64,000 bases of DNA, taken from the NCBI GenBank assembly GCA_003194525.1, contig NBIV01000035.1, forward strand, positions 248,001 through 312,000, written 5' to 3'. The notes beneath the pieces are model-generated. The model saw only the letters and a list, made by a program, of their open reading frames with translations, made no database searches and had not been told where the DNA came from. Shown here in pieces: positions 1-64,000 of this stretch. The position numbers and the translations under genes are program-made. Within the stretch, counting starts at the first letter, position 1. Every line of letters starts with the position of its first letter. Source of the DNA: Gracilariopsis chorda (Eukaryota; Rhodophyta; Florideophyceae; Gracilariales; Gracilariaceae).

Positions 1-1
1 C

Positions 2-706
2 CACCACAAATTGCGCATCCTCTACAAAAACCGCCTGGAAAGACGAATAGACAGCACCGAGTTTCGCATCATAAACCCTCCCAGACCGGGTAAGAGACTA
101 CTTGTACTTGATCTGGATTACACTCTTTTTGACAGCAAAGGTATAGCCGCCACTGTAGCCGACCTAGGTCGCCCCGGTCTACATGCCTTTCTAGCCTCTG
201 TATACCCATCCTATGATATTGTCGTATGGTCACAAACCTCGTGGCGTTGGCTTGAGGCAAAGCTCACAAGCCTCTCCATGTTGTTTGCCACCGACTACAA
301 GTTATCCTTCGTGCTCGACCGCACCTCCATGTTCCGCGTCCGCTCTCGAGTCGCCAATTTGACCCATCGTCATGAGGTCAAGGCGCTGGAAATCATCTGG
401 CGTCGTTTTCCCGCCTGGAACGCCTCCAATACCATTCACATCGACGACTTGTCCAAGAATTTTGCGCTCAATCCTCAGAGTGGACTCAAAATCAAGCCTT
501 TTCGAAACGCGCAAACCTCGCGTCACAGCGACAGAGAGCTGTTCATGCTCGATCTGTACCTGAACCTTATCGCGGAAAGAGAGAGTGATTTCACAACGCT
601 GGATCACAAGCAGTGGAAGAAATACGTCTGGAGCCGTAATCCGACTGGATACATTCATGCGTCGCGTGGTAATGAAGGTCCACCACCTGATCCATCCTCT
701 TCTTGA
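2..706 (+). CDS. UBLCP1: UBLCP1-like RNA polymerase II CTD phosphatase (5' end outside window)
   Basis: HAD-superfamily phosphatase of the FCP1/SCP class, closest to UBLCP1. In animals UBLCP1 dephosphorylates nuclear proteasome and the Pol II CTD. The catalytic DxDxT motif (DLDYT) lies at 110-124, and the second conserved acidic pair is in HIDDL near 442. The block INPPRPGKRLLVLDLDYTLF and the later NPQSGLKI are typical of UBLCP1. The frame is open to the left edge and the first possible start (TTG at 11) is not a real start, so the N-terminus, including the expected ubiquitin-like domain, is missing here. The 3' end faces HIRIP3 across about 210 bp. Identity is from recognised motifs and is fairly sure. 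Confidence 0.9.
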   Translation, partial: HHKLRILYKNRLERRIDSTEFRIINPPRPGKRLLVLDLDYTLFDSKGIAATVADLGRPGLHAFLASVYPSYDIVVWSQTSWRWLEAKLTSLSMLFATDYKLSFVLDRTSMFRVRSRVANLTHRHEVKALEIIWRRFPAWNASNTIHIDDLSKNFALNPQSGLKIKPFRNAQTSRHSDRELFMLDLYLNLIAERESDFTTLDHKQWKKYVWSRNPTGYIHASRGNEGPPPDPSSS

Positions 707-919
707 TTGCACGCTTCACTTTTTGGTTTCGGCTTTCTTCTTTTCTTTTTGTCTTGCGCACAACTGGTCTTGCGGAGAGACTAGGCTTGTTTTTGAGAGA
801 GCAGTTTTCGTGTCTTGATTGATTACCAAAATGCCCTCCTCGATGTACAGTTGCTTGTTCATTATGCGCATGTTGTTTGAAATGCTACCCTCCTTGTTTG
901 TTAACTTACGATTATCAGT

Positions 920-1962
920 TTACTCTGAACCGTCAGATGGCGCGGCATAGCCTTCACTTTCTCCACTGTCGGATTTCTCAGACAGCTCTGCACCGCTGAG
1001 ATCCGACGGTAGTCTATCGCTGAGCTGCACTGTCGGTTTAGACGCCCTGCGTCGTCTCGACCGACCTTCCTCCTCGATGATGTTGCTGTGTTCAACAAGA
1101 GTACAATAAGATTGGTGAGTACGGCAGATATTAAAGGGTTAGCGTTGTACAGTACTTGATTTTGTACCACGTACCTGGCGTCAAGTCCCTCCAGTTCCTT
1201 CTCCCTGGCAATACGCTTCCGATGCCTAGCGATTTCATTCGGTGTCATGTGAAGCGGATCAGGGTCTTGCACTCCCCTTGAGCGCAGGTGTGAAAGCACA
1301 TTGTTGTATTTCTCCACGTCGTCTTTGCCTCGTAATCTTGATGGTGGCGCCGTACAGCCCAGTTGACGGCACAGTTTCTTCAACGTTTGCAGGCGTCGAG
1401 CGGCTGGGGAATTTGCTACCACGTGTTGACGCTTTGCCACAGTAGTGGATGCACTCTTCTTTCGACGCGGTTTTGCAGGCGGTTCCGAGTCTGCTTGGGA
1501 AGCCGAGTCCGAGTCTGAGAGTGCAACTTTCCTGGCCCTCTTCCGTGCAAAGCTCTTCCTCACCGGCGGTTCGTCGTCAAAAACGTCGTCGTCATAATCT
1601 GGTTGTTGAGGTTCTGGCGATGCATGACGCTCTTTGGGTTGTTCATGCTTCTGAGGTATATCGTGGTGATGCTTTTCATGTTGAGGAGACTTGGCGAATT
1701 CCTCTGCTGCTGCTGTGTCGGGTTCGGGTTTTGGGTGGGGTTGTTGGGGCTTGGGGGCTGAGTCTGCGGTGCTGCTGAGAACGACGTTGAGAGCGGATTT
1801 AACAGCTTGTTTGACTTGCATAAAGTTGTCACCTACACGGTCGCCCAGACGTTCGAGGACTCTTTCGCGCACTATCTTGCCGGTGATTTGGCTGAGGTCT
1901 TGACCGGTGAGCATGTCGCGTACCATGGAGGTTATCTCCTGCTGTGAAAAGTGAGCCGTCAT
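920..1962 (-). CDS. HIRIP3: HIRIP3-like histone chaperone (DEK_C + CHZ), two exons
   Basis: Likely nuclear histone H2A/H2B chaperone. Exon 1 is 1962-1175, exon 2 is 1085-920, with an 89-bp GTACGT...ACAG intron at 1174-1086, giving about 317 aa. Residues 1-60 look like a DEK C-terminal domain (QQEITSMVRDML...). The middle is acidic and lysine/arginine rich with poly-basic stretches. The C-terminal part has the HIRIP3 helical block followed by a CHZ motif that only becomes complete after splicing (LDASNIIEEEGRSRRRR). Reading through the intron instead breaks CHZ and gives a nonsense tail. DEK_C plus CHZ is a known combination in plant and fungal HIRIP3-like proteins. Divergent from the Ycf20-like gene. 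Confidence 0.82.
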
Positions 1963-2395
1963 GGTTGGATTCTTGCTTGCTAGGAGGATGGAGCGCCCTG
2001 GCCTTTCCTGACAACAGTCGTGCCGCTGCCTAAAGACGCATGAGTGTGCGGAGTGCAGATTTGGTACTGCGGGGCTTTCCGTTTCGCAGCAAGCGCGCGT
2101 TTTTCGATTTGACGCGGATCAGATGTGGCGAAAACCGCTGAAACCGAAACTCTTCGAGAGCAACGCTTTGAAGACTGATCCGGAGGTTACCAACCAGGCT
2201 GGGCGGGTAGCAGTGGGATATGCTTAGTATCCCCTCGCGTATAGTCGGTAGCTGAGGTAGAGCCCCGGCTACCGTGAATGCACTGGCAGTGGCCCTGGTT
2301 TGAAGGCCCTCTGGAGACGCACGGAGTACTGGGGCCGTCAGGGCCGCCCTCTCCACACCAGAGCATCTCCGGATGTGCACGCCCTGCCGTCCGCA
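1963..2395. promoter_or_regulatory. Divergent intergenic region HIRIP3 / Ycf20-like
   Basis: A 433-bp spacer between two diverging start codons. It should hold both promoters. Open frames inside it start at non-ATG codons or overlap the 5' ends and match nothing I know. No clear TATA box or repeat was seen. Confidence 0.4.
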
Positions 2396-2998
2396 ATGCG
2401 CTTGCGTCTCTATGCCATGATTGCGTCACCGGTTGCTTTCCAGTCCTTCCTCCCGTGCACGCTCGTTCTCCCCAAAAAGAACCAACCCTGCATCTCCCGA
2501 CGTCCTCTCATCACTTTGCAGGCCTCCCCGTCGCAAAAGGGCCCACAGCCACCGTGGCGAAGAGAGGACGATCTGCTCAGCCGTCTCAACGCCATCCCCG
2601 AGCAACTCGCCTCTCCTTCAGATTCATCCGGTCGCTCGCAGAACAAACTGCGAAAATCTTCCGAACCTGAAGGCCAACTAATCGGTATCGTCAAGTACCT
2701 GAGGTCTGATCTTTCTTTCGGCGTTGACAGATATCTTTCCAACCCGTTCAACCTTATCACGTCAGCAGCACTTGCCATACTGTTCGGCTTCTTTTCTGCT
2801 ACTTCTGCCGCAACCATCATTGGTTCTGTTGCTGACTGGGACCCGCTAGCCGCTGCCGTACTGCTCATTTGGACTGAATCGTTTACCAAGTTTTACTACA
2901 CTGCACACCGTCCCTCTCGATTACTTCAACTCATAAATGCATTCAAAATCGGACTGATATACGGCATGACAATTGACGCACTCAAACTCAGCAATTGA
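2396..2998 (+). CDS. YCF20: Ycf20-like (DUF565) plastid membrane protein
   Basis: 200 aa from the ATG at 2396; the longer open frame upstream begins only with TTG. Residues 1-30 (MRLRLYAMIASPV...) are hydrophobic/basic and resemble a transit peptide. The C-terminal 80 residues match Ycf20: a membrane segment ALAILFGFFSATSAATIIG, then DWDPLAAAVLLIWTE and the closing block LINAFKIGLIYGMTIDALKL. Ycf20 is encoded in many algal plastid genomes; in green plants, nuclear homologues affect non-photochemical quenching. In red algae ycf20 is usually plastid-encoded, so a nuclear copy would be a paralogue or a transfer. The stop codon overlaps the cyclin L start by one base. Confidence 0.82.
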   Translation: MRLRLYAMIASPVAFQSFLPCTLVLPKKNQPCISRRPLITLQASPSQKGPQPPWRREDDLLSRLNAIPEQLASPSDSSGRSQNKLRKSSEPEGQLIGIVKYLRSDLSFGVDRYLSNPFNLITSAALAILFGFFSATSAATIIGSVADWDPLAAAVLLIWTESFTKFYYTAHRPSRLLQLINAFKIGLIYGMTIDALKLSN

Positions 2999-4074
2999 TG
3001 CCCTTCACGTCTCCCTCCGTCCAAGACGGTGTTTCATTGGAAGAACAAAATCGCCAGCTAGCCTTCGCCTCCAATTTGATCCGCGAATCATGTCTTGCGC
3101 TACGTCTTTCTCAACGCGTATGTGCCAACGCGCAAATGTTACTGCATCGCTTCTATACTCAGGTTTCCATCGTTGCCCACTCTACCATATGGGCGGCAGG
3201 AGCTTGTATATTGCTCTCAACCAAGTTGGCTGATGAAACCCGATCCTTGCGTCATGTAGTCAACGTTGTTTACGACCGCGTTATCCACCGTCAAAACATG
3301 CCTGTTGAAACTGTCGCCGTGGGCGGTCGTAACTGTCGTCGACCGATCGAGTACTACGGCGCAGAAGGCTATCATTGGAAGTTTGCTTTCATTGCAACGG
3401 AGCGACACATCTTGAAAGAGCTGGGCTTTCGACTGGCGATGGAGCTTCCGCATAACTTCATTCTAATATTCGTTAATACTCTTCGCGACAAAGCGGGTGC
3501 CCCCGGGTGGTCTGAGTGCGAAGGCGATTTCAAGGCTCTGTTGCAAACGGCTTGGGACTACGCAAATGACCTGCTTATCGATCAACTATGTGTCCGAGAA
3601 GCACCCGAAGCACTGGCGTGCTCATGCATCTCGCTGGCGACGGAACACTGTGAGGGATCTTTACCTGACGGATGGGAAACTGTACTAGGATCCAGTAAAG
3701 AGGAGTGTGAAAGGCTAGCTTTATATATTCGAGCGCTTTATAAACGCTCGGCATGGATTTCTTGCTACAAGAACTATTCCCGCGCTCAGGTTCTTGAAAA
3801 GTTTTCGTTGAGAGAACTGCCCCATGACCAAGTGCAAAGGTCACACATCTACGAAGATGATACTGGGAAGAGGTTACGGTCCGTGGAAGAATCTCATGAA
3901 AGTGTGCAAGTATCAAAGAAACTCTGCGAAAACGAGAACAGCACCGTCGACGACGCGACTTCTAAGTCTGACAAGAACGTGGGCGAATTGGACAACCCAA
4001 GCGTAGAGAATGGTGCATTGAAACCGGTTCGACGGAAACGAAAGCGTCGTCGCTTTGAAGACGCAGCAGGATAG
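2998..4074 (+). CDS. CCNL: Cyclin L-type cyclin
   Basis: 358 aa from the ATG at 2998. Cyclin L pairs with CDK11-type kinases and works in Pol II transcription and splicing. The N-terminus (SPSVQDGV) aligns with the conserved PSMQDG start of the cyclin L core, so little is missing. Two cyclin folds follow: LLHRFYTQVS...HSTIWAAGACILLSTK (about 40-75) and the second from about 165. The helix linking them contains ILKELGFRLAMELPH. The tail is charged and ends in a basic KRKRRR nuclear-localisation-like stretch rather than a long RS domain. ATG 2998 shares its A with the TGA of the upstream gene; an upstream spliced exon is the alternative. Confidence 0.85.
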   Translation: MPFTSPSVQDGVSLEEQNRQLAFASNLIRESCLALRLSQRVCANAQMLLHRFYTQVSIVAHSTIWAAGACILLSTKLADETRSLRHVVNVVYDRVIHRQNMPVETVAVGGRNCRRPIEYYGAEGYHWKFAFIATERHILKELGFRLAMELPHNFILIFVNTLRDKAGAPGWSECEGDFKALLQTAWDYANDLLIDQLCVREAPEALACSCISLATEHCEGSLPDGWETVLGSSKEECERLALYIRALYKRSAWISCYKNYSRAQVLEKFSLRELPHDQVQRSHIYEDDTGKRLRSVEESHESVQVSKKLCENENSTVDDATSKSDKNVGELDNPSVENGALKPVRRKRKRRRFEDAAG

Positions 4075-4225
4075 AGAGCACAGCAAGGTCCTCTCTTCTT
4101 GAGATATGTGTGAATCGAAGCATGTTCTCTACCAATTTTGAGAGTGTGCGATTTTCATTTGGCCGTATTTGTTTTGCAAACGCACAACATCGCAAACTAT
4201 TCGTTTAGGCCTTTGCGTTTTCAAG

Positions 4226-4444
4226 ATGCACCCACTACCGCTGGCGCCAGTGCCCTTCCTCCTTGCGACAATTTCTCTCTTTTCTTCATATCTACTTCTT
4301 GGACAGCGATATTGGCTCGAGTCCGAATTTCGCTCTCTCGTGCCCCGATATCCGCGCTCGATTTCCACTGTGACTCCTACATGTACAGCTAAGACTTTCC
4401 GTTTGTCAACAGTACCGAACCAGGCCGTATACGAATGGAAATAG
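4226..4444 (+). CDS. Possible 72-aa single-pass membrane protein
   Basis: Small frame in the convergent gap after cyclin L. It begins MHPLPLAPVPFLLATISLF and has one hydrophobic segment (about residues 6-25), then an aromatic/basic stretch (GQRYWLESEF) and a polar tail. The layout resembles small organelle or ER membrane subunits, but I recognise no family. It could be 3' UTR of cyclin L read by chance. Low confidence. Confidence 0.25.
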   Translation: MHPLPLAPVPFLLATISLFSSYLLLGQRYWLESEFRSLVPRYPRSISTVTPTCTAKTFRLSTVPNQAVYEWK

Positions 4445-4868
4445 AACAGCCAGGGAAACCCCGGTATCCCTACTCTGCACATATTATATAACGTTTTACG
4501 TAGAGGCGCGCTTGACTCGATCAATAGCAAGTCGGTTGCTCACCTAACTTTGACGCAGCCTTGGGGTATCAGCTGCGGTCTTTCGCTTCCCTGTTTTCCA
4601 TAGAACTCGTGAAGGCACAGGTCAGGAACAATCGCTGTATCATACCCCTGAAGAGAAGTCCCATCCCCTCATAGTTTCCCATCATCCCTGAATAAAGACC
4701 GAGAGCTACAGGACTTAGTCCGATGCCCTAGTACCCGGCGGGTGGACAATGATGTCGTCAGTGGAAGAGAGCAGACGATATCGAAGGAAGCACCAGATAT
4801 TTCAATCGAGCGATGAAATCCTAATCAGGTTTCGATTGTGGCATAAGAGTGTGATATTTTGCAGACTG
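4445..4868. other. Convergent intergenic region, no gene seen
   Basis: About 420 bp between the small frame or cyclin L and the 3' end of the minus-strand plastid protein gene. Only short frames; no repeat or RNA structure recognised. Confidence 0.5.
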
Positions 4869-5864
4869 TTATTCAAGCCCTTGGAGCAATGGGGGATACG
4901 GTTGTCCCATCTCAGCTCCCTTGAACATGATATCTAGGACTCGATTTTCACGCACCAGTGACAATCGCGTATGTTCTCCAGAGCAGAGATACAAACCTTC
5001 CTTTTCGCAAACAGTAACAATCTGCCGCACATCCACTTCATAGTCCTCTGCAAGTTCTACTAAGCTCTTATCGCTGTATCTGTCCGCTAGATCAAGAGCG
5101 TCAAAACTTGTGACAAGCTTCAACAATCGTTCGATCTCATCTGTGGTCATGTTGTTTCTAATACTGGTCGCTGTTGTTATGGGGGTCGGAACGCCATACG
5201 CAAGCATGGCATCAACTACGAATTCAACTGGGATAAAGTAGTCATCTGCAACATCTCCAACTGTGCAGTCAATCATTCCATCACCGAGAACAAGCTGTGA
5301 AGGATCTACTGCTTTCTTCCGAGTTACAATATCATGCAAGCGCTGCTGGTTGGGAAACTTTTGTGCCGCGTTTTCCAGTTCGTCGTGAGCGCCATCTAAG
5401 TACATCTGACGCGCCCAGCTTGGCATGTAGGGAAGGTTTTCTTCACAAAAATAATGCATTGTACCTTTTTTTGTCTGTCCAACGGGCACTTGATCTTCTT
5501 TTGTTCCCGCTGTTTCCTCCGCAGCCTTTTCCTTGCCGTCGCCCAGTTCATCGCTTGTGGTTTCTGCGAGCGAGAGAAAATCTTCTTCCCAGTCGGCATC
5601 AAGTTGTAAATCACGACCATCGCTTTTCAGTTTTTCCAGAACCGAACTGATTTGGGTGCTATCCAGAACAACATGCGTATCATCTGAGACGAAATCATCG
5701 TAGTGGACGTCAGGTGCGTGGGTAACATCATCTGGCGAAGCGACTGCTACCAGTGGTCTTCTGCGCTTTGTGAATACCTTCTTGGGCTGTATGGGGTTCG
5801 ATGCTCGACTTCTGTAGGCTCCAGGAACTTTAGCAGCATAGAAAGGTGGGATGAAGGTTTGCAT
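4869..5864 (-). CDS. Predicted plastid protein with paired helix-turn-helix-like modules, function unknown
   Basis: 331 aa, ATG at 5864. The first 40 residues are basic and hydroxylated with an RRRPLVAVAS end, like a plastid transit peptide. Residues 60-130 are acidic and probably disordered. After a conserved-looking WARQMYLDGAHDEL block, residues 199-225 (TVGDVADDYFIPVEFVVDAM) and 256-293 (SLVELAEDYEVDVRQIVTVC) look like two related helical modules of the V-x-x-[LV]-A-x-[DE]-[YF]-x-[IV] type, as in sigma- or MerR-like HTHs. I recognise no named family. A nucleic-acid-binding role in plastid gene expression is an inference. Divergent from RPB12. Confidence 0.6.
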   Translation of the reverse strand: MQTFIPPFYAAKVPGAYRSRASNPIQPKKVFTKRRRPLVAVASPDDVTHAPDVHYDDFVSDDTHVVLDSTQISSVLEKLKSDGRDLQLDADWEEDFLSLAETTSDELGDGKEKAAEETAGTKEDQVPVGQTKKGTMHYFCEENLPYMPSWARQMYLDGAHDELENAAQKFPNQQRLHDIVTRKKAVDPSQLVLGDGMIDCTVGDVADDYFIPVEFVVDAMLAYGVPTPITTATSIRNNMTTDEIERLLKLVTSFDALDLADRYSDKSLVELAEDYEVDVRQIVTVCEKEGLYLCSGEHTRLSLVRENRVLDIMFKGAEMGQPYPPLLQGLE

Positions 5865-6322
5865 GGTACCAAAATTGAGTCAAGCTTGAAGGAGGCTTGG
5901 AACGTCCTTGGGGTTTGCGAGCACAGTGAGCACGGAGATCAAAGCGGTCGCGTGCTGATCCGCAGTGTGCGTGTGACTGTGCGTGCTACTGCGGAGGTTT
6001 CCAAGCCACTTGTGCCAACAGTATAGTACGTGTACACGTGCATGGATCATTGTTTGAAACTTACGAACCCTTTCCTTACGCATATTCCTCCTTGTTTACA
6101 CTTTGCGCATGACCATGAATTTCGATTATTTGGAAGGCCACCGTTCGTACCATTGTATTCAATAGTCATGAGTTTGTAGGACATCTAAGAACGCCGGCGC
6201 ACCCACCGTCCACTTCGGCACGCACTCCGCCTTCGCTCAACCGCAAACGAAGTCTCTAAGAACACCAACTCCCAACGTATCGAAGCCAGTGTCGAACACA
6301 ACTATTTCTCCACTTAAGCACA
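5865..6322. promoter_or_regulatory. Divergent intergenic region plastid protein / RPB12
   Basis: 458 bp between diverging start codons. It contains short GTGTGCGTGTG-type runs near 5965-5990 but no clear TATA box. It presumably serves both genes. Confidence 0.4.
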
Positions 6323-6551
6323 ATGAACTACCGCTGCGGAGTAAGTTGTAAAGCATCCCAACTGTCCTTAAACTACCAACATGTAACATAAGAATTGCTA
6401 ATGATCCTGTTGTCTTCTTTGGCCATGCCCCCAGGGATGTGGACAGATAATTGACCTCGGACCGGGAGCTCAAGTCAAGTGCAATGCTTGTGGAAGCCGC
6501 ATATTGTGGAAACTGCGAACTAAGAAGGTTGTGCAGTACGAAGCACGCTGA
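6323..6551 (+). CDS. RPB12: RNA polymerase subunit RPB12 (RPABC4), two exons
   Basis: Shared zinc-ribbon subunit of RNA polymerases I, II and III. Exon 1 is 6323-6340 (ATG plus five codons), the intron is 6341-6434 (GTAAGT...CCCCAG, 94 bp) and exon 2 is 6435-6551. The product is 44 aa. It begins MNYRCGGCGQIIDLG, and the two CxxC knuckles (CGGC, CNAC) and the diagnostic C-terminus RTKKVVQYEAR match RPB12. It lacks the N-terminal extension seen in some homologues. Too short and too split to show as an open frame; neither exon alone would be called. Divergent from the minus-strand plastid gene. Confidence 0.92.
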
Positions 6552-7273
6552 GCTTTCGTATCTCAACTCATGGATATGTCTCTTCAACACGTACAAAGGG
6601 TGGCTTGCCATTCTTTCTCACGTAATGCGTTCGCCGGTTCCAGATAGCGCCCGTAATTAATTTCGTTCTCTTTGAATGTGCTACTGAGTTGTAATCTTTG
6701 GATCCGTTCGTTGTAAACACTCAGCTCCGTGTATTTTGGTGTTAAGCTGTGATCCCTGCTTTGTTGCGATCCGAGTAGCGATACCTAACCGTCGTGTCTT
6801 TTCCGCAAATCTATCGATTCATCTCCATATGTTCCACATGTCAAAGAACGCTGCGATTTTTCATTAACCGTCAAACCTTGCTACGCTTTGTCGACGCTTA
6901 AGTCCGACGCAGAGCTGATTGTTTGCCTTCACTTCTATATCATTCAGACGAAGACTGCTTTGTCTTGTATGTGGATCCGTACTGCAAATTCTTAAAACCA
7001 TCTCGGAGGGCTTACATCTAATTCCCAGACTCTAGTCTTCGTATTGTAGCACCTCATTTGGCTTCTCTACGATTCGCGCCCACAGTCTTCGTGCAAGGTC
7101 AACACTCCATGGCGAAGAGTAGAATACGTTGTTCCGTAGGTATTTCTTTGACATGCCCAAGTTCTCTCAAGAGACAGAGACCAGCAATTCATGGTCTGGA
7201 CGGATCTGCTGTTTTCTACTTCAGTTGCCACGTGACCTTTTGCTTCGTTCCATGACTTTAATTCTTGCCCACC

Positions 7274-7312
<39 letters not shown>

Positions 7313-7876
7313 ATATGAGCTCGTGTCTCTTATTCCCAGACTACGGTAGGGATTACATTGAGAAGAACCCCTCTCTCTCTACATAAACCAACAGCTTTTC
7401 GGGCCAACCTCTTTTTCTTTCTGGAAATGACGTCGTGAATACCGTACATATCAGATACAGTTGATCTAAAACACCCCCAGCATTCCCTTCTTTTCCCTTC
7501 TTAGAGCACAAGCATCACAATTCTCTGCAGTCAACACCTCTTCTCACACAACAAGTTGCACGTTTCACAATCTTGCCTGGAAAGGCTGTGGCACCGTCCC
7601 GAACCTTGTCTTTGAATTGAGACCTAATGCGTGACATTTCGCCACCTCTGTTCTCAGATGGTGTTAAACAGCACCTAGGCTGCCGCGAGATGCTCCCCAG
7701 ACCCATGGACACCACTGCCCCTTTAAACCGGACAAAATTTAATGACTTCCCTCTTTGAAGTGTACTGAGGGCTCGGTCTTTTGCGCATGTGAGCTTGTTG
7801 ATGGAGGAAATCTACTTCAAACACTCTATCGCCTTGTGTTAACGATGCTCCGTTCTGTACAGTTAGTCGTACGTCT
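6552..7876. other. 1.3-kb gene-poor stretch
   Basis: No frame here resembles a protein I know, and no tRNA-like B box was found. It contains a (GT)17 microsatellite, listed separately. It may hold the RPB12 3' UTR and distal promoter of the next gene. Confidence 0.5.
7277..7310. repeat. (GT)17 microsatellite
   Basis: Uninterrupted GT dinucleotide tract of 34 bases in non-coding DNA between RPB12 and the 313-aa membrane protein gene. A polymorphic marker candidate, with Z-DNA-forming potential. Confidence 0.95.
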
Positions 7877-7898
7877 AGCTTTCTGCTGCAGAAGCGTT

Positions 7899-7982
7899 AT
7901 TCGTTACAAGCTTGATCGCTCGAGATTCGTTATACCCTCTGTCACCCGGGATTCGTTACGTCCAGTACCACGGGATACGTTA
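7899..7982 (+). repeat. Degenerate ~25-bp tandem array with ATTCGTTA core
   Basis: The octamer ATTCGTTA occurs at 7899, 7925 and 7951, with a variant ATACGTTA at 7975, spaced 26, 26 and 24 bases. Flanking bases are only partly conserved (CGAG/CCGGG/CGGG before the core). The array ends about 80 bp before the ATG at 8063, so a cis-regulatory role in that promoter is possible. Confidence 0.7.
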
Positions 7983-8062
7983 CACCTACTACCTACCAGC
8001 AACTTAAACGCCCCGGCTCTGGGCTCCTGTCCTTTCTGCCCTCACCCATAACCTTTGCTTTC

Positions 8063-9004
8063 ATGCTTCAGCACTGCTCGATCCAAACTCTCAATCCAAC
8101 TATACACTTCAATCCAACCATGACCAACTGCGATAAGGCCGTTAGAATCATCCCAGCCCTCTTGTCTGCCACTGCCGCAATTATTTGCGTTATCGCTCTT
8201 CGTAAGATAAAGCAGCGCAAAGAAAGCCGAAGTCGCGAACATTGCAGAGAGGTGAATAATATCACTTCGCAGAACGACCATGGTGTACAAGGTGTGGACC
8301 CTGCCCAAGTCCCAACTCCGTTCACTGCTCCTAAGGCGACGAAAGCGTTGGTAACCGAGCAAACTGAAGCCGCTTCGAAAACTGAAAGGAGGGTTGCAGC
8401 TTCATCCCCAAGAATGCAAGGGATAAGAGGCGCTCTTTATGGCATTCATGGTTTCTTCGGCGCAGGGAAGAATAATTCGTCGAAGAAAAAGAAAGCGCTC
8501 CTTGAAGCTGTTCGAAGCTGCTCCCCGTCATCTTCGGCTGTTGAAAACGCCGGGTCCTCTTCGTCACATGCCGCTAAACAAGATGCTGCGATTTCCACTC
8601 CTCACCCCGTTGACGAAGTTCTCACTCTTTCTAACGCCGATTCCGCCGCAGTTTTCCCGGAGATAAATACAAACACGTTATCAACTACAGCTCGTAACGA
8701 AGACGACAATTCATCTCGTGAGTCTTCCCCTAGTCCTTCGGCGGATGACGGCTTCCGTCAAAAGGATTCGCAAAGTCTTGTTTGTCGTGAGGAGGATCTG
8801 ATCAATTACAAACCCAAACCAAACCAAACCAGCTTTGAAGACTTGATTGATCCCGAGCGTGGCGAACGGAGCCCAGCTTTAGGCCCGGACATGAAGCGAA
8901 CAGGAGGTGTTGTCCCATCAGGACAGCACCGGTCGAGACGCAGAAGGGCATGCAGGAAAAGACCGCGATGTAGGCTGATTGTGCACAGCTCAAATGAAGT
9001 TTGA
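8063..9004 (+). CDS. Single-pass membrane protein with Ser-rich cytosolic region, unknown
   Basis: 313 aa from the ATG at 8063; a second ATG at 8120 (MTNCDKAVRI) sits closer to the membrane segment and may be the true start. One hydrophobic helix at about residues 26-46 (IIPALLSATAAIICVIALRK) is followed by basic residues, which suggests a signal anchor with a cytosolic C-terminus. The rest is serine/acidic low complexity with KKKK and RSRRRRACRKRPR clusters. No enzyme motif or known family is visible. Codon use looks normal, so I think it is real but lineage-specific. Confidence 0.55.
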   Translation: MLQHCSIQTLNPTIHFNPTMTNCDKAVRIIPALLSATAAIICVIALRKIKQRKESRSREHCREVNNITSQNDHGVQGVDPAQVPTPFTAPKATKALVTEQTEAASKTERRVAASSPRMQGIRGALYGIHGFFGAGKNNSSKKKKALLEAVRSCSPSSSAVENAGSSSSHAAKQDAAISTPHPVDEVLTLSNADSAAVFPEINTNTLSTTARNEDDNSSRESSPSPSADDGFRQKDSQSLVCREEDLINYKPKPNQTSFEDLIDPERGERSPALGPDMKRTGGVVPSGQHRSRRRRACRKRPRCRLIVHSSNEV

Positions 9005-10492
9005 GACGGTGTGGAAGAATGTGTCAGTTGTTTTGTTTTTTATGTGGTCACGCGTCGCTCAATTATGGTTTCGTGGTAGAATCGATCTGTCGGTTACTTT
9101 GTAGAAGACCACAGTGCGTTCTTGTTACCAACGTTTTGGATATCTCAAGACTATCTGTAGCTTGTGGACTTGTGCCTGTCCTGATTTCCAATACTTGGTA
9201 AGGATAGCTTCCCCTAAGTGTTTACTACTGGAAGAATCCCTTCATGTTTCTGTACGCTAGTGGTCGCCTCGGCCGGTTTGCGCTTCGGTCGATGGAGGGG
9301 GTGTCTCAAGTCCGGGCAGCAGCTGAGAAAGACCCATTCACCTGTCCATCTCGCTTCCGTCCAAAAGAAAAAAAGGGTCACCCCAGACAGGCGGACTTAC
9401 ATTCGCCCATTTGCAGCTTGAAAGATATTAGATGAAGTTCAGCAGATTTGTTAGAAGGTTTTTGTGGGGAGAACTTCGTTAGGATGGGCCGTCTTTGTGC
9501 GATAAACCTGCTGTTTCTTCTCCATCGGAAAACTCTTTGTTCTAACTGGAGGGGTTAAGCTCTTCTTTATTAAGGGTAGTTTTGGTGTTCGTCAGTAATG
9601 AATCTACCATTGCACAATGCATTAATGTTCAAGTAGAAAGCTCACATGTTTGTTCAAGGTCAGGAACACGGCCTGCAAAATGCAACATTTCTCATCTACG
9701 GTGTTGGAATGCCTAAGGAGAGAGAAGTTCGTCGAAAAGAATTGTCACCCAACTTTCTTAGTTAGGAGTCCGCGCTCAGAAAATAGATACGAAAATAACT
9801 TTTCTTCTCTGAATTTCAAAGATTCCCTGTAGACGGAGTGAACAGAAACCGACTTCTAATATTATGCTTGACTTCGCGAAGTTGACAACCAAACGAATGT
9901 TTATAACAGGGTTCCCGATGGATCACCCATATCGTAGTACTTATTCGACTACGTCCACTCGAATTTAGTTCCCCGAGGACAAGCAACTGATAATTTCTTA
10001 ACTGTATCATTCACGTGGTATCGCTGTTGTGTTGTAAACTATAGGCTAAAGTTACCTTCCAATGTCTCGGGAGAACGTTCTAACTGTTGAGACAGGGCCT
10101 CATTCTTTGGGAAGATATGCATTTCTTTCTCCAGAGAAAAGAAATTCAGTTTTCTAGCTAATGATCCATTCATGGAGATGTGCACATGGAAAAGAAGAAA
10201 GGAAAGGAAAAGAAGAGGAAAACCAGCATCTTAGAAGGCGTGTGTGTTGCTCGGCTTTCAATGAAGTCGGCCTTATTGATAACTGCAAAGCTAAGGCAAA
10301 TAAATTTGCTTTTTATTGTAGTTTTTTGACTCTGTCTTGACCAGTTTTGAGGGAACATGTCGCAATTGTTTTCTTGTACGTTGTTCGAGCTGTGCAGAAG
10401 TTTGATGATGCGCACATCCTCCCTTGGCACGGCAGTGGATCCTCGGCTTGGGATCCATCAAATCAGTACACCCCCAAGGCAAACGATGCGCC
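9005..10492. other. 1.5-kb intergenic region
   Basis: Lies between two plus-strand genes. A 63-codon ATG frame at 9244-9435 (MFLYASGRLGRFALRSMEG...) has a mitochondrial-presequence-like start but matches nothing I recognise. The stretch 10180-10230 is purine-rich (GGAAAGGAAAAG type). No RNA gene seen. Confidence 0.45.
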
Positions 10493-13400
10493 ATGCAGGA
10501 TGAAACTCCAACCCTGACGGATCTCGATGGTTTGCCAGTATGGGTAAACGATTCTAACAAGCTGTGGTCCACCTTACGAATTGCTCAAAACGTGCCGCTT
10601 GGACGAATAGAATGGAAATGGAAATCACGGGGTGCTTCAATTCGTGATTCGTCAACCTCAGCGAAAGTGCTCTTCCGCATCTCTACCTCGATAAATACTA
10701 TCGTCCCAGACCTATACAAAGAACCACATGACTGGTTTCGGAATCCTTACGTCTTTGTATATGTAACTTCAACTATTGAACTGAGCGACACAAATGAAGA
10801 TAGGTCAAGCGGATGGCAACGCGTTCGCCAGTTTGTGGACCTATGCAGACAAAGAGACTTCGAATACATTTTCATAATGGCCGTAAGCGAAGTGGAACTT
10901 CCAAGACACAAGCGAGTTATAGACAAGCTAAGAGCGGAAGTTAACATGGTTTCTCGAGGTCCCGATCGACTTTTTGTTGTTCATCCCGCATTTTCTCCGG
11001 AGCATGCAAAGCCAGTAACTAATCTGCACCATTCGCCGAACCACCAAGAGTTGCTAGTGAAACTACGTGACTTCATGCGCGCCGGACTCGACAGACGGCT
11101 CATGACCTATGAGGACGCTGTTTCTCGATCTTTTTTGAGTAGGTCGAACCAATCATGGTCTTATACGAAGCACTTCGCGCTCAAAGAAGGTCTCATATTT
11201 GTTTTTCTCCACCTTGGTAGGCGAGATTTGTGCATCAAGTTATATGATGAACTTCAAAAAGCCGTGACTGACCACAGTAAGTGTGGAACACGTCGGTTCT
11301 GTGACCAATCAGCCTCTGAAGTGGCTTCAGGTTCTACAAATCCGGACTTGAAAGAATATCGATCACTCTTGCTGAAAGAAAGCATTACTGAGCTTGACCT
11401 GCGCACATATCTTTTTGCCCGTCAAATATCGATTCTGCTTCATGACCGAAAGTATGCGGAGATCGCCGAACGCGGTCTCAAATTCGTCACTGCGGTAGCC
11501 AGAAGATGTGCCGAAGAAACGCTCAAAGGAAACGCGGATGTCTCTGCGGTTTTCCGTGATACTTGGGTGTTTATCACATCCAGACTTCTCGCTGCAACCC
11601 TGGCACCTTCAATACCGTCTGCTACAGAAGCAGAACACGCTCTTACAGCACAGCTTTCCACTCCCAGAGAGAGACACACAGCTCGACTTATAGCTGGTTT
11701 TCACGTGCATGCGCTGAAGGCATTTCAAGGTCTAGCACATGTCGTCCTCCCTGGCTGCCTTTCCCAAGAAAATGGAGATAAAAATCCACAGGAACTTGAA
11801 AAGCTTGTGAAGGAGGCAAAGTCAACTTCAAACATCAAGTTGCGGAACGCGCTGTCAAATGCGGAAAATGCTCAGGTGCTTCATTCTGAAATTGCCAACG
11901 CTGCTGCCAGTTTATATGAAATGGGGGGTAGACCAAGAGGTGCTGCTGCATTAGATGGAGACGCCGGTATTGTCCGTTTGAGGAACCATAGCTATGCGGA
12001 AGCAGAAACACTTCTGAGCGCTCAATGCGCCAGATTCACAAATGATAATGGATGGGACGATCTTCACAAGCGACAGCGACTGGAACTTGCTCAAGTGGAG
12101 AAGGCGTTGGACAAAGTACAAGAGTACTTAGTGAGCTGTCTGACAATTTTGTACATGCACCGCGAATCAAGGGCATTAAGTCACCGCCCAGACTTCCAGG
12201 GGTCTGAACAAAAGCGCGAACAGGCTCAGTTCTGGGCTGCTGAGACATCAGACACCGCTTCACGTTTGCCACGGGTGATGAAGTACAAAGCGGAAAGGCT
12301 TTTCGACGTATCAGTACTCCCAAACGCGAAGAAATGGTATGAGGGCGATCCCGGTAGTGCGGTGATCAGAGTAAAATCTGACCTACCAATCTCAATAACT
12401 ATTGACTCCGTTCTACTCGAATGTCGATGCGTTGAGGTTCGCGAGAACCGGAAGCCCTCGCTCAGATCAAGAGATCATGATGAGATTCCTCACAGCTTTA
12501 ATGAAGACTTCTCCATGATGTCAACAAGTGATTCAGGGCTTTACCCTACTGTCGAGAGCTCCGCATCAACTTGGAACTCTGAACTCTCCGATGAGACGGT
12601 GCTCAAGTATGCTGAAAAGACGACTTTGAGCCCGGGTGTCAACGACATTTCCGTACATGTTGACGAAATCCCTCGATCTGGGTGCTACAAGATAACTCTT
12701 GTGGCTTTCTTCATCGGAAAACTCAAGCTGGTACAAGCAGCTAGCAAAGGTCAAGTTCAGCAAATTGCTACGACAAAGGACGTCGACACGTCTTCGTCAG
12801 GGGACCTGATTACACCCATTGCAGATATTATAGATGGGGAGGTCGTATTCCCTCCTTTGTTCGCTGCACCCAGGCTACCAAGTGCATATCTGGAGGTCGA
12901 GCACGTACCAAATTTGTACTTAGTCGGGAATGCTCTGCAATTCATTGCGATCAAGATCAAGGTGGGCAAGAATGGTGTGCGCGGAGGATCAAAGCTCTCC
13001 TGCGCGCTACAAGACCTACCTACAAAGCGACGAAGTACACAACATTTTGTGCGGTTTTCGAACAAAGTAGTTTCTGCATCGTCAACGATACATGAGAATG
13101 TTGCTACTGAGATCCGCCCGTTGTCAGACGTTTCACACCTAGAGGAATCTCTTGAGATTTGTATACGTGATCAACTGCAAGCCGAGGAAGAACTTGTCTT
13201 GCGTATTGGCCTAGAGCAACCTGCTGATCACGAATCTCTTCACGAATATAGCGAGGAAGACATCGCTAACGGGAAACGCTGCATACTCGGTCTGGACTAC
13301 GCATGCAGTGAAAGCGGCACTCATACTCATAGATCGTTTTGCTGTCATGTCGAGATTCCATTGCGGTTCGTACATGCACTTGACATCAGCGCGCGTTTGG

Positions 13401-14689
13401 AAATGAGATCCGAGTGGTATGAACCAGATGGCTCCAGAGCAGTTGGATACGGTGATAGCAGTTCAGATGATGGAGGCACCTTGATTTGTTCCATAGAAAG
13501 CCGGGTTGGAAGGGACGAATACGTCTGTCTCATGGATATCACACTTAACATTCCCCAATGGTTGGAACAGCGACCAGAAAAACCTCAGGATTTGATCCAG
13601 TTGCTGCCGTCAACTCTTCGAGGTAAATCAGTCTTTGTGTTTGCCTTTGACCTGCTTGTTCGAGATGCATTGCCAATCGACGACGAAGATATGGGCGCTG
13701 TTTTGAACGAAGCGGAACAGCTCAGAAAAGGTGTCTTGCGTAGAAGACTGTCTAGGAAGTTAATTAAGTCTCCTGACATGGCAGAAAGCCAGGACGATTT
13801 CGGGGATTTGGGTGAAGATGGTGATCGTCGACCACTTGCAAGTGGCGATATCAATGAACAAGCGAACTATGAAGATGTTGCAATCAACTTGGAAAAGAGA
13901 GGCAGTTCTCCTCTAACCACCACGGACACCCCGAAAACTCAAAGAACAAGGCAGCCCGGTACCAGAGGTGCAGAAGACATTTCAGAACTGAAAGAAGCGC
14001 AGGATGTTGTTGACTTGTCTAACCCGGGCGACGAGTCCCGAGGACTATCGTCCGGCATGTTGACACCGCCAATTCCACCGCAAGGAATGCCGATAAGTGG
14101 CAGTGTAGCTACGTTGAGGATTGGTGTCAAACTGGATGGCGTGCAAGGAGAAGCGTATGTGGAGAGAAGGATATCCCTCGCGGCCCTACGAGTGATAAGG
14201 AAAAGATATCGGGTAGAGAGGTACATTGGAACTCAAACCGAGAGCGGGAAAGCGACGACGTTGTACTTTGCTATTCAGAGTATTTTGGGTCGCTTTAGTG
14301 GTGAAGAGGAGAAACACGAGGTGGTGTCGTTACATTATGAAATAGACGCTGACCCGGCTTTTTGGTTAGTCGTGGGACGACGACGAGGGCAAGTGAACAT
14401 CTCGGATGGTGTAAAAGCCAGGGGATGCACTACTATGATCCCTTTACGATGTGGACGACACCGTGTTCCAGGTTTGAGGCTGTACACGAGCGATGGACGC
14501 GGTTTGCCCCTTTCAACGTACGATAATGTTGACGAGTATATGCAGATTGTGGTTAAACCCGGTCGCACTGTAGTGACATGGTGTGCAACGGAGAGTGCTG
14601 AGAAAGAAATTGAACAGAAAGGGAGTGCAGCAGGGAGCAGAGGTACTATGCCTGATGTTGTGGCATCGGATTCCTTCTTCGAGTCATGA
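10493..14689 (+). CDS. TRAPPC10: TRAPPC10/Trs130-like TRAPP II subunit
   Basis: About 1,398 aa. TRAPPC10 is a core subunit of the TRAPP II complex, which activates Rab GTPases at the Golgi. The N-terminal part matches the family: WSTLRIAQNVPLGRIEWKWK, an IYVTS-type segment with WQRVRQFVDLC, then DKLRAEVN and later YTKHFALKEGLIFVFLHLGR followed by LCIKLYDEL. The C-terminal 700 residues are beta-rich with long acidic insertions, typical of this poorly conserved half. The frame is open up to a stop at 10406, but the only start before 10493 is TTG, so I use ATG 10493 (MQDETPTLTD). An upstream exon cannot be excluded. Converges with the HHL1-like gene at 114 bp. Confidence 0.85.
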   Translation: MQDETPTLTDLDGLPVWVNDSNKLWSTLRIAQNVPLGRIEWKWKSRGASIRDSSTSAKVLFRISTSINTIVPDLYKEPHDWFRNPYVFVYVTSTIELSDTNEDRSSGWQRVRQFVDLCRQRDFEYIFIMAVSEVELPRHKRVIDKLRAEVNMVSRGPDRLFVVHPAFSPEHAKPVTNLHHSPNHQELLVKLRDFMRAGLDRRLMTYEDAVSRSFLSRSNQSWSYTKHFALKEGLIFVFLHLGRRDLCIKLYDELQKAVTDHSKCGTRRFCDQSASEVASGSTNPDLKEYRSLLLKESITELDLRTYLFARQISILLHDRKYAEIAERGLKFVTAVARRCAEETLKGNADVSAVFRDTWVFITSRLLAATLAPSIPSATEAEHALTAQLSTPRERHTARLIAGFHVHALKAFQGLAHVVLPGCLSQENGDKNPQELEKLVKEAKSTSNIKLRNALSNAENAQVLHSEIANAAASLYEMGGRPRGAAALDGDAGIVRLRNHSYAEAETLLSAQCARFTNDNGWDDLHKRQRLELAQVEKALDKVQEYLVSCLTILYMHRESRALSHRPDFQGSEQKREQAQFWAAETSDTASRLPRVMKYKAERLFDVSVLPNAKKWYEGDPGSAVIRVKSDLPISITIDSVLLECRCVEVRENRKPSLRSRDHDEIPHSFNEDFSMMSTSDSGLYPTVESSASTWNSELSDETVLKYAEKTTLSPGVNDISVHVDEIPRSGCYKITLVAFFIGKLKLVQAASKGQVQQIATTKDVDTSSSGDLITPIADIIDGEVVFPPLFAAPRLPSAYLEVEHVPNLYLVGNALQFIAIKIKVGKNGVRGGSKLSCALQDLPTKRRSTQHFVRFSNKVVSASSTIHENVATEIRPLSDVSHLEESLEICIRDQLQAEEELVLRIGLEQPADHESLHEYSEEDIANGKRCILGLDYACSESGTHTHRSFCCHVEIPLRFVHALDISARLEMRSEWYEPDGSRAVGYGDSSSDDGGTLICSIESRVGRDEYVCLMDITLNIPQWLEQRPEKPQDLIQLLPSTLRGKSVFVFAFDLLVRDALPIDDEDMGAVLNEAEQLRKGVLRRRLSRKLIKSPDMAESQDDFGDLGEDGDRRPLASGDINEQANYEDVAINLEKRGSSPLTTTDTPKTQRTRQPGTRGAEDISELKEAQDVVDLSNPGDESRGLSSGMLTPPIPPQGMPISGSVATLRIGVKLDGVQGEAYVERRISLAALRVIRKRYRVERYIGTQTESGKATTLYFAIQSILGRFSGEEEKHEVVSLHYEIDADPAFWLVVGRRRGQVNISDGVKARGCTTMIPLRCGRHRVPGLRLYTSDGRGLPLSTYDNVDEYMQIVVKPGRTVVTWCATESAEKEIEQKGSAAGSRGTMPDVVASDSFFES

Positions 14690-14803
14690 CAGTGATAAAA
14701 CTGGCTGGTGTCGAAGTGAGTAGGCGCTTGTTCGCTGGCGAAGATGTTCCTGAACAAATGAGCAGCACAGCATAAGATAACATCGCTGGATGCGGAACGC
14801 GTT

Positions 14804-15361
14804 CTAGGCGTTCATAGGATTCTGAAGGTTTCTGAACCACTTTCTTAAAGCGCCTTGGATACCTTTGTACTTCTGGCGTTCGGCCACGCGAATGTCTTCA
14901 TCGTCAAAGTCACGGAGCTGGTAGCCGAACTCAATGTTTTCTCTGGGCTCGTTGGTGAGGTTGGGATAGAGACGAATGGCGCCCTGCATTAAGTCTTCTT
15001 CAGCATCAAACAGGGCATCGGCGACTTGACTGCTTCGAGGCACAGATATGCATCCGATTGGGAGCCATGGCATAGGCTCGGAGTCATCATCCACGCCTCC
15101 CTCCTTGAGACGCATCCAAACGGTGTACTCAGGGAAGCCGGCAGCAGCCATTTCGTCATAACGCGCGGCTGCGCCTTTCCTCCGTTGTTCACCTGCTGAC
15201 GGGGTGCGCTGGGGGTTGCTGGGCTTGGCGCCAAAGCCCTTTTTTGGGCCTGCGCTCATACGTACAAGCCGTGAAACAAGGCGAGGATGCGCGCATTTGG
15301 AGGGCGGTGATGGGACGAAACGATGGAAAGGCTGAGGGTGTACAAAGAGCGGGCCGTCCAT
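14804..15361 (-). CDS. HHL1-like / DUF6523 plastid protein
   Basis: 185 aa from ATG 15361. Residues 1-34 are basic and hydroxylated and end SRLVRM, a good transit peptide. The mature start SAGPKKGFG is typical of this plastid/cyanobacterial family. The core has GFPEYTVWMRLK, WLPIGCISVPRSSQVADAL, LMQGAIRLYPNL and IEFGYQLRDFDDEDIRVAE, which I recall from HHL1-like proteins. HHL1 itself is a thylakoid factor linked to photosystem II repair in Arabidopsis; whether this homologue shares that role is not shown. Diverges from NOT4 across 816 bp. Confidence 0.72.
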   Translation of the reverse strand: MDGPLFVHPQPFHRFVPSPPSKCAHPRLVSRLVRMSAGPKKGFGAKPSNPQRTPSAGEQRRKGAAARYDEMAAAGFPEYTVWMRLKEGGVDDDSEPMPWLPIGCISVPRSSQVADALFDAEEDLMQGAIRLYPNLTNEPRENIEFGYQLRDFDDEDIRVAERQKYKGIQGALRKWFRNLQNPMNA

Positions 15362-16177
15362 GGTTAGCTTTGCGGCAAGATGCTCGAAAGAATCGCTCGC
15401 CGACAGTATATGCGGAACAAGTGTTGCGTGAGTGTGTTTCGTTGGGACAGGGGAAGGGCGGGCGATTCAGGATTGCAGCAGGCCTCCCGCAAGAACGGCC
15501 TCTCGGGGAGCTGGGCCGGAAATAAGTGGGCTTCGGGTCGGGGACGGCTGCTCTTGGGGGCGGTTGCTGTTGGGGGAGGCGCATTGGCTCGTCTCGGGCA
15601 AAAATCATTCGATGCCATTCGATGCCATTCGATGGGAAAGGGCGCATCCGCTGCACGCTCACGACCACAGACTGCATTCTGCGGCAGCAGTGTGCTCGCG
15701 TTCCTCGCGGCCGCGTTGCGCTTCGCAGTAGTGCGTCAAGCGCCATTTCCATTCGGTCGTGGCCACGTGTTCCCGCTGTCGCGGTGCACTCCCGTTATTA
15801 GATCGGTGCATCCGTTGTGTTGCCAATAGTAGCCGCCCCTCTCATTGCGGTCCACCGCGTCGGGCAGTTTTTGCGCCGTTTTGTTGGTCCATTTGTGCCC
15901 CTACGTCGCACCTGCGCCACGCAGCGCACACCTGGGACTGTTCGTGCGGGCCGGCGCTTCACAAGACCGTGGCGCGCACCGTCGAGCGTGGAAGCGCACG
16001 TCCGCAACAGCGCACTTTAGCGCGGAATACCGCGATAGTATCCTCGGCGTATTGCTTCTTTTCGGTCACCTCTCTTTGCTCAAGTGTAAATAATCCGTTC
16101 TCTTCCCCTTCGTGCCCGTCCCCCTTACCGCATCCCTTCAGCATCGCGCTTTCACTCCCGCGCCACATCCTCCCATT
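15362..16177. promoter_or_regulatory. Divergent GC-rich intergenic region HHL1-like / NOT4
   Basis: 816 bp of GC-rich DNA between diverging starts. All three frames are open over long parts on both strands because of composition, not coding. Contains a four-copy 10-bp repeat at 15606-15644 and many GGCCGCG-type CpG blocks around 15700. Confidence 0.45.
15606..15644 (+). repeat. Four tandem copies of ATTCGATGCC
   Basis: Three perfect copies and a fourth variant (ATTCGATGGG) in direct tandem, in the shared promoter region of the HHL1-like and NOT4 genes. The 10-bp period places copies on the same helix face. Confidence 0.9.
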
Positions 16178-19100
16178 ATGGCCGAAGAGGAGGAAGAAGT
16201 GCCCCAGTGCCCTTTGTGCCTTGAGGAGCTAGATGCCACTGACCGTGCGGTCGAGGCTTGCCAGTGCGGCTACCAGATATGCCTTTGGTGTCTTCATCAC
16301 ATCAGAGAGCAGCTCAACAGTCGCTGCCCTGCTTGTCGAACCCCGTACCAAGAGCAGAACTTCAAGTATGCACAAGTCAATCCCGAGGAAGCCGCCAAGG
16401 AGGCCAAAGAGCGTGCCACAGCGAAAAAGGAGCGCGAACGGAGGGAGAAGATGAAGGAGATTGAGAAAGAGAGAGCTAGGGCCGCCGCCGTTTCTCTGCA
16501 AAAGGCGAAGAGTAACCTCAAGCATGCTCGAATTCTTCAGAAGAATCTCGTGTATATAATTGGTCTTAGTTTGACCTTGGCTCGCGAGGAGGTCATTCGT
16601 CGCGCTGACATGTTTGGCAAGTTTGGCAGAATGCTTCGCATTCTTGTCAATCGATCTCACCCGTTCAATGCCGACGCCCCGGGAGGTCCAAGCATTTCGG
16701 CTTACGTGCAATATGTAAGGGACTCGGATGCGTCTGCTGCGGTGCGCGCCATGAACAATGCTGTTTTCGATGGAAGGGAGATCAGGTGCGCGATTGCCAC
16801 AACGAAGTACTGCGATTCGTTTGTGCGAAACGCCGCTACCACCTCAGATCCAACTGCAGCTCACTATTGTGGTAATCAAAACTGCATGTACTATCATTCA
16901 TTGTCAACTGAGGAGACTCTTACCCGGGAAGAAGTTCTAGCGCGTCAATTTGGACCCCCACCACCTGCTCATCTCTTCTTACCCGCTCCGTCAAATGGAA
17001 GGCCTATCAACGCTCAACAATCCATCCACCCCAGATTAGCCGCTCACTCAGTCGCGTCCGGACTTGTCCCTGCAATGCGGCCACCAGCGCGCCCGCCTAT
17101 CGTTAATTCCTCCGCCATACCGTCAACCTCATCTGCGGCCCCTTCAATTCACCCCCCTTCGTCTCTCTCTTCCGTGCCGATCCCTTCAACGAATACTAGT
17201 ATGGCAGTCGCTAAAAATCCGAACAACTCCACAGGGAACTTATCAAGTGATTCTGCTTCACCGCGCCAACATATGACTTCTGAGACAGGCACAAATCTAC
17301 GACCTGGGTCGTCTCCGAACCGAACTCCACCCGAGTCTCCCAGGAATTCTCGAAGACCTGGAATACGGCTTCAGCGATCCCCTCCCTCCCGCGATCCTGT
17401 GTCGAGCAAGTACCCTCGTTCTACAGGCACGTCGACCTCCTCGAAGCCTCCAACCACTTCCGTTCCACTGCCGTCTACCGCAGGATGGGCGTCATCCCAA
17501 GCCCCACCAACCACGCGTTCATCCCCAAGACATGGACAGACGACATTTGATGATGCGCCCACCTCGCGGCCTAAGTTACGCTTTCATCCCAGGCGTTCAC
17601 GAGAGCCTTCTCCACCTCCCGGGTTTGAGAACAGAGTGGCAATGTCTCCTCCTGTGCCGTCCAAACCGCCCGGCTTCGACATTCCAGTTTCTTCTCCGTC
17701 GAGCGATATCCGAGCAAGCGCAAGCAATGCTCGTCCAAAGGATTTGACAACAGGAACTGGTAATCCACCGTCTACATCCGCGTTACCTCCGCCGCCCGGC
17801 TTCGGTCCTGTACCCGTTTCGCAAAATACTGAAACAGGACAGGCCTTGGCGAACGACGTTGCTGCGGCTTGGGCGCAGGAGGCAGCATCGGATAAAGTGT
17901 TCTCAAATGAGGATAAGAGGTCGAGAACCGATTTCATCGGGTCAGTTGGGCGAGGGAATGCCCGCATCCCACAAGATAACCCTGATTCGCGTTCTGAGTT
18001 AGCTCAGGTATTAGCGAAAATAGGTGGAGATCTTGGAGTCTCAAGCGAATTCAAGAGCCTGCACTCTTCTTCGTTCTTCACGTCGGAGCAAGCGAATAGA
18101 AATCCATTTCTATCTGGTTCTGTTGGGAATGGCGGAAGTGGCAAGATGATGCATCCAGCGACCCCTGCTCACCTGGGCTCTCTGTTTGGTAACCATGCGA
18201 CGGGTAGGGGATGCCCTGTTCCTTCAACGCCAACTACGACTACGAATGCACCGGTGAACCCAAATGGGTCACCCCAAACTTCAGCTCAAAGCAGTACACT
18301 CTCAAGCACGTACCGCCTAGCGAATCGAAAGTCAGAGCTTAAATTGTCTTCTCCTCGGCGAAACACGTCTCGATTCGGTTTTGCTCAACGAGAAATCGCG
18401 AACGCCATTCCGGGATCCCGAGTTCCCAGATCTGCACTTCAAGCGAGATCAACACCATTTCAAGTGGGTCCTCAAACCTCAAGTGCTTCGGAGATGTTCG
18501 TGCGTCCACCTGCAGCAAACGAGCTCCACAAACAACCAATGCTGATGAACGAGTTGCTTCAATCTGCGAAACCAACGAACCCGCTTGTACACGGACCATC
18601 AAGACAGAATAGGTCTCGATTCGACTTTGCGGACCACCGGTCACCACCGTTGACAGCGAACTATCGTACAAGGGCTGTACCAACGACTAGCAACCCGCCA
18701 CCGAAGAACTCGCCGCCTGTGCCAAGAAGCTATGCAACCCGTAATGACTCCATCGCATCTTTAGCCCAACTTTCAACACAAGAAAAGCTTGCATCTATCT
18801 TTAATTCCGCACAAATGTCTGGAGAAGCTCTTCCGCCCATGCCATCTTTTGACGCACACGTCGATCCTCTAGCAAATCCCAACATTTCCGTGATCCCTTC
18901 CAAACCAGTAGCGCCTGATCAATCGAACCGACCCTTTCGTACGGTATCCCGTTCAGCGAATGTAGCATCAGAAGACAAGCCACGAGTAACATCCACATTG
19001 CAGTCTCGCCAACCCACGATGCCCCCGCCGGGTTTTAGGGAGGCCACGCCTGGCATTTCGCCGGAATCCACTACAGTCGACAGTCCCTCGACTACTTCGG

Positions 19101-19831
19101 GCGTGGCAAAAAGCGTGGCATCTGGCGGAGAAACATCGAGAAGGAAAAGCAAGGAAATTGCACCACAAGTTGCTTCTGTGGACGAATCTGTGAGCTCTGG
19201 GACGGATAGTCATGACGACGATCGGCGACGGGCAAAGGCTCAAAAAAAGCGCGAGAAGAAGAGCAGACAACTGCGAGATTCGACAGAACGAACCTATGTT
19301 GAAAGGAAGCAGAAGAACGGGAAGGGACAGACCTCTGCTCCAGCTGTTCAACCAGTGCAAGTGACTCAACCGGTGAAAGTAACTCAACCTCATCACACCT
19401 CTCAAACTGGGAAAACCGTGTTGTCGGCTCAGCAACCGCACTCCACACAAACGGTTCAAGCGAAAGTGACTAAGCCGCCAAACGTTGAACGACAGAGAGT
19501 GAGCCAAGCGGTTGAACCAGTGAGGCCGTCTACCTCAAAGCCTGCGAACAAATCGAAGCGTGATAATGAACTCGTATCTGAGAAGTCGGGAAACGTGGCC
19601 GTGGCTGAGAATTCTCAGAAGACTGCAAGTGAGAAACAGATTCACAGGTCTGCAGATGATTCCGCGGTAGTTTTGATACCTTCTAAGATGTCAGAAGACC
19701 CAGGGAAGTACATGTCGGTATCAGAGTTAGAACGTGAAGTTGAGGCAGCGAGGGCCAGGGAAGCGCAACTTCAGGACAAGCTTCTGGAGCTGCAGAGGAG
19801 AATCCGCAGCTATGATAATGTTAGAACCTAA
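16178..19831 (+). CDS. NOT4: NOT4/CNOT4-like RING E3 ubiquitin ligase
   Basis: 1,217 aa from ATG 16178 (MAEEEEEVPQCP); the longer frame begins with GTG in 5' UTR. NOT4 is the ubiquitin-ligase subunit of the CCR4-NOT complex. It starts with the unusual C4C4 RING (residues 11-53: CPLC...CQCGYQICLWC...CPAC), then a charged linker helix, an RRM at about 130-215 and a CCCH finger near 208-235 ending CGNQNCMYYH. Two thirds of the protein is Ser/Pro-rich and disordered, with four PPGF motifs and a C-terminal coiled coil (ELEREVEAARAREAQLQDK). It is about twice the length of human CNOT4 because of the disordered part. Convergent with CDC26. Confidence 0.93.
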   Translation: MAEEEEEVPQCPLCLEELDATDRAVEACQCGYQICLWCLHHIREQLNSRCPACRTPYQEQNFKYAQVNPEEAAKEAKERATAKKERERREKMKEIEKERARAAAVSLQKAKSNLKHARILQKNLVYIIGLSLTLAREEVIRRADMFGKFGRMLRILVNRSHPFNADAPGGPSISAYVQYVRDSDASAAVRAMNNAVFDGREIRCAIATTKYCDSFVRNAATTSDPTAAHYCGNQNCMYYHSLSTEETLTREEVLARQFGPPPPAHLFLPAPSNGRPINAQQSIHPRLAAHSVASGLVPAMRPPARPPIVNSSAIPSTSSAAPSIHPPSSLSSVPIPSTNTSMAVAKNPNNSTGNLSSDSASPRQHMTSETGTNLRPGSSPNRTPPESPRNSRRPGIRLQRSPPSRDPVSSKYPRSTGTSTSSKPPTTSVPLPSTAGWASSQAPPTTRSSPRHGQTTFDDAPTSRPKLRFHPRRSREPSPPPGFENRVAMSPPVPSKPPGFDIPVSSPSSDIRASASNARPKDLTTGTGNPPSTSALPPPPGFGPVPVSQNTETGQALANDVAAAWAQEAASDKVFSNEDKRSRTDFIGSVGRGNARIPQDNPDSRSELAQVLAKIGGDLGVSSEFKSLHSSSFFTSEQANRNPFLSGSVGNGGSGKMMHPATPAHLGSLFGNHATGRGCPVPSTPTTTTNAPVNPNGSPQTSAQSSTLSSTYRLANRKSELKLSSPRRNTSRFGFAQREIANAIPGSRVPRSALQARSTPFQVGPQTSSASEMFVRPPAANELHKQPMLMNELLQSAKPTNPLVHGPSRQNRSRFDFADHRSPPLTANYRTRAVPTTSNPPPKNSPPVPRSYATRNDSIASLAQLSTQEKLASIFNSAQMSGEALPPMPSFDAHVDPLANPNISVIPSKPVAPDQSNRPFRTVSRSANVASEDKPRVTSTLQSRQPTMPPPGFREATPGISPESTTVDSPSTTSGVAKSVASGGETSRRKSKEIAPQVASVDESVSSGTDSHDDDRRRAKAQKKREKKSRQLRDSTERTYVERKQKNGKGQTSAPAVQPVQVTQPVKVTQPHHTSQTGKTVLSAQQPHSTQTVQAKVTKPPNVERQRVSQAVEPVRPSTSKPANKSKRDNELVSEKSGNVAVAENSQKTASEKQIHRSADDSAVVLIPSKMSEDPGKYMSVSELEREVEAARAREAQLQDKLLELQRRIRSYDNVRT

Positions 19832-20428
19832 GCTGTGCTTTCACACCAGCATATAAAGCATACTGCAGAGCGAGCGTTACCAAGAAGCAAGCACTATTCG
19901 CGGAGTACTTCAGGTATAGATGTAGAGTAGAAAGAATATACGGACACAGTTGAATACTTCTACATGAGCACCATATCTCAAGAAGGTTTACGTATGAATG
20001 GATTTCCCGTCTCTGCAGGCATCCGTGTTACTGCTATACGTAATATCGCTTGCTTGTGAGATGTGGCGATGGGCTCACTCTGTACTCGAATCACACTTGT
20101 CTTGACCAGCGATACGTTGCTGGGCTGTCTCGCGTCGGTTGAGCTGGATGTAGCATGATAAGCTTGAGACATGCTGGTTTTCCTAGCGAGAGAACGCTAC
20201 TTTCAATGGAAGCGCTCTACACGAAATAGGAATTAAACTAGTGTACCCATAAAAGAGAGAGAGAGAAGCTTGAGACAATTCTATATACTTCGTTTCATAG
20301 GAATATGGTAAACAAATGACTTTTCATTGTAGTATCTACTCATTAGGTGTAAAACCAAAGGCGGTCTCCATCGACATATATTGCGCTAAAGCCATGTCAG
20401 CCCCTCTGAAAACGATGGGTTGGGCATT
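19832..20428. other. Convergent intergenic region NOT4 / CDC26
   Basis: 597 bp. A 64-codon minus-strand ATG frame (20172-19978) matches nothing known. Two short copies of AAGCTTGAGACA occur near 20160 and 20266, and a short GA run near 20256. Probably the two 3' UTRs. Confidence 0.45.
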
Positions 20429-20653
20429 TTATTTCTCTTCTTTCGTGTTCCCAAGGACAAAGCCCAGTCTATCGCGCAAAGACATGCCTTGGACAGCATT
20501 CTCGCGAGCCGATAGTTCGGTCAAAGTCTCTGCACGTGAACCTTTTCCCTGAGTCTCTTGTTCGAATTTCTCCCTAGCCTGATTCCTCAGCTGGTCTAGT
20601 TCATCGATATCTGCTTGATCAACTTCGATCAACGTAGGCTTTCGACGTAGCAT
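20429..20653 (-). CDS. CDC26: Anaphase-promoting complex subunit CDC26 (APC12)
   Basis: 74 aa, ATG at 20653. The N-terminus MLRRKPTLIEVDQADIDEL matches the invariant CDC26 start (MLRRKPT-x-[LI]-E-[LV]), which inserts as an extended strand into the TPR superhelix of CDC16/APC6 and stabilises it. The middle is helical and charged; the end SLRDRLGFVLG resembles the conserved RIGY/RLGF tail. Length is normal for the family. The gene diverges from GINS PSF1 across 465 bp containing an E2F-type site. Confidence 0.9.
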   Translation of the reverse strand: MLRRKPTLIEVDQADIDELDQLRNQAREKFEQETQGKGSRAETLTELSARENAVQGMSLRDRLGFVLGNTKEEK

Positions 20654-21118
20654 TGTTCAATTTCGGAAAGGCTGCAACAATTCCAGCAACGTTGTTGAAC
20701 CAGGTACCCACTCTTAATTATGAAGAGGTCTAAAGAGACTTCGTCGAGATGCTTCGGTTCTTCGACTCGGCTGTTGGCTCAAACACGGTCAACCACAGTT
20801 GCTCAGAAAGACTGAATTCGTGAACGTGAGCCTCACCTGGGTACCGGTACCGTTGGTAGATACGACGTGCTGTACAACGTCCGGGTTGCGAAGGTGATTT
20901 TGTTTTTTAAACTCAAAAATCAAACATCAAAGGACCAAAGATGACAGTGTTAAGCAAACCGAAACAGCTTCCCGCCAAAATTACAATCTCTACGGAAACG
21001 TAGAGGCTCTAATGCCGACAATCGCTCTCCTACACAAGTGTGGTTCCAAGTGCTTCACTCCATCACCCCACACCACAAGCGCTTCTGCTTGAATGTGCCC
21101 TCACCACAGCTCCATCAA
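20654..21118. promoter_or_regulatory. Divergent promoter region CDC26 / PSF1
   Basis: 465 bp between diverging starts of an APC/C subunit and a replicative-helicase subunit. The perfect E2F-type site at 20969-20980 lies about 140 bp from the PSF1 ATG. No TATA box recognised. Confidence 0.6.
20969..20980. promoter_or_regulatory. E2F-type site TTCCCGCCAAAA
   Basis: The reverse complement TTTTGGCGGGAA is a textbook E2F/DP element (TTTSSCGC family). It lies 139 bp upstream of the PSF1 ATG and 316 bp from the CDC26 ATG, so it can act on either gene. Function is inferred from the motif and the gene class. Confidence 0.65.
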
Positions 21119-21752
21119 ATGCACACTACTTTTGCCTCTCAGCTCCTGGAGGAACTGCGCAAAACAAAATGGCTTCCACCATACAGAGTAAGTTCTTCTA
21201 TAAAGCTTCTACATCGAAACGATTCATATCATCTAACCGCATCTTCAGGATGGTGGATTGCGGCAAGTGGCTGCCGAAATCAAGGAGTTACTTGAACCGT
21301 TCTTAGAAATCATGCAAAGCAGACGCAGTGAAATCAGGACAAACAAAAGCTATGCCGCGGGGGCACTTGTATTCTTTCGTTCCGTCCAAAGGAACAAGCG
21401 CTGCGCCCTCGCGTATTTAATGAATCGTTTACGCCGTATCCAACAGTATCGCTGGGAAATGGGGGCGTGCGCAGCCGCCCATCTTGCAGAAAACATGTCA
21501 GCCCCTGAGTCTCACTTTCTAAAAGAGTACAACAATCTTGTCGGAAGGTATTCACAAACCGTTGATCTCGACCTCACAGCTGATATTCAACCTCCGAGAG
21601 ACCTATTCATTGAAGTCCGCGTGCGATATGACTGCGGTTCTGTTGTCACCGAGTCTGGACCTGTGGCTCTCAAACCCGGTACAGCACACTTTCTTAAGAG
21701 ATCTGACGTGGAACATCTTATTCGACAGGGCAGGCTTGACCATATCGTATAG
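21119..21752 (+). CDS. PSF1: GINS complex subunit PSF1, two exons
   Basis: PSF1 is one of four GINS subunits of the CMG replicative helicase. Exon 1 is 21119-21187 (MHTTFASQLLEELRKTKWLP...), the intron is 21188-21248 (GTAAGT...TTCAG, 61 bp) and exon 2 runs to 21752; total 190 aa, close to human PSF1 (196). Splicing joins PYR to DGGLRQVAAEI, reproducing the conserved DGLRQV block. Further matches are RNKRCALAYLMNRLRRI...RWEMG, and the C-terminal B-domain with LFIEVRV...LKPGTAHFLKRSDVEHLIRQG. Without exon 1 the helical N-terminus would be lost. Convergent with the sulfotransferase gene; only 13 bp separate the two stop codons. Confidence 0.95.
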
Positions 21753-21765
21753 CGATTGTCGTTCA

Positions 21766-22839
21766 TCACGCCACAAATTTACACTTGGGAATACCCTTCA
21801 AGCGTTGTTCATACAGAGCCTTAGCGAATATGTAAAGTTTAAGGTCTGCTTCTTCAACTCGTAGCGCAGCGGTTCGGATATGTTGCGGAATTACATTCAA
21901 GACTCGACTCGTCTGGCCTCGAATGTTTCTACGTCCCCGTGTGATGTTCGTATAGCGCAGATTCACATTGCGCCCCAAACGACCTCGACTGCCACAAGCT
22001 ACGTTCAGCAACTCGGACAGCATGCATGCCGATTGCGCATATCTGTCCTGTAGACCCACAAAGAAGAAGTGATCCACAAGGTGTCGCTTCGCTTCAAGCA
22101 AAGCTCCACTTCTGGGGCGAGTAAAGCTATCAATAACCCGAGAGCGTATATTTGCCCACAGTTCGCCAGGATTAGTATCCGTAGACAATCGCTTAACCAT
22201 GTAGTTTTGGTTTTTGTGAAGCAGATATTCATGAAGCTCCTCAGCTTGTTTGCTGGAGTGATTCGCTTCAAAGTGTTGAAAGTGCGATATCTTTCTACGC
22301 AGCGGATGTCGGACAAACGTAAAATACCGTACTTCACGTTCGGGGAAAAAGTGGTGAGCACCGAAATATTGATGTCCCATGATCATATCAATGGCGTTAA
22401 GCTTTGATGGACGTAGTTTGGCCAAGTCGTCTAAGTTGCAGTCTGTGTCCTGTGAGTTTTTGTGACGATTGAAGTACCAAGCCGTAAAACGAGAATCGGG
22501 ATATGCTGGATGGCAGGTGTGATAAAGAGTAAAATTGTTCTTCTTGGCAAAAGAGTATAGAGCATCTTTTAAACTGTTTCCTCCCGTCTTATGAAGATGC
22601 AAAAAAATATACAAAGGTTTCTTCCGGGGGCATGGCAACGAGCGTTCTTCTCCGAGTTGCTGCAGAGATTGCAGTAAAGACGGTTGGGTTGCATTTGTCT
22701 TAAGGAGATACGCGACTATGCCAAGAACTGATAGAAAGCCGAGACATAGCCGCTGGACAGAGTTTGGCGATAATTTGTATCGTTTCTTAAAGTTGGTCCA
22801 GGTGGTTCTTTGTCGATTGTAGGTGAAGGGCAAAGGCAT
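21766..22839 (-). CDS. Golgi-type carbohydrate sulfotransferase (Sulfotransfer_2 family)
   Basis: 357 aa with type II topology: a short basic N-tail, one membrane anchor at about 30-47 (LCLGFLSVLGIVAYLL), then a lumenal catalytic domain. The 5'-phosphosulfate loop is FLHLHKTGGNSL and the 3'-phosphate-binding segment is FVRHPLRRKISHF, both typical of heparan/uronyl 2-O- and 6-O-sulfotransferases. The donor would be PAPS. In algae such enzymes are expected to sulfate cell-wall or matrix polysaccharides; the acceptor cannot be read from sequence. LDAH lies 378 bp upstream on the same strand. Confidence 0.82.
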   Translation of the reverse strand: MPLPFTYNRQRTTWTNFKKRYKLSPNSVQRLCLGFLSVLGIVAYLLKTNATQPSLLQSLQQLGEERSLPCPRKKPLYIFLHLHKTGGNSLKDALYSFAKKNNFTLYHTCHPAYPDSRFTAWYFNRHKNSQDTDCNLDDLAKLRPSKLNAIDMIMGHQYFGAHHFFPEREVRYFTFVRHPLRRKISHFQHFEANHSSKQAEELHEYLLHKNQNYMVKRLSTDTNPGELWANIRSRVIDSFTRPRSGALLEAKRHLVDHFFFVGLQDRYAQSACMLSELLNVACGSRGRLGRNVNLRYTNITRGRRNIRGQTSRVLNVIPQHIRTAALRVEEADLKLYIFAKALYEQRLKGIPKCKFVA

Positions 22840-23217
22840 AGTGCAGTGTCATGGTCACCAGACCTTGAACACTAACGGTTGTTACTCGCGTTGGCCCCGT
22901 TCCTAAGGTAGCCTAGAGTGAGGAATGGAGGATATACTTGTACGCAAGCTGGCCAGAGGTGTTGATATGTCAGTCATGCTCAATTGCATTGAGCGATGAG
23001 ATGGGTACAGCGAGTAGATACAAAAGATGTGGTTCGCAGATTGACAAAAATTCAAGCGCCGTTGAAGTAACGAGATTTGTTCAATTACCAATGGATGGGA
23101 CAGAGGCGTTACCGATACGTAGCAGAAGGCTAACACTTGCATGCAAGTTAATGTTATCGAAGCGACGAGTTTTTTCTCAACTGCTATCATTGCGCTTTTC
23201 GAAGGGGGTTCTGTAAT
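22840..23217. other. Intergenic region upstream of the sulfotransferase gene
   Basis: 378 bp between the sulfotransferase ATG and the LDAH stop, both on the minus strand. Short frames on both strands match nothing. Should contain the sulfotransferase promoter and LDAH 3' UTR. Confidence 0.45.
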
Positions 23218-24327
23218 TCAAGAGGAAGCGCTTCCGTTCGGAACGGCTTGGTTAACAGTGTGGTGAATCCTTTCGGCGATCCAAGGCGCGATTGCGCGAA
23301 CAAGACGGTCGGTTTCGGAATCGCTCAAGACAAATGCATGCGACACCTTCTGCAAATGCTGAATTTCCAAGCGCCTTTCAAAGTGCTGACGTATATGGCT
23401 TCTAGCATCTTCCGGGCACCAGCGATCATTATCAACGCACAGCGTGAGAGAGTGTTGCGGAAGTCGGTGCGCTTGAACGTGAGTAATTCTCTTCATTTCG
23501 TCTCTAGCAAGAGATGTGACATTTGCGTACAAAGCCCTTCTACGGCCGTCGACAACGGCTCGAGTGACGTCTTGCACACTGTGGGAGTGTCGGGCACGTT
23601 GTAACAGGGCCTCCCTGAACATTGGGGGTAGAAAGGCGGTGGCCAGCCAGGCGCCCCATGAAGTGAGCGCCCAATTGTCTTGAATGAGGAGTCGCAGAAA
23701 TGGACCGGCGCAGTAGGCCATCTGCCATATACACGGCATGAGCATGACGAGATTGGCGTTTCGCGCAATCTTGTCTCCCAGACTGTCCAGCACTCGCAAC
23801 GACAGGAAGGCGCCGTACGAATGACCGACAAAGATAAAGTTGTCTCGCATATCAGTCATTTCACGCAGATAATGAATGTAGTACGCCACGTGATCTTGTA
23901 TGACGAATTCAGTATCTCCATTAAGTTGTCGAACATCATGTCCGGGTAATCCGAGCGCATGCAGAGATACGTGATTGCGAACATCGTGCGGAAGACGCGT
24001 ATGAAGCTTGTGAAGGAGGGGACGATAATACTCGATGACACCGGGATTACCAGGAGCCAAGACGATGTGCGTATGGGGGGTAGCCTTTTTTGAAGGTACT
24101 ATGCGCAATACCTCGGCGCGTACTGACGTGGGTGAAGTGAAGATATCGCATTGTGGGGCGCGTTGGACGCTGAGCGTGGCGGCGCGGAGGGCGGTGCGCG
24201 GCTTGTGGATTACGCGACGGGGGGGGATCTTGGAGCGGGCCATCGGGAGGCTGTGCGCTTGTTGAGGCAGTGGAGTGGCGGTCAGTAGCGGCCGTATCCA
24301 CGCACTCACTCCCACCGCGCTCCGCAT
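23218..24327 (-). CDS. LDAH: LDAH-like alpha/beta hydrolase (lipid droplet-associated hydrolase)
   Basis: 369 aa from ATG 24327; a second in-frame ATG at 24243 would give 341 aa. The frame extends further upstream only from a GTG. The family signature is clear: IVLAPGNPGVIEYYRPLL, HALGLPGHD, the nucleophile elbow GHSYGAF, the hydrophobic LVMLMPCIWQMA, and a catalytic histidine in KVSHAFVLS. LDAH proteins associate with lipid droplets and are proposed lipases or esterases, with the activity debated. The extra N-terminal 30-60 residues are basic and hydroxylated and could be an organelle presequence, which would be unusual. Divergent from the CDF gene. Confidence 0.82.
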   Translation of the reverse strand: MRSAVGVSAWIRPLLTATPLPQQAHSLPMARSKIPPRRVIHKPRTALRAATLSVQRAPQCDIFTSPTSVRAEVLRIVPSKKATPHTHIVLAPGNPGVIEYYRPLLHKLHTRLPHDVRNHVSLHALGLPGHDVRQLNGDTEFVIQDHVAYYIHYLREMTDMRDNFIFVGHSYGAFLSLRVLDSLGDKIARNANLVMLMPCIWQMAYCAGPFLRLLIQDNWALTSWGAWLATAFLPPMFREALLQRARHSHSVQDVTRAVVDGRRRALYANVTSLARDEMKRITHVQAHRLPQHSLTLCVDNDRWCPEDARSHIRQHFERRLEIQHLQKVSHAFVLSDSETDRLVRAIAPWIAERIHHTVNQAVPNGSASS

Positions 24328-24673
24328 TGCGCGTGAGTGAGGGCCATCGCCACGCGGCTGATGATGCACCGCTGCTTGCCGTTTTGTGAGCACTTCGCTC
24401 AGCTGCAGCCGTACATTTGCATTGTGTACGTTTTGTGGGTACAGGTATAGCGTCGAACCGAAAAAACAAAGCTCTACCCTTGGTACAACAAATGGACAAG
24501 TCCGCGCCACCGACGCCGAGCACCTTTGTGTGGATATCTCTTAGACTCTACAAACGTAAAGAGTTCGCAGTCTTTCAGTCTATCACTCATCGTTAACGCC
24601 GCCGTTGTAGCTTCGCGTTGGGCTGTCTGCTTGCGCCGCCACAACTTGCGCGAGGCTCTCGCCCTCATCGCCG
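24328..24673. promoter_or_regulatory. Divergent intergenic region LDAH / CDF
   Basis: 346 bp between diverging starts; shorter if LDAH begins upstream. GC-rich on the LDAH side. No clear promoter element. Confidence 0.4.
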
Positions 24674-25534
24674 ATGCCAGTCGTGTCGCTTTCCTCCTCG
24701 CACATTTACGCCACCTTCACCCTAGTCTTCACAACTCTGCTACTACAAACCTCCATCCACGATGACCATCCGCACGCCATAGCGCGCGCCTCGCTCCAAT
24801 TTCTCACCGCGCTCGCGCTACTCCCCGTCTGCAAACGCCCGCAACAACCAAAGTCTCTCACCGCAAGATGGCCCGTGCTAGCCGCCTTTCTGCTCTGTCT
24901 CACCCTTCTCATTGACGCCGTGCTCCGCGTTCTCACCGCGCTGGAGGTGCTTCTGTACAACCTTCCCCGTGTAATCTTTCAATCTCATTTCGCGCTCGTT
25001 CTCGCCCGCCTTCTCGTTACGTGTTTCGCCATGTTTGCGTTACGCACCTTGGCAGCGCCCCCCACTTCGAAACACACCCCGCCAAGATCCCCCGCAATTC
25101 GCGCAATGTACATTCACGCAGTTGGTGCAACCCTGGCAAATGCATCAGATTTGCTCGGGCTCGTGTGTAATTCAGCGCTTCCCTCTGCCATTTTTGACAC
25201 CCTGGCCTCTATCTTTACCATACTTATCGTTGTACCGCTTTTTCGTCACACGACCAGAATACTCATGCACGCCGCTCCATACGGTATTGGTGCTACCATC
25301 GAGGCGAGGAGAGACGCCGTTATGAAGCTTGATGGCGTGCTTCACTGCGGTGATATCCACATCTGGGAGGAAGGCGAGGGTCTTGTTGTCGGTACTATAT
25401 GCGTGCTTGTCGAAATTCACGTTGATAAGGCCAGCGTGTTGGACACTACTGCCCGCGCTTTTGACGGTATTGTAGATGATCTTACCATCCAGGTCGAAAG
25501 CTGTCGTTCCGATGATGATCAACATCGCATGTGA
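24674..25534 (+). CDS. Cation diffusion facilitator-like membrane protein with altered metal site
   Basis: 286 aa from ATG 24674. Several hydrophobic helices are followed by a cytosolic domain that ends as in CDF/ZnT proteins: FDTLASIFTILIVVPLFRHTTRIL, then LDGVLHCGDIHIWEEGEGLVVGTICVLVEIH. The helix that normally holds the HxxxD zinc-binding pair reads HAVGATLANASD, so the aspartate position is alanine, and the expected partner site in an earlier helix (LLIDAVLRVL) lacks the histidine. It is shorter than most ZnT5/ZnT7 or MTP proteins. It may be a non-transporting partner, as ZnT6 is for ZnT5, or may carry another ion. Confidence 0.65.
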   Translation: MPVVSLSSSHIYATFTLVFTTLLLQTSIHDDHPHAIARASLQFLTALALLPVCKRPQQPKSLTARWPVLAAFLLCLTLLIDAVLRVLTALEVLLYNLPRVIFQSHFALVLARLLVTCFAMFALRTLAAPPTSKHTPPRSPAIRAMYIHAVGATLANASDLLGLVCNSALPSAIFDTLASIFTILIVVPLFRHTTRILMHAAPYGIGATIEARRDAVMKLDGVLHCGDIHIWEEGEGLVVGTICVLVEIHVDKASVLDTTARAFDGIVDDLTIQVESCRSDDDQHRM

Positions 25535-26553
25535 CTGTTTTTTTGTTCTGCCCCCATATCTTACCTTTTGTAATATGCCTCTGTCGTCTTTGTACATCTC
25601 TGGTCCTATCATCACCTCTTGTTTCAATATACGTTCGTTTCCTTTGTACGTTCATTCTGCTCCTAACCTCACGTTTCGCCGTGCATTTTTGCAACAACCA
25701 TACTTCTCTGCGTACGTTACGAAATTCTTCCCTCGTATCGCACTCTTGTGCATTCTATTCTGTGTGTGTTATCCTCTACATGCTTCCTGAAAAGTGCCTT
25801 CAATCGTTCGTTGATGAACGTGAGTAACATCGTCCCACACATTGTCCCACTAGTTCTCGAAACTTTGTCGCCCTGCTTGTAATGATCTCTTACATAACTT
25901 GACACCACGCATTATCTCGTTAGTCTTCAAAGGTAGCTAATCACGTAGCTACGAGCCATGCCAATCTGACAAGTACTTTTAAGAAAATGATTCCCCTGTC
26001 ATGCCGTCATGAGCCATGGTGAGCCCATATCAAACCAATGCTACATCCCTTCACCTTCATTTTTCTCTGATATCCAAAAGGAGGCTATCGTGAACCAGAG
26101 ACGTCGGTGATGCGACCATCATCCGAATTCACAGCAAATCGGCCCGCTTTTCTGACAACCCGACAAAACACCAAAAAGGGACTCAGGATAAACAAATCTT
26201 CCTATATCAGCCATCACTCAGATTCTGCCACGAAACCATATGCGTTTAGCGTGTTCCTGCTTTTCGACTCATCAAGTGCACGCTGTTGGAGGATGAGACG
26301 CAACGATTCGGGACGCTCTTGAACTAAGACAAAGCCACAGTAAACCCCTGCTAGAGTCCTTTCCCTACTTCATGCACATGGAGCCAATAGCAAGTCAGGC
26401 CCCACGCTGTTCAATGTGTTTGTTTTCGCATGGTTCTACGGTTCTGTATTTAAACACCGTCACTCCATTCTAAGTATACTCTCCGGAGTTGGGTTTATCT
26501 TTGTAGCGGGTGACTCCTCTCAGTCGTTTGAGCAATAGCAACAGCACAGAGAA
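25535..26553. other. 1-kb intergenic region
   Basis: Pyrimidine-rich on the plus strand just after the CDF stop (3' UTR-like). No coding frame that I recognise. A TATA-like TATTTAAA at 26447 sits about 100 bp before the next ATG. Confidence 0.45.
26447..26454 (+). promoter_or_regulatory. TATA-like element
   Basis: TATTTAAA about 100 bp upstream of the ATG at 26554, a plausible core promoter for the type I membrane protein gene. Motif only. Confidence 0.35.
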
Positions 26554-27690
26554 ATGTGGGAAGTGAGGCTAATCTGTTTTGTCACATCTTTGAGTTTACT
26601 GTTTCAATGTTTGCGGGCCCAAGAATGTACAGCACCACCAGATACCGACTTCGACAGGGAACCCAACTTCTGGTGCAGCTTAGACGCAGTCGTCTACATA
26701 ACAGACGAATGTACAACACGAATTGAAGAATTCATCGAGTCTCCATGGGCACACGGCCGGCTTGTGCGATACATTCCTCATCAAAAGAACCAGGTCATCA
26801 AAGAAATCCGAGCATTCAACATGAAAGACGGACTACGGACGTCATTGAGTGTAACTGCAGAGGCAGATTCGGCAAACACGAACACAGCAGTAATCATCCG
26901 GGCCCCCGTGTCGAAACAGGCTGTACAAATCGCTCTTCAATACCAAGTGGAAAACGGGGTAGAACTGTTCAGATCCTGCGAAGATACGTCTTCTTTGTTC
27001 ACCACAGCCGCAGAAGGAGCGGCGGCGAGGTATCAACTGGTGAAATGGAGCTCTGGAGGAAAGTCTGCTGGAGAAATTAAGCGTCTGGGAGCGTTGTTCT
27101 CACTTACGGAATCGCCAAGGATGACGTACGTGGAAGCTCCTATTAGAAAGCCCTCTGAATTTGATGTGGCTACTGCAACAAACAGTTCGTTTCCCTCTGA
27201 ACAGATCCGAGTGAGTCACCGCGGGAATTCAAGTGGGTTAGAGCCTGCGTCTATTATGTTCTACTTTGTTGCCAGTCTTACTAGGGGTAGTGCAATTTGT
27301 GCGAACACGCGGAACTGCGAGAGGGAAGCGAAGATAGCGAAAGAAAAGTACAAATCAGATGGACTGACCAAAGTGATGATTGGGCTTGGAGTGGCGCTCG
27401 GAGTGCTTGTAACGGTTGTGGGAATTGGGTTATGGATCTCGTGCTGCAAGAGTTTGACGAAGAGAAAGACTGGGAATATGGATAATTTACCACTTAGCCT
27501 TCGACACTTTGCATATGATACTGGTGACGATAAGCAGAATGGACAAAGGAGACAATGGACTAAAGGAATAAACAATACTGGGAGGAAGGAATACCTTGCT
27601 ATTGACCTGTCTCCAGGAAACCAACTGGGCTCGACACCGACGATAGAGCAGCCGAACGCAAAAGTGGCATCGAAAGACATCACAGAGTGA
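26554..27690 (+). CDS. Type I membrane protein with signal peptide, unknown
   Basis: 378 aa. Residues 1-22 are a clear signal peptide (MWEVRLICFVTSLSLLFQCLRA). The exposed region (about 23-275) contains several cysteines (CTAPP, FWCSLD, DECTTR, RSCEDT, AICANTRNCER), likely disulfide-bonded, and three NSS/NTS-type N-glycosylation sites. One membrane span (MIGLGVALGVLVTVVGIGLW) is followed by SCCKS, a possible palmitoylation site, and a polar cytosolic tail of about 85 residues. No known domain is recognised. It may be a surface protein specific to this lineage. Confidence 0.6.
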   Translation: MWEVRLICFVTSLSLLFQCLRAQECTAPPDTDFDREPNFWCSLDAVVYITDECTTRIEEFIESPWAHGRLVRYIPHQKNQVIKEIRAFNMKDGLRTSLSVTAEADSANTNTAVIIRAPVSKQAVQIALQYQVENGVELFRSCEDTSSLFTTAAEGAAARYQLVKWSSGGKSAGEIKRLGALFSLTESPRMTYVEAPIRKPSEFDVATATNSSFPSEQIRVSHRGNSSGLEPASIMFYFVASLTRGSAICANTRNCEREAKIAKEKYKSDGLTKVMIGLGVALGVLVTVVGIGLWISCCKSLTKRKTGNMDNLPLSLRHFAYDTGDDKQNGQRRQWTKGINNTGRKEYLAIDLSPGNQLGSTPTIEQPNAKVASKDITE

Positions 27691-27954
27691 AATAGTCGTT
27701 TCTCGAAAAAGGTTTAGCAAACAGGTGATGAAAATGAAGAGCAACAAAACATGCATGTTTACAAAAGAAACAAGTGTACAAAGGACAGAAAAGAAAGGCA
27801 CTTGATCAAACGCGGGTAGCAAGGGTAAAAACACAATACAGTAGATTGGCGTGCATGCGCATAATGGGCGCTACAAAGAAAACGTTGTAACATTATGTTT
27901 TCACAAGGCAAGTAAGAATGGATGGGTTCGGGACAGGGAGTGCGGTGGCTAACT

Positions 27955-28276
27955 CTAGTACTTTCCGTCTTTCGGCCTTCTGAAGAGCAGAATATGGGGC
28001 TCTGGACGATGAATAGCGTAGTGGACCCAGCCACGACTTTGCTGGACGCCTATGGAACGCCATTCATTTTCGAGTAGTAAACGATCTTTTGGGACATGTT
28101 TGGCGATGTCCGCGGGGAGAATGACGTGCCTGAGCAGCGTTTTGCGAGCGTTAGCAAGTTAGTATGGGATGGTTTTGCAGAACGCCGTGGGGGCGACGAG
28201 CGGAGTTTTGGACTCACCTGTACTCGTAGACGTCGTCGTAGTACTTGTCCGAATATTGGATTTGGTGGGAGGGCAT
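27955..28276 (-). CDS. CKS1: Cyclin-dependent kinase regulatory subunit CKS1, two exons
   Basis: CKS proteins bind CDK1/2 and phosphorylated substrates and help processive phosphorylation. Exon 1 is 28276-28218 ([19 protein letters not shown]), the intron is 28217-28130 (GTGAGT...CTCAG, 88 bp) and exon 2 is 28129-27955; product 77 aa. All hallmarks are present: [37 protein letters not shown] and [12 protein letters not shown]. The hinge HxPEPH (here HRPEPH) that sets strand exchange is intact. Neither exon stands out as an open frame. Diverges from CDC45 across 520 bp with two E2F-type sites. Confidence 0.95.
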
Positions 28277-28629
28277 AGCGGCGGTTGCACGTGCAGGACG
28301 GGTGTTAGAGGCGATAGAGTGTGTGCGCTCAGCGGCGGGAAGGCGCAGCGCTCAGGGCAGCGCGACAAAAGTCGAAGGCGTTCGCTTCGCTTAAATACGA
28401 ATGAAGGCAGCCATTAGCGATTTGAAATTCTGCGAATACACGTGTATTCCAATGTGCATTACATGCTTCTTACAGCTGCCTTTCCTCAAGTTGCGGAACG
28501 GAAAGGTACGGCTGGGGTGCGCAGTACACGTCACGCCCGTCACGAAGAGTCACGCGGCCGTCACGGATGACAGCTGGACACTGCGCCACAGCGTGAGCTA
28601 CATCCGATGTAGTCCATCGTAACTCTACA

Positions 28630-28637
28630 GCGCGAAA
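28630..28637. promoter_or_regulatory. E2F-type site GCGCGAAA
   Basis: Reverse complement TTTCGCGC fits the E2F consensus TTTSSCGC exactly. It sits 25 bp from a second site, as is common in tandem E2F elements. Confidence 0.55.
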
Positions 28638-28661
28638 CGAAAGCGCAACAATGGATCCAAC

Positions 28662-28672
28662 TTCCCGCCAAA
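28662..28672. promoter_or_regulatory. E2F-type site TTCCCGCCAAA
   Basis: Same core as the site in the CDC26/PSF1 promoter (TTCCCGCCAAA is shared over 11 bases). Lies 125 bp before the CDC45 ATG. Confidence 0.65.
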
Positions 28673-28796
28673 TGAACACCGAAACGCAAACAGCAGTCCG
28701 AATCGCAATCTGCCCATGCATCTTCTCTGCGCCGCTTAACACCAACGTGCACCACAACGCACTTCACCCCCGCCGCCGTGCACCCTGCCCACCGAC

Positions 28797-31070
28797 ATGG
28801 TGGTCTTTCCAGGAAGCGAGTCGCCCGACGCTTGGGACCTCGTCTGCGGTCGAGTGCCCGTCGACAGCAAGCGCGCCACCGCCCTTCTTCCCCAGCGCGC
28901 CCCAATTTCACAAGGTCCCGTGCTCATCTTTACCGCCGCCGCAGACCCGGATGCGCTCGCCGCCGTTCGCACGCTTACCGCCTTGCTCAAGGCCGATTTA
29001 CTGCGCTATGAGGTTCACCCCGTCGCCGGTTACACCCATCTGCGCGATAAGTTTGACGTGCTTGTTCGTGGCGATGACGCTGTTGAACCTCGTGCTGTGC
29101 TATGCGTTAATTGCGGCGCTGCTGTTGATCTTGAGGCTATTCTCGCCATTTCGAATGACCACGCCAATGATCTGGCTTCGCAGTTTAGACTTTTTGTCAT
29201 TGACTCTCATCGACCGTATCACCTTAAGAATATCACCAGTGAGCGCGTCGTTATCTTTGACGATCAAGATACATTTGCGCGTGCTGATATTCCTATTACA
29301 TTGGGCATTGAAAATGAGTGGGGGGTCGTACCAGACACTGATTCCTCAGATGACGAACACCACTATTCATCAGACCACACTGATCACCTCTCAAGCGACC
29401 ATGATACCGCATACGAACAAAAACCTTCGCAACTTTCAACTTTTCAACTTGAGAATCATCAATCGCTTTCGCCTGCCCCAACACATCAAACCGCACATCA
29501 GCAATCTGAAGCCCCACACGAGCACTCACACCGACCTGCATCATCGAACGCATCTCAGCACAGACACCTCCATTCGCACTCGCGCATCCCGAGTACATCG
29601 CATCCTCATGGCACCGAATCCAGTCCCGACGACTCTGAGGACAGTGAAAGGGAGGCCTATTTGGAACAGATAATTGAAGATGACGTCGATCTTGGTGGAG
29701 CCGAAGCGTCCGGTTCCGAACAAGAAGAAGCCATTCGCCGTGGCAACCGGAAACGCCGAACAATCCCCTCTGCAAACAGTGGAAAGGCCAACAGAAGACG
29801 AAAGAGGAAACGCCGATCTCGCCGATCTCGCCGTTTTGATATTGCTGAAGCACACGAGCGTAAACGCTTGCGTGAATATTACTCTTCTGCTACTGTCGCC
29901 TTGAGTTCCGCATGCCTCAGTCATAGGATTGCGTTCGCTTTAAATAGGTCAAATATTGACACTCTGTGGATGGCCATTGTCGGCGCAACCAGTCAATTGT
30001 TCACCAGTGCAATCTCAGAACAAGCTGTCAGCGAGTATCTTACCCCGTATCGCGGTCAAGTGCAGCTGATGAACGATAGTGCTAACAATGGCAATGACCA
30101 GAACCGTAATACATCTCGCGTCCAAAACGTTGGCTATGTACCTTCCTGTCAAAGCGGCGCGGTCAATCGTATAGCAGAATCTGTTGAGCTTCGTTTAGAT
30201 CTTCTTCGACATTGGACTCTGTATCATTCCCTGCTCTACAGCTCTTACACCTCGACAAGGCTTGCCACATGGCGACAAACCGGAAAACGCAGGATGCTGG
30301 AAATGCTAGCAACGCTTGGAATTCCACTTCGAGACAGTCGACAGAAATGGTGTTACATGAAACAAACGCACAAGGTAGCCCTTGAAGAAGAACTGCAAAA
30401 AGCGATAGATCGCTTTGACCTTGGACAATCAATCCAGTATGACAGTTTTGTACGAACGGTTCCGGGACACAGAGGCGATATATCTGCGTCGGATTTCGTT
30501 TTTGCTGTGACCGCTTTACTTGAGTTCGATGAACCCACCCAAAAAGTCGCTCCGGGAACAAGTCATGAATCTCTTCTCCTGGAGAGATTCTGGAGAGCAT
30601 ATGATGCAATGGACCCTCGAAAGACTGTCTTACTCGAAGCCGGTCTTGACATGGCCATCTCTGCGCAGCAAATGACGGCTGAAATTGGTGGCGAAGTTAT
30701 CGAGCGTCGTAAGTTCGTGCCAAGCGGGCCTTTTCGTTACGTATTCCTTCGGGATCAGCAGTTCAAGGAATTTTTGAGAAATCCACTTTTGCTTCGAAGG
30801 CTTGCTCAATTCCTGAAGACGGCGCTATTCCGACAAGGAGCAAAGGATAAGCCGTTCATTATTATCGCTCCGGATACTGCGCGACGGGTTTGGATTGCGG
30901 TATCTGCGATCACGTACGGTCAAAAGAATGACTTTGGTCACAGATTTATGAAAGCTGCGGAACAAAACGGTAGCCAAATCACATATGACGGGTTTGATTC
31001 CTCTGTTTGTGAAATCCCGGACGGCCAAGAGATTGAGTTTGTTCGATACCTTCATGATGTCATGCGGTGA
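28797..31070 (+). CDS. CDC45: CDC45 replication factor
   Basis: 757 aa from ATG 28797. CDC45 joins MCM2-7 and GINS in the CMG helicase. The N-terminal DHH-like fold shows VLIFTAAADPDALAAVRTL, VLCVNCGAAVDLEAIL and FVIDSHRPYHLKNI, all conserved in CDC45. An acidic, His/Ser-rich insert (about 180-300) ends in a strong basic cluster (RRRKRKRRSRRSRRF), a likely nuclear signal. The C-terminal half carries HWTLYHSLLYSSYTSTRLATW and LEMLATLGIPLRDSRQKWCYM, again diagnostic. Length is somewhat above the human protein (566 aa) because of the insert. Divergent from CKS1, convergent with RRP15. Confidence 0.94.
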   Translation: MVVFPGSESPDAWDLVCGRVPVDSKRATALLPQRAPISQGPVLIFTAAADPDALAAVRTLTALLKADLLRYEVHPVAGYTHLRDKFDVLVRGDDAVEPRAVLCVNCGAAVDLEAILAISNDHANDLASQFRLFVIDSHRPYHLKNITSERVVIFDDQDTFARADIPITLGIENEWGVVPDTDSSDDEHHYSSDHTDHLSSDHDTAYEQKPSQLSTFQLENHQSLSPAPTHQTAHQQSEAPHEHSHRPASSNASQHRHLHSHSRIPSTSHPHGTESSPDDSEDSEREAYLEQIIEDDVDLGGAEASGSEQEEAIRRGNRKRRTIPSANSGKANRRRKRKRRSRRSRRFDIAEAHERKRLREYYSSATVALSSACLSHRIAFALNRSNIDTLWMAIVGATSQLFTSAISEQAVSEYLTPYRGQVQLMNDSANNGNDQNRNTSRVQNVGYVPSCQSGAVNRIAESVELRLDLLRHWTLYHSLLYSSYTSTRLATWRQTGKRRMLEMLATLGIPLRDSRQKWCYMKQTHKVALEEELQKAIDRFDLGQSIQYDSFVRTVPGHRGDISASDFVFAVTALLEFDEPTQKVAPGTSHESLLLERFWRAYDAMDPRKTVLLEAGLDMAISAQQMTAEIGGEVIERRKFVPSGPFRYVFLRDQQFKEFLRNPLLLRRLAQFLKTALFRQGAKDKPFIIIAPDTARRVWIAVSAITYGQKNDFGHRFMKAAEQNGSQITYDGFDSSVCEIPDGQEIEFVRYLHDVMR

Positions 31071-31219
31071 CATTTTACATGCATGTCATGAAAACCTTGG
31101 CAGTTCATCCACACAGATCTGATGTCGGAAAGCCGCCTTTCGATTCGCGAGTTAGATAAGTTGTAAAGCTATGATATTCTCATCTGGGATGGCACTTGTG
31201 TCTGCATAGCATCATTGTC

Positions 31220-31981
31220 TTAGTTCGAATCCGCTTCGTCATCACTATTACCACCCGATGAATCTCTCCTATCACCGTGTGACTCATTGTCCGTACCATC
31301 ACTATAGCTCGAATCATCTTCCTCTGTTCCATCGTTGCCATCCTTTCTATCCCAGTCCTTGAGAGTTCTTGATCTTGCGGTCAAGAAGTCATCCTTAAGC
31401 CATCTAGCCCTGGAATGAGCCTTTTTGGCGTCCTCGTTCTCATCAATTTCGTCTTCCTCGGCATCCCCGTCAGCAGTTCCCTTGCTAGGGCCGAACTCGC
31501 TCTTTTCCCAGCTTGATTTCATCATTGCCATGAAACTTTCTCTGCTAACCGGGGGTCCCTTTTTCCTATTCCTGTTCTTTTCTTCCTCTTGTTTTTCCAT
31601 TTCTTTCTGTGCTTTCGCGACCGCGTTGAAAAGCGCCACGGCCCCCTTTGTGGCTGTTAAAAGCAACTCCTTCTCAAGAGCAGCTCCAGTAGCAGCATCA
31701 GGAATAACGCGACCGTTGTTCTCAAATTCGATCTTTGCTTTCCTCGCCTTCTTGAGCCGCTTTTTCTCTTCAGCTTGTTCGACAAGAGCTTTCTCAACCT
31801 CTTCGCTCTGTCCAAGTACTACGGAAGAGAGCCTCTTCTTAGTATTCCGGGACGAGATTTTCCGCTTCTCGGGGCCAACAAGACGTTTGAACACGTTTCC
31901 GAGAGCAACACTGGCGCCTTCACTCAGAACTGCAGGGTTGCCATTCGTAGCATCTTTTTTCGCTGTGTTCTCGGGAACCAT
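31220..31981 (-). CDS. RRP15: RRP15-like ribosome biogenesis protein
   Basis: 253 aa, ATG at 31981. RRP15 is a nucleolar factor of 60S pre-ribosome assembly. The core matches the family: KKRLKKARKAKIEFENNGRV, then ALEKELLLTATKGAVALFNA, the Rrp15 signature helix. The ends are charged, and the C-terminal 70 residues are acidic and serine-rich, which is normal for this family. Diverges from the LicD-like gene. Confidence 0.82.
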   Translation of the reverse strand: MVPENTAKKDATNGNPAVLSEGASVALGNVFKRLVGPEKRKISSRNTKKRLSSVVLGQSEEVEKALVEQAEEKKRLKKARKAKIEFENNGRVIPDAATGAALEKELLLTATKGAVALFNAVAKAQKEMEKQEEEKNRNRKKGPPVSRESFMAMMKSSWEKSEFGPSKGTADGDAEEDEIDENEDAKKAHSRARWLKDDFLTARSRTLKDWDRKDGNDGTEEDDSSYSDGTDNESHGDRRDSSGGNSDDEADSN

Positions 31982-32647
31982 AGTTGAACCACTCCTGACA
32001 CCTGGAAACCTTCAAGTTCAATGCGATGTTTATGCAGCAGAACAATCCGCACCTCCGAGTGTATCAGCAACAATAAGTCCCTTCAACACTTTCTTTAAAC
32101 TTAGTGACCGTGAGCCTAACCAGGGGCGGTTGATGAATCCTTAAAGAAGTCTTCCAAGCACTGAATCTGATTTTCTTCTCAGTGCTCTTCTTAATGAAAA
32201 CAAAAGGGACGAAATAAGAACGGGGGTAGTTTAACCTTTGGTAAAGAAAGATTTCCTGCGCTTCGATACAGACGATGGTCGTCGTACAAGAGTGGTTGGG
32301 GAAGAAGCTGCAGTGGCGACCGACGTCCATGATATTTTTCTCAATTTATCAGCCCTTGTACCAAGGGTACATCTGGAGTTTTATTTGTAAAACCGAAAAA
32401 CGGGTACCCTCTGGCAATCTTCACGACGTGCTTGATCCGCGTGTCTGCATTCGTTCTTTCGCCGATACAAAACTTATTCAAGCGAAGGGGAAGCTCCGGT
32501 GTTGCATAGATACTTGGATTTCTATGGCTTGTATCTAATCTAGGAACGTTTTCGTTCTGCATTTAATGGCTACTGTTCAGCTACAAGGCGACGTCTTCGC
32601 TATTGGCAATCTTTAAACGAAAATCAGCGATCCTCTAGCCCGTGAAG
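31982..32647. promoter_or_regulatory. Divergent intergenic region RRP15 / LicD-like
   Basis: 666 bp. An 87-codon plus-strand ATG frame (32275-32538) was considered but its composition is not protein-like and it matches nothing. No repeats. Confidence 0.4.
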
Positions 32648-33487
32648 ATGCCCGCGAGAGGGCCGGACAAACGTGAAGCCTTTCCAAAATTTCTTCGTCG
32701 CCAACTCACAAAAATGTATCATGAGAGTACACTGAATAATGCGATCTTAGGAGCGATATCAGTGACACAAGCATTTTTAATCTTGGTTTTAGGATTCGTT
32801 CTAGCATTCTCCTTGAGCAGTAAACAACTCAGCTCCACTTCCAAGAATAATAATTACAGACTGAATCATTTGCTGCAGAAGTCGGAACATGAAACTACCG
32901 CTCCAGATATACACCAGCTTCTAGAAGTCGTCGCTGGTGCTTTGGAAAAGCAAAATGTCACATATTGGCTTCTTCCCGGACTCGATTTGCTTCCTTCTTC
33001 GAGGAATGGCGGCGCGGAAAGCCCATTTGGGAGACTGAGCCCGTGGCATGAAGGAATTGACATTGGCGTGTTCCAAGGTGACTTGATGCGTGTTATACTC
33101 ATTCAAACTGAGCTGCAGCCTTACGGAATCATGGCAGTTGAGTCATATTTTGGACTAAGACTGTTTTCATCATTTAGCGTCGAAGACCCCCGTTATGATT
33201 TTCGTCGACCATTTATTGACATTGTGTACTTCAAACGTGAAGGAAGAAACATCGTAAGTCATTGTTGCGATTGTGAACCAAGTACTATCGGCGCGTGTTC
33301 CAAGAAAACGTGCAATTGTCTAGTCTGCGTTGCCGGGGTGGACGATATTTTTCCTACAATGTACGTAACGATTGAGAGGGTTAACTTAAAGCTAAGGGCA
33401 CCGCGACTCGCAGAGTATCTACGAATGCGCGATACGTCGAAGTCATTGCACCCGGTGTTAGGGAAATTGCTAGAAAGGGAAGTGTAG
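32648..33487 (+). CDS. LicD/fukutin-like membrane-anchored nucleotidyltransferase-fold protein
   Basis: 279 aa from ATG 32648; the open frame starts six bases earlier with GTG. It has type II topology, with one anchor at about residues 30-52 (FLILVLGFVLAFSLSS). The lumenal part contains a LicD/fukutin pattern: NVTYWLLPGLDLL followed by SPWHEGIDIGVF, where the family has YWL...GTLLG and PWDDDIDIG. Only one acidic pair is kept (EGID instead of DDDID), so catalysis is uncertain. A C-rich stretch (HCCDCEPS...CSKKTCNCLVC) probably binds zinc or is disulfide-bonded. Family members add phospho-sugar or phosphocholine groups to glycans; the substrate here is unknown. Confidence 0.6.
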   Translation: MPARGPDKREAFPKFLRRQLTKMYHESTLNNAILGAISVTQAFLILVLGFVLAFSLSSKQLSSTSKNNNYRLNHLLQKSEHETTAPDIHQLLEVVAGALEKQNVTYWLLPGLDLLPSSRNGGAESPFGRLSPWHEGIDIGVFQGDLMRVILIQTELQPYGIMAVESYFGLRLFSSFSVEDPRYDFRRPFIDIVYFKREGRNIVSHCCDCEPSTIGACSKKTCNCLVCVAGVDDIFPTMYVTIERVNLKLRAPRLAEYLRMRDTSKSLHPVLGKLLEREV

Positions 33488-33571
33488 TCGTATAGAAATG
33501 GGTTCGATCAATTTGACTCCTCGCTGCGCCCAGGAGGTATTATGTAGCATACAGATGCCCATTGCAAAGTG

Positions 33572-34051
33572 TCACCGACCAGGTCTCATACGAATTAATT
33601 TCAGCACGACCTTCGAATCGAGGTGATCAATGTCACCGTCGTCAATCTGTTCATCTATAACCAAACAGAGATTCGCATGGTTTTGAAGAATTCGTCGCTC
33701 AGCGGAGACTGTGGTTTGTTGTTGCTTGTTCTCCGGAATCTTGCACGCACCCCGAATCGAGAGGTCTAATGATCTGACCAGTTCTAGTAGTAACAGCGCA
33801 TCATGCTCCTCGACACCAGCTACCATGAGAACAACGTCTCCTAGGAGCTTATATGTTATTTGCACTTCTCCCACGGTGGCGATTTGCTCAGGATTATCCT
33901 CCTTAAGCAATGCCCAGTCAGGTGCAGTTGCATCTCTCAGCTTCTTCAGCCACTTCGCCTGCTGCTGCTCGGTTCGGAGCTCATGACCGTAGAACCTGGA
34001 GAAAATAACGCCTCCGCTGGTGTAACATACAATAACAACAGACACGATCAT
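33572..34051 (-). CDS. COPZ: Coatomer zeta subunit (longin-like)
   Basis: 159 aa, ATG at 34051. Small longin-fold subunit of the COPI coat, which returns cargo from Golgi to ER. The start VVIVCYTSGGVIFSRFYG matches the first strands of coatomer zeta, the middle has YKLLGDVVLMVAGVEEHDAL, and the end LVIDEQIDDGDIDHLDSKVV matches the conserved VDEIVDGGxIxExD region. AP sigma subunits lack this last motif. The fit is good, but sequence divergence leaves some doubt. Convergent with the LicD-like gene (84 bp) and divergent from UQCC1. Confidence 0.75.
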   Translation of the reverse strand: MIVSVVIVCYTSGGVIFSRFYGHELRTEQQQAKWLKKLRDATAPDWALLKEDNPEQIATVGEVQITYKLLGDVVLMVAGVEEHDALLLLELVRSLDLSIRGACKIPENKQQQTTVSAERRILQNHANLCLVIDEQIDDGDIDHLDSKVVLKLIRMRPGR

Positions 34052-34501
34052 GGTCGTATCAAATTAACAGCGTCGTGAAACTGTTTGTTCACAGAACGAG
34101 GTAACGCCTTCTCTGTGAATGCAACAGATATGATCCGATAGTCTTTCCTTCCACCGCAGTGCGCAAAGAACCTTGATCGACAAACGGTACGTGCGTAGAA
34201 AGTCCAGATGGCGGGCACAACACCCGCTTTGGGAGCTAGGCGATTTTCGATCAAAAACAACGTTTTGTATGGCTCCTGTTTATTTGATGCAATGCTATGC
34301 AGTACCAAGGCTATGTACAGTGCTCCATTTCAGGGATGCGGAAATCCATTCCTGCGACTGCCGCCACTTCACGCGACGCTCGTCGCTAGAGGAAAGTGCA
34401 ATGCATGAAGGAAGGTCCAAGGAGGGTGACACAATAAATTATCAAGACCAAACCCAAGCAACGGAATACATAATCGTCTGCAACGGCTTCTGAGGATCAG
34501 G
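34052..34501. promoter_or_regulatory. Divergent intergenic region COPZ / UQCC1
   Basis: 450 bp between diverging starts. Short frames only; no element recognised. Confidence 0.4.
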
Positions 34502-35284
34502 ATGTTACGACTATCCCTGGCGAGAAGTGCAGCAAATGGGGCCAGAAACATGCCATACAGGAACGTTTTGCAAAGATCCATCACGAGCAAGGAAGTTGGA
34601 CTTCGCACATTGTGTTCCAAGAGCTATCAACATGAACCGAAGAGAACGCCACCCCCAGCAACCAAGAAACGAACTTTGCTGGAGCGAATTTTTACACCCA
34701 GCATCTCCAGACAAAACCCGATCTTGAAGGCATTGGGCTACTACTCCGCTGAGAGTCGCGCCATCGGTGCAGGAACATCTCTGTACAGACAGGCACTGGA
34801 GCGCGGAGATGCAATCGTTAAAGCCGAGTGCGGGAACAATCACGGCTTTTCGGCATGGTTTGAGATGCTCTCAGTTCATATCTATTTGACCTTGCGACGC
34901 CTACGGGCAGAAAAGGGTAGCATGTATGAGAATGATGTGAAGACTGCAATGCAGTGTCTGTTTGATGTCTTTTGGACTGATGTAAGATCTCGAATGATGA
35001 ATGATCACAAGATGACACTTATAACGAGTGGCAAATGGGTCAAGGAGTGTGAACAAATATTCTTTGGTCTGGCAATGTCGTTCGATGAAGGCTGGGAAGA
35101 CGAAGAAATCATGCGCGATGGAATTCGCAGAAACATCACTTGTCTCGAAGAAGACCGTGTGAAGATAGAGAATTTAAGAAAGTACATGATGAGAGAACAC
35201 GCGCGATTAGAGAGGGCATCAATCGAACAGCTGTGGGATGGGACTTGCTGGGGCAGCGATTACACCGCCTTTCGATCTGTGTAA
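34502..35284 (+). CDS. UQCC1: Mitochondrial UQCC1/CBP3-like cytochrome bc1 assembly factor
   Basis: 260 aa from ATG 34502. The N-terminal 60 residues are rich in Arg, Ser and Leu with few acids (MLRLSLARSAANGARNMPYR), a typical mitochondrial presequence. The ubiquinol-cytochrome c chaperone domain follows: GYYSAESRAIGAGTSLYRQA, WFEMLSVHIYLTLRRLRAE, then LFDVFWTDVRSRM and a FFGLAMSFDEGW segment. CBP3/UQCC1 helps translation and assembly of cytochrome b. Convergent with plastid pyruvate kinase (187 bp). Confidence 0.85.
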   Translation: MLRLSLARSAANGARNMPYRNVLQRSITSKEVGLRTLCSKSYQHEPKRTPPPATKKRTLLERIFTPSISRQNPILKALGYYSAESRAIGAGTSLYRQALERGDAIVKAECGNNHGFSAWFEMLSVHIYLTLRRLRAEKGSMYENDVKTAMQCLFDVFWTDVRSRMMNDHKMTLITSGKWVKECEQIFFGLAMSFDEGWEDEEIMRDGIRRNITCLEEDRVKIENLRKYMMREHARLERASIEQLWDGTCWGSDYTAFRSV

Positions 35285-35471
35285 GAATTGGCACCTCTGA
35301 GCAGCACGAAACGCGCTACGTAGACATGAACACCATTGACTCGATCTTGTGCTCACCATTGAATCGTGGGCACCAATTCAGTAACTTCAAGATACTCATC
35401 GTCGTAAAATGGCAATACAAATCAACACAGGAGGCTACATATGTCATCCAATAATTGCGGTATATACCCAC

Positions 35472-37559
35472 CTACTTGATGCTTCGGAGCTGCAAAGTGT
35501 GAACAATTTCTTTTGCCTGTGAAGCAAACTCGTTGAACCTTTCAAAGTCATATCGTCCTCCAACTTCTGTCGAAGGTGACTCAGTTGGCTCCTCATTCTT
35601 GATGCTGGTTTCTCTTCCAAGCTCCGCGAAGTCTACTTCACGCATGCCCAACTGCGCCTCTAGTTTGTCACTAACCTTAAGCCCCAGAATACGCAAAGCG
35701 CTACGAGTTTCAGCGGCAGTGATAAACCGATTTCCTTTAGAAACTTCCGAAAACGCAGAACGAAGCTCTGTCTCTGAAGCGCCCTCTCGGCCACCGAGGA
35801 CATCTGCTAGTATCACAACAAGATCACCATCCTTGACCACTTGCCGTTCTTTCAACGCATTCATTGCATTCTGAATAGTTTCCTCTGGATCATCCTCAAA
35901 GCGAATACGGAACGGTCTAACACCGTACAACAGAGTCATCTTGTTGCGGACAACAGGGGTAGCTGTAAAAGCGTAGATAGGCGCACGTGGTCTGTACCGC
36001 GACATGAGTGTAGCCATTAAACCCTTTTGTGTGAATACCATTATTGCCGCAGCATTTTGTTGGTTGGCAAGAACTGCAGCACTATTCGCAATGTTCTCTG
36101 CGACATCACCTACACCAGGTGTCCACCACGTCGTGTCCTTGACGAGGGGTGGGATCTCCAGGGTCGGATCTTCGGACTCTTCCTCGACTTCATGAATTCG
36201 TTGTTGAATACGAAGAAGAACGGAGTTCATTGTAGACAACGCTTTGAAAGGGAACTTGCCACTGGCAGTTTCCGCTGTAAGAACCAGGGCGTCCACCCTT
36301 TGCTTCACCGCTTCCGTCATGTCAGTGACTTCCGCACGAGTGGGAGTGGGGTATAACACCATACTTTCGAGAAAGTGTGTAGAGATAAGGCATGGCTTTC
36401 CAAATCGACGACATACTTCAGAGATTTGTTGCTGCCAATACGGGACTTTCTCGTATTGGATGGCAGTACCTAAATCACCACGAGCGATCATAACGCCATC
36501 CGCGGCATCTACGATGCTTTCAAGATTACGTAAGGCGATCGGAGACTCTATTTTGGCGATAACGCCGATGTTCGCCCTTCTGCTTCTCAGAAGGTTGCGA
36601 ACAGCCACTATTTGGTCAGCCGACTCAACGAACGAGAGAGCAACATACTCAACACGTTCGCTGATGGCAAATTCTAACTGGTCAGGAGGGCATCCCAGTA
36701 CAGCGCGTGCGATGGAAGTGTTGAGATCTTCATTCTCACTTTTCGGATTCAGGTTCAAAGATTTGCCACGAATGTTGATGGTACCACGGGAGCGCAGCTC
36801 GCCAGGACTAACGACTTCACATATAACGTCCAGGTCCTTGATCCGCTTGACAAGAAGCTCCACCAGTCCGCCGCCCTCAGCCTGACATTGAATAGAATCT
36901 CCGACTTCTGCAAAGTCGATGAATCCGTCTAAACTGATTTCCGAAACGCCAGGTGGATATTCAGCTTCATGACGAACAGTGAGAGTAAATGTATCACCAG
37001 TTTCCAGCTTTGGGTTGCGAGGAAACTCGCCCAAGCGAACGGTGTCAAAGGAACCGATATCCATTATCACGCCTGCCACAAACGGGGTGTTAAGATTGAT
37101 GTCGTGAACATTTCTGATGACTTGTCGATGCCACTCATAGTCTCCATGACAGAGATTTAAGCGGACAAGGTTCATGCCGCCCGCAACCAGGCGGAGCAAA
37201 TGGTCTGGATCACATGTGGAGGGTCCAACGGTGCCAACAATCTTTGTACGGCGCTCTCCGACATAGGCAACTTCAGCGTCTTCGGGGAGCTTTAGCATAC
37301 TGCTTCGAAACTGGGGAGGGACGGTCTCCAGAATACTTGCCATCTTCGAGTGGGGAGTTGCAACACCGTCTGCGGCGGCGCGAGGTGAGAAGACGCGAGA
37401 AGTTTTGTAGCCATTTTTACGATGTGACTGAATACATATCGAAGGGATCCAGGAAGAAACCCCGCTCTTCCGGACGGACGTGGGCTGGGTGAATGCTAGC
37501 GGACGAGAATTCATATTGAAGGAGTGTGCAGAGAGGAAACGATGAAGGTGATATCTCAT
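35472..37559 (-). CDS. PKP1: Plastid pyruvate kinase, PKp1 (alpha) type, with EF-hand-like C-terminal tail
   Basis: 695 aa, ATG at 37559. PEP + ADP to pyruvate + ATP, in the plastid. Residues 1-70 form a transit peptide (basic, Ser-rich, ending FSPRAAADG). The catalytic core resembles plant PKp1 rather than cytosolic enzymes: RLNLCHGDYEWHRQVIR, GVIAKIESPIALRNLE, GVMIARGDLGTAIQYEKVP and the PTRAEVTDM loop. The usual DTKGPE segment is replaced by MDIGSFDTVRLG, a divergence also seen in PKp1 (MDTEGSEIHMG). After the normal C-terminus (about residue 590) come roughly 103 more residues, including a calmodulin-like stretch (595-650) with degenerate loops. The canonical SGETA reads TAETA. Confidence 0.9.
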   Translation of the reverse strand: MRYHLHRFLSAHSFNMNSRPLAFTQPTSVRKSGVSSWIPSICIQSHRKNGYKTSRVFSPRAAADGVATPHSKMASILETVPPQFRSSMLKLPEDAEVAYVGERRTKIVGTVGPSTCDPDHLLRLVAGGMNLVRLNLCHGDYEWHRQVIRNVHDINLNTPFVAGVIMDIGSFDTVRLGEFPRNPKLETGDTFTLTVRHEAEYPPGVSEISLDGFIDFAEVGDSIQCQAEGGGLVELLVKRIKDLDVICEVVSPGELRSRGTINIRGKSLNLNPKSENEDLNTSIARAVLGCPPDQLEFAISERVEYVALSFVESADQIVAVRNLLRSRRANIGVIAKIESPIALRNLESIVDAADGVMIARGDLGTAIQYEKVPYWQQQISEVCRRFGKPCLISTHFLESMVLYPTPTRAEVTDMTEAVKQRVDALVLTAETASGKFPFKALSTMNSVLLRIQQRIHEVEEESEDPTLEIPPLVKDTTWWTPGVGDVAENIANSAAVLANQQNAAAIMVFTQKGLMATLMSRYRPRAPIYAFTATPVVRNKMTLLYGVRPFRIRFEDDPEETIQNAMNALKERQVVKDGDLVVILADVLGGREGASETELRSAFSEVSKGNRFITAAETRSALRILGLKVSDKLEAQLGMREVDFAELGRETSIKNEEPTESPSTEVGGRYDFERFNEFASQAKEIVHTLQLRSIK
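35612..35780 (-). other. Degenerate EF-hand-pair-like segment in pyruvate kinase
   Basis: Residues about 594-650 of the pyruvate kinase. ETELRSAFSEVSKGNRFITA followed by AETRSALRILGLKVSDK, then MREVDFAEL, follows the calmodulin pattern (helix, loop, helix, linker, second helix). The first loop lacks the Asp residues at positions 1 and 3, and the second loop is shortened, so calcium binding is unlikely. Confidence 0.55.
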
Positions 37560-38401
37560 GCTATAGCGCGTTGCGCAGGAGCTTCTTGGCGGTCCAAAGC
37601 AGATCGTGCGATACGAAATGAATCGATCTGACTGTGGTACGATTCTGAAAGACAGCAGGTATATCTGTGTTCAGCTGATGGAGACGTGCAATCGCCGACA
37701 GGCTGATATTGCACAATGTGATCAGAATGATCTTGCTGATTGCGGCGCGGTCGACGAGGTATTGCCGTGACTGCGAACGGTTTCACCAGGGGCCCGATGG
37801 CATCCGAAGCGAATAACGACTTCGGATTGGGCAAGAATATCTCTAAAGAATCTGCAAAACCCAAAAGAAAATTGAGAAATGCTCCTACGGGAGCTGCCGT
37901 GCGCTGATCTAGCATTTGCGGTATGGTAGAATTGGAGCTCCTGGGTTGCCCGGAACTGCGCTTCTATGAGGAACGACCATCGCTCCTGCGGGCAAAGAAG
38001 GCGAATGAACACAACGAGCTATCGGTTGAGACAGAAATCAGAAAGCACAACGAAAGCCTACTTGTGCAAACAAGGTTTGCACAACCACGAATAAACCGGC
38101 TCACTTTAATCGTTTGGAGTCATTACAACTTGTGTGTTAGAAGCTCAATTAGTGTGTGCTACCGAAAGCCACCGCATTCTACTGCCAAGAAGTTCAACAC
38201 CCGCTGCCTCCTAGCGGTGACCCACCAGACACAAGATAAACCAACTGCCTGTAAAACACACTCTGCAAAAAGCCACAACACATCTGTGCGCATGCATATT
38301 TCCCGGACTAGTTAAAAAGACAAACTCAGCGGCGCACCATTAACAACGTGCTAGCCACTGTTTAGAACGGACATTCAGAATGCTTTCAAAATGCAACCGA
38401 T
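37560..38401. other. 842-bp intergenic region upstream of pyruvate kinase
   Basis: Both flanking genes are on the minus strand. Frames exist on both strands (plus 37923-38315, 130 codons; minus 37915-37556, 119 codons), but neither resembles a known protein. The minus frame ends just before the pyruvate kinase ATG and could be 5' UTR or an unrecognised upstream exon. Confidence 0.4.
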
Positions 38402-39037
38402 TTACGAGCTGCTTTTCTCAGTGCTTTTCTGTTGCTCCGGCTCCTTCTTCGCTTCCGCCTCCGCCTCCTTCTTCTCGGTAACTGCAGCCTCTGCGTCCGG
38501 TTCAGCCTTCTGTTCTCCGCCTTCCAGTTGGGTGCGAAGACCTGACATGCGTTCGCGAGCCTTGTCATAAGCATCCTTAAACTCATTAGCATCTTTCGAA
38601 TCGCGGAAACGAATAGCTAACAATGCTTCATCACGTTCCTCGTCGGCGTAGTCGACGGCATGCCACACCCAGGATCGGTCCGATCCCACGTTTTCCCTAA
38701 GTTCAGTTTCCGGGTTCACGTATTGGTTCATGCAGATCTTGAGCGTTTTCTCGCGTCGCATGAGCAGACGCACCTTCTTGGACTCCTTGTGCTCGAGAAT
38801 TCGAACATCTCCTGTGCCTCTTTCCTTCCACTCTTTGAGCTCCTTGCTGAATCGAAACAGTTTTGATCTCATCTTGAACAGAACTTCCTCGTCTTCCTCA
38901 CCGGTTTTGGTCTCCACTTTCTCCAGTTTGACGACGGGTTCGTAGTGTTTTGAGCAATCTTCATCGGCGACAAGCCCGTTCTCTCCTTCTACGGCCGCGT
39001 TGGCGGCCGGTGCGTTTTCAACGACGGGGTTAGTCAT
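38402..39037 (-). CDS. RANBP1: Ran-binding protein 1 (RanBD)
   Basis: 211 aa from ATG 39037; the frame extends to 39070 only with GTG. RanBP1 binds Ran-GTP and promotes its hydrolysis with RanGAP, releasing export complexes. The single RanBD shows HYEPVVKLEKVETKTGEEDE, LFRFSKELKEWKERGTGDVR, the RLLMRREKTLKICMNQYV block, and the WVWHAVDYADEE segment. The tail is Glu/Ala/Lys rich. Divergent from the raffinose synthase gene. Confidence 0.94.
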   Translation of the reverse strand: MTNPVVENAPAANAAVEGENGLVADEDCSKHYEPVVKLEKVETKTGEEDEEVLFKMRSKLFRFSKELKEWKERGTGDVRILEHKESKKVRLLMRREKTLKICMNQYVNPETELRENVGSDRSWVWHAVDYADEERDEALLAIRFRDSKDANEFKDAYDKARERMSGLRTQLEGGEQKAEPDAEAAVTEKKEAEAEAKKEPEQQKSTEKSSS

Positions 39038-39899
39038 GATCGGATCGTCACTCGAACACTTGAACAACACTGTAAATGATGGTGGAGGGCGGAGTTGCTC
39101 TGCAAAGAGAGATGGACAGTTGCACTGTTGAGCAGTTTCGAAGCTTGAGTAACGCAGATAAGGGGGTTGGCGGAAGAAAATGGAACAAAGAGGATGACCA
39201 GATCAGCTGTGTCAGGATTAGGGGCAGACGCGAAGAGAGTTGATCGGCGGTGGAGGCTAACGTCGCTTTCTGGACGATTTGGAGGCGGTGAGCGATAGGA
39301 TTACAGACTGCTGTGCACCCGCAGTGTTGAATCCCTACAAAATGTTGGAGCGTCGACCAGATCAAGCCGTGCATGATCCCGAGTTTTTCGCCAGCTTGTT
39401 TATTTTTGGAAGAATTTCGGGCATACTACCGCTGCAGTACAGCATATGATACACGTATCAGTACGTTCTGGCGGATGCGCCGAACCACTTGTCGTTGAAC
39501 AATGCTACGAAGGTGAAATAAGATAGATACAAGGCTAGCCAGCTGGCTAGAAGGTTACACTGCTAAGTTAACCCTTCACCTCCCAAGCCAATAGATGTAT
39601 CTGGGACAGTCTTCAACGAAGATGCATTCTTTTCAAACCTCTCCATTTCAATCCGTCTTCAAAGCATATAACTACACAACGTACGCTTGAGGCTTGCTGT
39701 AGGTTTCGATAAGCCGCCTTCTTCACGGAGGCGTTTCGTGAAGCTGGTCCAAGGTTGTGAGTGCAAACTTTGGTGACCATCTACGAACGTCACACGCAGT
39801 TCCTGCGGCAAAGCCGTCTCTTTTTGAAGTCGGCTTCAGACTGCGTTTGGATATGTTGTGACCAATCACATCTTAAGAAACATATCCACCTCAAACGGC
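39038..39899. promoter_or_regulatory. Divergent intergenic region RanBP1 / SIP1
   Basis: 862 bp between diverging starts. No coding frame recognised. An imperfect E2F-like GTTGGCGGAAG occurs near 39167 on the RanBP1 side; I do not trust it. Confidence 0.4.
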
Positions 39900-42653
39900 A
39901 TGCAATTTCATTCCCATTGGAATAGAGAAGAGTTGCGCTGCTCTGTACTCAGTGACAATGAACTGAAGAAACTCGTCCTTCAACCGCCGCAGCAGCGTGA
40001 TAATCTATTCACCTTGATCGAAAGCTTCTGTCTCCCAGAATGCTACATAACAGTTTCACTGGATGCTATTCCTGTTCGCTCTGCATCGGTAACACTTTCA
40101 ACGCCAACTTCTTGGAAGGCTTGCCCTACAGATAAGCATGTGCAACCTATCCGTATCCATTATGGTTATGCCACTTCCTCCTCCACATGGAACGACGTCC
40201 AGGATGCTTACTTTGATGTGTCTTCTACAAACTGCTATGTAGCTCATATCAATCTCACTCAGAATGGAATCACCGGCCTTTCATTCGTCCTTCAGCTTGC
40301 CAATGGCGAGTGGCTAAAAGACTACAACGGAGCTGATTTCTACGTTGGAAATGGTCATCGTAACACGCCGGCCTGCGTTGAAGTGCCATTGAGTAGTCCA
40401 TGGAACCCCGCTACAGTTCAATTACACCGTATAACCTCGCTTTATAAGCAAAACCCGTTCTGGATGGCACCTGATATGCCTGAAGCGCGCTCTTTAGACA
40501 GTCATAGCCCTAATTTTGATTTGCTGTGCGATGTTCAACACGAGACCGTCTTCGTTCTAAATGAACTTCGAAAAACACACCAGCATCCGCAACAGGATCT
40601 TTCTTCACGTGCAGGCCATTTGAAAGCTCGCAGCCTTGTCGAATATGTGGCAATTTTGTTTCTCGCAGACGCTAAGCGCGGGCTTCGAACTACTTTGTTT
40701 AGCACTGGAACCTATCCAGCAATTCGAATAGAATCTGGCCGCTGTGAGTCGTTACGAATAGACGACATATCTCGAGCGCATACTTGCTACATGCTTGCAT
40801 CCCCTGATGTTCATACAGTCACCGGTGATCTCATTGAAGAAGTATCGCATCGATTGCGAACTTTTAGCTCTCGTCGAGCGAAGATGCGGTCACCAGAATG
40901 GACATGCCTAATGTCTAGGCATCAGCCAATTCTCAAATCACTTGGCTTTTGTACATGGGATGCGTTCGGTCACAACGTTTCCGAAGCAAAAGTTATGGAT
41001 ACTATGGAATGGTTCCGCTCAAGAGGAGTTCGCTTTGGCTATCTCATTTTGGATGACGGTTGGCAGGGGGGAGGTGACGCAGGCCCGAATTTTGAGCACT
41101 CTCCAGAAGCGAAGAGGTTTACAGATCGACCTTGTCTCGTTTCGTATGGTCCAAACAGGAAGTTTAGTGGTTCCGTGAGTGTTTTACGGGATGAAGCCTC
41201 AACGTCTGTCATGGTGTGGACCGCAGCAATTGGATATTGGGGCGGCACAAGTGGATCAGCATGCAATCTGCAAACAAGAATAGTAAAGGGAACGATATCA
41301 AAAGGTTTACGTCATAACAATATTGGAGATACAAAGCACTGGGAGAAGCTTTGCGAAGTCCCTGTGCCAACCGAGGAGAACTTGAGCCACTTTTTTAACT
41401 CATACTTTGGTAAAAGTCTTTCCTCAGTTCACAAGGTTGCAGGTTTGAAGATTGATGCCCAAAGCATCTTAGAAACGTTACATAACGGCGTATATGAGGA
41501 CGATAAAAAGACCATGGACACGCGACAATGTTCTTTGACTTCATCATATCGCAGCGCAATAACCAAAGCGGTGAGTAGCGCTTTTCCTGAAAGTATCATT
41601 GTGAACTCTATGGCGTGTGGTCAAGAAGTACTGTTTGCTTCTGGGGTGAATCTGTCACCCGCAAATGTTTGTTGGCGAACTTCTGATGATCACGCCTTCC
41701 CTGACCTTGAAGAGAGTGAGGGCATGGTGGTGTGGCACATTCTGAGAAATGCACTGAACACCATACTACTGGGGGAGATATTTCCCATTACAGACTGGGA
41801 TATGTTTGCTGTCAATGACAGATTCGCAAAGCTTCATGCGGTGGCTCGAGTACTCTCTGGAGGCCCTTTGTGTATAAGCGATAGAACCCCATGGAACGGG
41901 AATGAGGGATTGGCATTTCTGAGAAGCTTAATTACATCAGACGGGACTATACTCAGATGCAGTGACCCTGGACAACCCACTGTAGACTGCATCTTCGAAG
42001 ATCCCCGTAGAGCACCTCGAAAGCTATTCAAGGTTTTCAACCGCTCGGCTGTAAACGGCATCATAGGCATCTTCAATCTACATGACAGCGCTGTTGGTAG
42101 CAACATGGGCGGCAGCTTTGCTCCCCGAGACATCCACTGCTTTTCAAGAACCCCTGGAAATGTATCCTACATCTCCTGGATATGTTACATCCAACGTAAC
42201 ACAGTGAGCGCATTCCACCACTGTTCTAACGATGAGCAGTGCTTTTTGGAGGTGTTGCCACTTGATGCAGTTTTAATCCACATCAGTCCAGTGATCCACA
42301 TTCCTCTCGTGGGGGGTCTTGCGGCTCTCGGGAAGCCAGGACTTCTCAACGCAGGCGCTGCTATCGCCGCTATTACAATAAGCAAGAAGACTAGTATTGA
42401 GAAACCTGAACACGGTAAGCTAAACCTGTCAGAGCCATCCCAGTTCATATCCGCAGAAGTTGTTCTACATGACTCGGGTGAAATGCTGTTTTGGTTGGAT
42501 GGCCTTGCGGCAAAGAGCCTTTTATATGTCTTACATGACTGCAAACATATTGAAGACGTAACATATCGTATAGTTAGTGATATTAAGTTTCTACTGGTGA
42601 CAATACCATCTCGAGAACCCCGTGCAATTGAATTCTTGTTCGACAGTACGTAA
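39900..42653 (+). CDS. SIP1: Raffinose synthase / SIP1-family GH36 alpha-galactosidase with N-terminal CBM-like domain
   Basis: 917 aa from ATG 39900 (MQFHSHWNREEL); the frame upstream begins with GTG. The GH36 raffinose-synthase core is clear: LKSLGFCTWDAFGHNVSEAK (about 345), LILDDGWQGGG, the nucleophile region GLKIDAQS, and TDWDMFAVNDRFAKLHAVAR followed by LSGGPLCISDRTPWN. Residues 84-150 (PIRIHYGYA...TWNDVQDAYF...GLSFVLQLANGEW) look like a starch-binding CBM25/53-type module. Members include raffinose and stachyose synthases, alkaline alpha-galactosidases and SIP1. In a red alga the natural substrate may be another galactoside such as floridoside; that is a guess. Its stop is 35 bp from TAF6's. 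Confidence 0.88.
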   Translation: MQFHSHWNREELRCSVLSDNELKKLVLQPPQQRDNLFTLIESFCLPECYITVSLDAIPVRSASVTLSTPTSWKACPTDKHVQPIRIHYGYATSSSTWNDVQDAYFDVSSTNCYVAHINLTQNGITGLSFVLQLANGEWLKDYNGADFYVGNGHRNTPACVEVPLSSPWNPATVQLHRITSLYKQNPFWMAPDMPEARSLDSHSPNFDLLCDVQHETVFVLNELRKTHQHPQQDLSSRAGHLKARSLVEYVAILFLADAKRGLRTTLFSTGTYPAIRIESGRCESLRIDDISRAHTCYMLASPDVHTVTGDLIEEVSHRLRTFSSRRAKMRSPEWTCLMSRHQPILKSLGFCTWDAFGHNVSEAKVMDTMEWFRSRGVRFGYLILDDGWQGGGDAGPNFEHSPEAKRFTDRPCLVSYGPNRKFSGSVSVLRDEASTSVMVWTAAIGYWGGTSGSACNLQTRIVKGTISKGLRHNNIGDTKHWEKLCEVPVPTEENLSHFFNSYFGKSLSSVHKVAGLKIDAQSILETLHNGVYEDDKKTMDTRQCSLTSSYRSAITKAVSSAFPESIIVNSMACGQEVLFASGVNLSPANVCWRTSDDHAFPDLEESEGMVVWHILRNALNTILLGEIFPITDWDMFAVNDRFAKLHAVARVLSGGPLCISDRTPWNGNEGLAFLRSLITSDGTILRCSDPGQPTVDCIFEDPRRAPRKLFKVFNRSAVNGIIGIFNLHDSAVGSNMGGSFAPRDIHCFSRTPGNVSYISWICYIQRNTVSAFHHCSNDEQCFLEVLPLDAVLIHISPVIHIPLVGGLAALGKPGLLNAGAAIAAITISKKTSIEKPEHGKLNLSEPSQFISAEVVLHDSGEMLFWLDGLAAKSLLYVLHDCKHIEDVTYRIVSDIKFLLVTIPSREPRAIEFLFDST

Positions 42654-42688
42654 CGATCTTCTTTAACTACATGCTGAGCTTTCAAACG

Positions 42689-44308
42689 CTACCGAGATAC
42701 CTTGCTTGCCTTGAGTAAATCACTAGTCAATTCGGCATCAGTCATACCATCGCTATGTGGAAACAAGGGCTTCTCACCGAGAACTTTCTGCCCCACTTGG
42801 AAAACTGCAACAGCCGATGGCAAGTAACTGAGAGCATGGTTGACCTGCACCTGTACATTTGACAGATCCTCTGGTGATTGTGCCTGTGAATCACGTGCCA
42901 ACGAGACAGCCCATACCAAAGCTCCAAAAACTCTGCTCGCCTCTTCCTTACGGATAGATTTCGTAGCGTGGTTTGTTATTAACCTCTCCAAAGTTCGCAT
43001 GTAAGCTTTCTTCTCTAGACGAGGAAGCAAGTGACGTTCAACTACCCTATGCCCTAGAGCCGCCAAACCCACAATTGCTCCGTAATGGGTGGTCATGGGT
43101 CTCTTGGGGTTATCTAGGGCAGAAGCGCAAGTCTTTGTTATTCGAGGCTGAATGTCTGGGTATTGGTTTCCATATCGCTGACATATTTTCTTCACAACCT
43201 TACTCGCATAATCTCGAATAGCCCAATGGTTCTCTCTCGGGTTGCCCGAAAACCTTTTTGCGAGCATACAAGTGAGGACGGCCGGAAGAACTTGATGCAA
43301 GTACAGTCTCAAGTCAAATACATCGTTGTCCAACATAGCGTTGACTAATCTCAAACATGAGAACATCAACGCGAGACTTCCACCTTTTGTAACACACTTA
43401 TACAAGAACTGCGTGAAGTAAGGCAATAACTCCGCAATACCCTTCTCATTAGCGACAGCGTACAAACACTGCTCTAGATGCTTGGTGTCATCACCTTGTA
43501 CTGCTGTAGTTATTTGTTCAAGGTACAATTGAAGCTCCCGACTCAGTTCATGCTTCACCAACGGCTTCACTTCACAAGCAGTCTTCTGCTTCTTCGCAAC
43601 AGGCTCCGCATCAGCACTCTCCCCCATGCTGACTGGTCTACTTCGTTTTGGGTTTTGCGGAATAGTTGGTTGTTTGCCATCAATAGTCAACCAGTGTCGA
43701 GTCAAACTCACATCGAGGGGAACAAGAGGAATGTTAGTTTCGATTATAGAAGTAACTGTTTTCTGCTTGTCAGGAACAAAATACAGGTCTTCAATTCCCT
43801 CAACCGCCTTGAAAAACGCCTGCGTGCTACCATCAACACGACCTGCTTCTGCATATCCCTTCTGTTTTCCAGCAGGTGTTCCGCTGCCCGTTGTAGCCTT
43901 GTGCGAATTTCCTCTGGGTTTTCCAAAGCCGACGATAGGAGGGGCGTTTCGCATACGAAGGGCGGCGTTAATATCGACGGTGTTCAGAATGTTGCGTTTT
44001 GAATGCTTCATGAATTTCAGGGCATCTTGCACGGCTTCGCGAATTCGATATTCTATGTCAAGAGCAAGAAGAGAAGCCGACGGGTCTGTCAGAGGGAGCA
44101 TGCTTGGAATGGTCTGAGCGATAACGCGAATAGATTCCATGTCAATTCGATTGGGTTCGACAGATTTTGAGGCGCGAGATGGTGGAGACTTTTCCGTGTG
44201 TGATTGAGGGAGTGAAGACTGTGCCTTTGATGCTGCTGGCTCTTGTTTGACGGCCTCAGTCGTGGGTCGAGAAGTATGCTTGGGTGCTGCAAGGGAAGGA
44301 GACTTCAT
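42689..44308 (-). CDS. TAF6: TFIID/SAGA-type subunit TAF6
   Basis: 539 aa from ATG 44308; the frame continues to 44476 only through GTG. TAF6 pairs with TAF9 through a histone fold in TFIID. The fold is at residues about 45-115: IRVIAQTIPSMLPLTD, YRIREAVQDALKFMKHSKRN, LNTVDINAALRMRN. The linker has EDLYFVPDKQKTV and PLDVSLTRHWLTIDGKQP, both family hallmarks. The HEAT-repeat domain follows (LQLYLEQITTAV, LLPYFTQFL, NHWAIRDYASKVVKKICQRY). Divergent from SSU72, convergent with SIP1. Confidence 0.94.
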   Translation of the reverse strand: MKSPSLAAPKHTSRPTTEAVKQEPAASKAQSSLPQSHTEKSPPSRASKSVEPNRIDMESIRVIAQTIPSMLPLTDPSASLLALDIEYRIREAVQDALKFMKHSKRNILNTVDINAALRMRNAPPIVGFGKPRGNSHKATTGSGTPAGKQKGYAEAGRVDGSTQAFFKAVEGIEDLYFVPDKQKTVTSIIETNIPLVPLDVSLTRHWLTIDGKQPTIPQNPKRSRPVSMGESADAEPVAKKQKTACEVKPLVKHELSRELQLYLEQITTAVQGDDTKHLEQCLYAVANEKGIAELLPYFTQFLYKCVTKGGSLALMFSCLRLVNAMLDNDVFDLRLYLHQVLPAVLTCMLAKRFSGNPRENHWAIRDYASKVVKKICQRYGNQYPDIQPRITKTCASALDNPKRPMTTHYGAIVGLAALGHRVVERHLLPRLEKKAYMRTLERLITNHATKSIRKEEASRVFGALVWAVSLARDSQAQSPEDLSNVQVQVNHALSYLPSAVAVFQVGQKVLGEKPLFPHSDGMTDAELTSDLLKASKVSR

Positions 44309-45507
44309 CTTCCTCCCCTTTTGGTATGTAGCAAAAAGATAAACGTGAAAATGACAAGGGTTACGGAACTTGTATCGACGAAAGATGGAGCGTATTTGTA
44401 CAGCCCAGCAGTCGGACAACTGACACTCCTCCCCCCGCCAGCAAAGAACGACGCGGAATAATTCCAACGAACGCACTACGGCGAGCCCTCACCGTCGTGC
44501 CACGGAGCGAGTTGGCCCCAATGGCCCTAGATCCTGAAGCAACCTCTGGGGGAGCAACTTCTGGGACACTCTCAAGGAGGTTCGCATACGCTTTCCAGAC
44601 AAACGACGCTCGAATTGAATTCGATGAACGCCTGACAAGTACCTGTGGTACAGTTTGTGGTGGCGAGAACGCCAGAGCACGGAGAGCAAGGTTTGGATTG
44701 ATTTGGAATCCAACACGCTCCGGTACAAAAACACCACTGGGGCTTCTGATTTGACACAGCGTTGTACACCAGATGCGCACGGCACTGCTGCGCAGAAACT
44801 CTCGAAAAAGGAAACGCGTCGTAGTAGCGGACAAAAACTAAGGCACGGTCTCGGTTACAAAGACCGGTAGATGTGGTAGGTGAACGAATAATCCAGTTTC
44901 TTCCGATGAAGGTTGTGCTCAGGGGCGTATGCTCTCTTCTTATATCCTTTGAACCGAAGGCCTCACCAACAGCTTCGCATGCCCCTGTGCTGCCCTGGTA
45001 GTCCAATGCCAAATACAGCGAGCCTACTGGCAAGACAGCTCATGGGCGTTTTGGGAACGAAATGGAGTTATTTTCGGCGTCTTCCTTTTGTACAAGGGTA
45101 GGATTTACGAGTGCTGTGCCACGCAGCCATTTTCCGCATTCACGATTTTGGCGAGCCACGTCTCTCATGCAGCCGAGAGTCCCACCTCTCGAACAAGTTC
45201 TATGCCCATGCATCCAATCCTTTGCAGAATCGCGAACCTCTTCTTCAACAGCAGAATTAGTTGGAATTGCAAGGCAACGGACATCTATCGCTGAAGCAAA
45301 TCTGACAAGTTCAATGAACAATTAGCATACCTTGCAACTGAATCCTAAGGATCTCTCCATCTGCCCGTCGGTGAACTGCTATACCCACTAGTATATTCGT
45401 GACACGAAGTCCAAGACAGGACTCTCGCCTACCCTTTTCTAATTCTGCGGCGTACGTTCTTGCCCCCGAGCTACGGAGTACTCTCGAGCTCTGTGGCTTT
45501 TTTCGCA
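44309..45507. other. 1.2-kb unresolved region between TAF6 and SSU72
   Basis: Larger than other divergent spacers here. Both strands carry mid-size frames with protein-like composition: plus 44527-44754 (MALDPEATSGGATSGTLSRR...), plus 44655-44870, minus 45033-44572 (MPVGSLYLALDYQGSTG...), minus 45321-45040. None matches a family I know, and I could not build a consistent spliced gene: the obvious donor/acceptor pair near 45325 puts a stop in frame. It may hold an unrecognised multi-exon gene. Confidence 0.35.
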
Positions 45508-46095
45508 ATGGGGGTTGCACGCCTCAAAGTGTGTTGCGTTTGTGCATCAAACCAAAATAGAAGTATGGAAGCTCATCGGGAACTAGCTTTACGCGGATAC
45601 AACGTCCGATCGTACGGCACAGGGAGCTCTGTGAAGCTTCCCGGTCGCACGCTAATGGAACCAGTCGTGTTTCCATTTAATATGCCGTACGAACAGATGA
45701 GAGCGAAGCTGATGGAAAAAGACGCCGCCCTCTACACATCGAACGGTGTCTTGAACATGCTGGATCGCAACGCAAAGATTAAAAAGGCTCCCGAGCAATG
45801 GCGAGACGCTCGTGAACGCTTTGATATAATCATAACGTTCGAAGATCGTGTGTTTAGAAGTGTCGTAGATGATTTCATCACTAACAGAAGTCCTTCTGTT
45901 TTTGGCCCCGCCCACGTTATCAATCTTGAAATCAAAGACACTCATGCCGATGCAGCCATGGGGGCACAACTTGCAATTGAGCTAGTAGAAGCTATGGCCG
46001 CAGAGGAAAACTTAGACGTTGCCTTCTACGACGTAATCGCCAGACTGGAACAGAAGCATGACAAAGTGCTCATGGCTGTACCAGTATTCTGTTGA
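45508..46095 (+). CDS. SSU72: SSU72-like RNA polymerase II CTD phosphatase
   Basis: 195 aa from ATG 45508; upstream codons in frame belong to the 5' region. SSU72 removes phosphate from CTD Ser5 and Ser7 during termination and gene looping. The low-molecular-weight phosphatase P-loop C-x5-R-S reads CASNQNRS near the N-terminus. Also conserved are GTGSSVKLPG, YGT/SNGVLNMLDRN, FDIIITFEDRVF with the catalytic aspartate region, and the VINLEIKDTHADAAMGAQL block. Length is normal. Converges with lipoyl synthase (243 bp). Confidence 0.94.
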   Translation: MGVARLKVCCVCASNQNRSMEAHRELALRGYNVRSYGTGSSVKLPGRTLMEPVVFPFNMPYEQMRAKLMEKDAALYTSNGVLNMLDRNAKIKKAPEQWRDARERFDIIITFEDRVFRSVVDDFITNRSPSVFGPAHVINLEIKDTHADAAMGAQLAIELVEAMAAEENLDVAFYDVIARLEQKHDKVLMAVPVFC

Positions 46096-46338
46096 AGCTG
46101 CGAGACATCATGCAAGTTGAACGCGAAGACAACACGTACTATGCCAAATCGCTCCATGAGGCCACGCTGCTAAACTACAATGGGTTACACATAGCCTCAT
46201 CTAAAACCGGGAAAGCGAATGTTAAGTTGATGAACTTGTGCAGTCAGAAGGCGTTCTAACCTTTAGGTTAGCAATTTATAAGACTGTGTTGAACAATTGC
46301 ATGGCTCTATTTCAGGCATGATGCTAACAATATACATC

Positions 46339-47451
46339 TCATTCCGCAGTGGCTGCTGGTGCTTTCCCCGCTCTCCTCTTTCTGATGAGCGATTCTAAAA
46401 AGAATTCTCCAGCTCGATACGAGCTTCGAACAAGCGGACCAGAAGCAACGTATGAGAATCCCATATTCTCACCTTCAACTTTCCAAGCATCGAATTCCTC
46501 GGGAGTGACCCATTGTTCCACTTTGAGATGCCTCTTGGATGGTCTGAGGTACTGTCCCAAAGTGATGACTTCCACTCCGACATCAAGACAATCCTGCATT
46601 GTTTGTCGAACTTCAGCGTCGCTTTCCCCTACACCAAGCATGATAGAGGTTTTTGTTACCACGTCCGGACAAATGGTCTTTGCACGCTCCAAAACGTTCA
46701 AGCTTTGAGCGTAGCCCGCGCGGCGGTCCCTGACAACAGGTTGCAGACGTTGTACAGTTTCAACATTATGTGCAAAGACGTCCAGACCAGAAGTGACAAC
46801 TTGGTCAACAGCTGCCTGATGGCCTGAAAAGTCCGGCGACAGAGTTTCAACAAGTAAATCAGGTTGCCGTTGCTTCAAACCTTGAACAGTGCGCGCGATA
46901 TGTGAAGCACCACCGTCCGGTATATCATCCCTATCGACACTAGTAAGGACGATGTACTTCAACCCCCATTTCGCCACAGCGATAGCAACATTGTCAGGTT
47001 CATGTTCGTCAAGTGGGGGTGGCGCCCTTGATGTTTTGATGTTACAAAATCTGCATCCACGGGTGCATGCATCACCCATAAGCATGATAGTGGCGGTTCC
47101 GCCCCCCCAGCACTCGCCGATATTCGGGCATCTTGCTTCTTCGCACACGGTGGATAGTTTGAGTCCGCGGAGCGACTTGCGTAGTCTCTGATACTCTGCT
47201 TGTGCGTCGTGATCTCCTGGAGGTCGAACTTTTAACCACGGGGGTTTGGAGGGGTCTTCGTAGGCATCTGTGCGAGGCGGTACTACGGCGGATGAGGCTC
47301 CGGGGGAGAAGAGGTTTATCGGGAGTGTGGCGTCATCTTCCGCCGCTAGCTGAGCGCGTAAGTCCGCGAGGCGCTTGCCGTATCGAGATTTTGCGGGCGC
47401 CTCTGATGATAAGAAGCGGCGAGCAGTGGCCAGACGTGGCGTTGCCAACAT
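46339..47451 (-). CDS. LIAS: Lipoyl synthase, probably mitochondrial
   Basis: 370 aa from ATG 47451; an upstream TTG in frame is not used. Radical-SAM enzyme that inserts two sulfurs into protein-bound octanoyl groups to make lipoate. The auxiliary cluster motif CxxxxxCxxxxC-type reads [12 protein letters not shown], and the SAM cluster motif CxxxCxxC reads [10 protein letters not shown]. Also present are [32 protein letters not shown] and [16 protein letters not shown]. The N-terminus ([19 protein letters not shown]) looks mitochondrial rather than plastidial. Divergent from the DUF3082-like gene. Confidence 0.95.
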
Positions 47452-47851
47452 GGTTTTTGGTTTTGGCAATCGGATGACGATATTATTGAGTATTTGCTTA
47501 GCTGTCTATTCTATTCTGCACACATGGGGAAGCTGATGCCTGAGCAAGAAGCGCTGCTGAGTTGCGACGTGAGGTCACCAATAGCGGCGCGGTCTTTCAA
47601 CAAGCGCTGCAAGTGCAACTTATGATGCGACTGCTGCGGGATGGGCAGGCAACATGGTCCCCGGCACAACTTATGACTCCGGAGTCCTGACTGGTTTGTG
47701 GCAATTTTACGCCAATTCTGAAATGGAGCACATGCAGATCTGGGTGTGCACCTCTGGACATTCCCCGCCCCGACGAGCAGTGCTAACGACCTTAGATTGG
47801 CTTCATCTCCTATGCGAAACCCGCCACCACCACCTCCATACCTTAATCATC
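47452..47851. promoter_or_regulatory. Divergent intergenic region LIAS / DUF3082-like
   Basis: 400 bp between diverging starts (shorter if the plus gene begins at the ATG at 47654). No clear elements. Confidence 0.4.
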
Positions 47852-48499
47852 ATGAATATGACTGCCTTTGCCATCCCCTCGTTCCTTCAAACCCACCCAT
47901 ACCATAACACACCAAAGCTGTCGAGAAGTACAACAGTCCGCATTCGCGCCGCGCTCAGACCACCTCAAGAACCAACCAAACCGCGTTTCCTCAGAGATGC
48001 AGACGACCCCTCCATCCAAACCCAAACCTCCTTCTTCCCAGAAAAGTCGCAGCAGCAAACATCTCAAACTCCAAACAAGCGCGTATTACAACAAGTTCGC
48101 GACACAATGCAAAGACTAGGCGTCGAAGAACATCCTCAAACACCCTCCCCCCGTCCATTTTCTCCAATAGACATCTCCTCAGTCAATCCATTCAGCCCGC
48201 TAGTAGGCGCTTTTGGAGCTGCTTTCATTTCATATGCTGTTTGGTCTGCGTTGGGGTACATTGCGTTTTTTTTCGCGTCGCACCCGTTGGATGACCAGAT
48301 TTATGTCGTTCAGCGATTGAGCGCTGTTGTCAGAACTGGACTTGTGTGCCTTTTTGCGCTAGGAAGTGGCATTTCTGGAGTTACTTCGCTCGGTCTTTTC
48401 TTGCTGTTTGGTCGTACTGCGTATGGAACGTTGTCTGGAGAGTTTCGCAATTCAAATGCCCCTCAAAATCGTTCGCAGTCAGATGTTGTTCGCAAGTGA
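47852..48499 (+). CDS. DUF3082-like plastid membrane protein
   Basis: 215 aa from ATG 47852 (MNMTAFAIPSFLQ); an in-frame ATG at 47654 would add 66 residues of poorly protein-like sequence. The first 40 residues resemble a transit peptide, followed by a Pro/Gln-rich linker. The C-terminal third has two hydrophobic spans with NPFSPLVGAFGAAFISYAVW, then LSAVVRTGLVCLFALGSGIS and TSLGLFLLFG, which resembles the cyanobacterial/plastid DUF3082 two-helix family. Function of that family is unknown. Assignment is by pattern and moderately sure. Confidence 0.6.
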   Translation: MNMTAFAIPSFLQTHPYHNTPKLSRSTTVRIRAALRPPQEPTKPRFLRDADDPSIQTQTSFFPEKSQQQTSQTPNKRVLQQVRDTMQRLGVEEHPQTPSPRPFSPIDISSVNPFSPLVGAFGAAFISYAVWSALGYIAFFFASHPLDDQIYVVQRLSAVVRTGLVCLFALGSGISGVTSLGLFLLFGRTAYGTLSGEFRNSNAPQNRSQSDVVRK

Positions 48500-49421
48500 T
48501 GCGTCACATTTTGCACGCAACTAAGAACATTTGCTTGATGGTTTTGTTCACGGAAGGGTACGTTAGAGGCTGCATTCGATGCTTCTTTTTCACAGCAATA
48601 GTATAAGGGCGATTCATCCGCATCTCTGCCATTTCCGATAAGTCGATCGTTTTCATTCTTGTCGTGTGAAGCACCAAGATATTTCGGTTTCAGTTTATTT
48701 TACTTTTGAACACCCGCTCGAACCCACGATGTCGACAATGGTGCTGTACGTAAACGTTTACTGATCATACGGTGCTTTGGCGTGAGATCTACGGCTCTTC
48801 TCTTAGACGTAACCCAACGTCCTCAAGCGTGTCAACCTGCGGTTACGTATTGTCTCCTGATTGGGAATATTATAAGTACGTGGGCAAGGGGATAACCGGA
48901 ACCAAGTTTCGGTATATGACTTTGTGATGCGGTATTCATGTTTTGAACTTGCACATACATAAAGTAAGCCAAGCTTTCAGGCGGTCCCGGAAGTCGTTCT
49001 CTGTCCTGTTCTATTGCTTCGCATTATTCACTTGCATCCGACTCATTTCATGTCTAATAGTGAAGTGTCAATATGCCCAATCGCGTGTGAACGTTATGCG
49101 GGTAAAGTTGGTGAGTGCTAGCGATATGCTACCAAGAGGTAAGGGTTAGGATTACTGTACTACAAGCGCCTTGCTGTCCGAAGAGTCCCCATTTGAGACC
49201 AAAATGCGCATGTCCGCCGTTACTAAAAATCTCTGATTTGGCAACGAGATGATCGAGTCTTGGCTCATGTCTCAGCTGACTTCAGCGTGAACGTTCTCGT
49301 TTGCCGAATATAACGCACTTAACTTTTCAACCCTTCGTGAGCAACACCTGTCAGTTCCGCGAAAGCTGAGATACTGTTAAGCCAGGACAAGCCGAGAGTT
49401 CCTTGCTATGAATGCTTCATA
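48500..49421. other. 0.9-kb intergenic region
   Basis: Between two plus-strand genes. No ATG-initiated frame of note, no repeat, no tRNA signature. A B-box-like GGGTTCGAG on the minus strand near 48720 was checked and cannot form a T-arm. Confidence 0.45.
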
Positions 49422-50292
49422 ATGAGGAAAGGATTCAAACGTCCAATTCACAGAAGCTCCGGAAATGACGAGTCATTGCGGGGTGTAAGCAAGAAACCGC
49501 GGAAACTCTCAGCGTTGCAACAGCGCATGAAGAAAAAAGCTCAACTCTGCACAGTTTCGGATGCTTAACGAATCCATGTATACCCACACCGGAGCGACAT
49601 CGAAAGCTATGATGGATGCAAACCCTCAGCTCTTTGAAGTATATCATTCGGGTTATGCAGAGCAAGTTAGAATGTGGCCAAGAAATCCATTGGACGATAT
49701 CATCAAGTATCTATCGACTCAAAGCAGCTCCTTGAAGATCATTGATCTGGGCTGTGGTGAAGCGCGGTTGGCCAAAGAGGTTCCTCAGCGAACTGTGAAG
49801 TCTTTTGATTTGGTTGCTGTTAACGAAACAGTCACCGCTTGCGATATATCTAAGCTGCCTTTGGAAGACGAATATGCAGATGTTGCAGTGTTCTGCTTGT
49901 CACTCATGGGAACAAACTACTCTGACTTTCTTATTGAAGCCCGCCGAGCATTGAAATGGAAAGGACTTTTGCTAATTGCTGAGGTCGCGTCACGGTTTTC
50001 TGGCCATAACCCTTCCAATTTTGTGGCAGGAGTCGAGTCTCTCGGGTTCCGTCTCCTTCCCGGTCACACACTTTCGCAGTTTTCTGGGAAACCTGAAAAG
50101 CACATGGGGCGGAACAAGAAAAGAAAACGCGGGGCCCAGGCAAGTAATGGCATTGATGCCAGTGAAAAGGGGAGCAGTGCGTTCTTCTACCTTTTCGCGT
50201 TTAGAAAGGCCGAAAAAGAAATTTCAAACGAGGAACCCTCTGGAAGCTCGCACCTTCCAAACCTAGCAGCCTGTTTGTATAAACGACGATAG
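49422..50292 (+). CDS. RRP8: RRP8-like rRNA methyltransferase with an apparent one-base frameshift near the N-terminus
   Basis: RRP8 (nucleomethylin family) methylates a 25S/28S rRNA adenine (m1A). From ATG 49561 an intact 243-aa frame has the SAM-binding IIDLGCGEARLAKEV, the DLVAVN...TACDISKLPLEDE block, and VAVFCLSLMGTNYSDFLIEA, all diagnostic. Conserved sequence continues upstream: ATG 49422 gives MRKGFKRPIHRSS... ending KLSALQQRMKKK, and the matching family block runs on as LNSAQFRMLNESMYT, but in a frame one base away. The switch falls in a six-A run at 49533-49538. Either one A is extra (sequencing or mutation) or translation begins at 49561 without the N-terminal block. A short intron there is not possible. 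Confidence 0.85.
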
Positions 50293-50474
50293 TTTCTTGG
50301 CGTCCTGTCCCACATGCTGGTGTTCGACCCTTCTTTGTGGATCTGCACGTCTGGTTGTCTCTTCTCCTGGTCACCCAGACCCTACCAGCACTCGAACCCA
50401 AGCTCTACACATATTGTAATATGCAAACAACGTCCATTTATCTCCTTATACTTTAAAGCTAAAAAGACAAAACG

Positions 50475-50660
50475 ATGAAAACGCCAGTTATACGTAGCAA
50501 GAGCCCGCATTTGGAGATACAAACACTCATACTTAGAAAGGGTCAAAGCAACTATCGCCACTGGATACACTGGCTCTCCGCGGAATTTGGCCTAAGAACA
50601 AGAGTGGAAACAGGTAAACCTTACCATCGCACTAGTCTTCATATCCAAAAGGGTAAGTAA
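50475..50660 (+). CDS. Possible R3H-like small protein or first exon
   Basis: 61-codon ATG frame. Its C-terminal half (RHWIHWLSAEFGLRTRV, then a G-x-P-x-x-R-x-S-x-x-I-x-K pattern) resembles an R3H single-stranded nucleic-acid-binding motif, including the R-x3-H pair. It ends at a strong splice-donor-like GTAAGT (50655), so it could be the first exon of a longer gene; I found no convincing following exon. Low confidence. Confidence 0.3.
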   Translation: MKTPVIRSKSPHLEIQTLILRKGQSNYRHWIHWLSAEFGLRTRVETGKPYHRTSLHIQKGK

Positions 50661-52502
50661 ACTTGCGCAACCCAGATCATCATGAGTCTCCATCGGTTGA
50701 ATAATTATGGGGTGTTAAACGTCCGGCACCTAGGAATCGGGACTCCACTGCATACACCCTTTTCTGGATATTCTTTCACCGGACGGTAAGGTATTGACGC
50801 GGATGGCAGCAAGATCGCGAACACTACAAATTCTAGACCCTCCTGAGCAGGAGGAACGACCTTGAGAAATGTGAGAGCCACCTGCAGCGAGATATTTAGT
50901 GTTTGAAACGCCCAGCATTATCTGCACTGCTTGAAACAAAGGAAGTAAAGAGGCGGGCAAATATGGTCGGAGGCCAGCAGAATTCTTGAACAGAAACGAC
51001 AGCAACAATAACGTTTCAGTTAAGACAGCCGCGAGACCTGCGCAGTGAAATCTATGGCTCCTTTCTGGACACTGAGGTAAACTCTGCGTACGGGATACCG
51101 AATCGAACCAGCAGAGCTATTTGCATTTTCTTCGATGTTCAAAGGGAATAAATCGATGCGAAACCGTCGGAGTGATACGGGCAAGGTTCCGAAAAGTCTA
51201 AATCTTCTACGCATAAGCGCGACATCTCAGGGATGGGTGGAACCGCTCCTCTACATATCCATGAAATCGGAGTAAATCTGTTCGAATCTCGAGATATTAC
51301 AGGTTCTATATCTTCAAGAATGTGTGGGTCATTCTTCAAGCGCGCATAGTGCTCGGGCAGACTCCATCAAGCGTTTTTCAGGAGGTTTATGAGCCCAGTA
51401 GGTTCAAAGGTACGATCAGTCTCACCTTGCACCCGCGAGAGCTGGCCAAGTGCAGCCCGTTGGACAGTTTTGAATGCTTCAATAAACAGAATGTGAGCGA
51501 CGATGTGGATTCTAGCGAGGATCGTGAAAGTGACGGCGGGAAGCATCATGGAAAGCAAACGTTCTGCAGGTTGGACGAACCAGTGCGGATGAGAGAAATT
51601 CGAAGCGGTATGTGCAGTGCTTCAAAAAGCTAATATCCGCAACGAACTGGAAAGTGATAACGGCGGACTAGGAAACGTGATTGCCAGGAAGCAGGCTGGG
51701 ATCGATGAGTCAAAAAAGTCTTTGCAAAAGGTCATCGAATACTCAAACATGTTGAAGAGAAAGTTGCTTTGTCGAAGAAGCAGGCTGATGGATGGTTGCA
51801 GAGTTGGGGGTATGGAATCTGACATTGGTGATGTGCTTTCTGATACTCTGCATGCTTAGTTTTCAGCAGGGCCCTGATTCGACAGCAGAATCGAGAACCG
51901 CATCTCGAGAACAGCATCTGCAAGTGAAATAGTAGCAGAGCCGAGCGCGAGGTTCATCGCCACGCAGCACCGAATATCTCACGGACGTTGCCGCGAGCGA
52001 AAAAACAACAGATCAATGCTTAGTCTGCTACGAGGAACTTAACCCACAAGTCAGATAAGTTCCCTACGGAGACCAATGTAGGCGTCGTAGTCAAGGCGCG
52101 TAGCGCTGACAATACACAGCAGCATCAACAGCCCTAAGCGCGGCGCTCACGCTGAGTGCAGTACAGACTACTTTGCAGACGGTACCGAGAGCGGCGGCAT
52201 GACCGACTTTGCTGCCTTGTCTGGGATTGGAGAGGAAAGCCGCAATGACACTTAGCAGTAGGTACAGCACAGTCCAACATTTGCACAAGCGAGTCTGCGG
52301 TAACCCTTTACAATCTGCTCCGCCTTCGCAAGGCATACTTTTCGCCGAGTAAGCGAAGTGAAATGGACTCGCTGTCGCCGCTTCAAAGGAGAACCGCTCC
52401 AAAGGATAACCTCGCTCGTCTTAGCCCGGGGGTGTACAGACTGGCATCAGTTGCCAGAAGAATTGTAGCGAAGTGCAAGTCCATTGTGCGTGATGTGTGT
52501 GT

Positions 52503-52504
<2 letters not shown>
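50661..52504. other. Gene-poor region with a possible broken reading frame
   Basis: Contains two overlapping plus-strand frames, 51322-51633 and 51617-51859, listed separately as a possible pseudogene. The rest shows nothing recognisable on either strand. Confidence 0.4.
51322..51859 (+). pseudogene. Possible decayed gene (two frames, frameshifted)
   Basis: The first frame ends in an acidic stretch (DDVDSSEDRESDGGK) and REIRS; the second, one frame over, begins around AVLQKANIRNELESDNG and continues as a helical, charged segment (SLQKVIEYSNMLKRKLL). The two overlap at about 51617-51633 and together would read as one helical protein with a frameshift. No family recognised, and neither has a convincing start. 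Confidence 0.22.

Positions 52505-52534
<30 letters not shown>
52505..52534. repeat. (TC)15 microsatellite
   Basis: Uninterrupted TC/GA tract of 30 bases in non-coding DNA. Polypurine on the minus strand, so able to form triplex (H-DNA). Confidence 0.95.
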
Positions 52535-52537
<3 letters not shown>

Positions 52538-54253
52538 TTATAGGTGTCTATGTATAATTCCTACAAAGCGCGGATCGTTTCCGTTCAAAGAAACGTTCTC
52601 TCACCAGGTAGACCAACACTTTCACAGGCCATAGTCTAATAATCTCTCCAGTTGATAAATCACCAAGTGTTCATATGGGCCGAGTCCCTTATTCCAAGAC
52701 AACTGTAGAGCATGACGTACCCCCGAACCTCGTTTGTGATAGACCTTGTTGCTGTATCACGGCATGAATGCTGCCTGTTTTTGTCATTGCATACCTTTGA
52801 TTTGGGTTCGGCTCAATAGGGCAGCGGGATACCCAGGGATCAGAAGTTCTTTCTGGGTTGGGGACCTGTTCGCAACCTTTTTTAAGAGATAAAGAGCTAC
52901 CAGCACCCTTCTACCACGCAAAAGGAGGCATTTGTTTTAACAGAATCAACAAGTCTCGACAACTGAGCATAACGGTGTAAGTCTGCACAACGTTTTCGCC
53001 TAAAATATACACTAACCCTGTCACTTGCCGTTATCATAACATCATGATGACGGCGCAGAATAACGGGATGATGATCATAGTGTGGGACATTTGTGCAACG
53101 TGAACGTTACTGCTGAACATCAACTTGTGATTATGCTAGAAAAAGATGTAGCTTACAATGTGTGTTCATTGTGTGTGTGGAAGCATCAGCTAACCAGCTG
53201 CTCATTTCTCCGATCAGCATAGTGGGCACGATGGGTAACTACATCTGGCGACAGGGGGGTCACCGGCGCCGTTTGTTCATGACGAGCGTCTGTGAGATCA
53301 AGAATTTGTATGTATACAAAGGTACTGACGCAAAAACGACACAGCTGGTTAGACGCCGGCCGGGCCGATTGCGAGTCTCTGAAAGACTTACCGACAACAA
53401 CTCAGAACTTCGGACATGATTGAGAGGTAGAAGGAAAATCAGAGCGGAAATGACGTCGGTTGTAGTGTTGTATGATGAACTGTAGGACTGGCTCGTACGT
53501 TTGGAGCTTCGACGGTGTCCGTGCGGGCACATGCAGGACGGCGACGACGACAAAGTTGGCAGTTTTGTGAGCGTCGAAAGCAAGGGAAACAGAAGCGGGA
53601 GGTGAAGTGAGAGTGATTGCAGCACTATGTGCAGACGGTGCAGTGCTGTTTTGGTATGGTTCTTTTCAATGCGCGATGACGTCTGTTTGATGTGGAATGC
53701 ATAGTTCTATGACAAGAGCAGCGATGGACTGGAGTGCAGTGAGTACATTCGGTGGTTTGGTGGCAAGAAGTGAAAGCTGCGCAAGACGGTATGGTTGTCG
53801 GTGGGATTGGAAAAGCACGTGTACTAGGCTGAGGACCGGGGATATGACGCGAAAAAGAAGTCTCTGATGTTGTGGGTTTGAAGTGTTGCAAGGTGCATTT
53901 GGATTGGTGGACAGAAATGTGGAGAGTTGGCTCAGTACCATAACATGTATCGCTTCAAGGGTTAAACTCCCAGCTCTATGCGAGAGTGCGGGTTGGTGGT
54001 GGCGTTATTGGTGAGCTGAAAGAGGACGAAGGAACGATGACATTTTCGGTTGGTTTCACTTGGCATAACACGCAGGTGTGCTGTTGACTGCAAAGGGATG
54101 ATGCTCCCGGCAGTTTGATACACTAACAGGGCGCATGGCTGTCGCCACCGCGCCGACTATGATAGCGCAGGATGCACCTGCGGAAAGCGACCAAATGGAC
54201 CGCAATGCAGCTGGAACGCAGTTGATCTGCTCCGCAGTGAAACAGTCCTCCGA

Positions 54254-54265
54254 TTTGGCGCCAAA
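54254..54265. promoter_or_regulatory. Palindromic E2F-like site TTTGGCGCCAAA
   Basis: Perfect palindrome, matching the E2F consensus on both strands, 454 bp upstream of the eIF4A ATG. Single site in a non-coding region; function unproven. Confidence 0.4.
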
Positions 54266-54405
54266 CGCAACCATGTCCCGCCCCCAGAGCCATGGAATCA
54301 CCACCATCCAACCGCATCCCGCCAAGTGCTCCTCGTCGCCCTATTAAATCGCACTCGCCTACCACCGCCGCCGCCGTCGTCGCCGTCACCCCATCTGAAC
54401 GCTGC

Positions 54406-54452
54406 CCACACGGCCCGCACGGCCCGCACGGCCCGCACGGCCCGCACGGCCC
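54406..54452 (+). repeat. Five tandem copies of a 9-bp unit (CACGGCCCG)
   Basis: Near-perfect 9-bp direct repeats about 270 bp before the eIF4A ATG. Read in one frame they spell Pro-His-Gly repeats, but the frame overlaps the promoter/5' UTR and is unlikely to be translated. Confidence 0.85.
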
Positions 54453-54718
54453 GCTCGTGCCCCGTTGTCGTTGCCCCCCTTTCTTAAGCGCCGTCCCTCC
54501 GGACCCGCCGATCAGCCCACGTGACGCCGTCCGCCCGCCTCCTGTACTTTTAGTCCGCGGCCCCCGTCGCCGCCCGTCTCGGACTCACGCTCTCCCGTTT
54601 CTCACCAACTTCCATACGCCGCTTTCTACTCCGCCGAACCCCGCAACGTTTACCTTATATCTTTACCCCATTAAATACTCTTCTTCCTTCCCGACTGTCG
54701 TTACACTACACGTCCAAC

Positions 54719-56180
54719 ATGGCTGACAGGTGAGTTCACAACCCCCCTTTCCTGCTTTCTTAGCTCCCGCGCCGCCGTCGTTCCCGTCCAACCCTTTCCG
54801 CAGAGCCACTCAATAACTTTGACAAAGACATGTTGAGCTAATACCTCGTTTGCTTTATCCCCCGTTTGGTGCCAACCCTTTTCAACCCCCACCTCCCCCG
54901 CGAACAGTAATGGATACAACGAACCGCCGTCTGCAGACAAAACCCAACCCTCTCCTGCAGAGGCCGCCCCCGCAGACGCCCCCCCCGCCGAACAAATGCA
55001 CACCGCCGATGAAGGAAACGGCGAACTCACCACCAACTACAACACCGTCACCGAGACCTTTGACGACATGAAACTCCGCAGTGATCTTTTGCGCGGAATT
55101 TACGCCTATGGTTTTGAGAAGCCTTCCGCCATTCAGCAAAGAGCTATCATTCCCATGATCATGGGCAGGGACACCATTGCCCAGGCCCAGTCCGGTATGG
55201 GAAAGACCGCCACTTTTGTTGTCGGAATCTTGCAGAACATTGACACCTCCGTCAAGAAGGTTCAGGCTCTTATTCTTGCTCCTACCAGAGAGCTCGCTCA
55301 GCAGATCCAAAAGGTTGTTGACGCTCTGGGCGATTACATGGGTCTGCACAGTCACATTTGCATTGGTGGAACCTTGGTTAATGATGATATTCGCATCTTC
55401 CAAACTGATACCCCCCAAGTTGTTGTCGGTACCCCGGGTCGTGTTTATGATATGATCCAGCGCCGCGCCCTTGGAACCACTTCGATCAAGACATTCTGTC
55501 TTGATGAGGCTGATGAAATGCTTTCTCGTGGATTCAAGGAACAGATTTATGACGTCTTCCAATTCATGCCGTCCACGTGCCAAGTCGGTCTTTTCTCCGC
55601 CACCATGCCTAACGATGTGCTCGAGATGACCCAAAAGTTCATGCGCGATCCGCTTCGCATTCTTGTCAAGAAGGATGAGCTTACACTCGAAGGTATCAAG
55701 CAGTTCTACATCGCTGTAGAAAAGGAAGAATGGAAACTGGAAACTTTGTGCGATCTATACGAGACCGTCACCATCACTCAAGCCATTATTTACACCAACA
55801 CACGACGCAAGGTCGAATGGCTCACTGAGAAGCTCACTGAGCGTGATTTCACCGTTTCCAGCCTCCATGGTGACATGGAGCAGAAGCAACGTGATCTCAT
55901 TATGAAGGAGTTTAGGAGTGGATCCTCTCGTGTGCTTGTTACTACAGACTTGCTTGCACGTGGTATTGATGTGCAGCAGGTGTCGCTCGTTATCAACTAT
56001 GATCTTCCCACCAACCGTGAGAACTACATTCATCGTATCGGTCGTTCCGGCCGTTTCGGTCGTAAGGGTGTGGCTATTAACTTCATCACAAATGCTGATG
56101 TGGGTCCGCTCCGTGAGCTCGAACAGTTTTATAACACAACAATTGAAGAAATGCCTATGAACATTGCTGACTTGATCTAA
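54719..56180 (+). CDS. EIF4A: Translation initiation factor eIF4A (DEAD-box helicase), two exons
   Basis: 427 aa. eIF4A unwinds mRNA 5' leaders within eIF4F. Exon 1 (54719-54729) carries only MAD and part of a Ser codon; the intron is 54730-54907 (GTGAGT...AACAG, 178 bp); exon 2 runs to 56180. Motifs: Q motif [13 protein letters not shown], motif I AQSGMGKT, Ia [12 protein letters not shown] ([19 protein letters not shown]), SAT (FSATMP), RGID and [13 protein letters not shown]. The C-terminus (MPMNIADLI) is the invariant eIF4A ending. Residues 5-60 form an Ala/Pro-rich N-tail longer than in animals. Starting at the internal ATG 54996 would lose it. Confidence 0.96.
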
Positions 56181-59100
56181 GTAAGTAGTGTCTGATTCAT
56201 CTGTGGCGCGGTACGACTGAAGAACCACAAGGCGGTTGTTTTCGTTGCCAATCGCTTTGGGTGGGCGCCCTGCTGCAGCTTCACGATCTGGGCCGTCTGT
56301 ACGCACGGATCTTGGCGCTTTGCAGCGTGGTTCTCCCCCTTACACAACTCCTCCTTGTGTTTTTGACTTGCAAAAGCAAAAAGCACACACGTCGCATCCC
56401 CTAGCTGTTGTTTTGTGCGTACTGGGCCGGTTGGTGGTGGCACTGAGAATAACGAAAATCTTCGCGTGGTTTGTGTGTGTTTGTGTTTTGGCTGGTTCGT
56501 TGCGTTTGTGTTGGTTTTCACCGCTGGGCCTGTTTTCATGTCGTTTCCATCCACAGCATTGGCAATGTGGATCACGTTGACTGGAAGGGCTGGTGATGTT
56601 AACGGGCTCACAGAGGCAGGTGTGATGCTCTTTGTTTTGGGTGCATTGTGTTATTGTTTATGTGACAATTGCTTTCATATGTTCTCTGAGAAGTGCTGCC
56701 CGCCTGTGCCTGTTGATGGAGCGCGACGGGAGCGGATAGTTGGAGCAGTAAAGCAACTTGTAACCTGTGTAGCAGTCGTTGCGTCTTGGATGTTAGGAAT
56801 TGAGATACGTTTGCAGCAGATAAAAGACAGATTTCGTGTTGGTGACTTTTGTTTTGCCTGTTGTTGGAGATTGTATCATTTATATGCGTAGAGACGGGAG
56901 ATGTCAAGCGTCTGTTAAGATACTCTATGTGATTCTTGAGTCTTTGGCATGCGTTTGCATGATGTATTTTGCGGTGGAATGGAGAGCGCGGGTTTGTTTT
57001 GCGTGGAAGAAGGTACTTAGACTATTTATTATTCTTTTCAGAGCGTACTGCAGGCTGCTGAGGATCTTTTGGGATGCCGTCACGGTGGTCGCTGGACTGA
57101 CACACGCAGCATGTGTCACTACGTGTGGTCCTGCAATGGGAATAGGGCTCGAGGTGATTTGGTATCGCGTTTCATGGAGTGGGCTGTTTGTTCTGTTGAT
57201 GAGCTTTGACCCGATTGCACGAGCGGCTGCCAGTGCTGCTGTTCTTCGCTGGGTGTGCGCTTTGCTTTCGGTGAGGGGCGGGCCGGTAAGATATGGCTTG
57301 TTCGACTGTTGGGCGCGCACAATCTGGGCATGTTCAACACTCGTCAGGATGGAGATTAGTTTGTACACTGTATGTGGAAGTTGTTATCAACAGTGCTGGC
57401 TGGAGCTTCGTAGATGGTGCGTTTTGATACATGTCACACGGAAGTTGTTTCGTTGACCGTCGTGCCGTTGTTGACGGTGGGGTCATTGAAGGTGAGGACT
57501 TTTTGTGAAGAGCAAAAACACGCTCCACTGTAACATAACACGTTCATTTGCACAGCTGCGGAATTTGGTGGTTGGTACGGTGTTGCTGAAGTGAAGTATG
57601 AAGCAGTTATGAACGCTGTTTTCGACTTGGATGCACTCGCTCTGCAAAATTAGCAAAGACAGGGTCTGTTTCAAAGCAGAAGTTTTCAACACAGGGCGGT
57701 GTGACGTGATCGGTAGTTTGTTTCGCTTTTTTTGCGGTTCGTGGAGCAAGTGCGAACAAGCGCTACATTGGGTGTTCGCCATGAAAACGGTGTTCTCTCA
57801 AGGTGAGGCAGCAACTGTGGAGCGACTTTGTAGGAAAGCTGGCACGCCACGAGGAACGGAGGGAGTGTATGCATTTTGGCCAATAGAATGTTGATTGAGA
57901 CTGTTGGCATTTGGCGCGTGATGCCTCACCCCTCACCCCTCACCCCTCACCGCAGAACTGGCTAGTGCACTATCAAAGGATTTGGGCTGTGAGTTGCGGA
58001 TGAGCTGCAAAACCATACGGTGCCACAAATTGGAGGGCGTGCATTGTTCTGCTAAGCGTTGAAGGGATGTAATCCGCGGAATTGGAGTGTGACAATGCAG
58101 AAGTGAGGCGCGACAGTTCAAAAGAAGGTGGGTGTGTTAAATGCAGCGTAACATTGGCCAACTGCAGTTGTAAAGGCGGCATGATTAGAGCATGAATGGC
58201 AGTAGGGGGACAAGCTGCTGGGCGATGTTTCTTGTGGCAGTTTCTTAGCCACTTTGGTTGGAGGAGATTAAGAGGAGTTGAGGATGCATTCGGCGATGTT
58301 GTAGTACAGAAACGTTCGATGTTTGACGAATGTTGCAAGATACGAACGAATGGTGATGTTGTAGTTGAACAGGTTCGAATTGAGCACAAATAAGAGCAAG
58401 AAAGACTCGGTGAAGATGTGAGCTGTCTGTGAGCCATGGCAGTATGCGATGCATGCGGGCGGTGTGTAAATTGGGTTGCACTGTGGGGGAAACGAAAGCA
58501 ATAGCGAAAAGGAAGAAAACAGCGGGCGCAGGAGATGGCAGAGCGATGGCTCATGTGAGTAGCAGCGCTGGGCGAAGAGAGTGAGGTGCGCGGGTTCGGT
58601 AAGCGACACGGCGGGTTGTGTTGTTGGTGTGGGGCGGTGGGGGCAGCGCGGTGCGGAAGTGAGCGATATGAAGCAGTGAAACAGGTGCGGAATGGTTGGA
58701 ATGGTGTTGTTCGAGAGGGGAGGGTGAAGGGAAAGCGCTTGTGTTGCAGTGGGTTGTAGAGTTGTGCGCCGTAGAACAGGCGGTGAACAAAGTGAAGAGA
58801 AGAGAAGGTGAGCTGTGTATGAAAGAAGAGAGATGATGGTGGTGGTGGTAAGGGTTACTGACTGTGGATGTGATTGTGGGACCGAAGCAGTGAGGAAATG
58901 TGAACGGTGCATGGTTATGTTATCTCTGTGGTGTATATGTGCGTTGTCATAGGGGTGACTGCCATGGTTCACGCCGGAGTTGTGGGTTAGTGGTTTTGGT
59001 TATCACAATCTCACTCCATCAGTGCTGTTTTCGGTATGATTGTGTGTTGTTCATTTGTCAAGCGCGGCTGGCTAAGGCAATGCTTCACGTCGGGGCGGCA

Positions 59101-59990
59101 CAGTGCGATAAGCACATTATATGGAAGGTGTCGTGCAATTACGGGTGACTCGAAGCGAAAATTGGTACTTGCATGTGTGTGTGTGTTGTGGTGCGGCGCA
59201 ATGCGCACTCGGTTCGTGGATATCTACAAGGCATACAAAGAAGGGGTGCAAGTTATGGGATGCGGCTGCAGCGATTGTTCGCGCTGAGGGTGCAATGCAT
59301 AGTCACGCACGTGACGGGAAGGCGGAGTGTGTCATGACTTGATAGGAGCGCGCATGGCTGCTGATGTGGCACAGTATCGGGTGGGGAGGAAGTGCACGGC
59401 TGCGGTTTGGGGTGGTGGATGCGGTCAGGAATGAGTCGGATGATGCATGTGTTGCAACAAATTGGTGCGGTGCGGCTGGTGATGACAAAGTGTAATGAAT
59501 TGGTCACAAGTGGGGCACGCGACAAGTTGAGCAGTTGTTGTGCAAATAGCAGGTTCACATTGTTGTGTGAAACAGTGATACTAAGTTGATGTTGTGTTGA
59601 GGGTTACAAGCGTTTGGTTGTCGGGGACACGACGGGGGGTGCGGATGGGATGCGGTACGCTCGGTAGACTGTCGACGTCTACGTGATGAGGCAGTTGAAT
59701 GCAGTAACTTTAGGTTGAAGGATTAATGTTATTTGGTGAGGGATGGGATCGATTGGTTGCAAGTATAGTATCGGATACCTGTAATATAAAGAAGGTTAAG
59801 AGCGCAAGCGCTCCCTTTCAACGGTAACTTTGCGCTGTATGCACAGCTCGCAGCGAACGTAGAGTGCGATTCAGCCTGTGTCCGTAAAGAGTGCCAAACA
59901 AGCGCAAGTACAAGTTGAGTAACTGTCAGTTGACGTTGTGCGTTCGCCAAACCGCTACGTGGTCAGCACATTCAGCCACGCGCTTGCTTA
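56181..59990. other. 3.8-kb GT-skewed gene desert after eIF4A
   Basis: Almost the entire stretch is G+T rich and C-poor on the plus strand (many GTGTTGTG and TTTGTGTG words). Plus frames are therefore Val/Cys/Trp/Gly rich and minus frames His/Thr/Pro/Ser rich, neither protein-like. No family recognised. It includes a four-copy CCTCACC repeat at 57924. See findings. Confidence 0.6.
57924..57951. repeat. Four tandem CCTCACC units
   Basis: Perfect 7-bp direct repeat, four copies. The minus strand reads GGTGAGG repeated, with four G-runs separated by TGA, a G-quadruplex-capable pattern. It is not a known algal telomere unit. Confidence 0.9.
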
Positions 59991-60072
59991 CAGCGTGTTG
60001 TATGTGTGTGCGCGCTTGTGGGGATGCAACTAACTGCAACTTTTGCGAGGGGCGCGGAGCGGCGCTCGTTGT

Positions 60073-60093
60073 TGCGGCCGCGGCCGCGGCCGC
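60073..60093. repeat. (GCGGCC)3 tract
   Basis: Three and a half copies of GCGGCC creating overlapping NotI sites, in the CpG-dense block. Confidence 0.9.
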
Positions 60094-60892
60094 GGGCGGG
60101 GAGCGCGGCTGCGCGCGCGATGGGGCGGGCGGCGAACGAAAGCGTCGTAGGCGCGAAGCGGCGCGGAGAGCCGCGTGACGACGGCCGCCGCGTCTGTGTC
60201 GAAGCAACGACGCTCTCGAGCCCGCACTGCTCGGCGCCGAGGCGAAAGCGCGCGGCGGCTGCGGCGGCTTCAACACGTGTCCAGCGGCGCGTACGCGCCA
60301 GGGGACAGACGACTGCGGAGCGGAAGAGCGAAGCGCACGGGGGTGCGCCACGGGGCGGCTCGTCAAGCTCATGCACCACCGGTGGCGGCACCGCTGTCTC
60401 GGTGCACGGCGGATGCGTTGCGTACGGGCGGGACAGCAGTGGCTTATTTTCCGGCACCGGTAGTGTAATTACTACGCCCCAGCCGCCCCCCCCCCGTGTT
60501 CAAGTTTGAAAAGGAGACGTTGCAGAAAACTTGCCGCAACAAATAACAAAAATGTACAGCCGGCGCAAGCTTGTCACCAGTGCTGCTGCAGCACCCCCGC
60601 CTTCCGTGCCACTCAACACTCGTCGCGCACAACGTGCCACTTCACGTAGCGTTTCTATCTCAAAACGCTCTCTACACACGCCGTGCCACGCGTGCCCGCA
60701 ACGTCGCTGCGCGCACCCCAAAAAGCGACGCCCCAAGAACACACATCACTTTACAGTTGGCTGCCCGTGCGGCCCAGCTTCCTATACTGTTGCCTTCGCA
60801 CGCGCTCCCGCACACACACACACCACCCCCCCCCCCCCCGCCGTCATCGCCGTCTCAACCTCTCCTCCCCGCCTCGCTCTTCCCGCTCCAAC

Positions 60893-60893
<1 letters not shown>

Positions 60894-60928
<35 letters not shown>
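60894..60928 (+). repeat. C35 homopolymer
   Basis: Thirty-five consecutive C bases about 100 bp before ATG 61029, with further C runs of 11-14 bases nearby. G-quadruplex/i-motif-forming, and a likely length-error site in sequencing. Confidence 0.9.
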
Positions 60929-60930
<2 letters not shown>

Positions 60931-61522
60931 ACTCCCTCCCTCTCCATCCTTTCTCCCGAACCACCTCTTCGTCCCCCCCTCCTTCCCCTTCCCTCCCCCC
61001 CCCCCAGCTCTGCATTACCGCGCTCGCCATGGCGTCTACATCAAACGTCGTACGCTCCCTCTCTGCTGATGAGTTGGCTTCCGCCTTGCCGCGTCGTGAC
61101 CGTCCTCCTCCTCCTATTCACCCCATCCCTCAAGCCATCCCCATTCCAGAACAACACAAAGTCAAACCCGGCCTTCTCAAACGTCTTCGACGAGTGCTTC
61201 GTCTCAGTGCTCAGAACATTCGAAACTCCCGTCACGACAAGAATCTCCGTTCACACCCCGCTCAACCGCCGTTATACCCCAACAACCACCAGCCCCCCCC
61301 CAATCATACACCCCCAACACAAACCCCACAACCCCCCGCGCCGCCACTCAGCATATCCTCTCCTCCAATCATCCCCCCGCACAACCTCATCTTCAACCGC
61401 ATCACCACCAACCCCAACCACCGTATCACTCCGTCAAGCCGGACAGGTCTTCCTTGCGAACCTTTACTTGGAAGGCTCCCTTATCCTCTCGACATGAACG
61501 TTCTGGAACTGCACTAGGTGAC

Positions 61523-63652
61523 ATGACGCGCAGCTCGCGCCGAAATGATTTCAGGAAGAGAGTCAACCTTAATAATAATAATAATAACCCCAACATCTCC
61601 TCTTCCTCCTCCGATGCATTGCTCAATCATCCCCCAACAAACACCCGTCAAACCCGAAATTCTTTCCGTTCGCTTCCCGGCAGAGTCGTTTCCTCCCCAC
61701 CTTTGCTCACAGGGCGTCGTTTTATAGTCGGGCCCAGAAAGCGTCCCAACACCAAATTCAATCCATCGCGCGCTCCATCCATGAGTGGCGCGCTTGGAGA
61801 GGGCGATTCGGACAGTGTCAAGAGGCTCAATCGTGCCATTCGCGTACGCCCTGGATTAGATGGATCCATGAACCTGCCCTCCTTCGCCTCTGGAATCACT
61901 GTTTCTCCGTCTCCTTTACATAGTGCAGTCGCTTTTCGTACCGTTGTTGAGGGCGCCGTTGCTGGCAGATTATCCTTTTCCAATTTACTAGACGCCATGT
62001 TTCGCTTGGAAGAAAAGTTGCAACCCGATGTTAAGGAAATGCTTATCAAGTTTCTATCCAAGCAGGAAAATATGGAGGATCTCATTGATCGACTTACTGT
62101 CGTTGTACCTGCCACCACCGATGAAGAGGGTATTGAAACCCCGAATGGAGAACGCGAACGGCATCGCTATTCGTATGTGGCTTGTATGCTTTTGAGCAAT
62201 GGACCTATTCAACTTCGTAGATCGCTGTTTCTGAACCCCAAGCACCTGGATCGGCTCGTTAGAGTGTTGGGACACGGAAAACCTTCTGATCCTGTTGTTG
62301 TTCGGTACGTTTGTCGTGTTTTGCATAGTGTACTTCGTGATTCACCGGAAGATACCGTGCGTGCTATGGGCAGACGGAACGACTTTATTGACGCTCTCTT
62401 GTCGCATATCGCTGTCACTGGATGCCCTGAGGTGTGCCTTGCTATGCTGAGCACGGTGCGATGTCAGGCGGAGCTCAAGTTTGGGCCGTCCAACAAACCG
62501 GTTGTGGGCATGATGGCCGACTCCAAGTTGGTGGACACGCTGTGCGACAAGCTTTCTTCTGCTGCCGAGAACGGCCCGTTGGACGGCACTGCGTCGTCCA
62601 CAATTGAGAACTGCTCTAGAGTGATTGTTGGCATTGCGTTGCGCGCTCTTGTTATTCCGCGATACGAAATCAACGAAGATGATACACATGCCAATTACAT
62701 GCTCAAGTTCAACCGCGATCTTTCCTCTCTGGATGTGTTCACGGAGCCAGCTCCGATTTTGCGGCTGTTGGACTCTGGTTTGGTTGCTCTTGCGGCGCAT
62801 GACACGAGAGGGTATGTGTTATCTACGGCTCTTACGGCCGTTCGATACTTGCTTGTGACGGCTTTGAATGGACAGGACTCGAGTTTGAGCACGATTCGAA
62901 TGCAGTTGATGTCTGTCAACACGTGTGCGTATGAGGCTGGCATTCGGGCACGCATTCCTAAGCTGGCGGTGGTGTTGGAACATGCGCGCAAGGGGGCGGT
63001 TGCGGAAACGATGTGGGAGAGAGTGGAAAACCCGTTGGGTGTTGTACGATTGAGGATCTTGGAGTTGCTGACTGTGCTTCTGCAACACTGCAGTGAGGCA
63101 ACGGCGATGGCAATGATAGAAGCGGAGGTGCCGCGCATTTTGATGGAGCTGTTTGGACGGTTGAGGTTGAATAGCCTGCTGCAGCACTTTGTGTCGTCGA
63201 TTGTGGAACAGGCGTTCATTGGACGGTTTGCGTGTCTGAGAAGGAGTTTGTTGATTGATGTGCGGTTATTGGATAATGTTATGGAGCTGTGGGAGGTTTC
63301 TATGATGAATCGGCAAGACCCTGTGGGCAATCCCATGAACTACACGGGCGAGCTGTTGAGAATTGCGTGTGGCGTGCATGACTTTTTCAAACAGGATAGC
63401 GAGGAAGCTCGAGAAATGCGAAACGAGATTGGGGAGGAGACTTATGCACGCTTTATTGATCTTTGTAATGGACCTGTTGCTGAGACTCTGAATGAGAATG
63501 GACCACTTTGTAGTGCGGCGGAATTACCACCGCGCCCTGGAGATACTTTTGGGTTTGAAGGGTATTCAGGTAGTCTTGGTGGTAGTCTTGGTGGTAGTCA
63601 TGGATCGCTGTTTCTGAAGAGTAGGCCGACTGGTGGTATTGTGAAGTCATGA
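61523..63652 (+). CDS. SAPS-domain protein, PP6 phosphatase regulatory subunit
   Basis: At least 709 aa from ATG 61523 (MTRSSRRNDFRKRV). SAPS proteins (yeast SAP family, human PPP6R1-3) are regulatory subunits of Sit4/PP6. The helical repeat domain starts near residue 150: RLSFSNLLDAMFRLEEKLQP, IKFLSKQENMEDLIDRLTVV, then YVACMLLSNGPIQLRRSLF, ending around ELLRIACGVHDFFKQ. The N-terminus is uncertain. The frame is open from 61100, and another strong-context ATG at 61029 (MASTSNVVRSLSADELA) lies one frame away. A spliced start is likely, for example a donor near 61050 and an acceptor at 61207 (CTTCGTCTCAG). The C-terminus carries a GSLGGSLGGSHGS repeat. Confidence 0.8.
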   Translation: MTRSSRRNDFRKRVNLNNNNNNPNISSSSSDALLNHPPTNTRQTRNSFRSLPGRVVSSPPLLTGRRFIVGPRKRPNTKFNPSRAPSMSGALGEGDSDSVKRLNRAIRVRPGLDGSMNLPSFASGITVSPSPLHSAVAFRTVVEGAVAGRLSFSNLLDAMFRLEEKLQPDVKEMLIKFLSKQENMEDLIDRLTVVVPATTDEEGIETPNGERERHRYSYVACMLLSNGPIQLRRSLFLNPKHLDRLVRVLGHGKPSDPVVVRYVCRVLHSVLRDSPEDTVRAMGRRNDFIDALLSHIAVTGCPEVCLAMLSTVRCQAELKFGPSNKPVVGMMADSKLVDTLCDKLSSAAENGPLDGTASSTIENCSRVIVGIALRALVIPRYEINEDDTHANYMLKFNRDLSSLDVFTEPAPILRLLDSGLVALAAHDTRGYVLSTALTAVRYLLVTALNGQDSSLSTIRMQLMSVNTCAYEAGIRARIPKLAVVLEHARKGAVAETMWERVENPLGVVRLRILELLTVLLQHCSEATAMAMIEAEVPRILMELFGRLRLNSLLQHFVSSIVEQAFIGRFACLRRSLLIDVRLLDNVMELWEVSMMNRQDPVGNPMNYTGELLRIACGVHDFFKQDSEEAREMRNEIGEETYARFIDLCNGPVAETLNENGPLCSAAELPPRPGDTFGFEGYSGSLGGSLGGSHGSLFLKSRPTGGIVKS

Positions 63653-63687
63653 GGTTTTGTTCTTTTTCTTGGACGTTTTGAAGCCTC

Positions 63688-63712
63688 TTTTTTTTTTTTT
63701 TTTTTTTTTTTT
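63688..63712 (+). repeat. T25 homopolymer
   Basis: Twenty-five consecutive T bases 36 bp after the SAPS gene stop. Could be part of the 3' UTR/termination region, or the A-tail scar of a retro-inserted sequence on the other strand, though no element flanks it. Confidence 0.9.
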
Positions 63713-64000
63713 AAAGTGCACATAATGGACATGTACATTTTGGTTTTGTTTTGTTTTGTGTTGGTGTGTGGTAGCGTTGTGTTGTAGAGGATGTTCTCTC
63801 GAGAGGGAGTTTGTTGAGCTGTGGGATATGTGGGGCGGGGATGTGGTTGCGAGGTTGTTGACGGCGGCTGCATCAAGTGTAAAATGTGATGTGATCTGTG
63901 GCGGTGTTTGTATTGTCCATTGCTCTCAGTGGTGGAATGGGGGTTCGTAGCGGTTTGTATGGACTTGTATGGCGGCGCTGGGGGGGTGGTGGAACCGGTG
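63713..64000. other. Window end, no gene recognised
   Basis: About 290 bp of G+T-rich plus-strand DNA resembling the region after eIF4A. No coding frame recognised. Confidence 0.45.

Follow-up and report, generated by a model that had tools for sequence, protein, structure and literature searches.

The window, a 64-kb stretch from a genome of 91.3 Mb, holds two genes for subunits of the replicative CMG helicase, PSF1 and CDC45, each lying head-to-head with the gene for a cell-cycle regulator, and E2F-type words had been noticed in both intervening spacers. The locus thus raises two questions. Do these words belong to an E2F/DP regulon that governs the helicase genes, and does such control extend across the spacers to the divergent partners?

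Genes and sites of the window

The genes and sites concerned are as follows.

20432..20653, minus strand: CDC26, an APC/C subunit of 74 aa (Pfam ANAPC_CDC26, E 2.4e-7), divergent partner of PSF1
20969..20979, plus strand: E2F-type site TTCCCGCCAAA (word search), reading TTTGGCGGGAA on the opposite strand
21119..21752, plus strand: PSF1, a GINS subunit (Pfam PSF1_C, E 9.2e-17, and Sld5)
27955..28276, minus strand: CKS1, a CDK regulatory subunit (Pfam CKS, E 8.2e-38), divergent partner of CDC45
28630..28637, minus strand: second E2F-like core TTTCGCGC, reading GCGCGAAA on the plus strand, in the CDC45/CKS1 spacer near CDC45
28662..28672, plus strand: E2F-type site TTCCCGCCAAA (word search), reading TTTGGCGGGAA on the opposite strand
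28797..31070, plus strand: CDC45, a CMG helicase subunit of 757 aa (Pfam CDC45, E 4e-130)

All four gene identities proposed by the earlier note are upheld by Pfam, as is the pairing of each helicase gene with a cell-cycle regulator. The exons of PSF1 (21119-21187 and 21249-21752, from GT/AG and frame) and of CKS1 (28218-28276 and 27955-28129) were modelled by eye. In both pairs the genes stand within 1 kb of each other, the distance between start codons being 465 bp (CDC26/PSF1) and 520 bp (CKS1/CDC45). PSF1 and CDC45 were also said to be the only replication-helicase genes of the window, and Pfam revealed no further one among 28 other frames picked by eye. One of these frames has a DEK_C match, and in the frame at 16094-19828 an Rtf2 RING match comes second to a better RING match.

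The E2F-type words claimed for the two spacers are present, TTCCCGCCAAA in each and GCGCGAAA near CDC45. The two copies of TTCCCGCCAAA are exact matches, against 0.03 expected in 64 kb from shuffles; the genome's own rate gives 0.11 per window and a probability of about 0.005 for two or more. A search of the 64-kb window with one mismatch allowed returned no match beyond these two. At 20969-20979 the word lies 139 bp from the PSF1 ATG and 315 bp from that of CDC26, and at 28662-28672 it lies 124 bp from the CDC45 ATG and 385 bp from that of CKS1. Both sites are therefore off-centre in their spacers, towards the helicase gene. The base that follows the word at 20969-20979 is A, which gives the 12-mer of the earlier note.

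Recognized forms of the E2F core include TTTSSCGC and TTTGGCGG. The sites had been described as of the TTTSSCGC type, a description which neither 11-mer fits; the minus strand reads TTTGGCGGGAA at both places, and it is in this reading that the E2F core is found. TTTSSCGC itself occurs 12 times in the window against 11.3 expected, showing no enrichment, and it was dropped as a scanning motif since it misses both 11-mers.

The word at helicase genes across the genome

Whole-genome word searches combined with family searches showed that the 400 bp upstream of each of the ten CMG subunits located (MCM2-7, CDC45, PSF1, PSF2 and SLD5) contain TTCCCGCCAAA; PSF3 was not found in the genome. MCM8 also carries the word in its 400 bp upstream. 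MCM9 is the one MCM gene lacking the exact word, and has the variant TTTCCCGCC about 130 bp before a likely ATG. In total, 13 sites are distributed over 11 helicase promoters, starting 135-360 bp ahead of the first ATG, eight of them at -135 to -171; these distances refer to the first ATG rather than to the transcription start, and the ATGs of PSF2 and SLD5 are uncertain. TTTGGCGG can be read on one strand at 13/13 of the sites and TTTCCCGCC on the other strand at six genes.

The earlier note had proposed a genome-wide scan for promoter enrichment, and in a reduced form, limited to the 400 bp before the ATG of ten further genes (MCM2-9, PSF2 and SLD5), this check came out positive, with the exact word at nine of them. 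Treating the genes as independent, the probability of this result is about 3e-28 at the genomic density of the word and 5e-15 at thirty times that density. A wider measure, presence of the word in the 4 kb ahead of the domain, gives 7/8 for MCM, 3/3 for GINS and 1/1 for CDC45 after rows were merged or left out (MCM 12 to 8, PolB 13 to 8, SMC 13 to 7, MutS 12 to 9, proteasome 18 to 14, E2F 7 to 6). With every matched row kept, the exact word is found at 8/12 for MCM, the extra row being a second piece of MCM3, and at 3/3 for GINS.

A search for a second common element, with the main site masked, yielded GCGCGAA as the best 7-mer, in 6/11 promoters against 45/598 background tiles, which fails after correction for 3026 tests. 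The 11 promoters are those bearing the word, with MCM9 excluded, so that any count of 11 of 11 is true by construction, and the frequency result gives no independent support for the word because they were chosen for having it; the background tiles, for their part, cover some regions retrieved because they bear the word, a bias in the opposite direction. The GCGCGAA count was noted in connection with the second core at 28630-28637.

The genome contains 153 exact copies of TTCCCGCCAAA against 46 of the reversed word. All 21 sites on contigs C1-C13 were taken as a sample of these copies. Among them are sites at a MutS homologue (probably MSH6), at POLD2 and between MCM3 and MCMBP, MCM3 having already been located by the family search. 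Transposon frames contain or adjoin six of the 21, and of those six, four are copies of a single repeat; overall, six to eight fall in transposon or repeat contexts. The repeat family (L040, L041, L046 and L047, with 83-96% identity around the site) accounts for at least four of the 21. Nine more sites have no assignable gene, including L044 and L048, which match each other at 78%; L039 and L042 match at 59%. The excess of 153 over 46 is thus inflated by repeats, and it was rejected as evidence on its own. The word by itself is not diagnostic.

Does the word represent an E2F/DP site?

The genome encodes a canonical E2F with winged helix and CC-MB domains, a DP protein and a two-domain atypical E2F, as judged by Pfam. 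What is directly observed is the sequence and position of the word, its enrichment at helicase genes, its absence at a control family (see below) and the presence of E2F, DP and atypical E2F genes. The pattern looks like the classic S-phase control of the replicative helicase. Very probably, TTCCCGCCAAA is a strong E2F/DP site in this genome and a promoter-proximal element of an S-phase regulon, serving PSF1 and CDC45 in the window. E2F/DP would bind the word some 125-350 bp before the start codons of the CMG helicase genes, RB would exert repression, and MCM2-7, CDC45 and GINS would be made together at G1/S and expressed in S phase.

Could the word be bound by another factor with a preference for GC-rich DNA, or be a structural element of promoters? 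Its occurrence in repeats and the several replication families that lack the exact word are compatible with this, and the link to E2F is a prediction from sequence. Against it, the E2F/DP core fits the helicase sites in the forms given above, E2F and DP genes are present, and the targets are standard E2F targets, among them a homologue of ETG1; a factor other than E2F therefore appears improbable. Chance, whereby a pair of similar words within 64 kb was noticed through the names of nearby genes, might be suspected in view of the unenriched TTTSSCGC and of a motif picked after the fact. It is already refuted by the ten helicase-family genes outside the original finding, an independent test, and its remaining probability is negligible.

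The resemblance to the E2F/DP S-phase regulon of plants and animals lies in the site core, its closeness to the gene start and the E2F, DP and atypical E2F genes, and the targets in common are MCM2-8, CDC45, GINS, a MutS homologue, POLD2, POLA1, RFC and MCMBP/ETG1. A difference is that here, in the single genome examined, ten located helicase subunits carry an identical 11-mer. The Arabidopsis E2F target ETG1 is the homologue of MCMBP (PMC2806904) and the plant E2F/DP motif is quoted as TTTCCCGCC (PMC8008544). In Cyanidioschyzon merolae, a red alga with an E2F-RB-DP pathway, E2F likewise activates S-phase genes: these drop upon E2F degradation (PMC11376382), PCNA and RNR beta 1 among them (PMC11376382, PMC6606799). 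As far as those excerpts extend, they describe effects on expression, leaving open for part of the genes whether these are direct or indirect, whereas the present map is one of sites.

The helicase half of the earlier interpretation is thus strongly supported, and what is newly mapped here is, as predicted from its sites, a conserved E2F-type regulon. On this evidence the old list of E2F targets (MCM, CDC45, GINS, POLD2, MCMBP) seems to have been kept. Should the genome be that of a red alga, as presumed, part of an E2F regulon would now be mapped at the cis level in a lineage distant from both plants and animals. With one 11-letter word standing ahead of every CMG subunit located, S-phase control gains a handle that is both clean and testable.

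Are the promoters shared?

A true bidirectional E2F promoter in each spacer, co-expressing PSF1 with CDC26 and CDC45 with CKS1, would, if real, matter more than the helicase map. The head-to-head order, the short spacers and the cell-cycle roles of CDC26 and CKS1 speak for it, as does the pair of replication genes MCM3 and MCMBP, which have a common 577-bp spacer containing two sites. The partner distances of 315 and 385 bp, moreover, come close to the upper limit seen at helicase genes. Set against this, nine of the ten sites in eight head-to-head spacers are closer to the replication gene, and cell-cycle or replication functions are found in only three of the eight partners. Head-to-head order is itself common: of 21 neighbouring gene pairs in the window with Pfam support, an eye count that omits frames with no Pfam match above the cut-off gives seven in this order, against about five for random strands, and the divergent arrangement was accordingly rejected as a sign of design. 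In the human CDT2-INTS7 pair, likewise a replication gene head-to-head with another gene across an E2F-responsive spacer, the available part of the report describes E2F boosting expression only towards CDT2 (PMC2194621). A shared promoter is therefore doubtful. The idea of E2F control extended to bidirectional pairs is supported for the helicase genes and not for the extension, and there is no support for sites that mark CDC26 and CKS1 as well. As neighbours, these two genes may respond to the site or may not. At POLD2 the site is almost mid-spacer, at about 380 versus 394 bp.

Other replication genes and a palindromic form

The exact word was absent within 4 kb upstream of the proteasome genes, the control family (0/14, or 0/18 with every row). 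With every matched row kept, it was likewise absent upstream of DNA polymerase B (0/13), RFC (0/3) and SMC (0/13) genes, and within 4 kb upstream of the E2F/DP genes (0/7), and it was present at 1/12 MutS rows. Enrichment of the exact word thus covers the helicase and not replication genes generally, and other forms of the site must therefore be assumed at PolB, RFC, SMC and MutS genes.

A palindromic form, TTTSGCGCSAAA, precedes POLA1 and an RFC gene by about 220 bp and is also found near POLD1; for the atypical E2F, it stands 766 bp ahead of the first ATG in the frame. It is tempting to imagine a two-form E2F code, in which TTCCCGCCAAA would direct the CMG helicase and MCMBP, tying the helicase to CKS1, CDC26 and MCMBP by shared firing in head-to-head spacers, while TTTSGCGCSAAA would direct the catalytic polymerases, RFC and the repressor-type E2F. 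This is unlikely; MCM2, MCM6 and MCM7, which have both forms, and POLD2, which has the asymmetric TTCCCGCCAAA, speak against a clean split.

An E2F-type word ahead of the helicase genes

The earlier note had placed E2F-type sites in two spacers between divergent genes, and the 11-mer TTCCCGCCAAA is indeed present in both; no third match was found in the 64 kb of the window, C35:248001-312000, with one mismatch allowed. All four flanking genes were confirmed with Pfam, on models set by eye from the sequence.

20653, minus strand: start of CDC26
20969: TTCCCGCCAAA, from the word search of the window
21119, plus strand: start of PSF1 (intron 21188-21248)
28276, minus strand: start of CKS1 (intron 28130-28217)
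28662: TTCCCGCCAAA, from the word search of the window
28797, plus strand: start of CDC45 (start set by eye)

Its reverse complement, TTTGGCGGGAA, is a site of the E2F type. The form TTTSSCGC, proposed for these sites, does not describe the word and occurs in the window at chance level. PMC8008544 gives TTTCCCGCC as a plant E2F/DP motif. Elsewhere in the window, positions 56001-60000 show a strong GC skew (+0.30) relative to the remainder.

Across the genome (91.3 Mb, 1081 contigs) the exact word has 153 copies, all of them located, versus 46 for the reversed word. The MCM genes were found with Pfam and named through PDB sequence matches (MCM2, MCM6, MCM5, MCM7, MCM4, MCM8, MCM3 and MCM9), and the GINS genes found were three, PSF1 in the window, PSF2 and SLD5; PSF3 was not found in the search of the genome for GINS genes. 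The exact word lies 135 to 360 bp ahead of the first ATG of MCM2 to MCM8, PSF1, PSF2, SLD5 and CDC45, the distances at PSF2 and SLD5 being measured from uncertain ATGs. These 11 helicase-type genes carry 13 sites, with two apiece at MCM3 and MCM5; eight start between -135 and -171, and eight are in coding orientation and five in the opposite one. MCM9 has no exact word in 13 kb upstream, and TTTCCCGCC stands about 130 bp ahead of a likely ATG. With the two prompting genes (PSF1 and CDC45) left out, nine of ten genes have the word within 400 bp, for which the chance, treating genes as independent, is 2.7e-28 at the genome's word density and 5e-15 at 30 times that density.

For other families the count covered 4 kb ahead of the domain and kept all matched rows. 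The exact word was found at none of 18 proteasome rows (14 genes), 13 polymerase-B, three RFC, 13 SMC and seven E2F/DP rows, and at one of 12 MutS rows. Since polymerase-B, RFC, SMC and nearly all MutS rows are without it, the word is a mark of the helicase and not of replication genes generally. The expected enrichment of E2F-type sites at replication genes thus stands for the helicase genes but does not extend, for the exact word, to polymerase-B, RFC and SMC. E2F control of these replication genes is already established in other organisms; no E2F site map in a red alga was found in a search of titles and abstract openings that covered subscription journals thinly.

A second, palindromic form

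The palindrome TTTSGCGCSAAA occurs at 101 places genome-wide versus 29 for its reversal, and MCM2, MCM6 and MCM7 have both this form and the exact word. Among the 50 of 101 matches listed (contigs C1-C82), it lies in the 4 kb upstream of three of six polymerase-B rows (one being a short repeated fragment on contig C11), of the single RFC row and of the atypical E2F gene at each of its two matches, and of none of 15 proteasome or eight SMC rows. One gene was identified by eye as POLA1, on the basis of its N-terminus and PolB domain, and the palindrome is 224 bp upstream of its start. At RFC the palindrome is 221 bp upstream of the start, and at the two-domain E2F frame 766 bp ahead of the first ATG; at POLD1 it falls within an open frame preceding the probable start.

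In the window itself, a DEAD-box helicase frame (54837-56177) has the palindrome TTTGGCGCCAAA (54254-54265) about 730 bp ahead of its first Met.

Shared promoters

The sites had also been thought to mark CDC26 and CKS1 as partners. In the 465-bp CDC26/PSF1 spacer the site is 139 bp ahead of the PSF1 start codon versus 315 bp ahead of that of CDC26, and in the 520-bp CKS1/CDC45 spacer it is 124 bp ahead of the CDC45 start codon versus 385 bp ahead of that of CKS1. The loci read with a site include 13 for replication or repair, namely 11 of helicase type, a MutS homologue and POLD2; a head-to-head spacer is definable at eight of these, being absent or not resolvable at MCM4, MCM6, MCM8, PSF2 and MutS. 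Taking the first ATG of each frame as start codon, the replication gene is the closer neighbour for nine of the ten sites in these spacers; the exception is one of two MCM3/MCMBP sites, where both genes are replication genes. Cell cycle or replication genes partner PSF1 (CDC26), CDC45 (CKS1) and MCM3 (MCMBP); MCM2 is paired with an NYN-type ribonuclease, MCM5 with a RING protein, MCM7 with a mitochondrial carrier, POLD2 with MTHFR, and SLD5 with a frame without a Pfam match. Head-to-head order is itself ordinary: the window has 21 pairs of neighbours with Pfam support, and seven show it. At human CDT2-INTS7, E2F acts towards the replication gene only (PMC2194621). Given site placement, the partners, the ordinary arrangement and the human case, the view that the sites mark CDC26 and CKS1 is not supported, and for these two genes sharing is possible rather than established.

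Promoter sharing is most plausible at MCM3/MCMBP (L037:951-4959): of the spacers read, their 577-bp one with two exact sites is the leading candidate for an E2F promoter that truly serves both genes. Arabidopsis ETG1, homologue of MCMBP, is a direct E2F target (PMC2806904). At POLD2, head-to-head with the folate enzyme gene MTHFR (L045:786-4952), one exact site lies nearly midway.

Genomic copies in contig order

Every exact site on contigs C1-C13 (21 sites in 20 regions) was sampled, including the MCM3 locus already known from the MCM family search; 30 frames picked by eye were run against Pfam, with region L039 left out. Five sites precede genes named above the Pfam cut-off, four of the five being replication or repair.

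L033: MutS homologue, probably MSH6, whose N-terminal part is long (Pfam)
L037: MCM3/MCMBP, two sites (Pfam)
L045: POLD2/MTHFR, one site (Pfam)
L049: GPN-type GTPase, one site (Pfam)
L032: one site between frames with only sub-threshold PHD and hydrolase matches
L031, L034, L040, L041, L046, L047: six sites inside or adjoining transposon frames

The last four regions form one transposon-like repeat family (83-96% identity around the site) with the exact word near position 3000-3050 of each, which suggests that certain transposons may carry or spread E2F-type sites. To nine of the 21 sites no gene could be assigned, and among these L044 and L048 are alike; 6 to 8 of the 21 are in transposon or repeat surroundings. 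Because the sample mixes replication genes, transposons and gene-less sites, the word is a good mark near a gene start, not on its own.

E2F and DP genes

Three genes were identified, for a canonical E2F of 384 aa with winged helix and CC-MB, an atypical two-domain E2F (582 aa) and a DP (365 aa), with further DP-like or weak frames beyond this set. The frame at L057:2444-3745 matches the DP domain and the E2F winged helix, and that at L059:3289-4263 the DP domain, with a less strong winged helix match; as both match the DP domain, there may be three DP-like genes in total. Within L056:3938-7712, a convergent WD40-like frame which resembles, by eye, CDC20/FZR lies about 1.1 kb from the DP gene.
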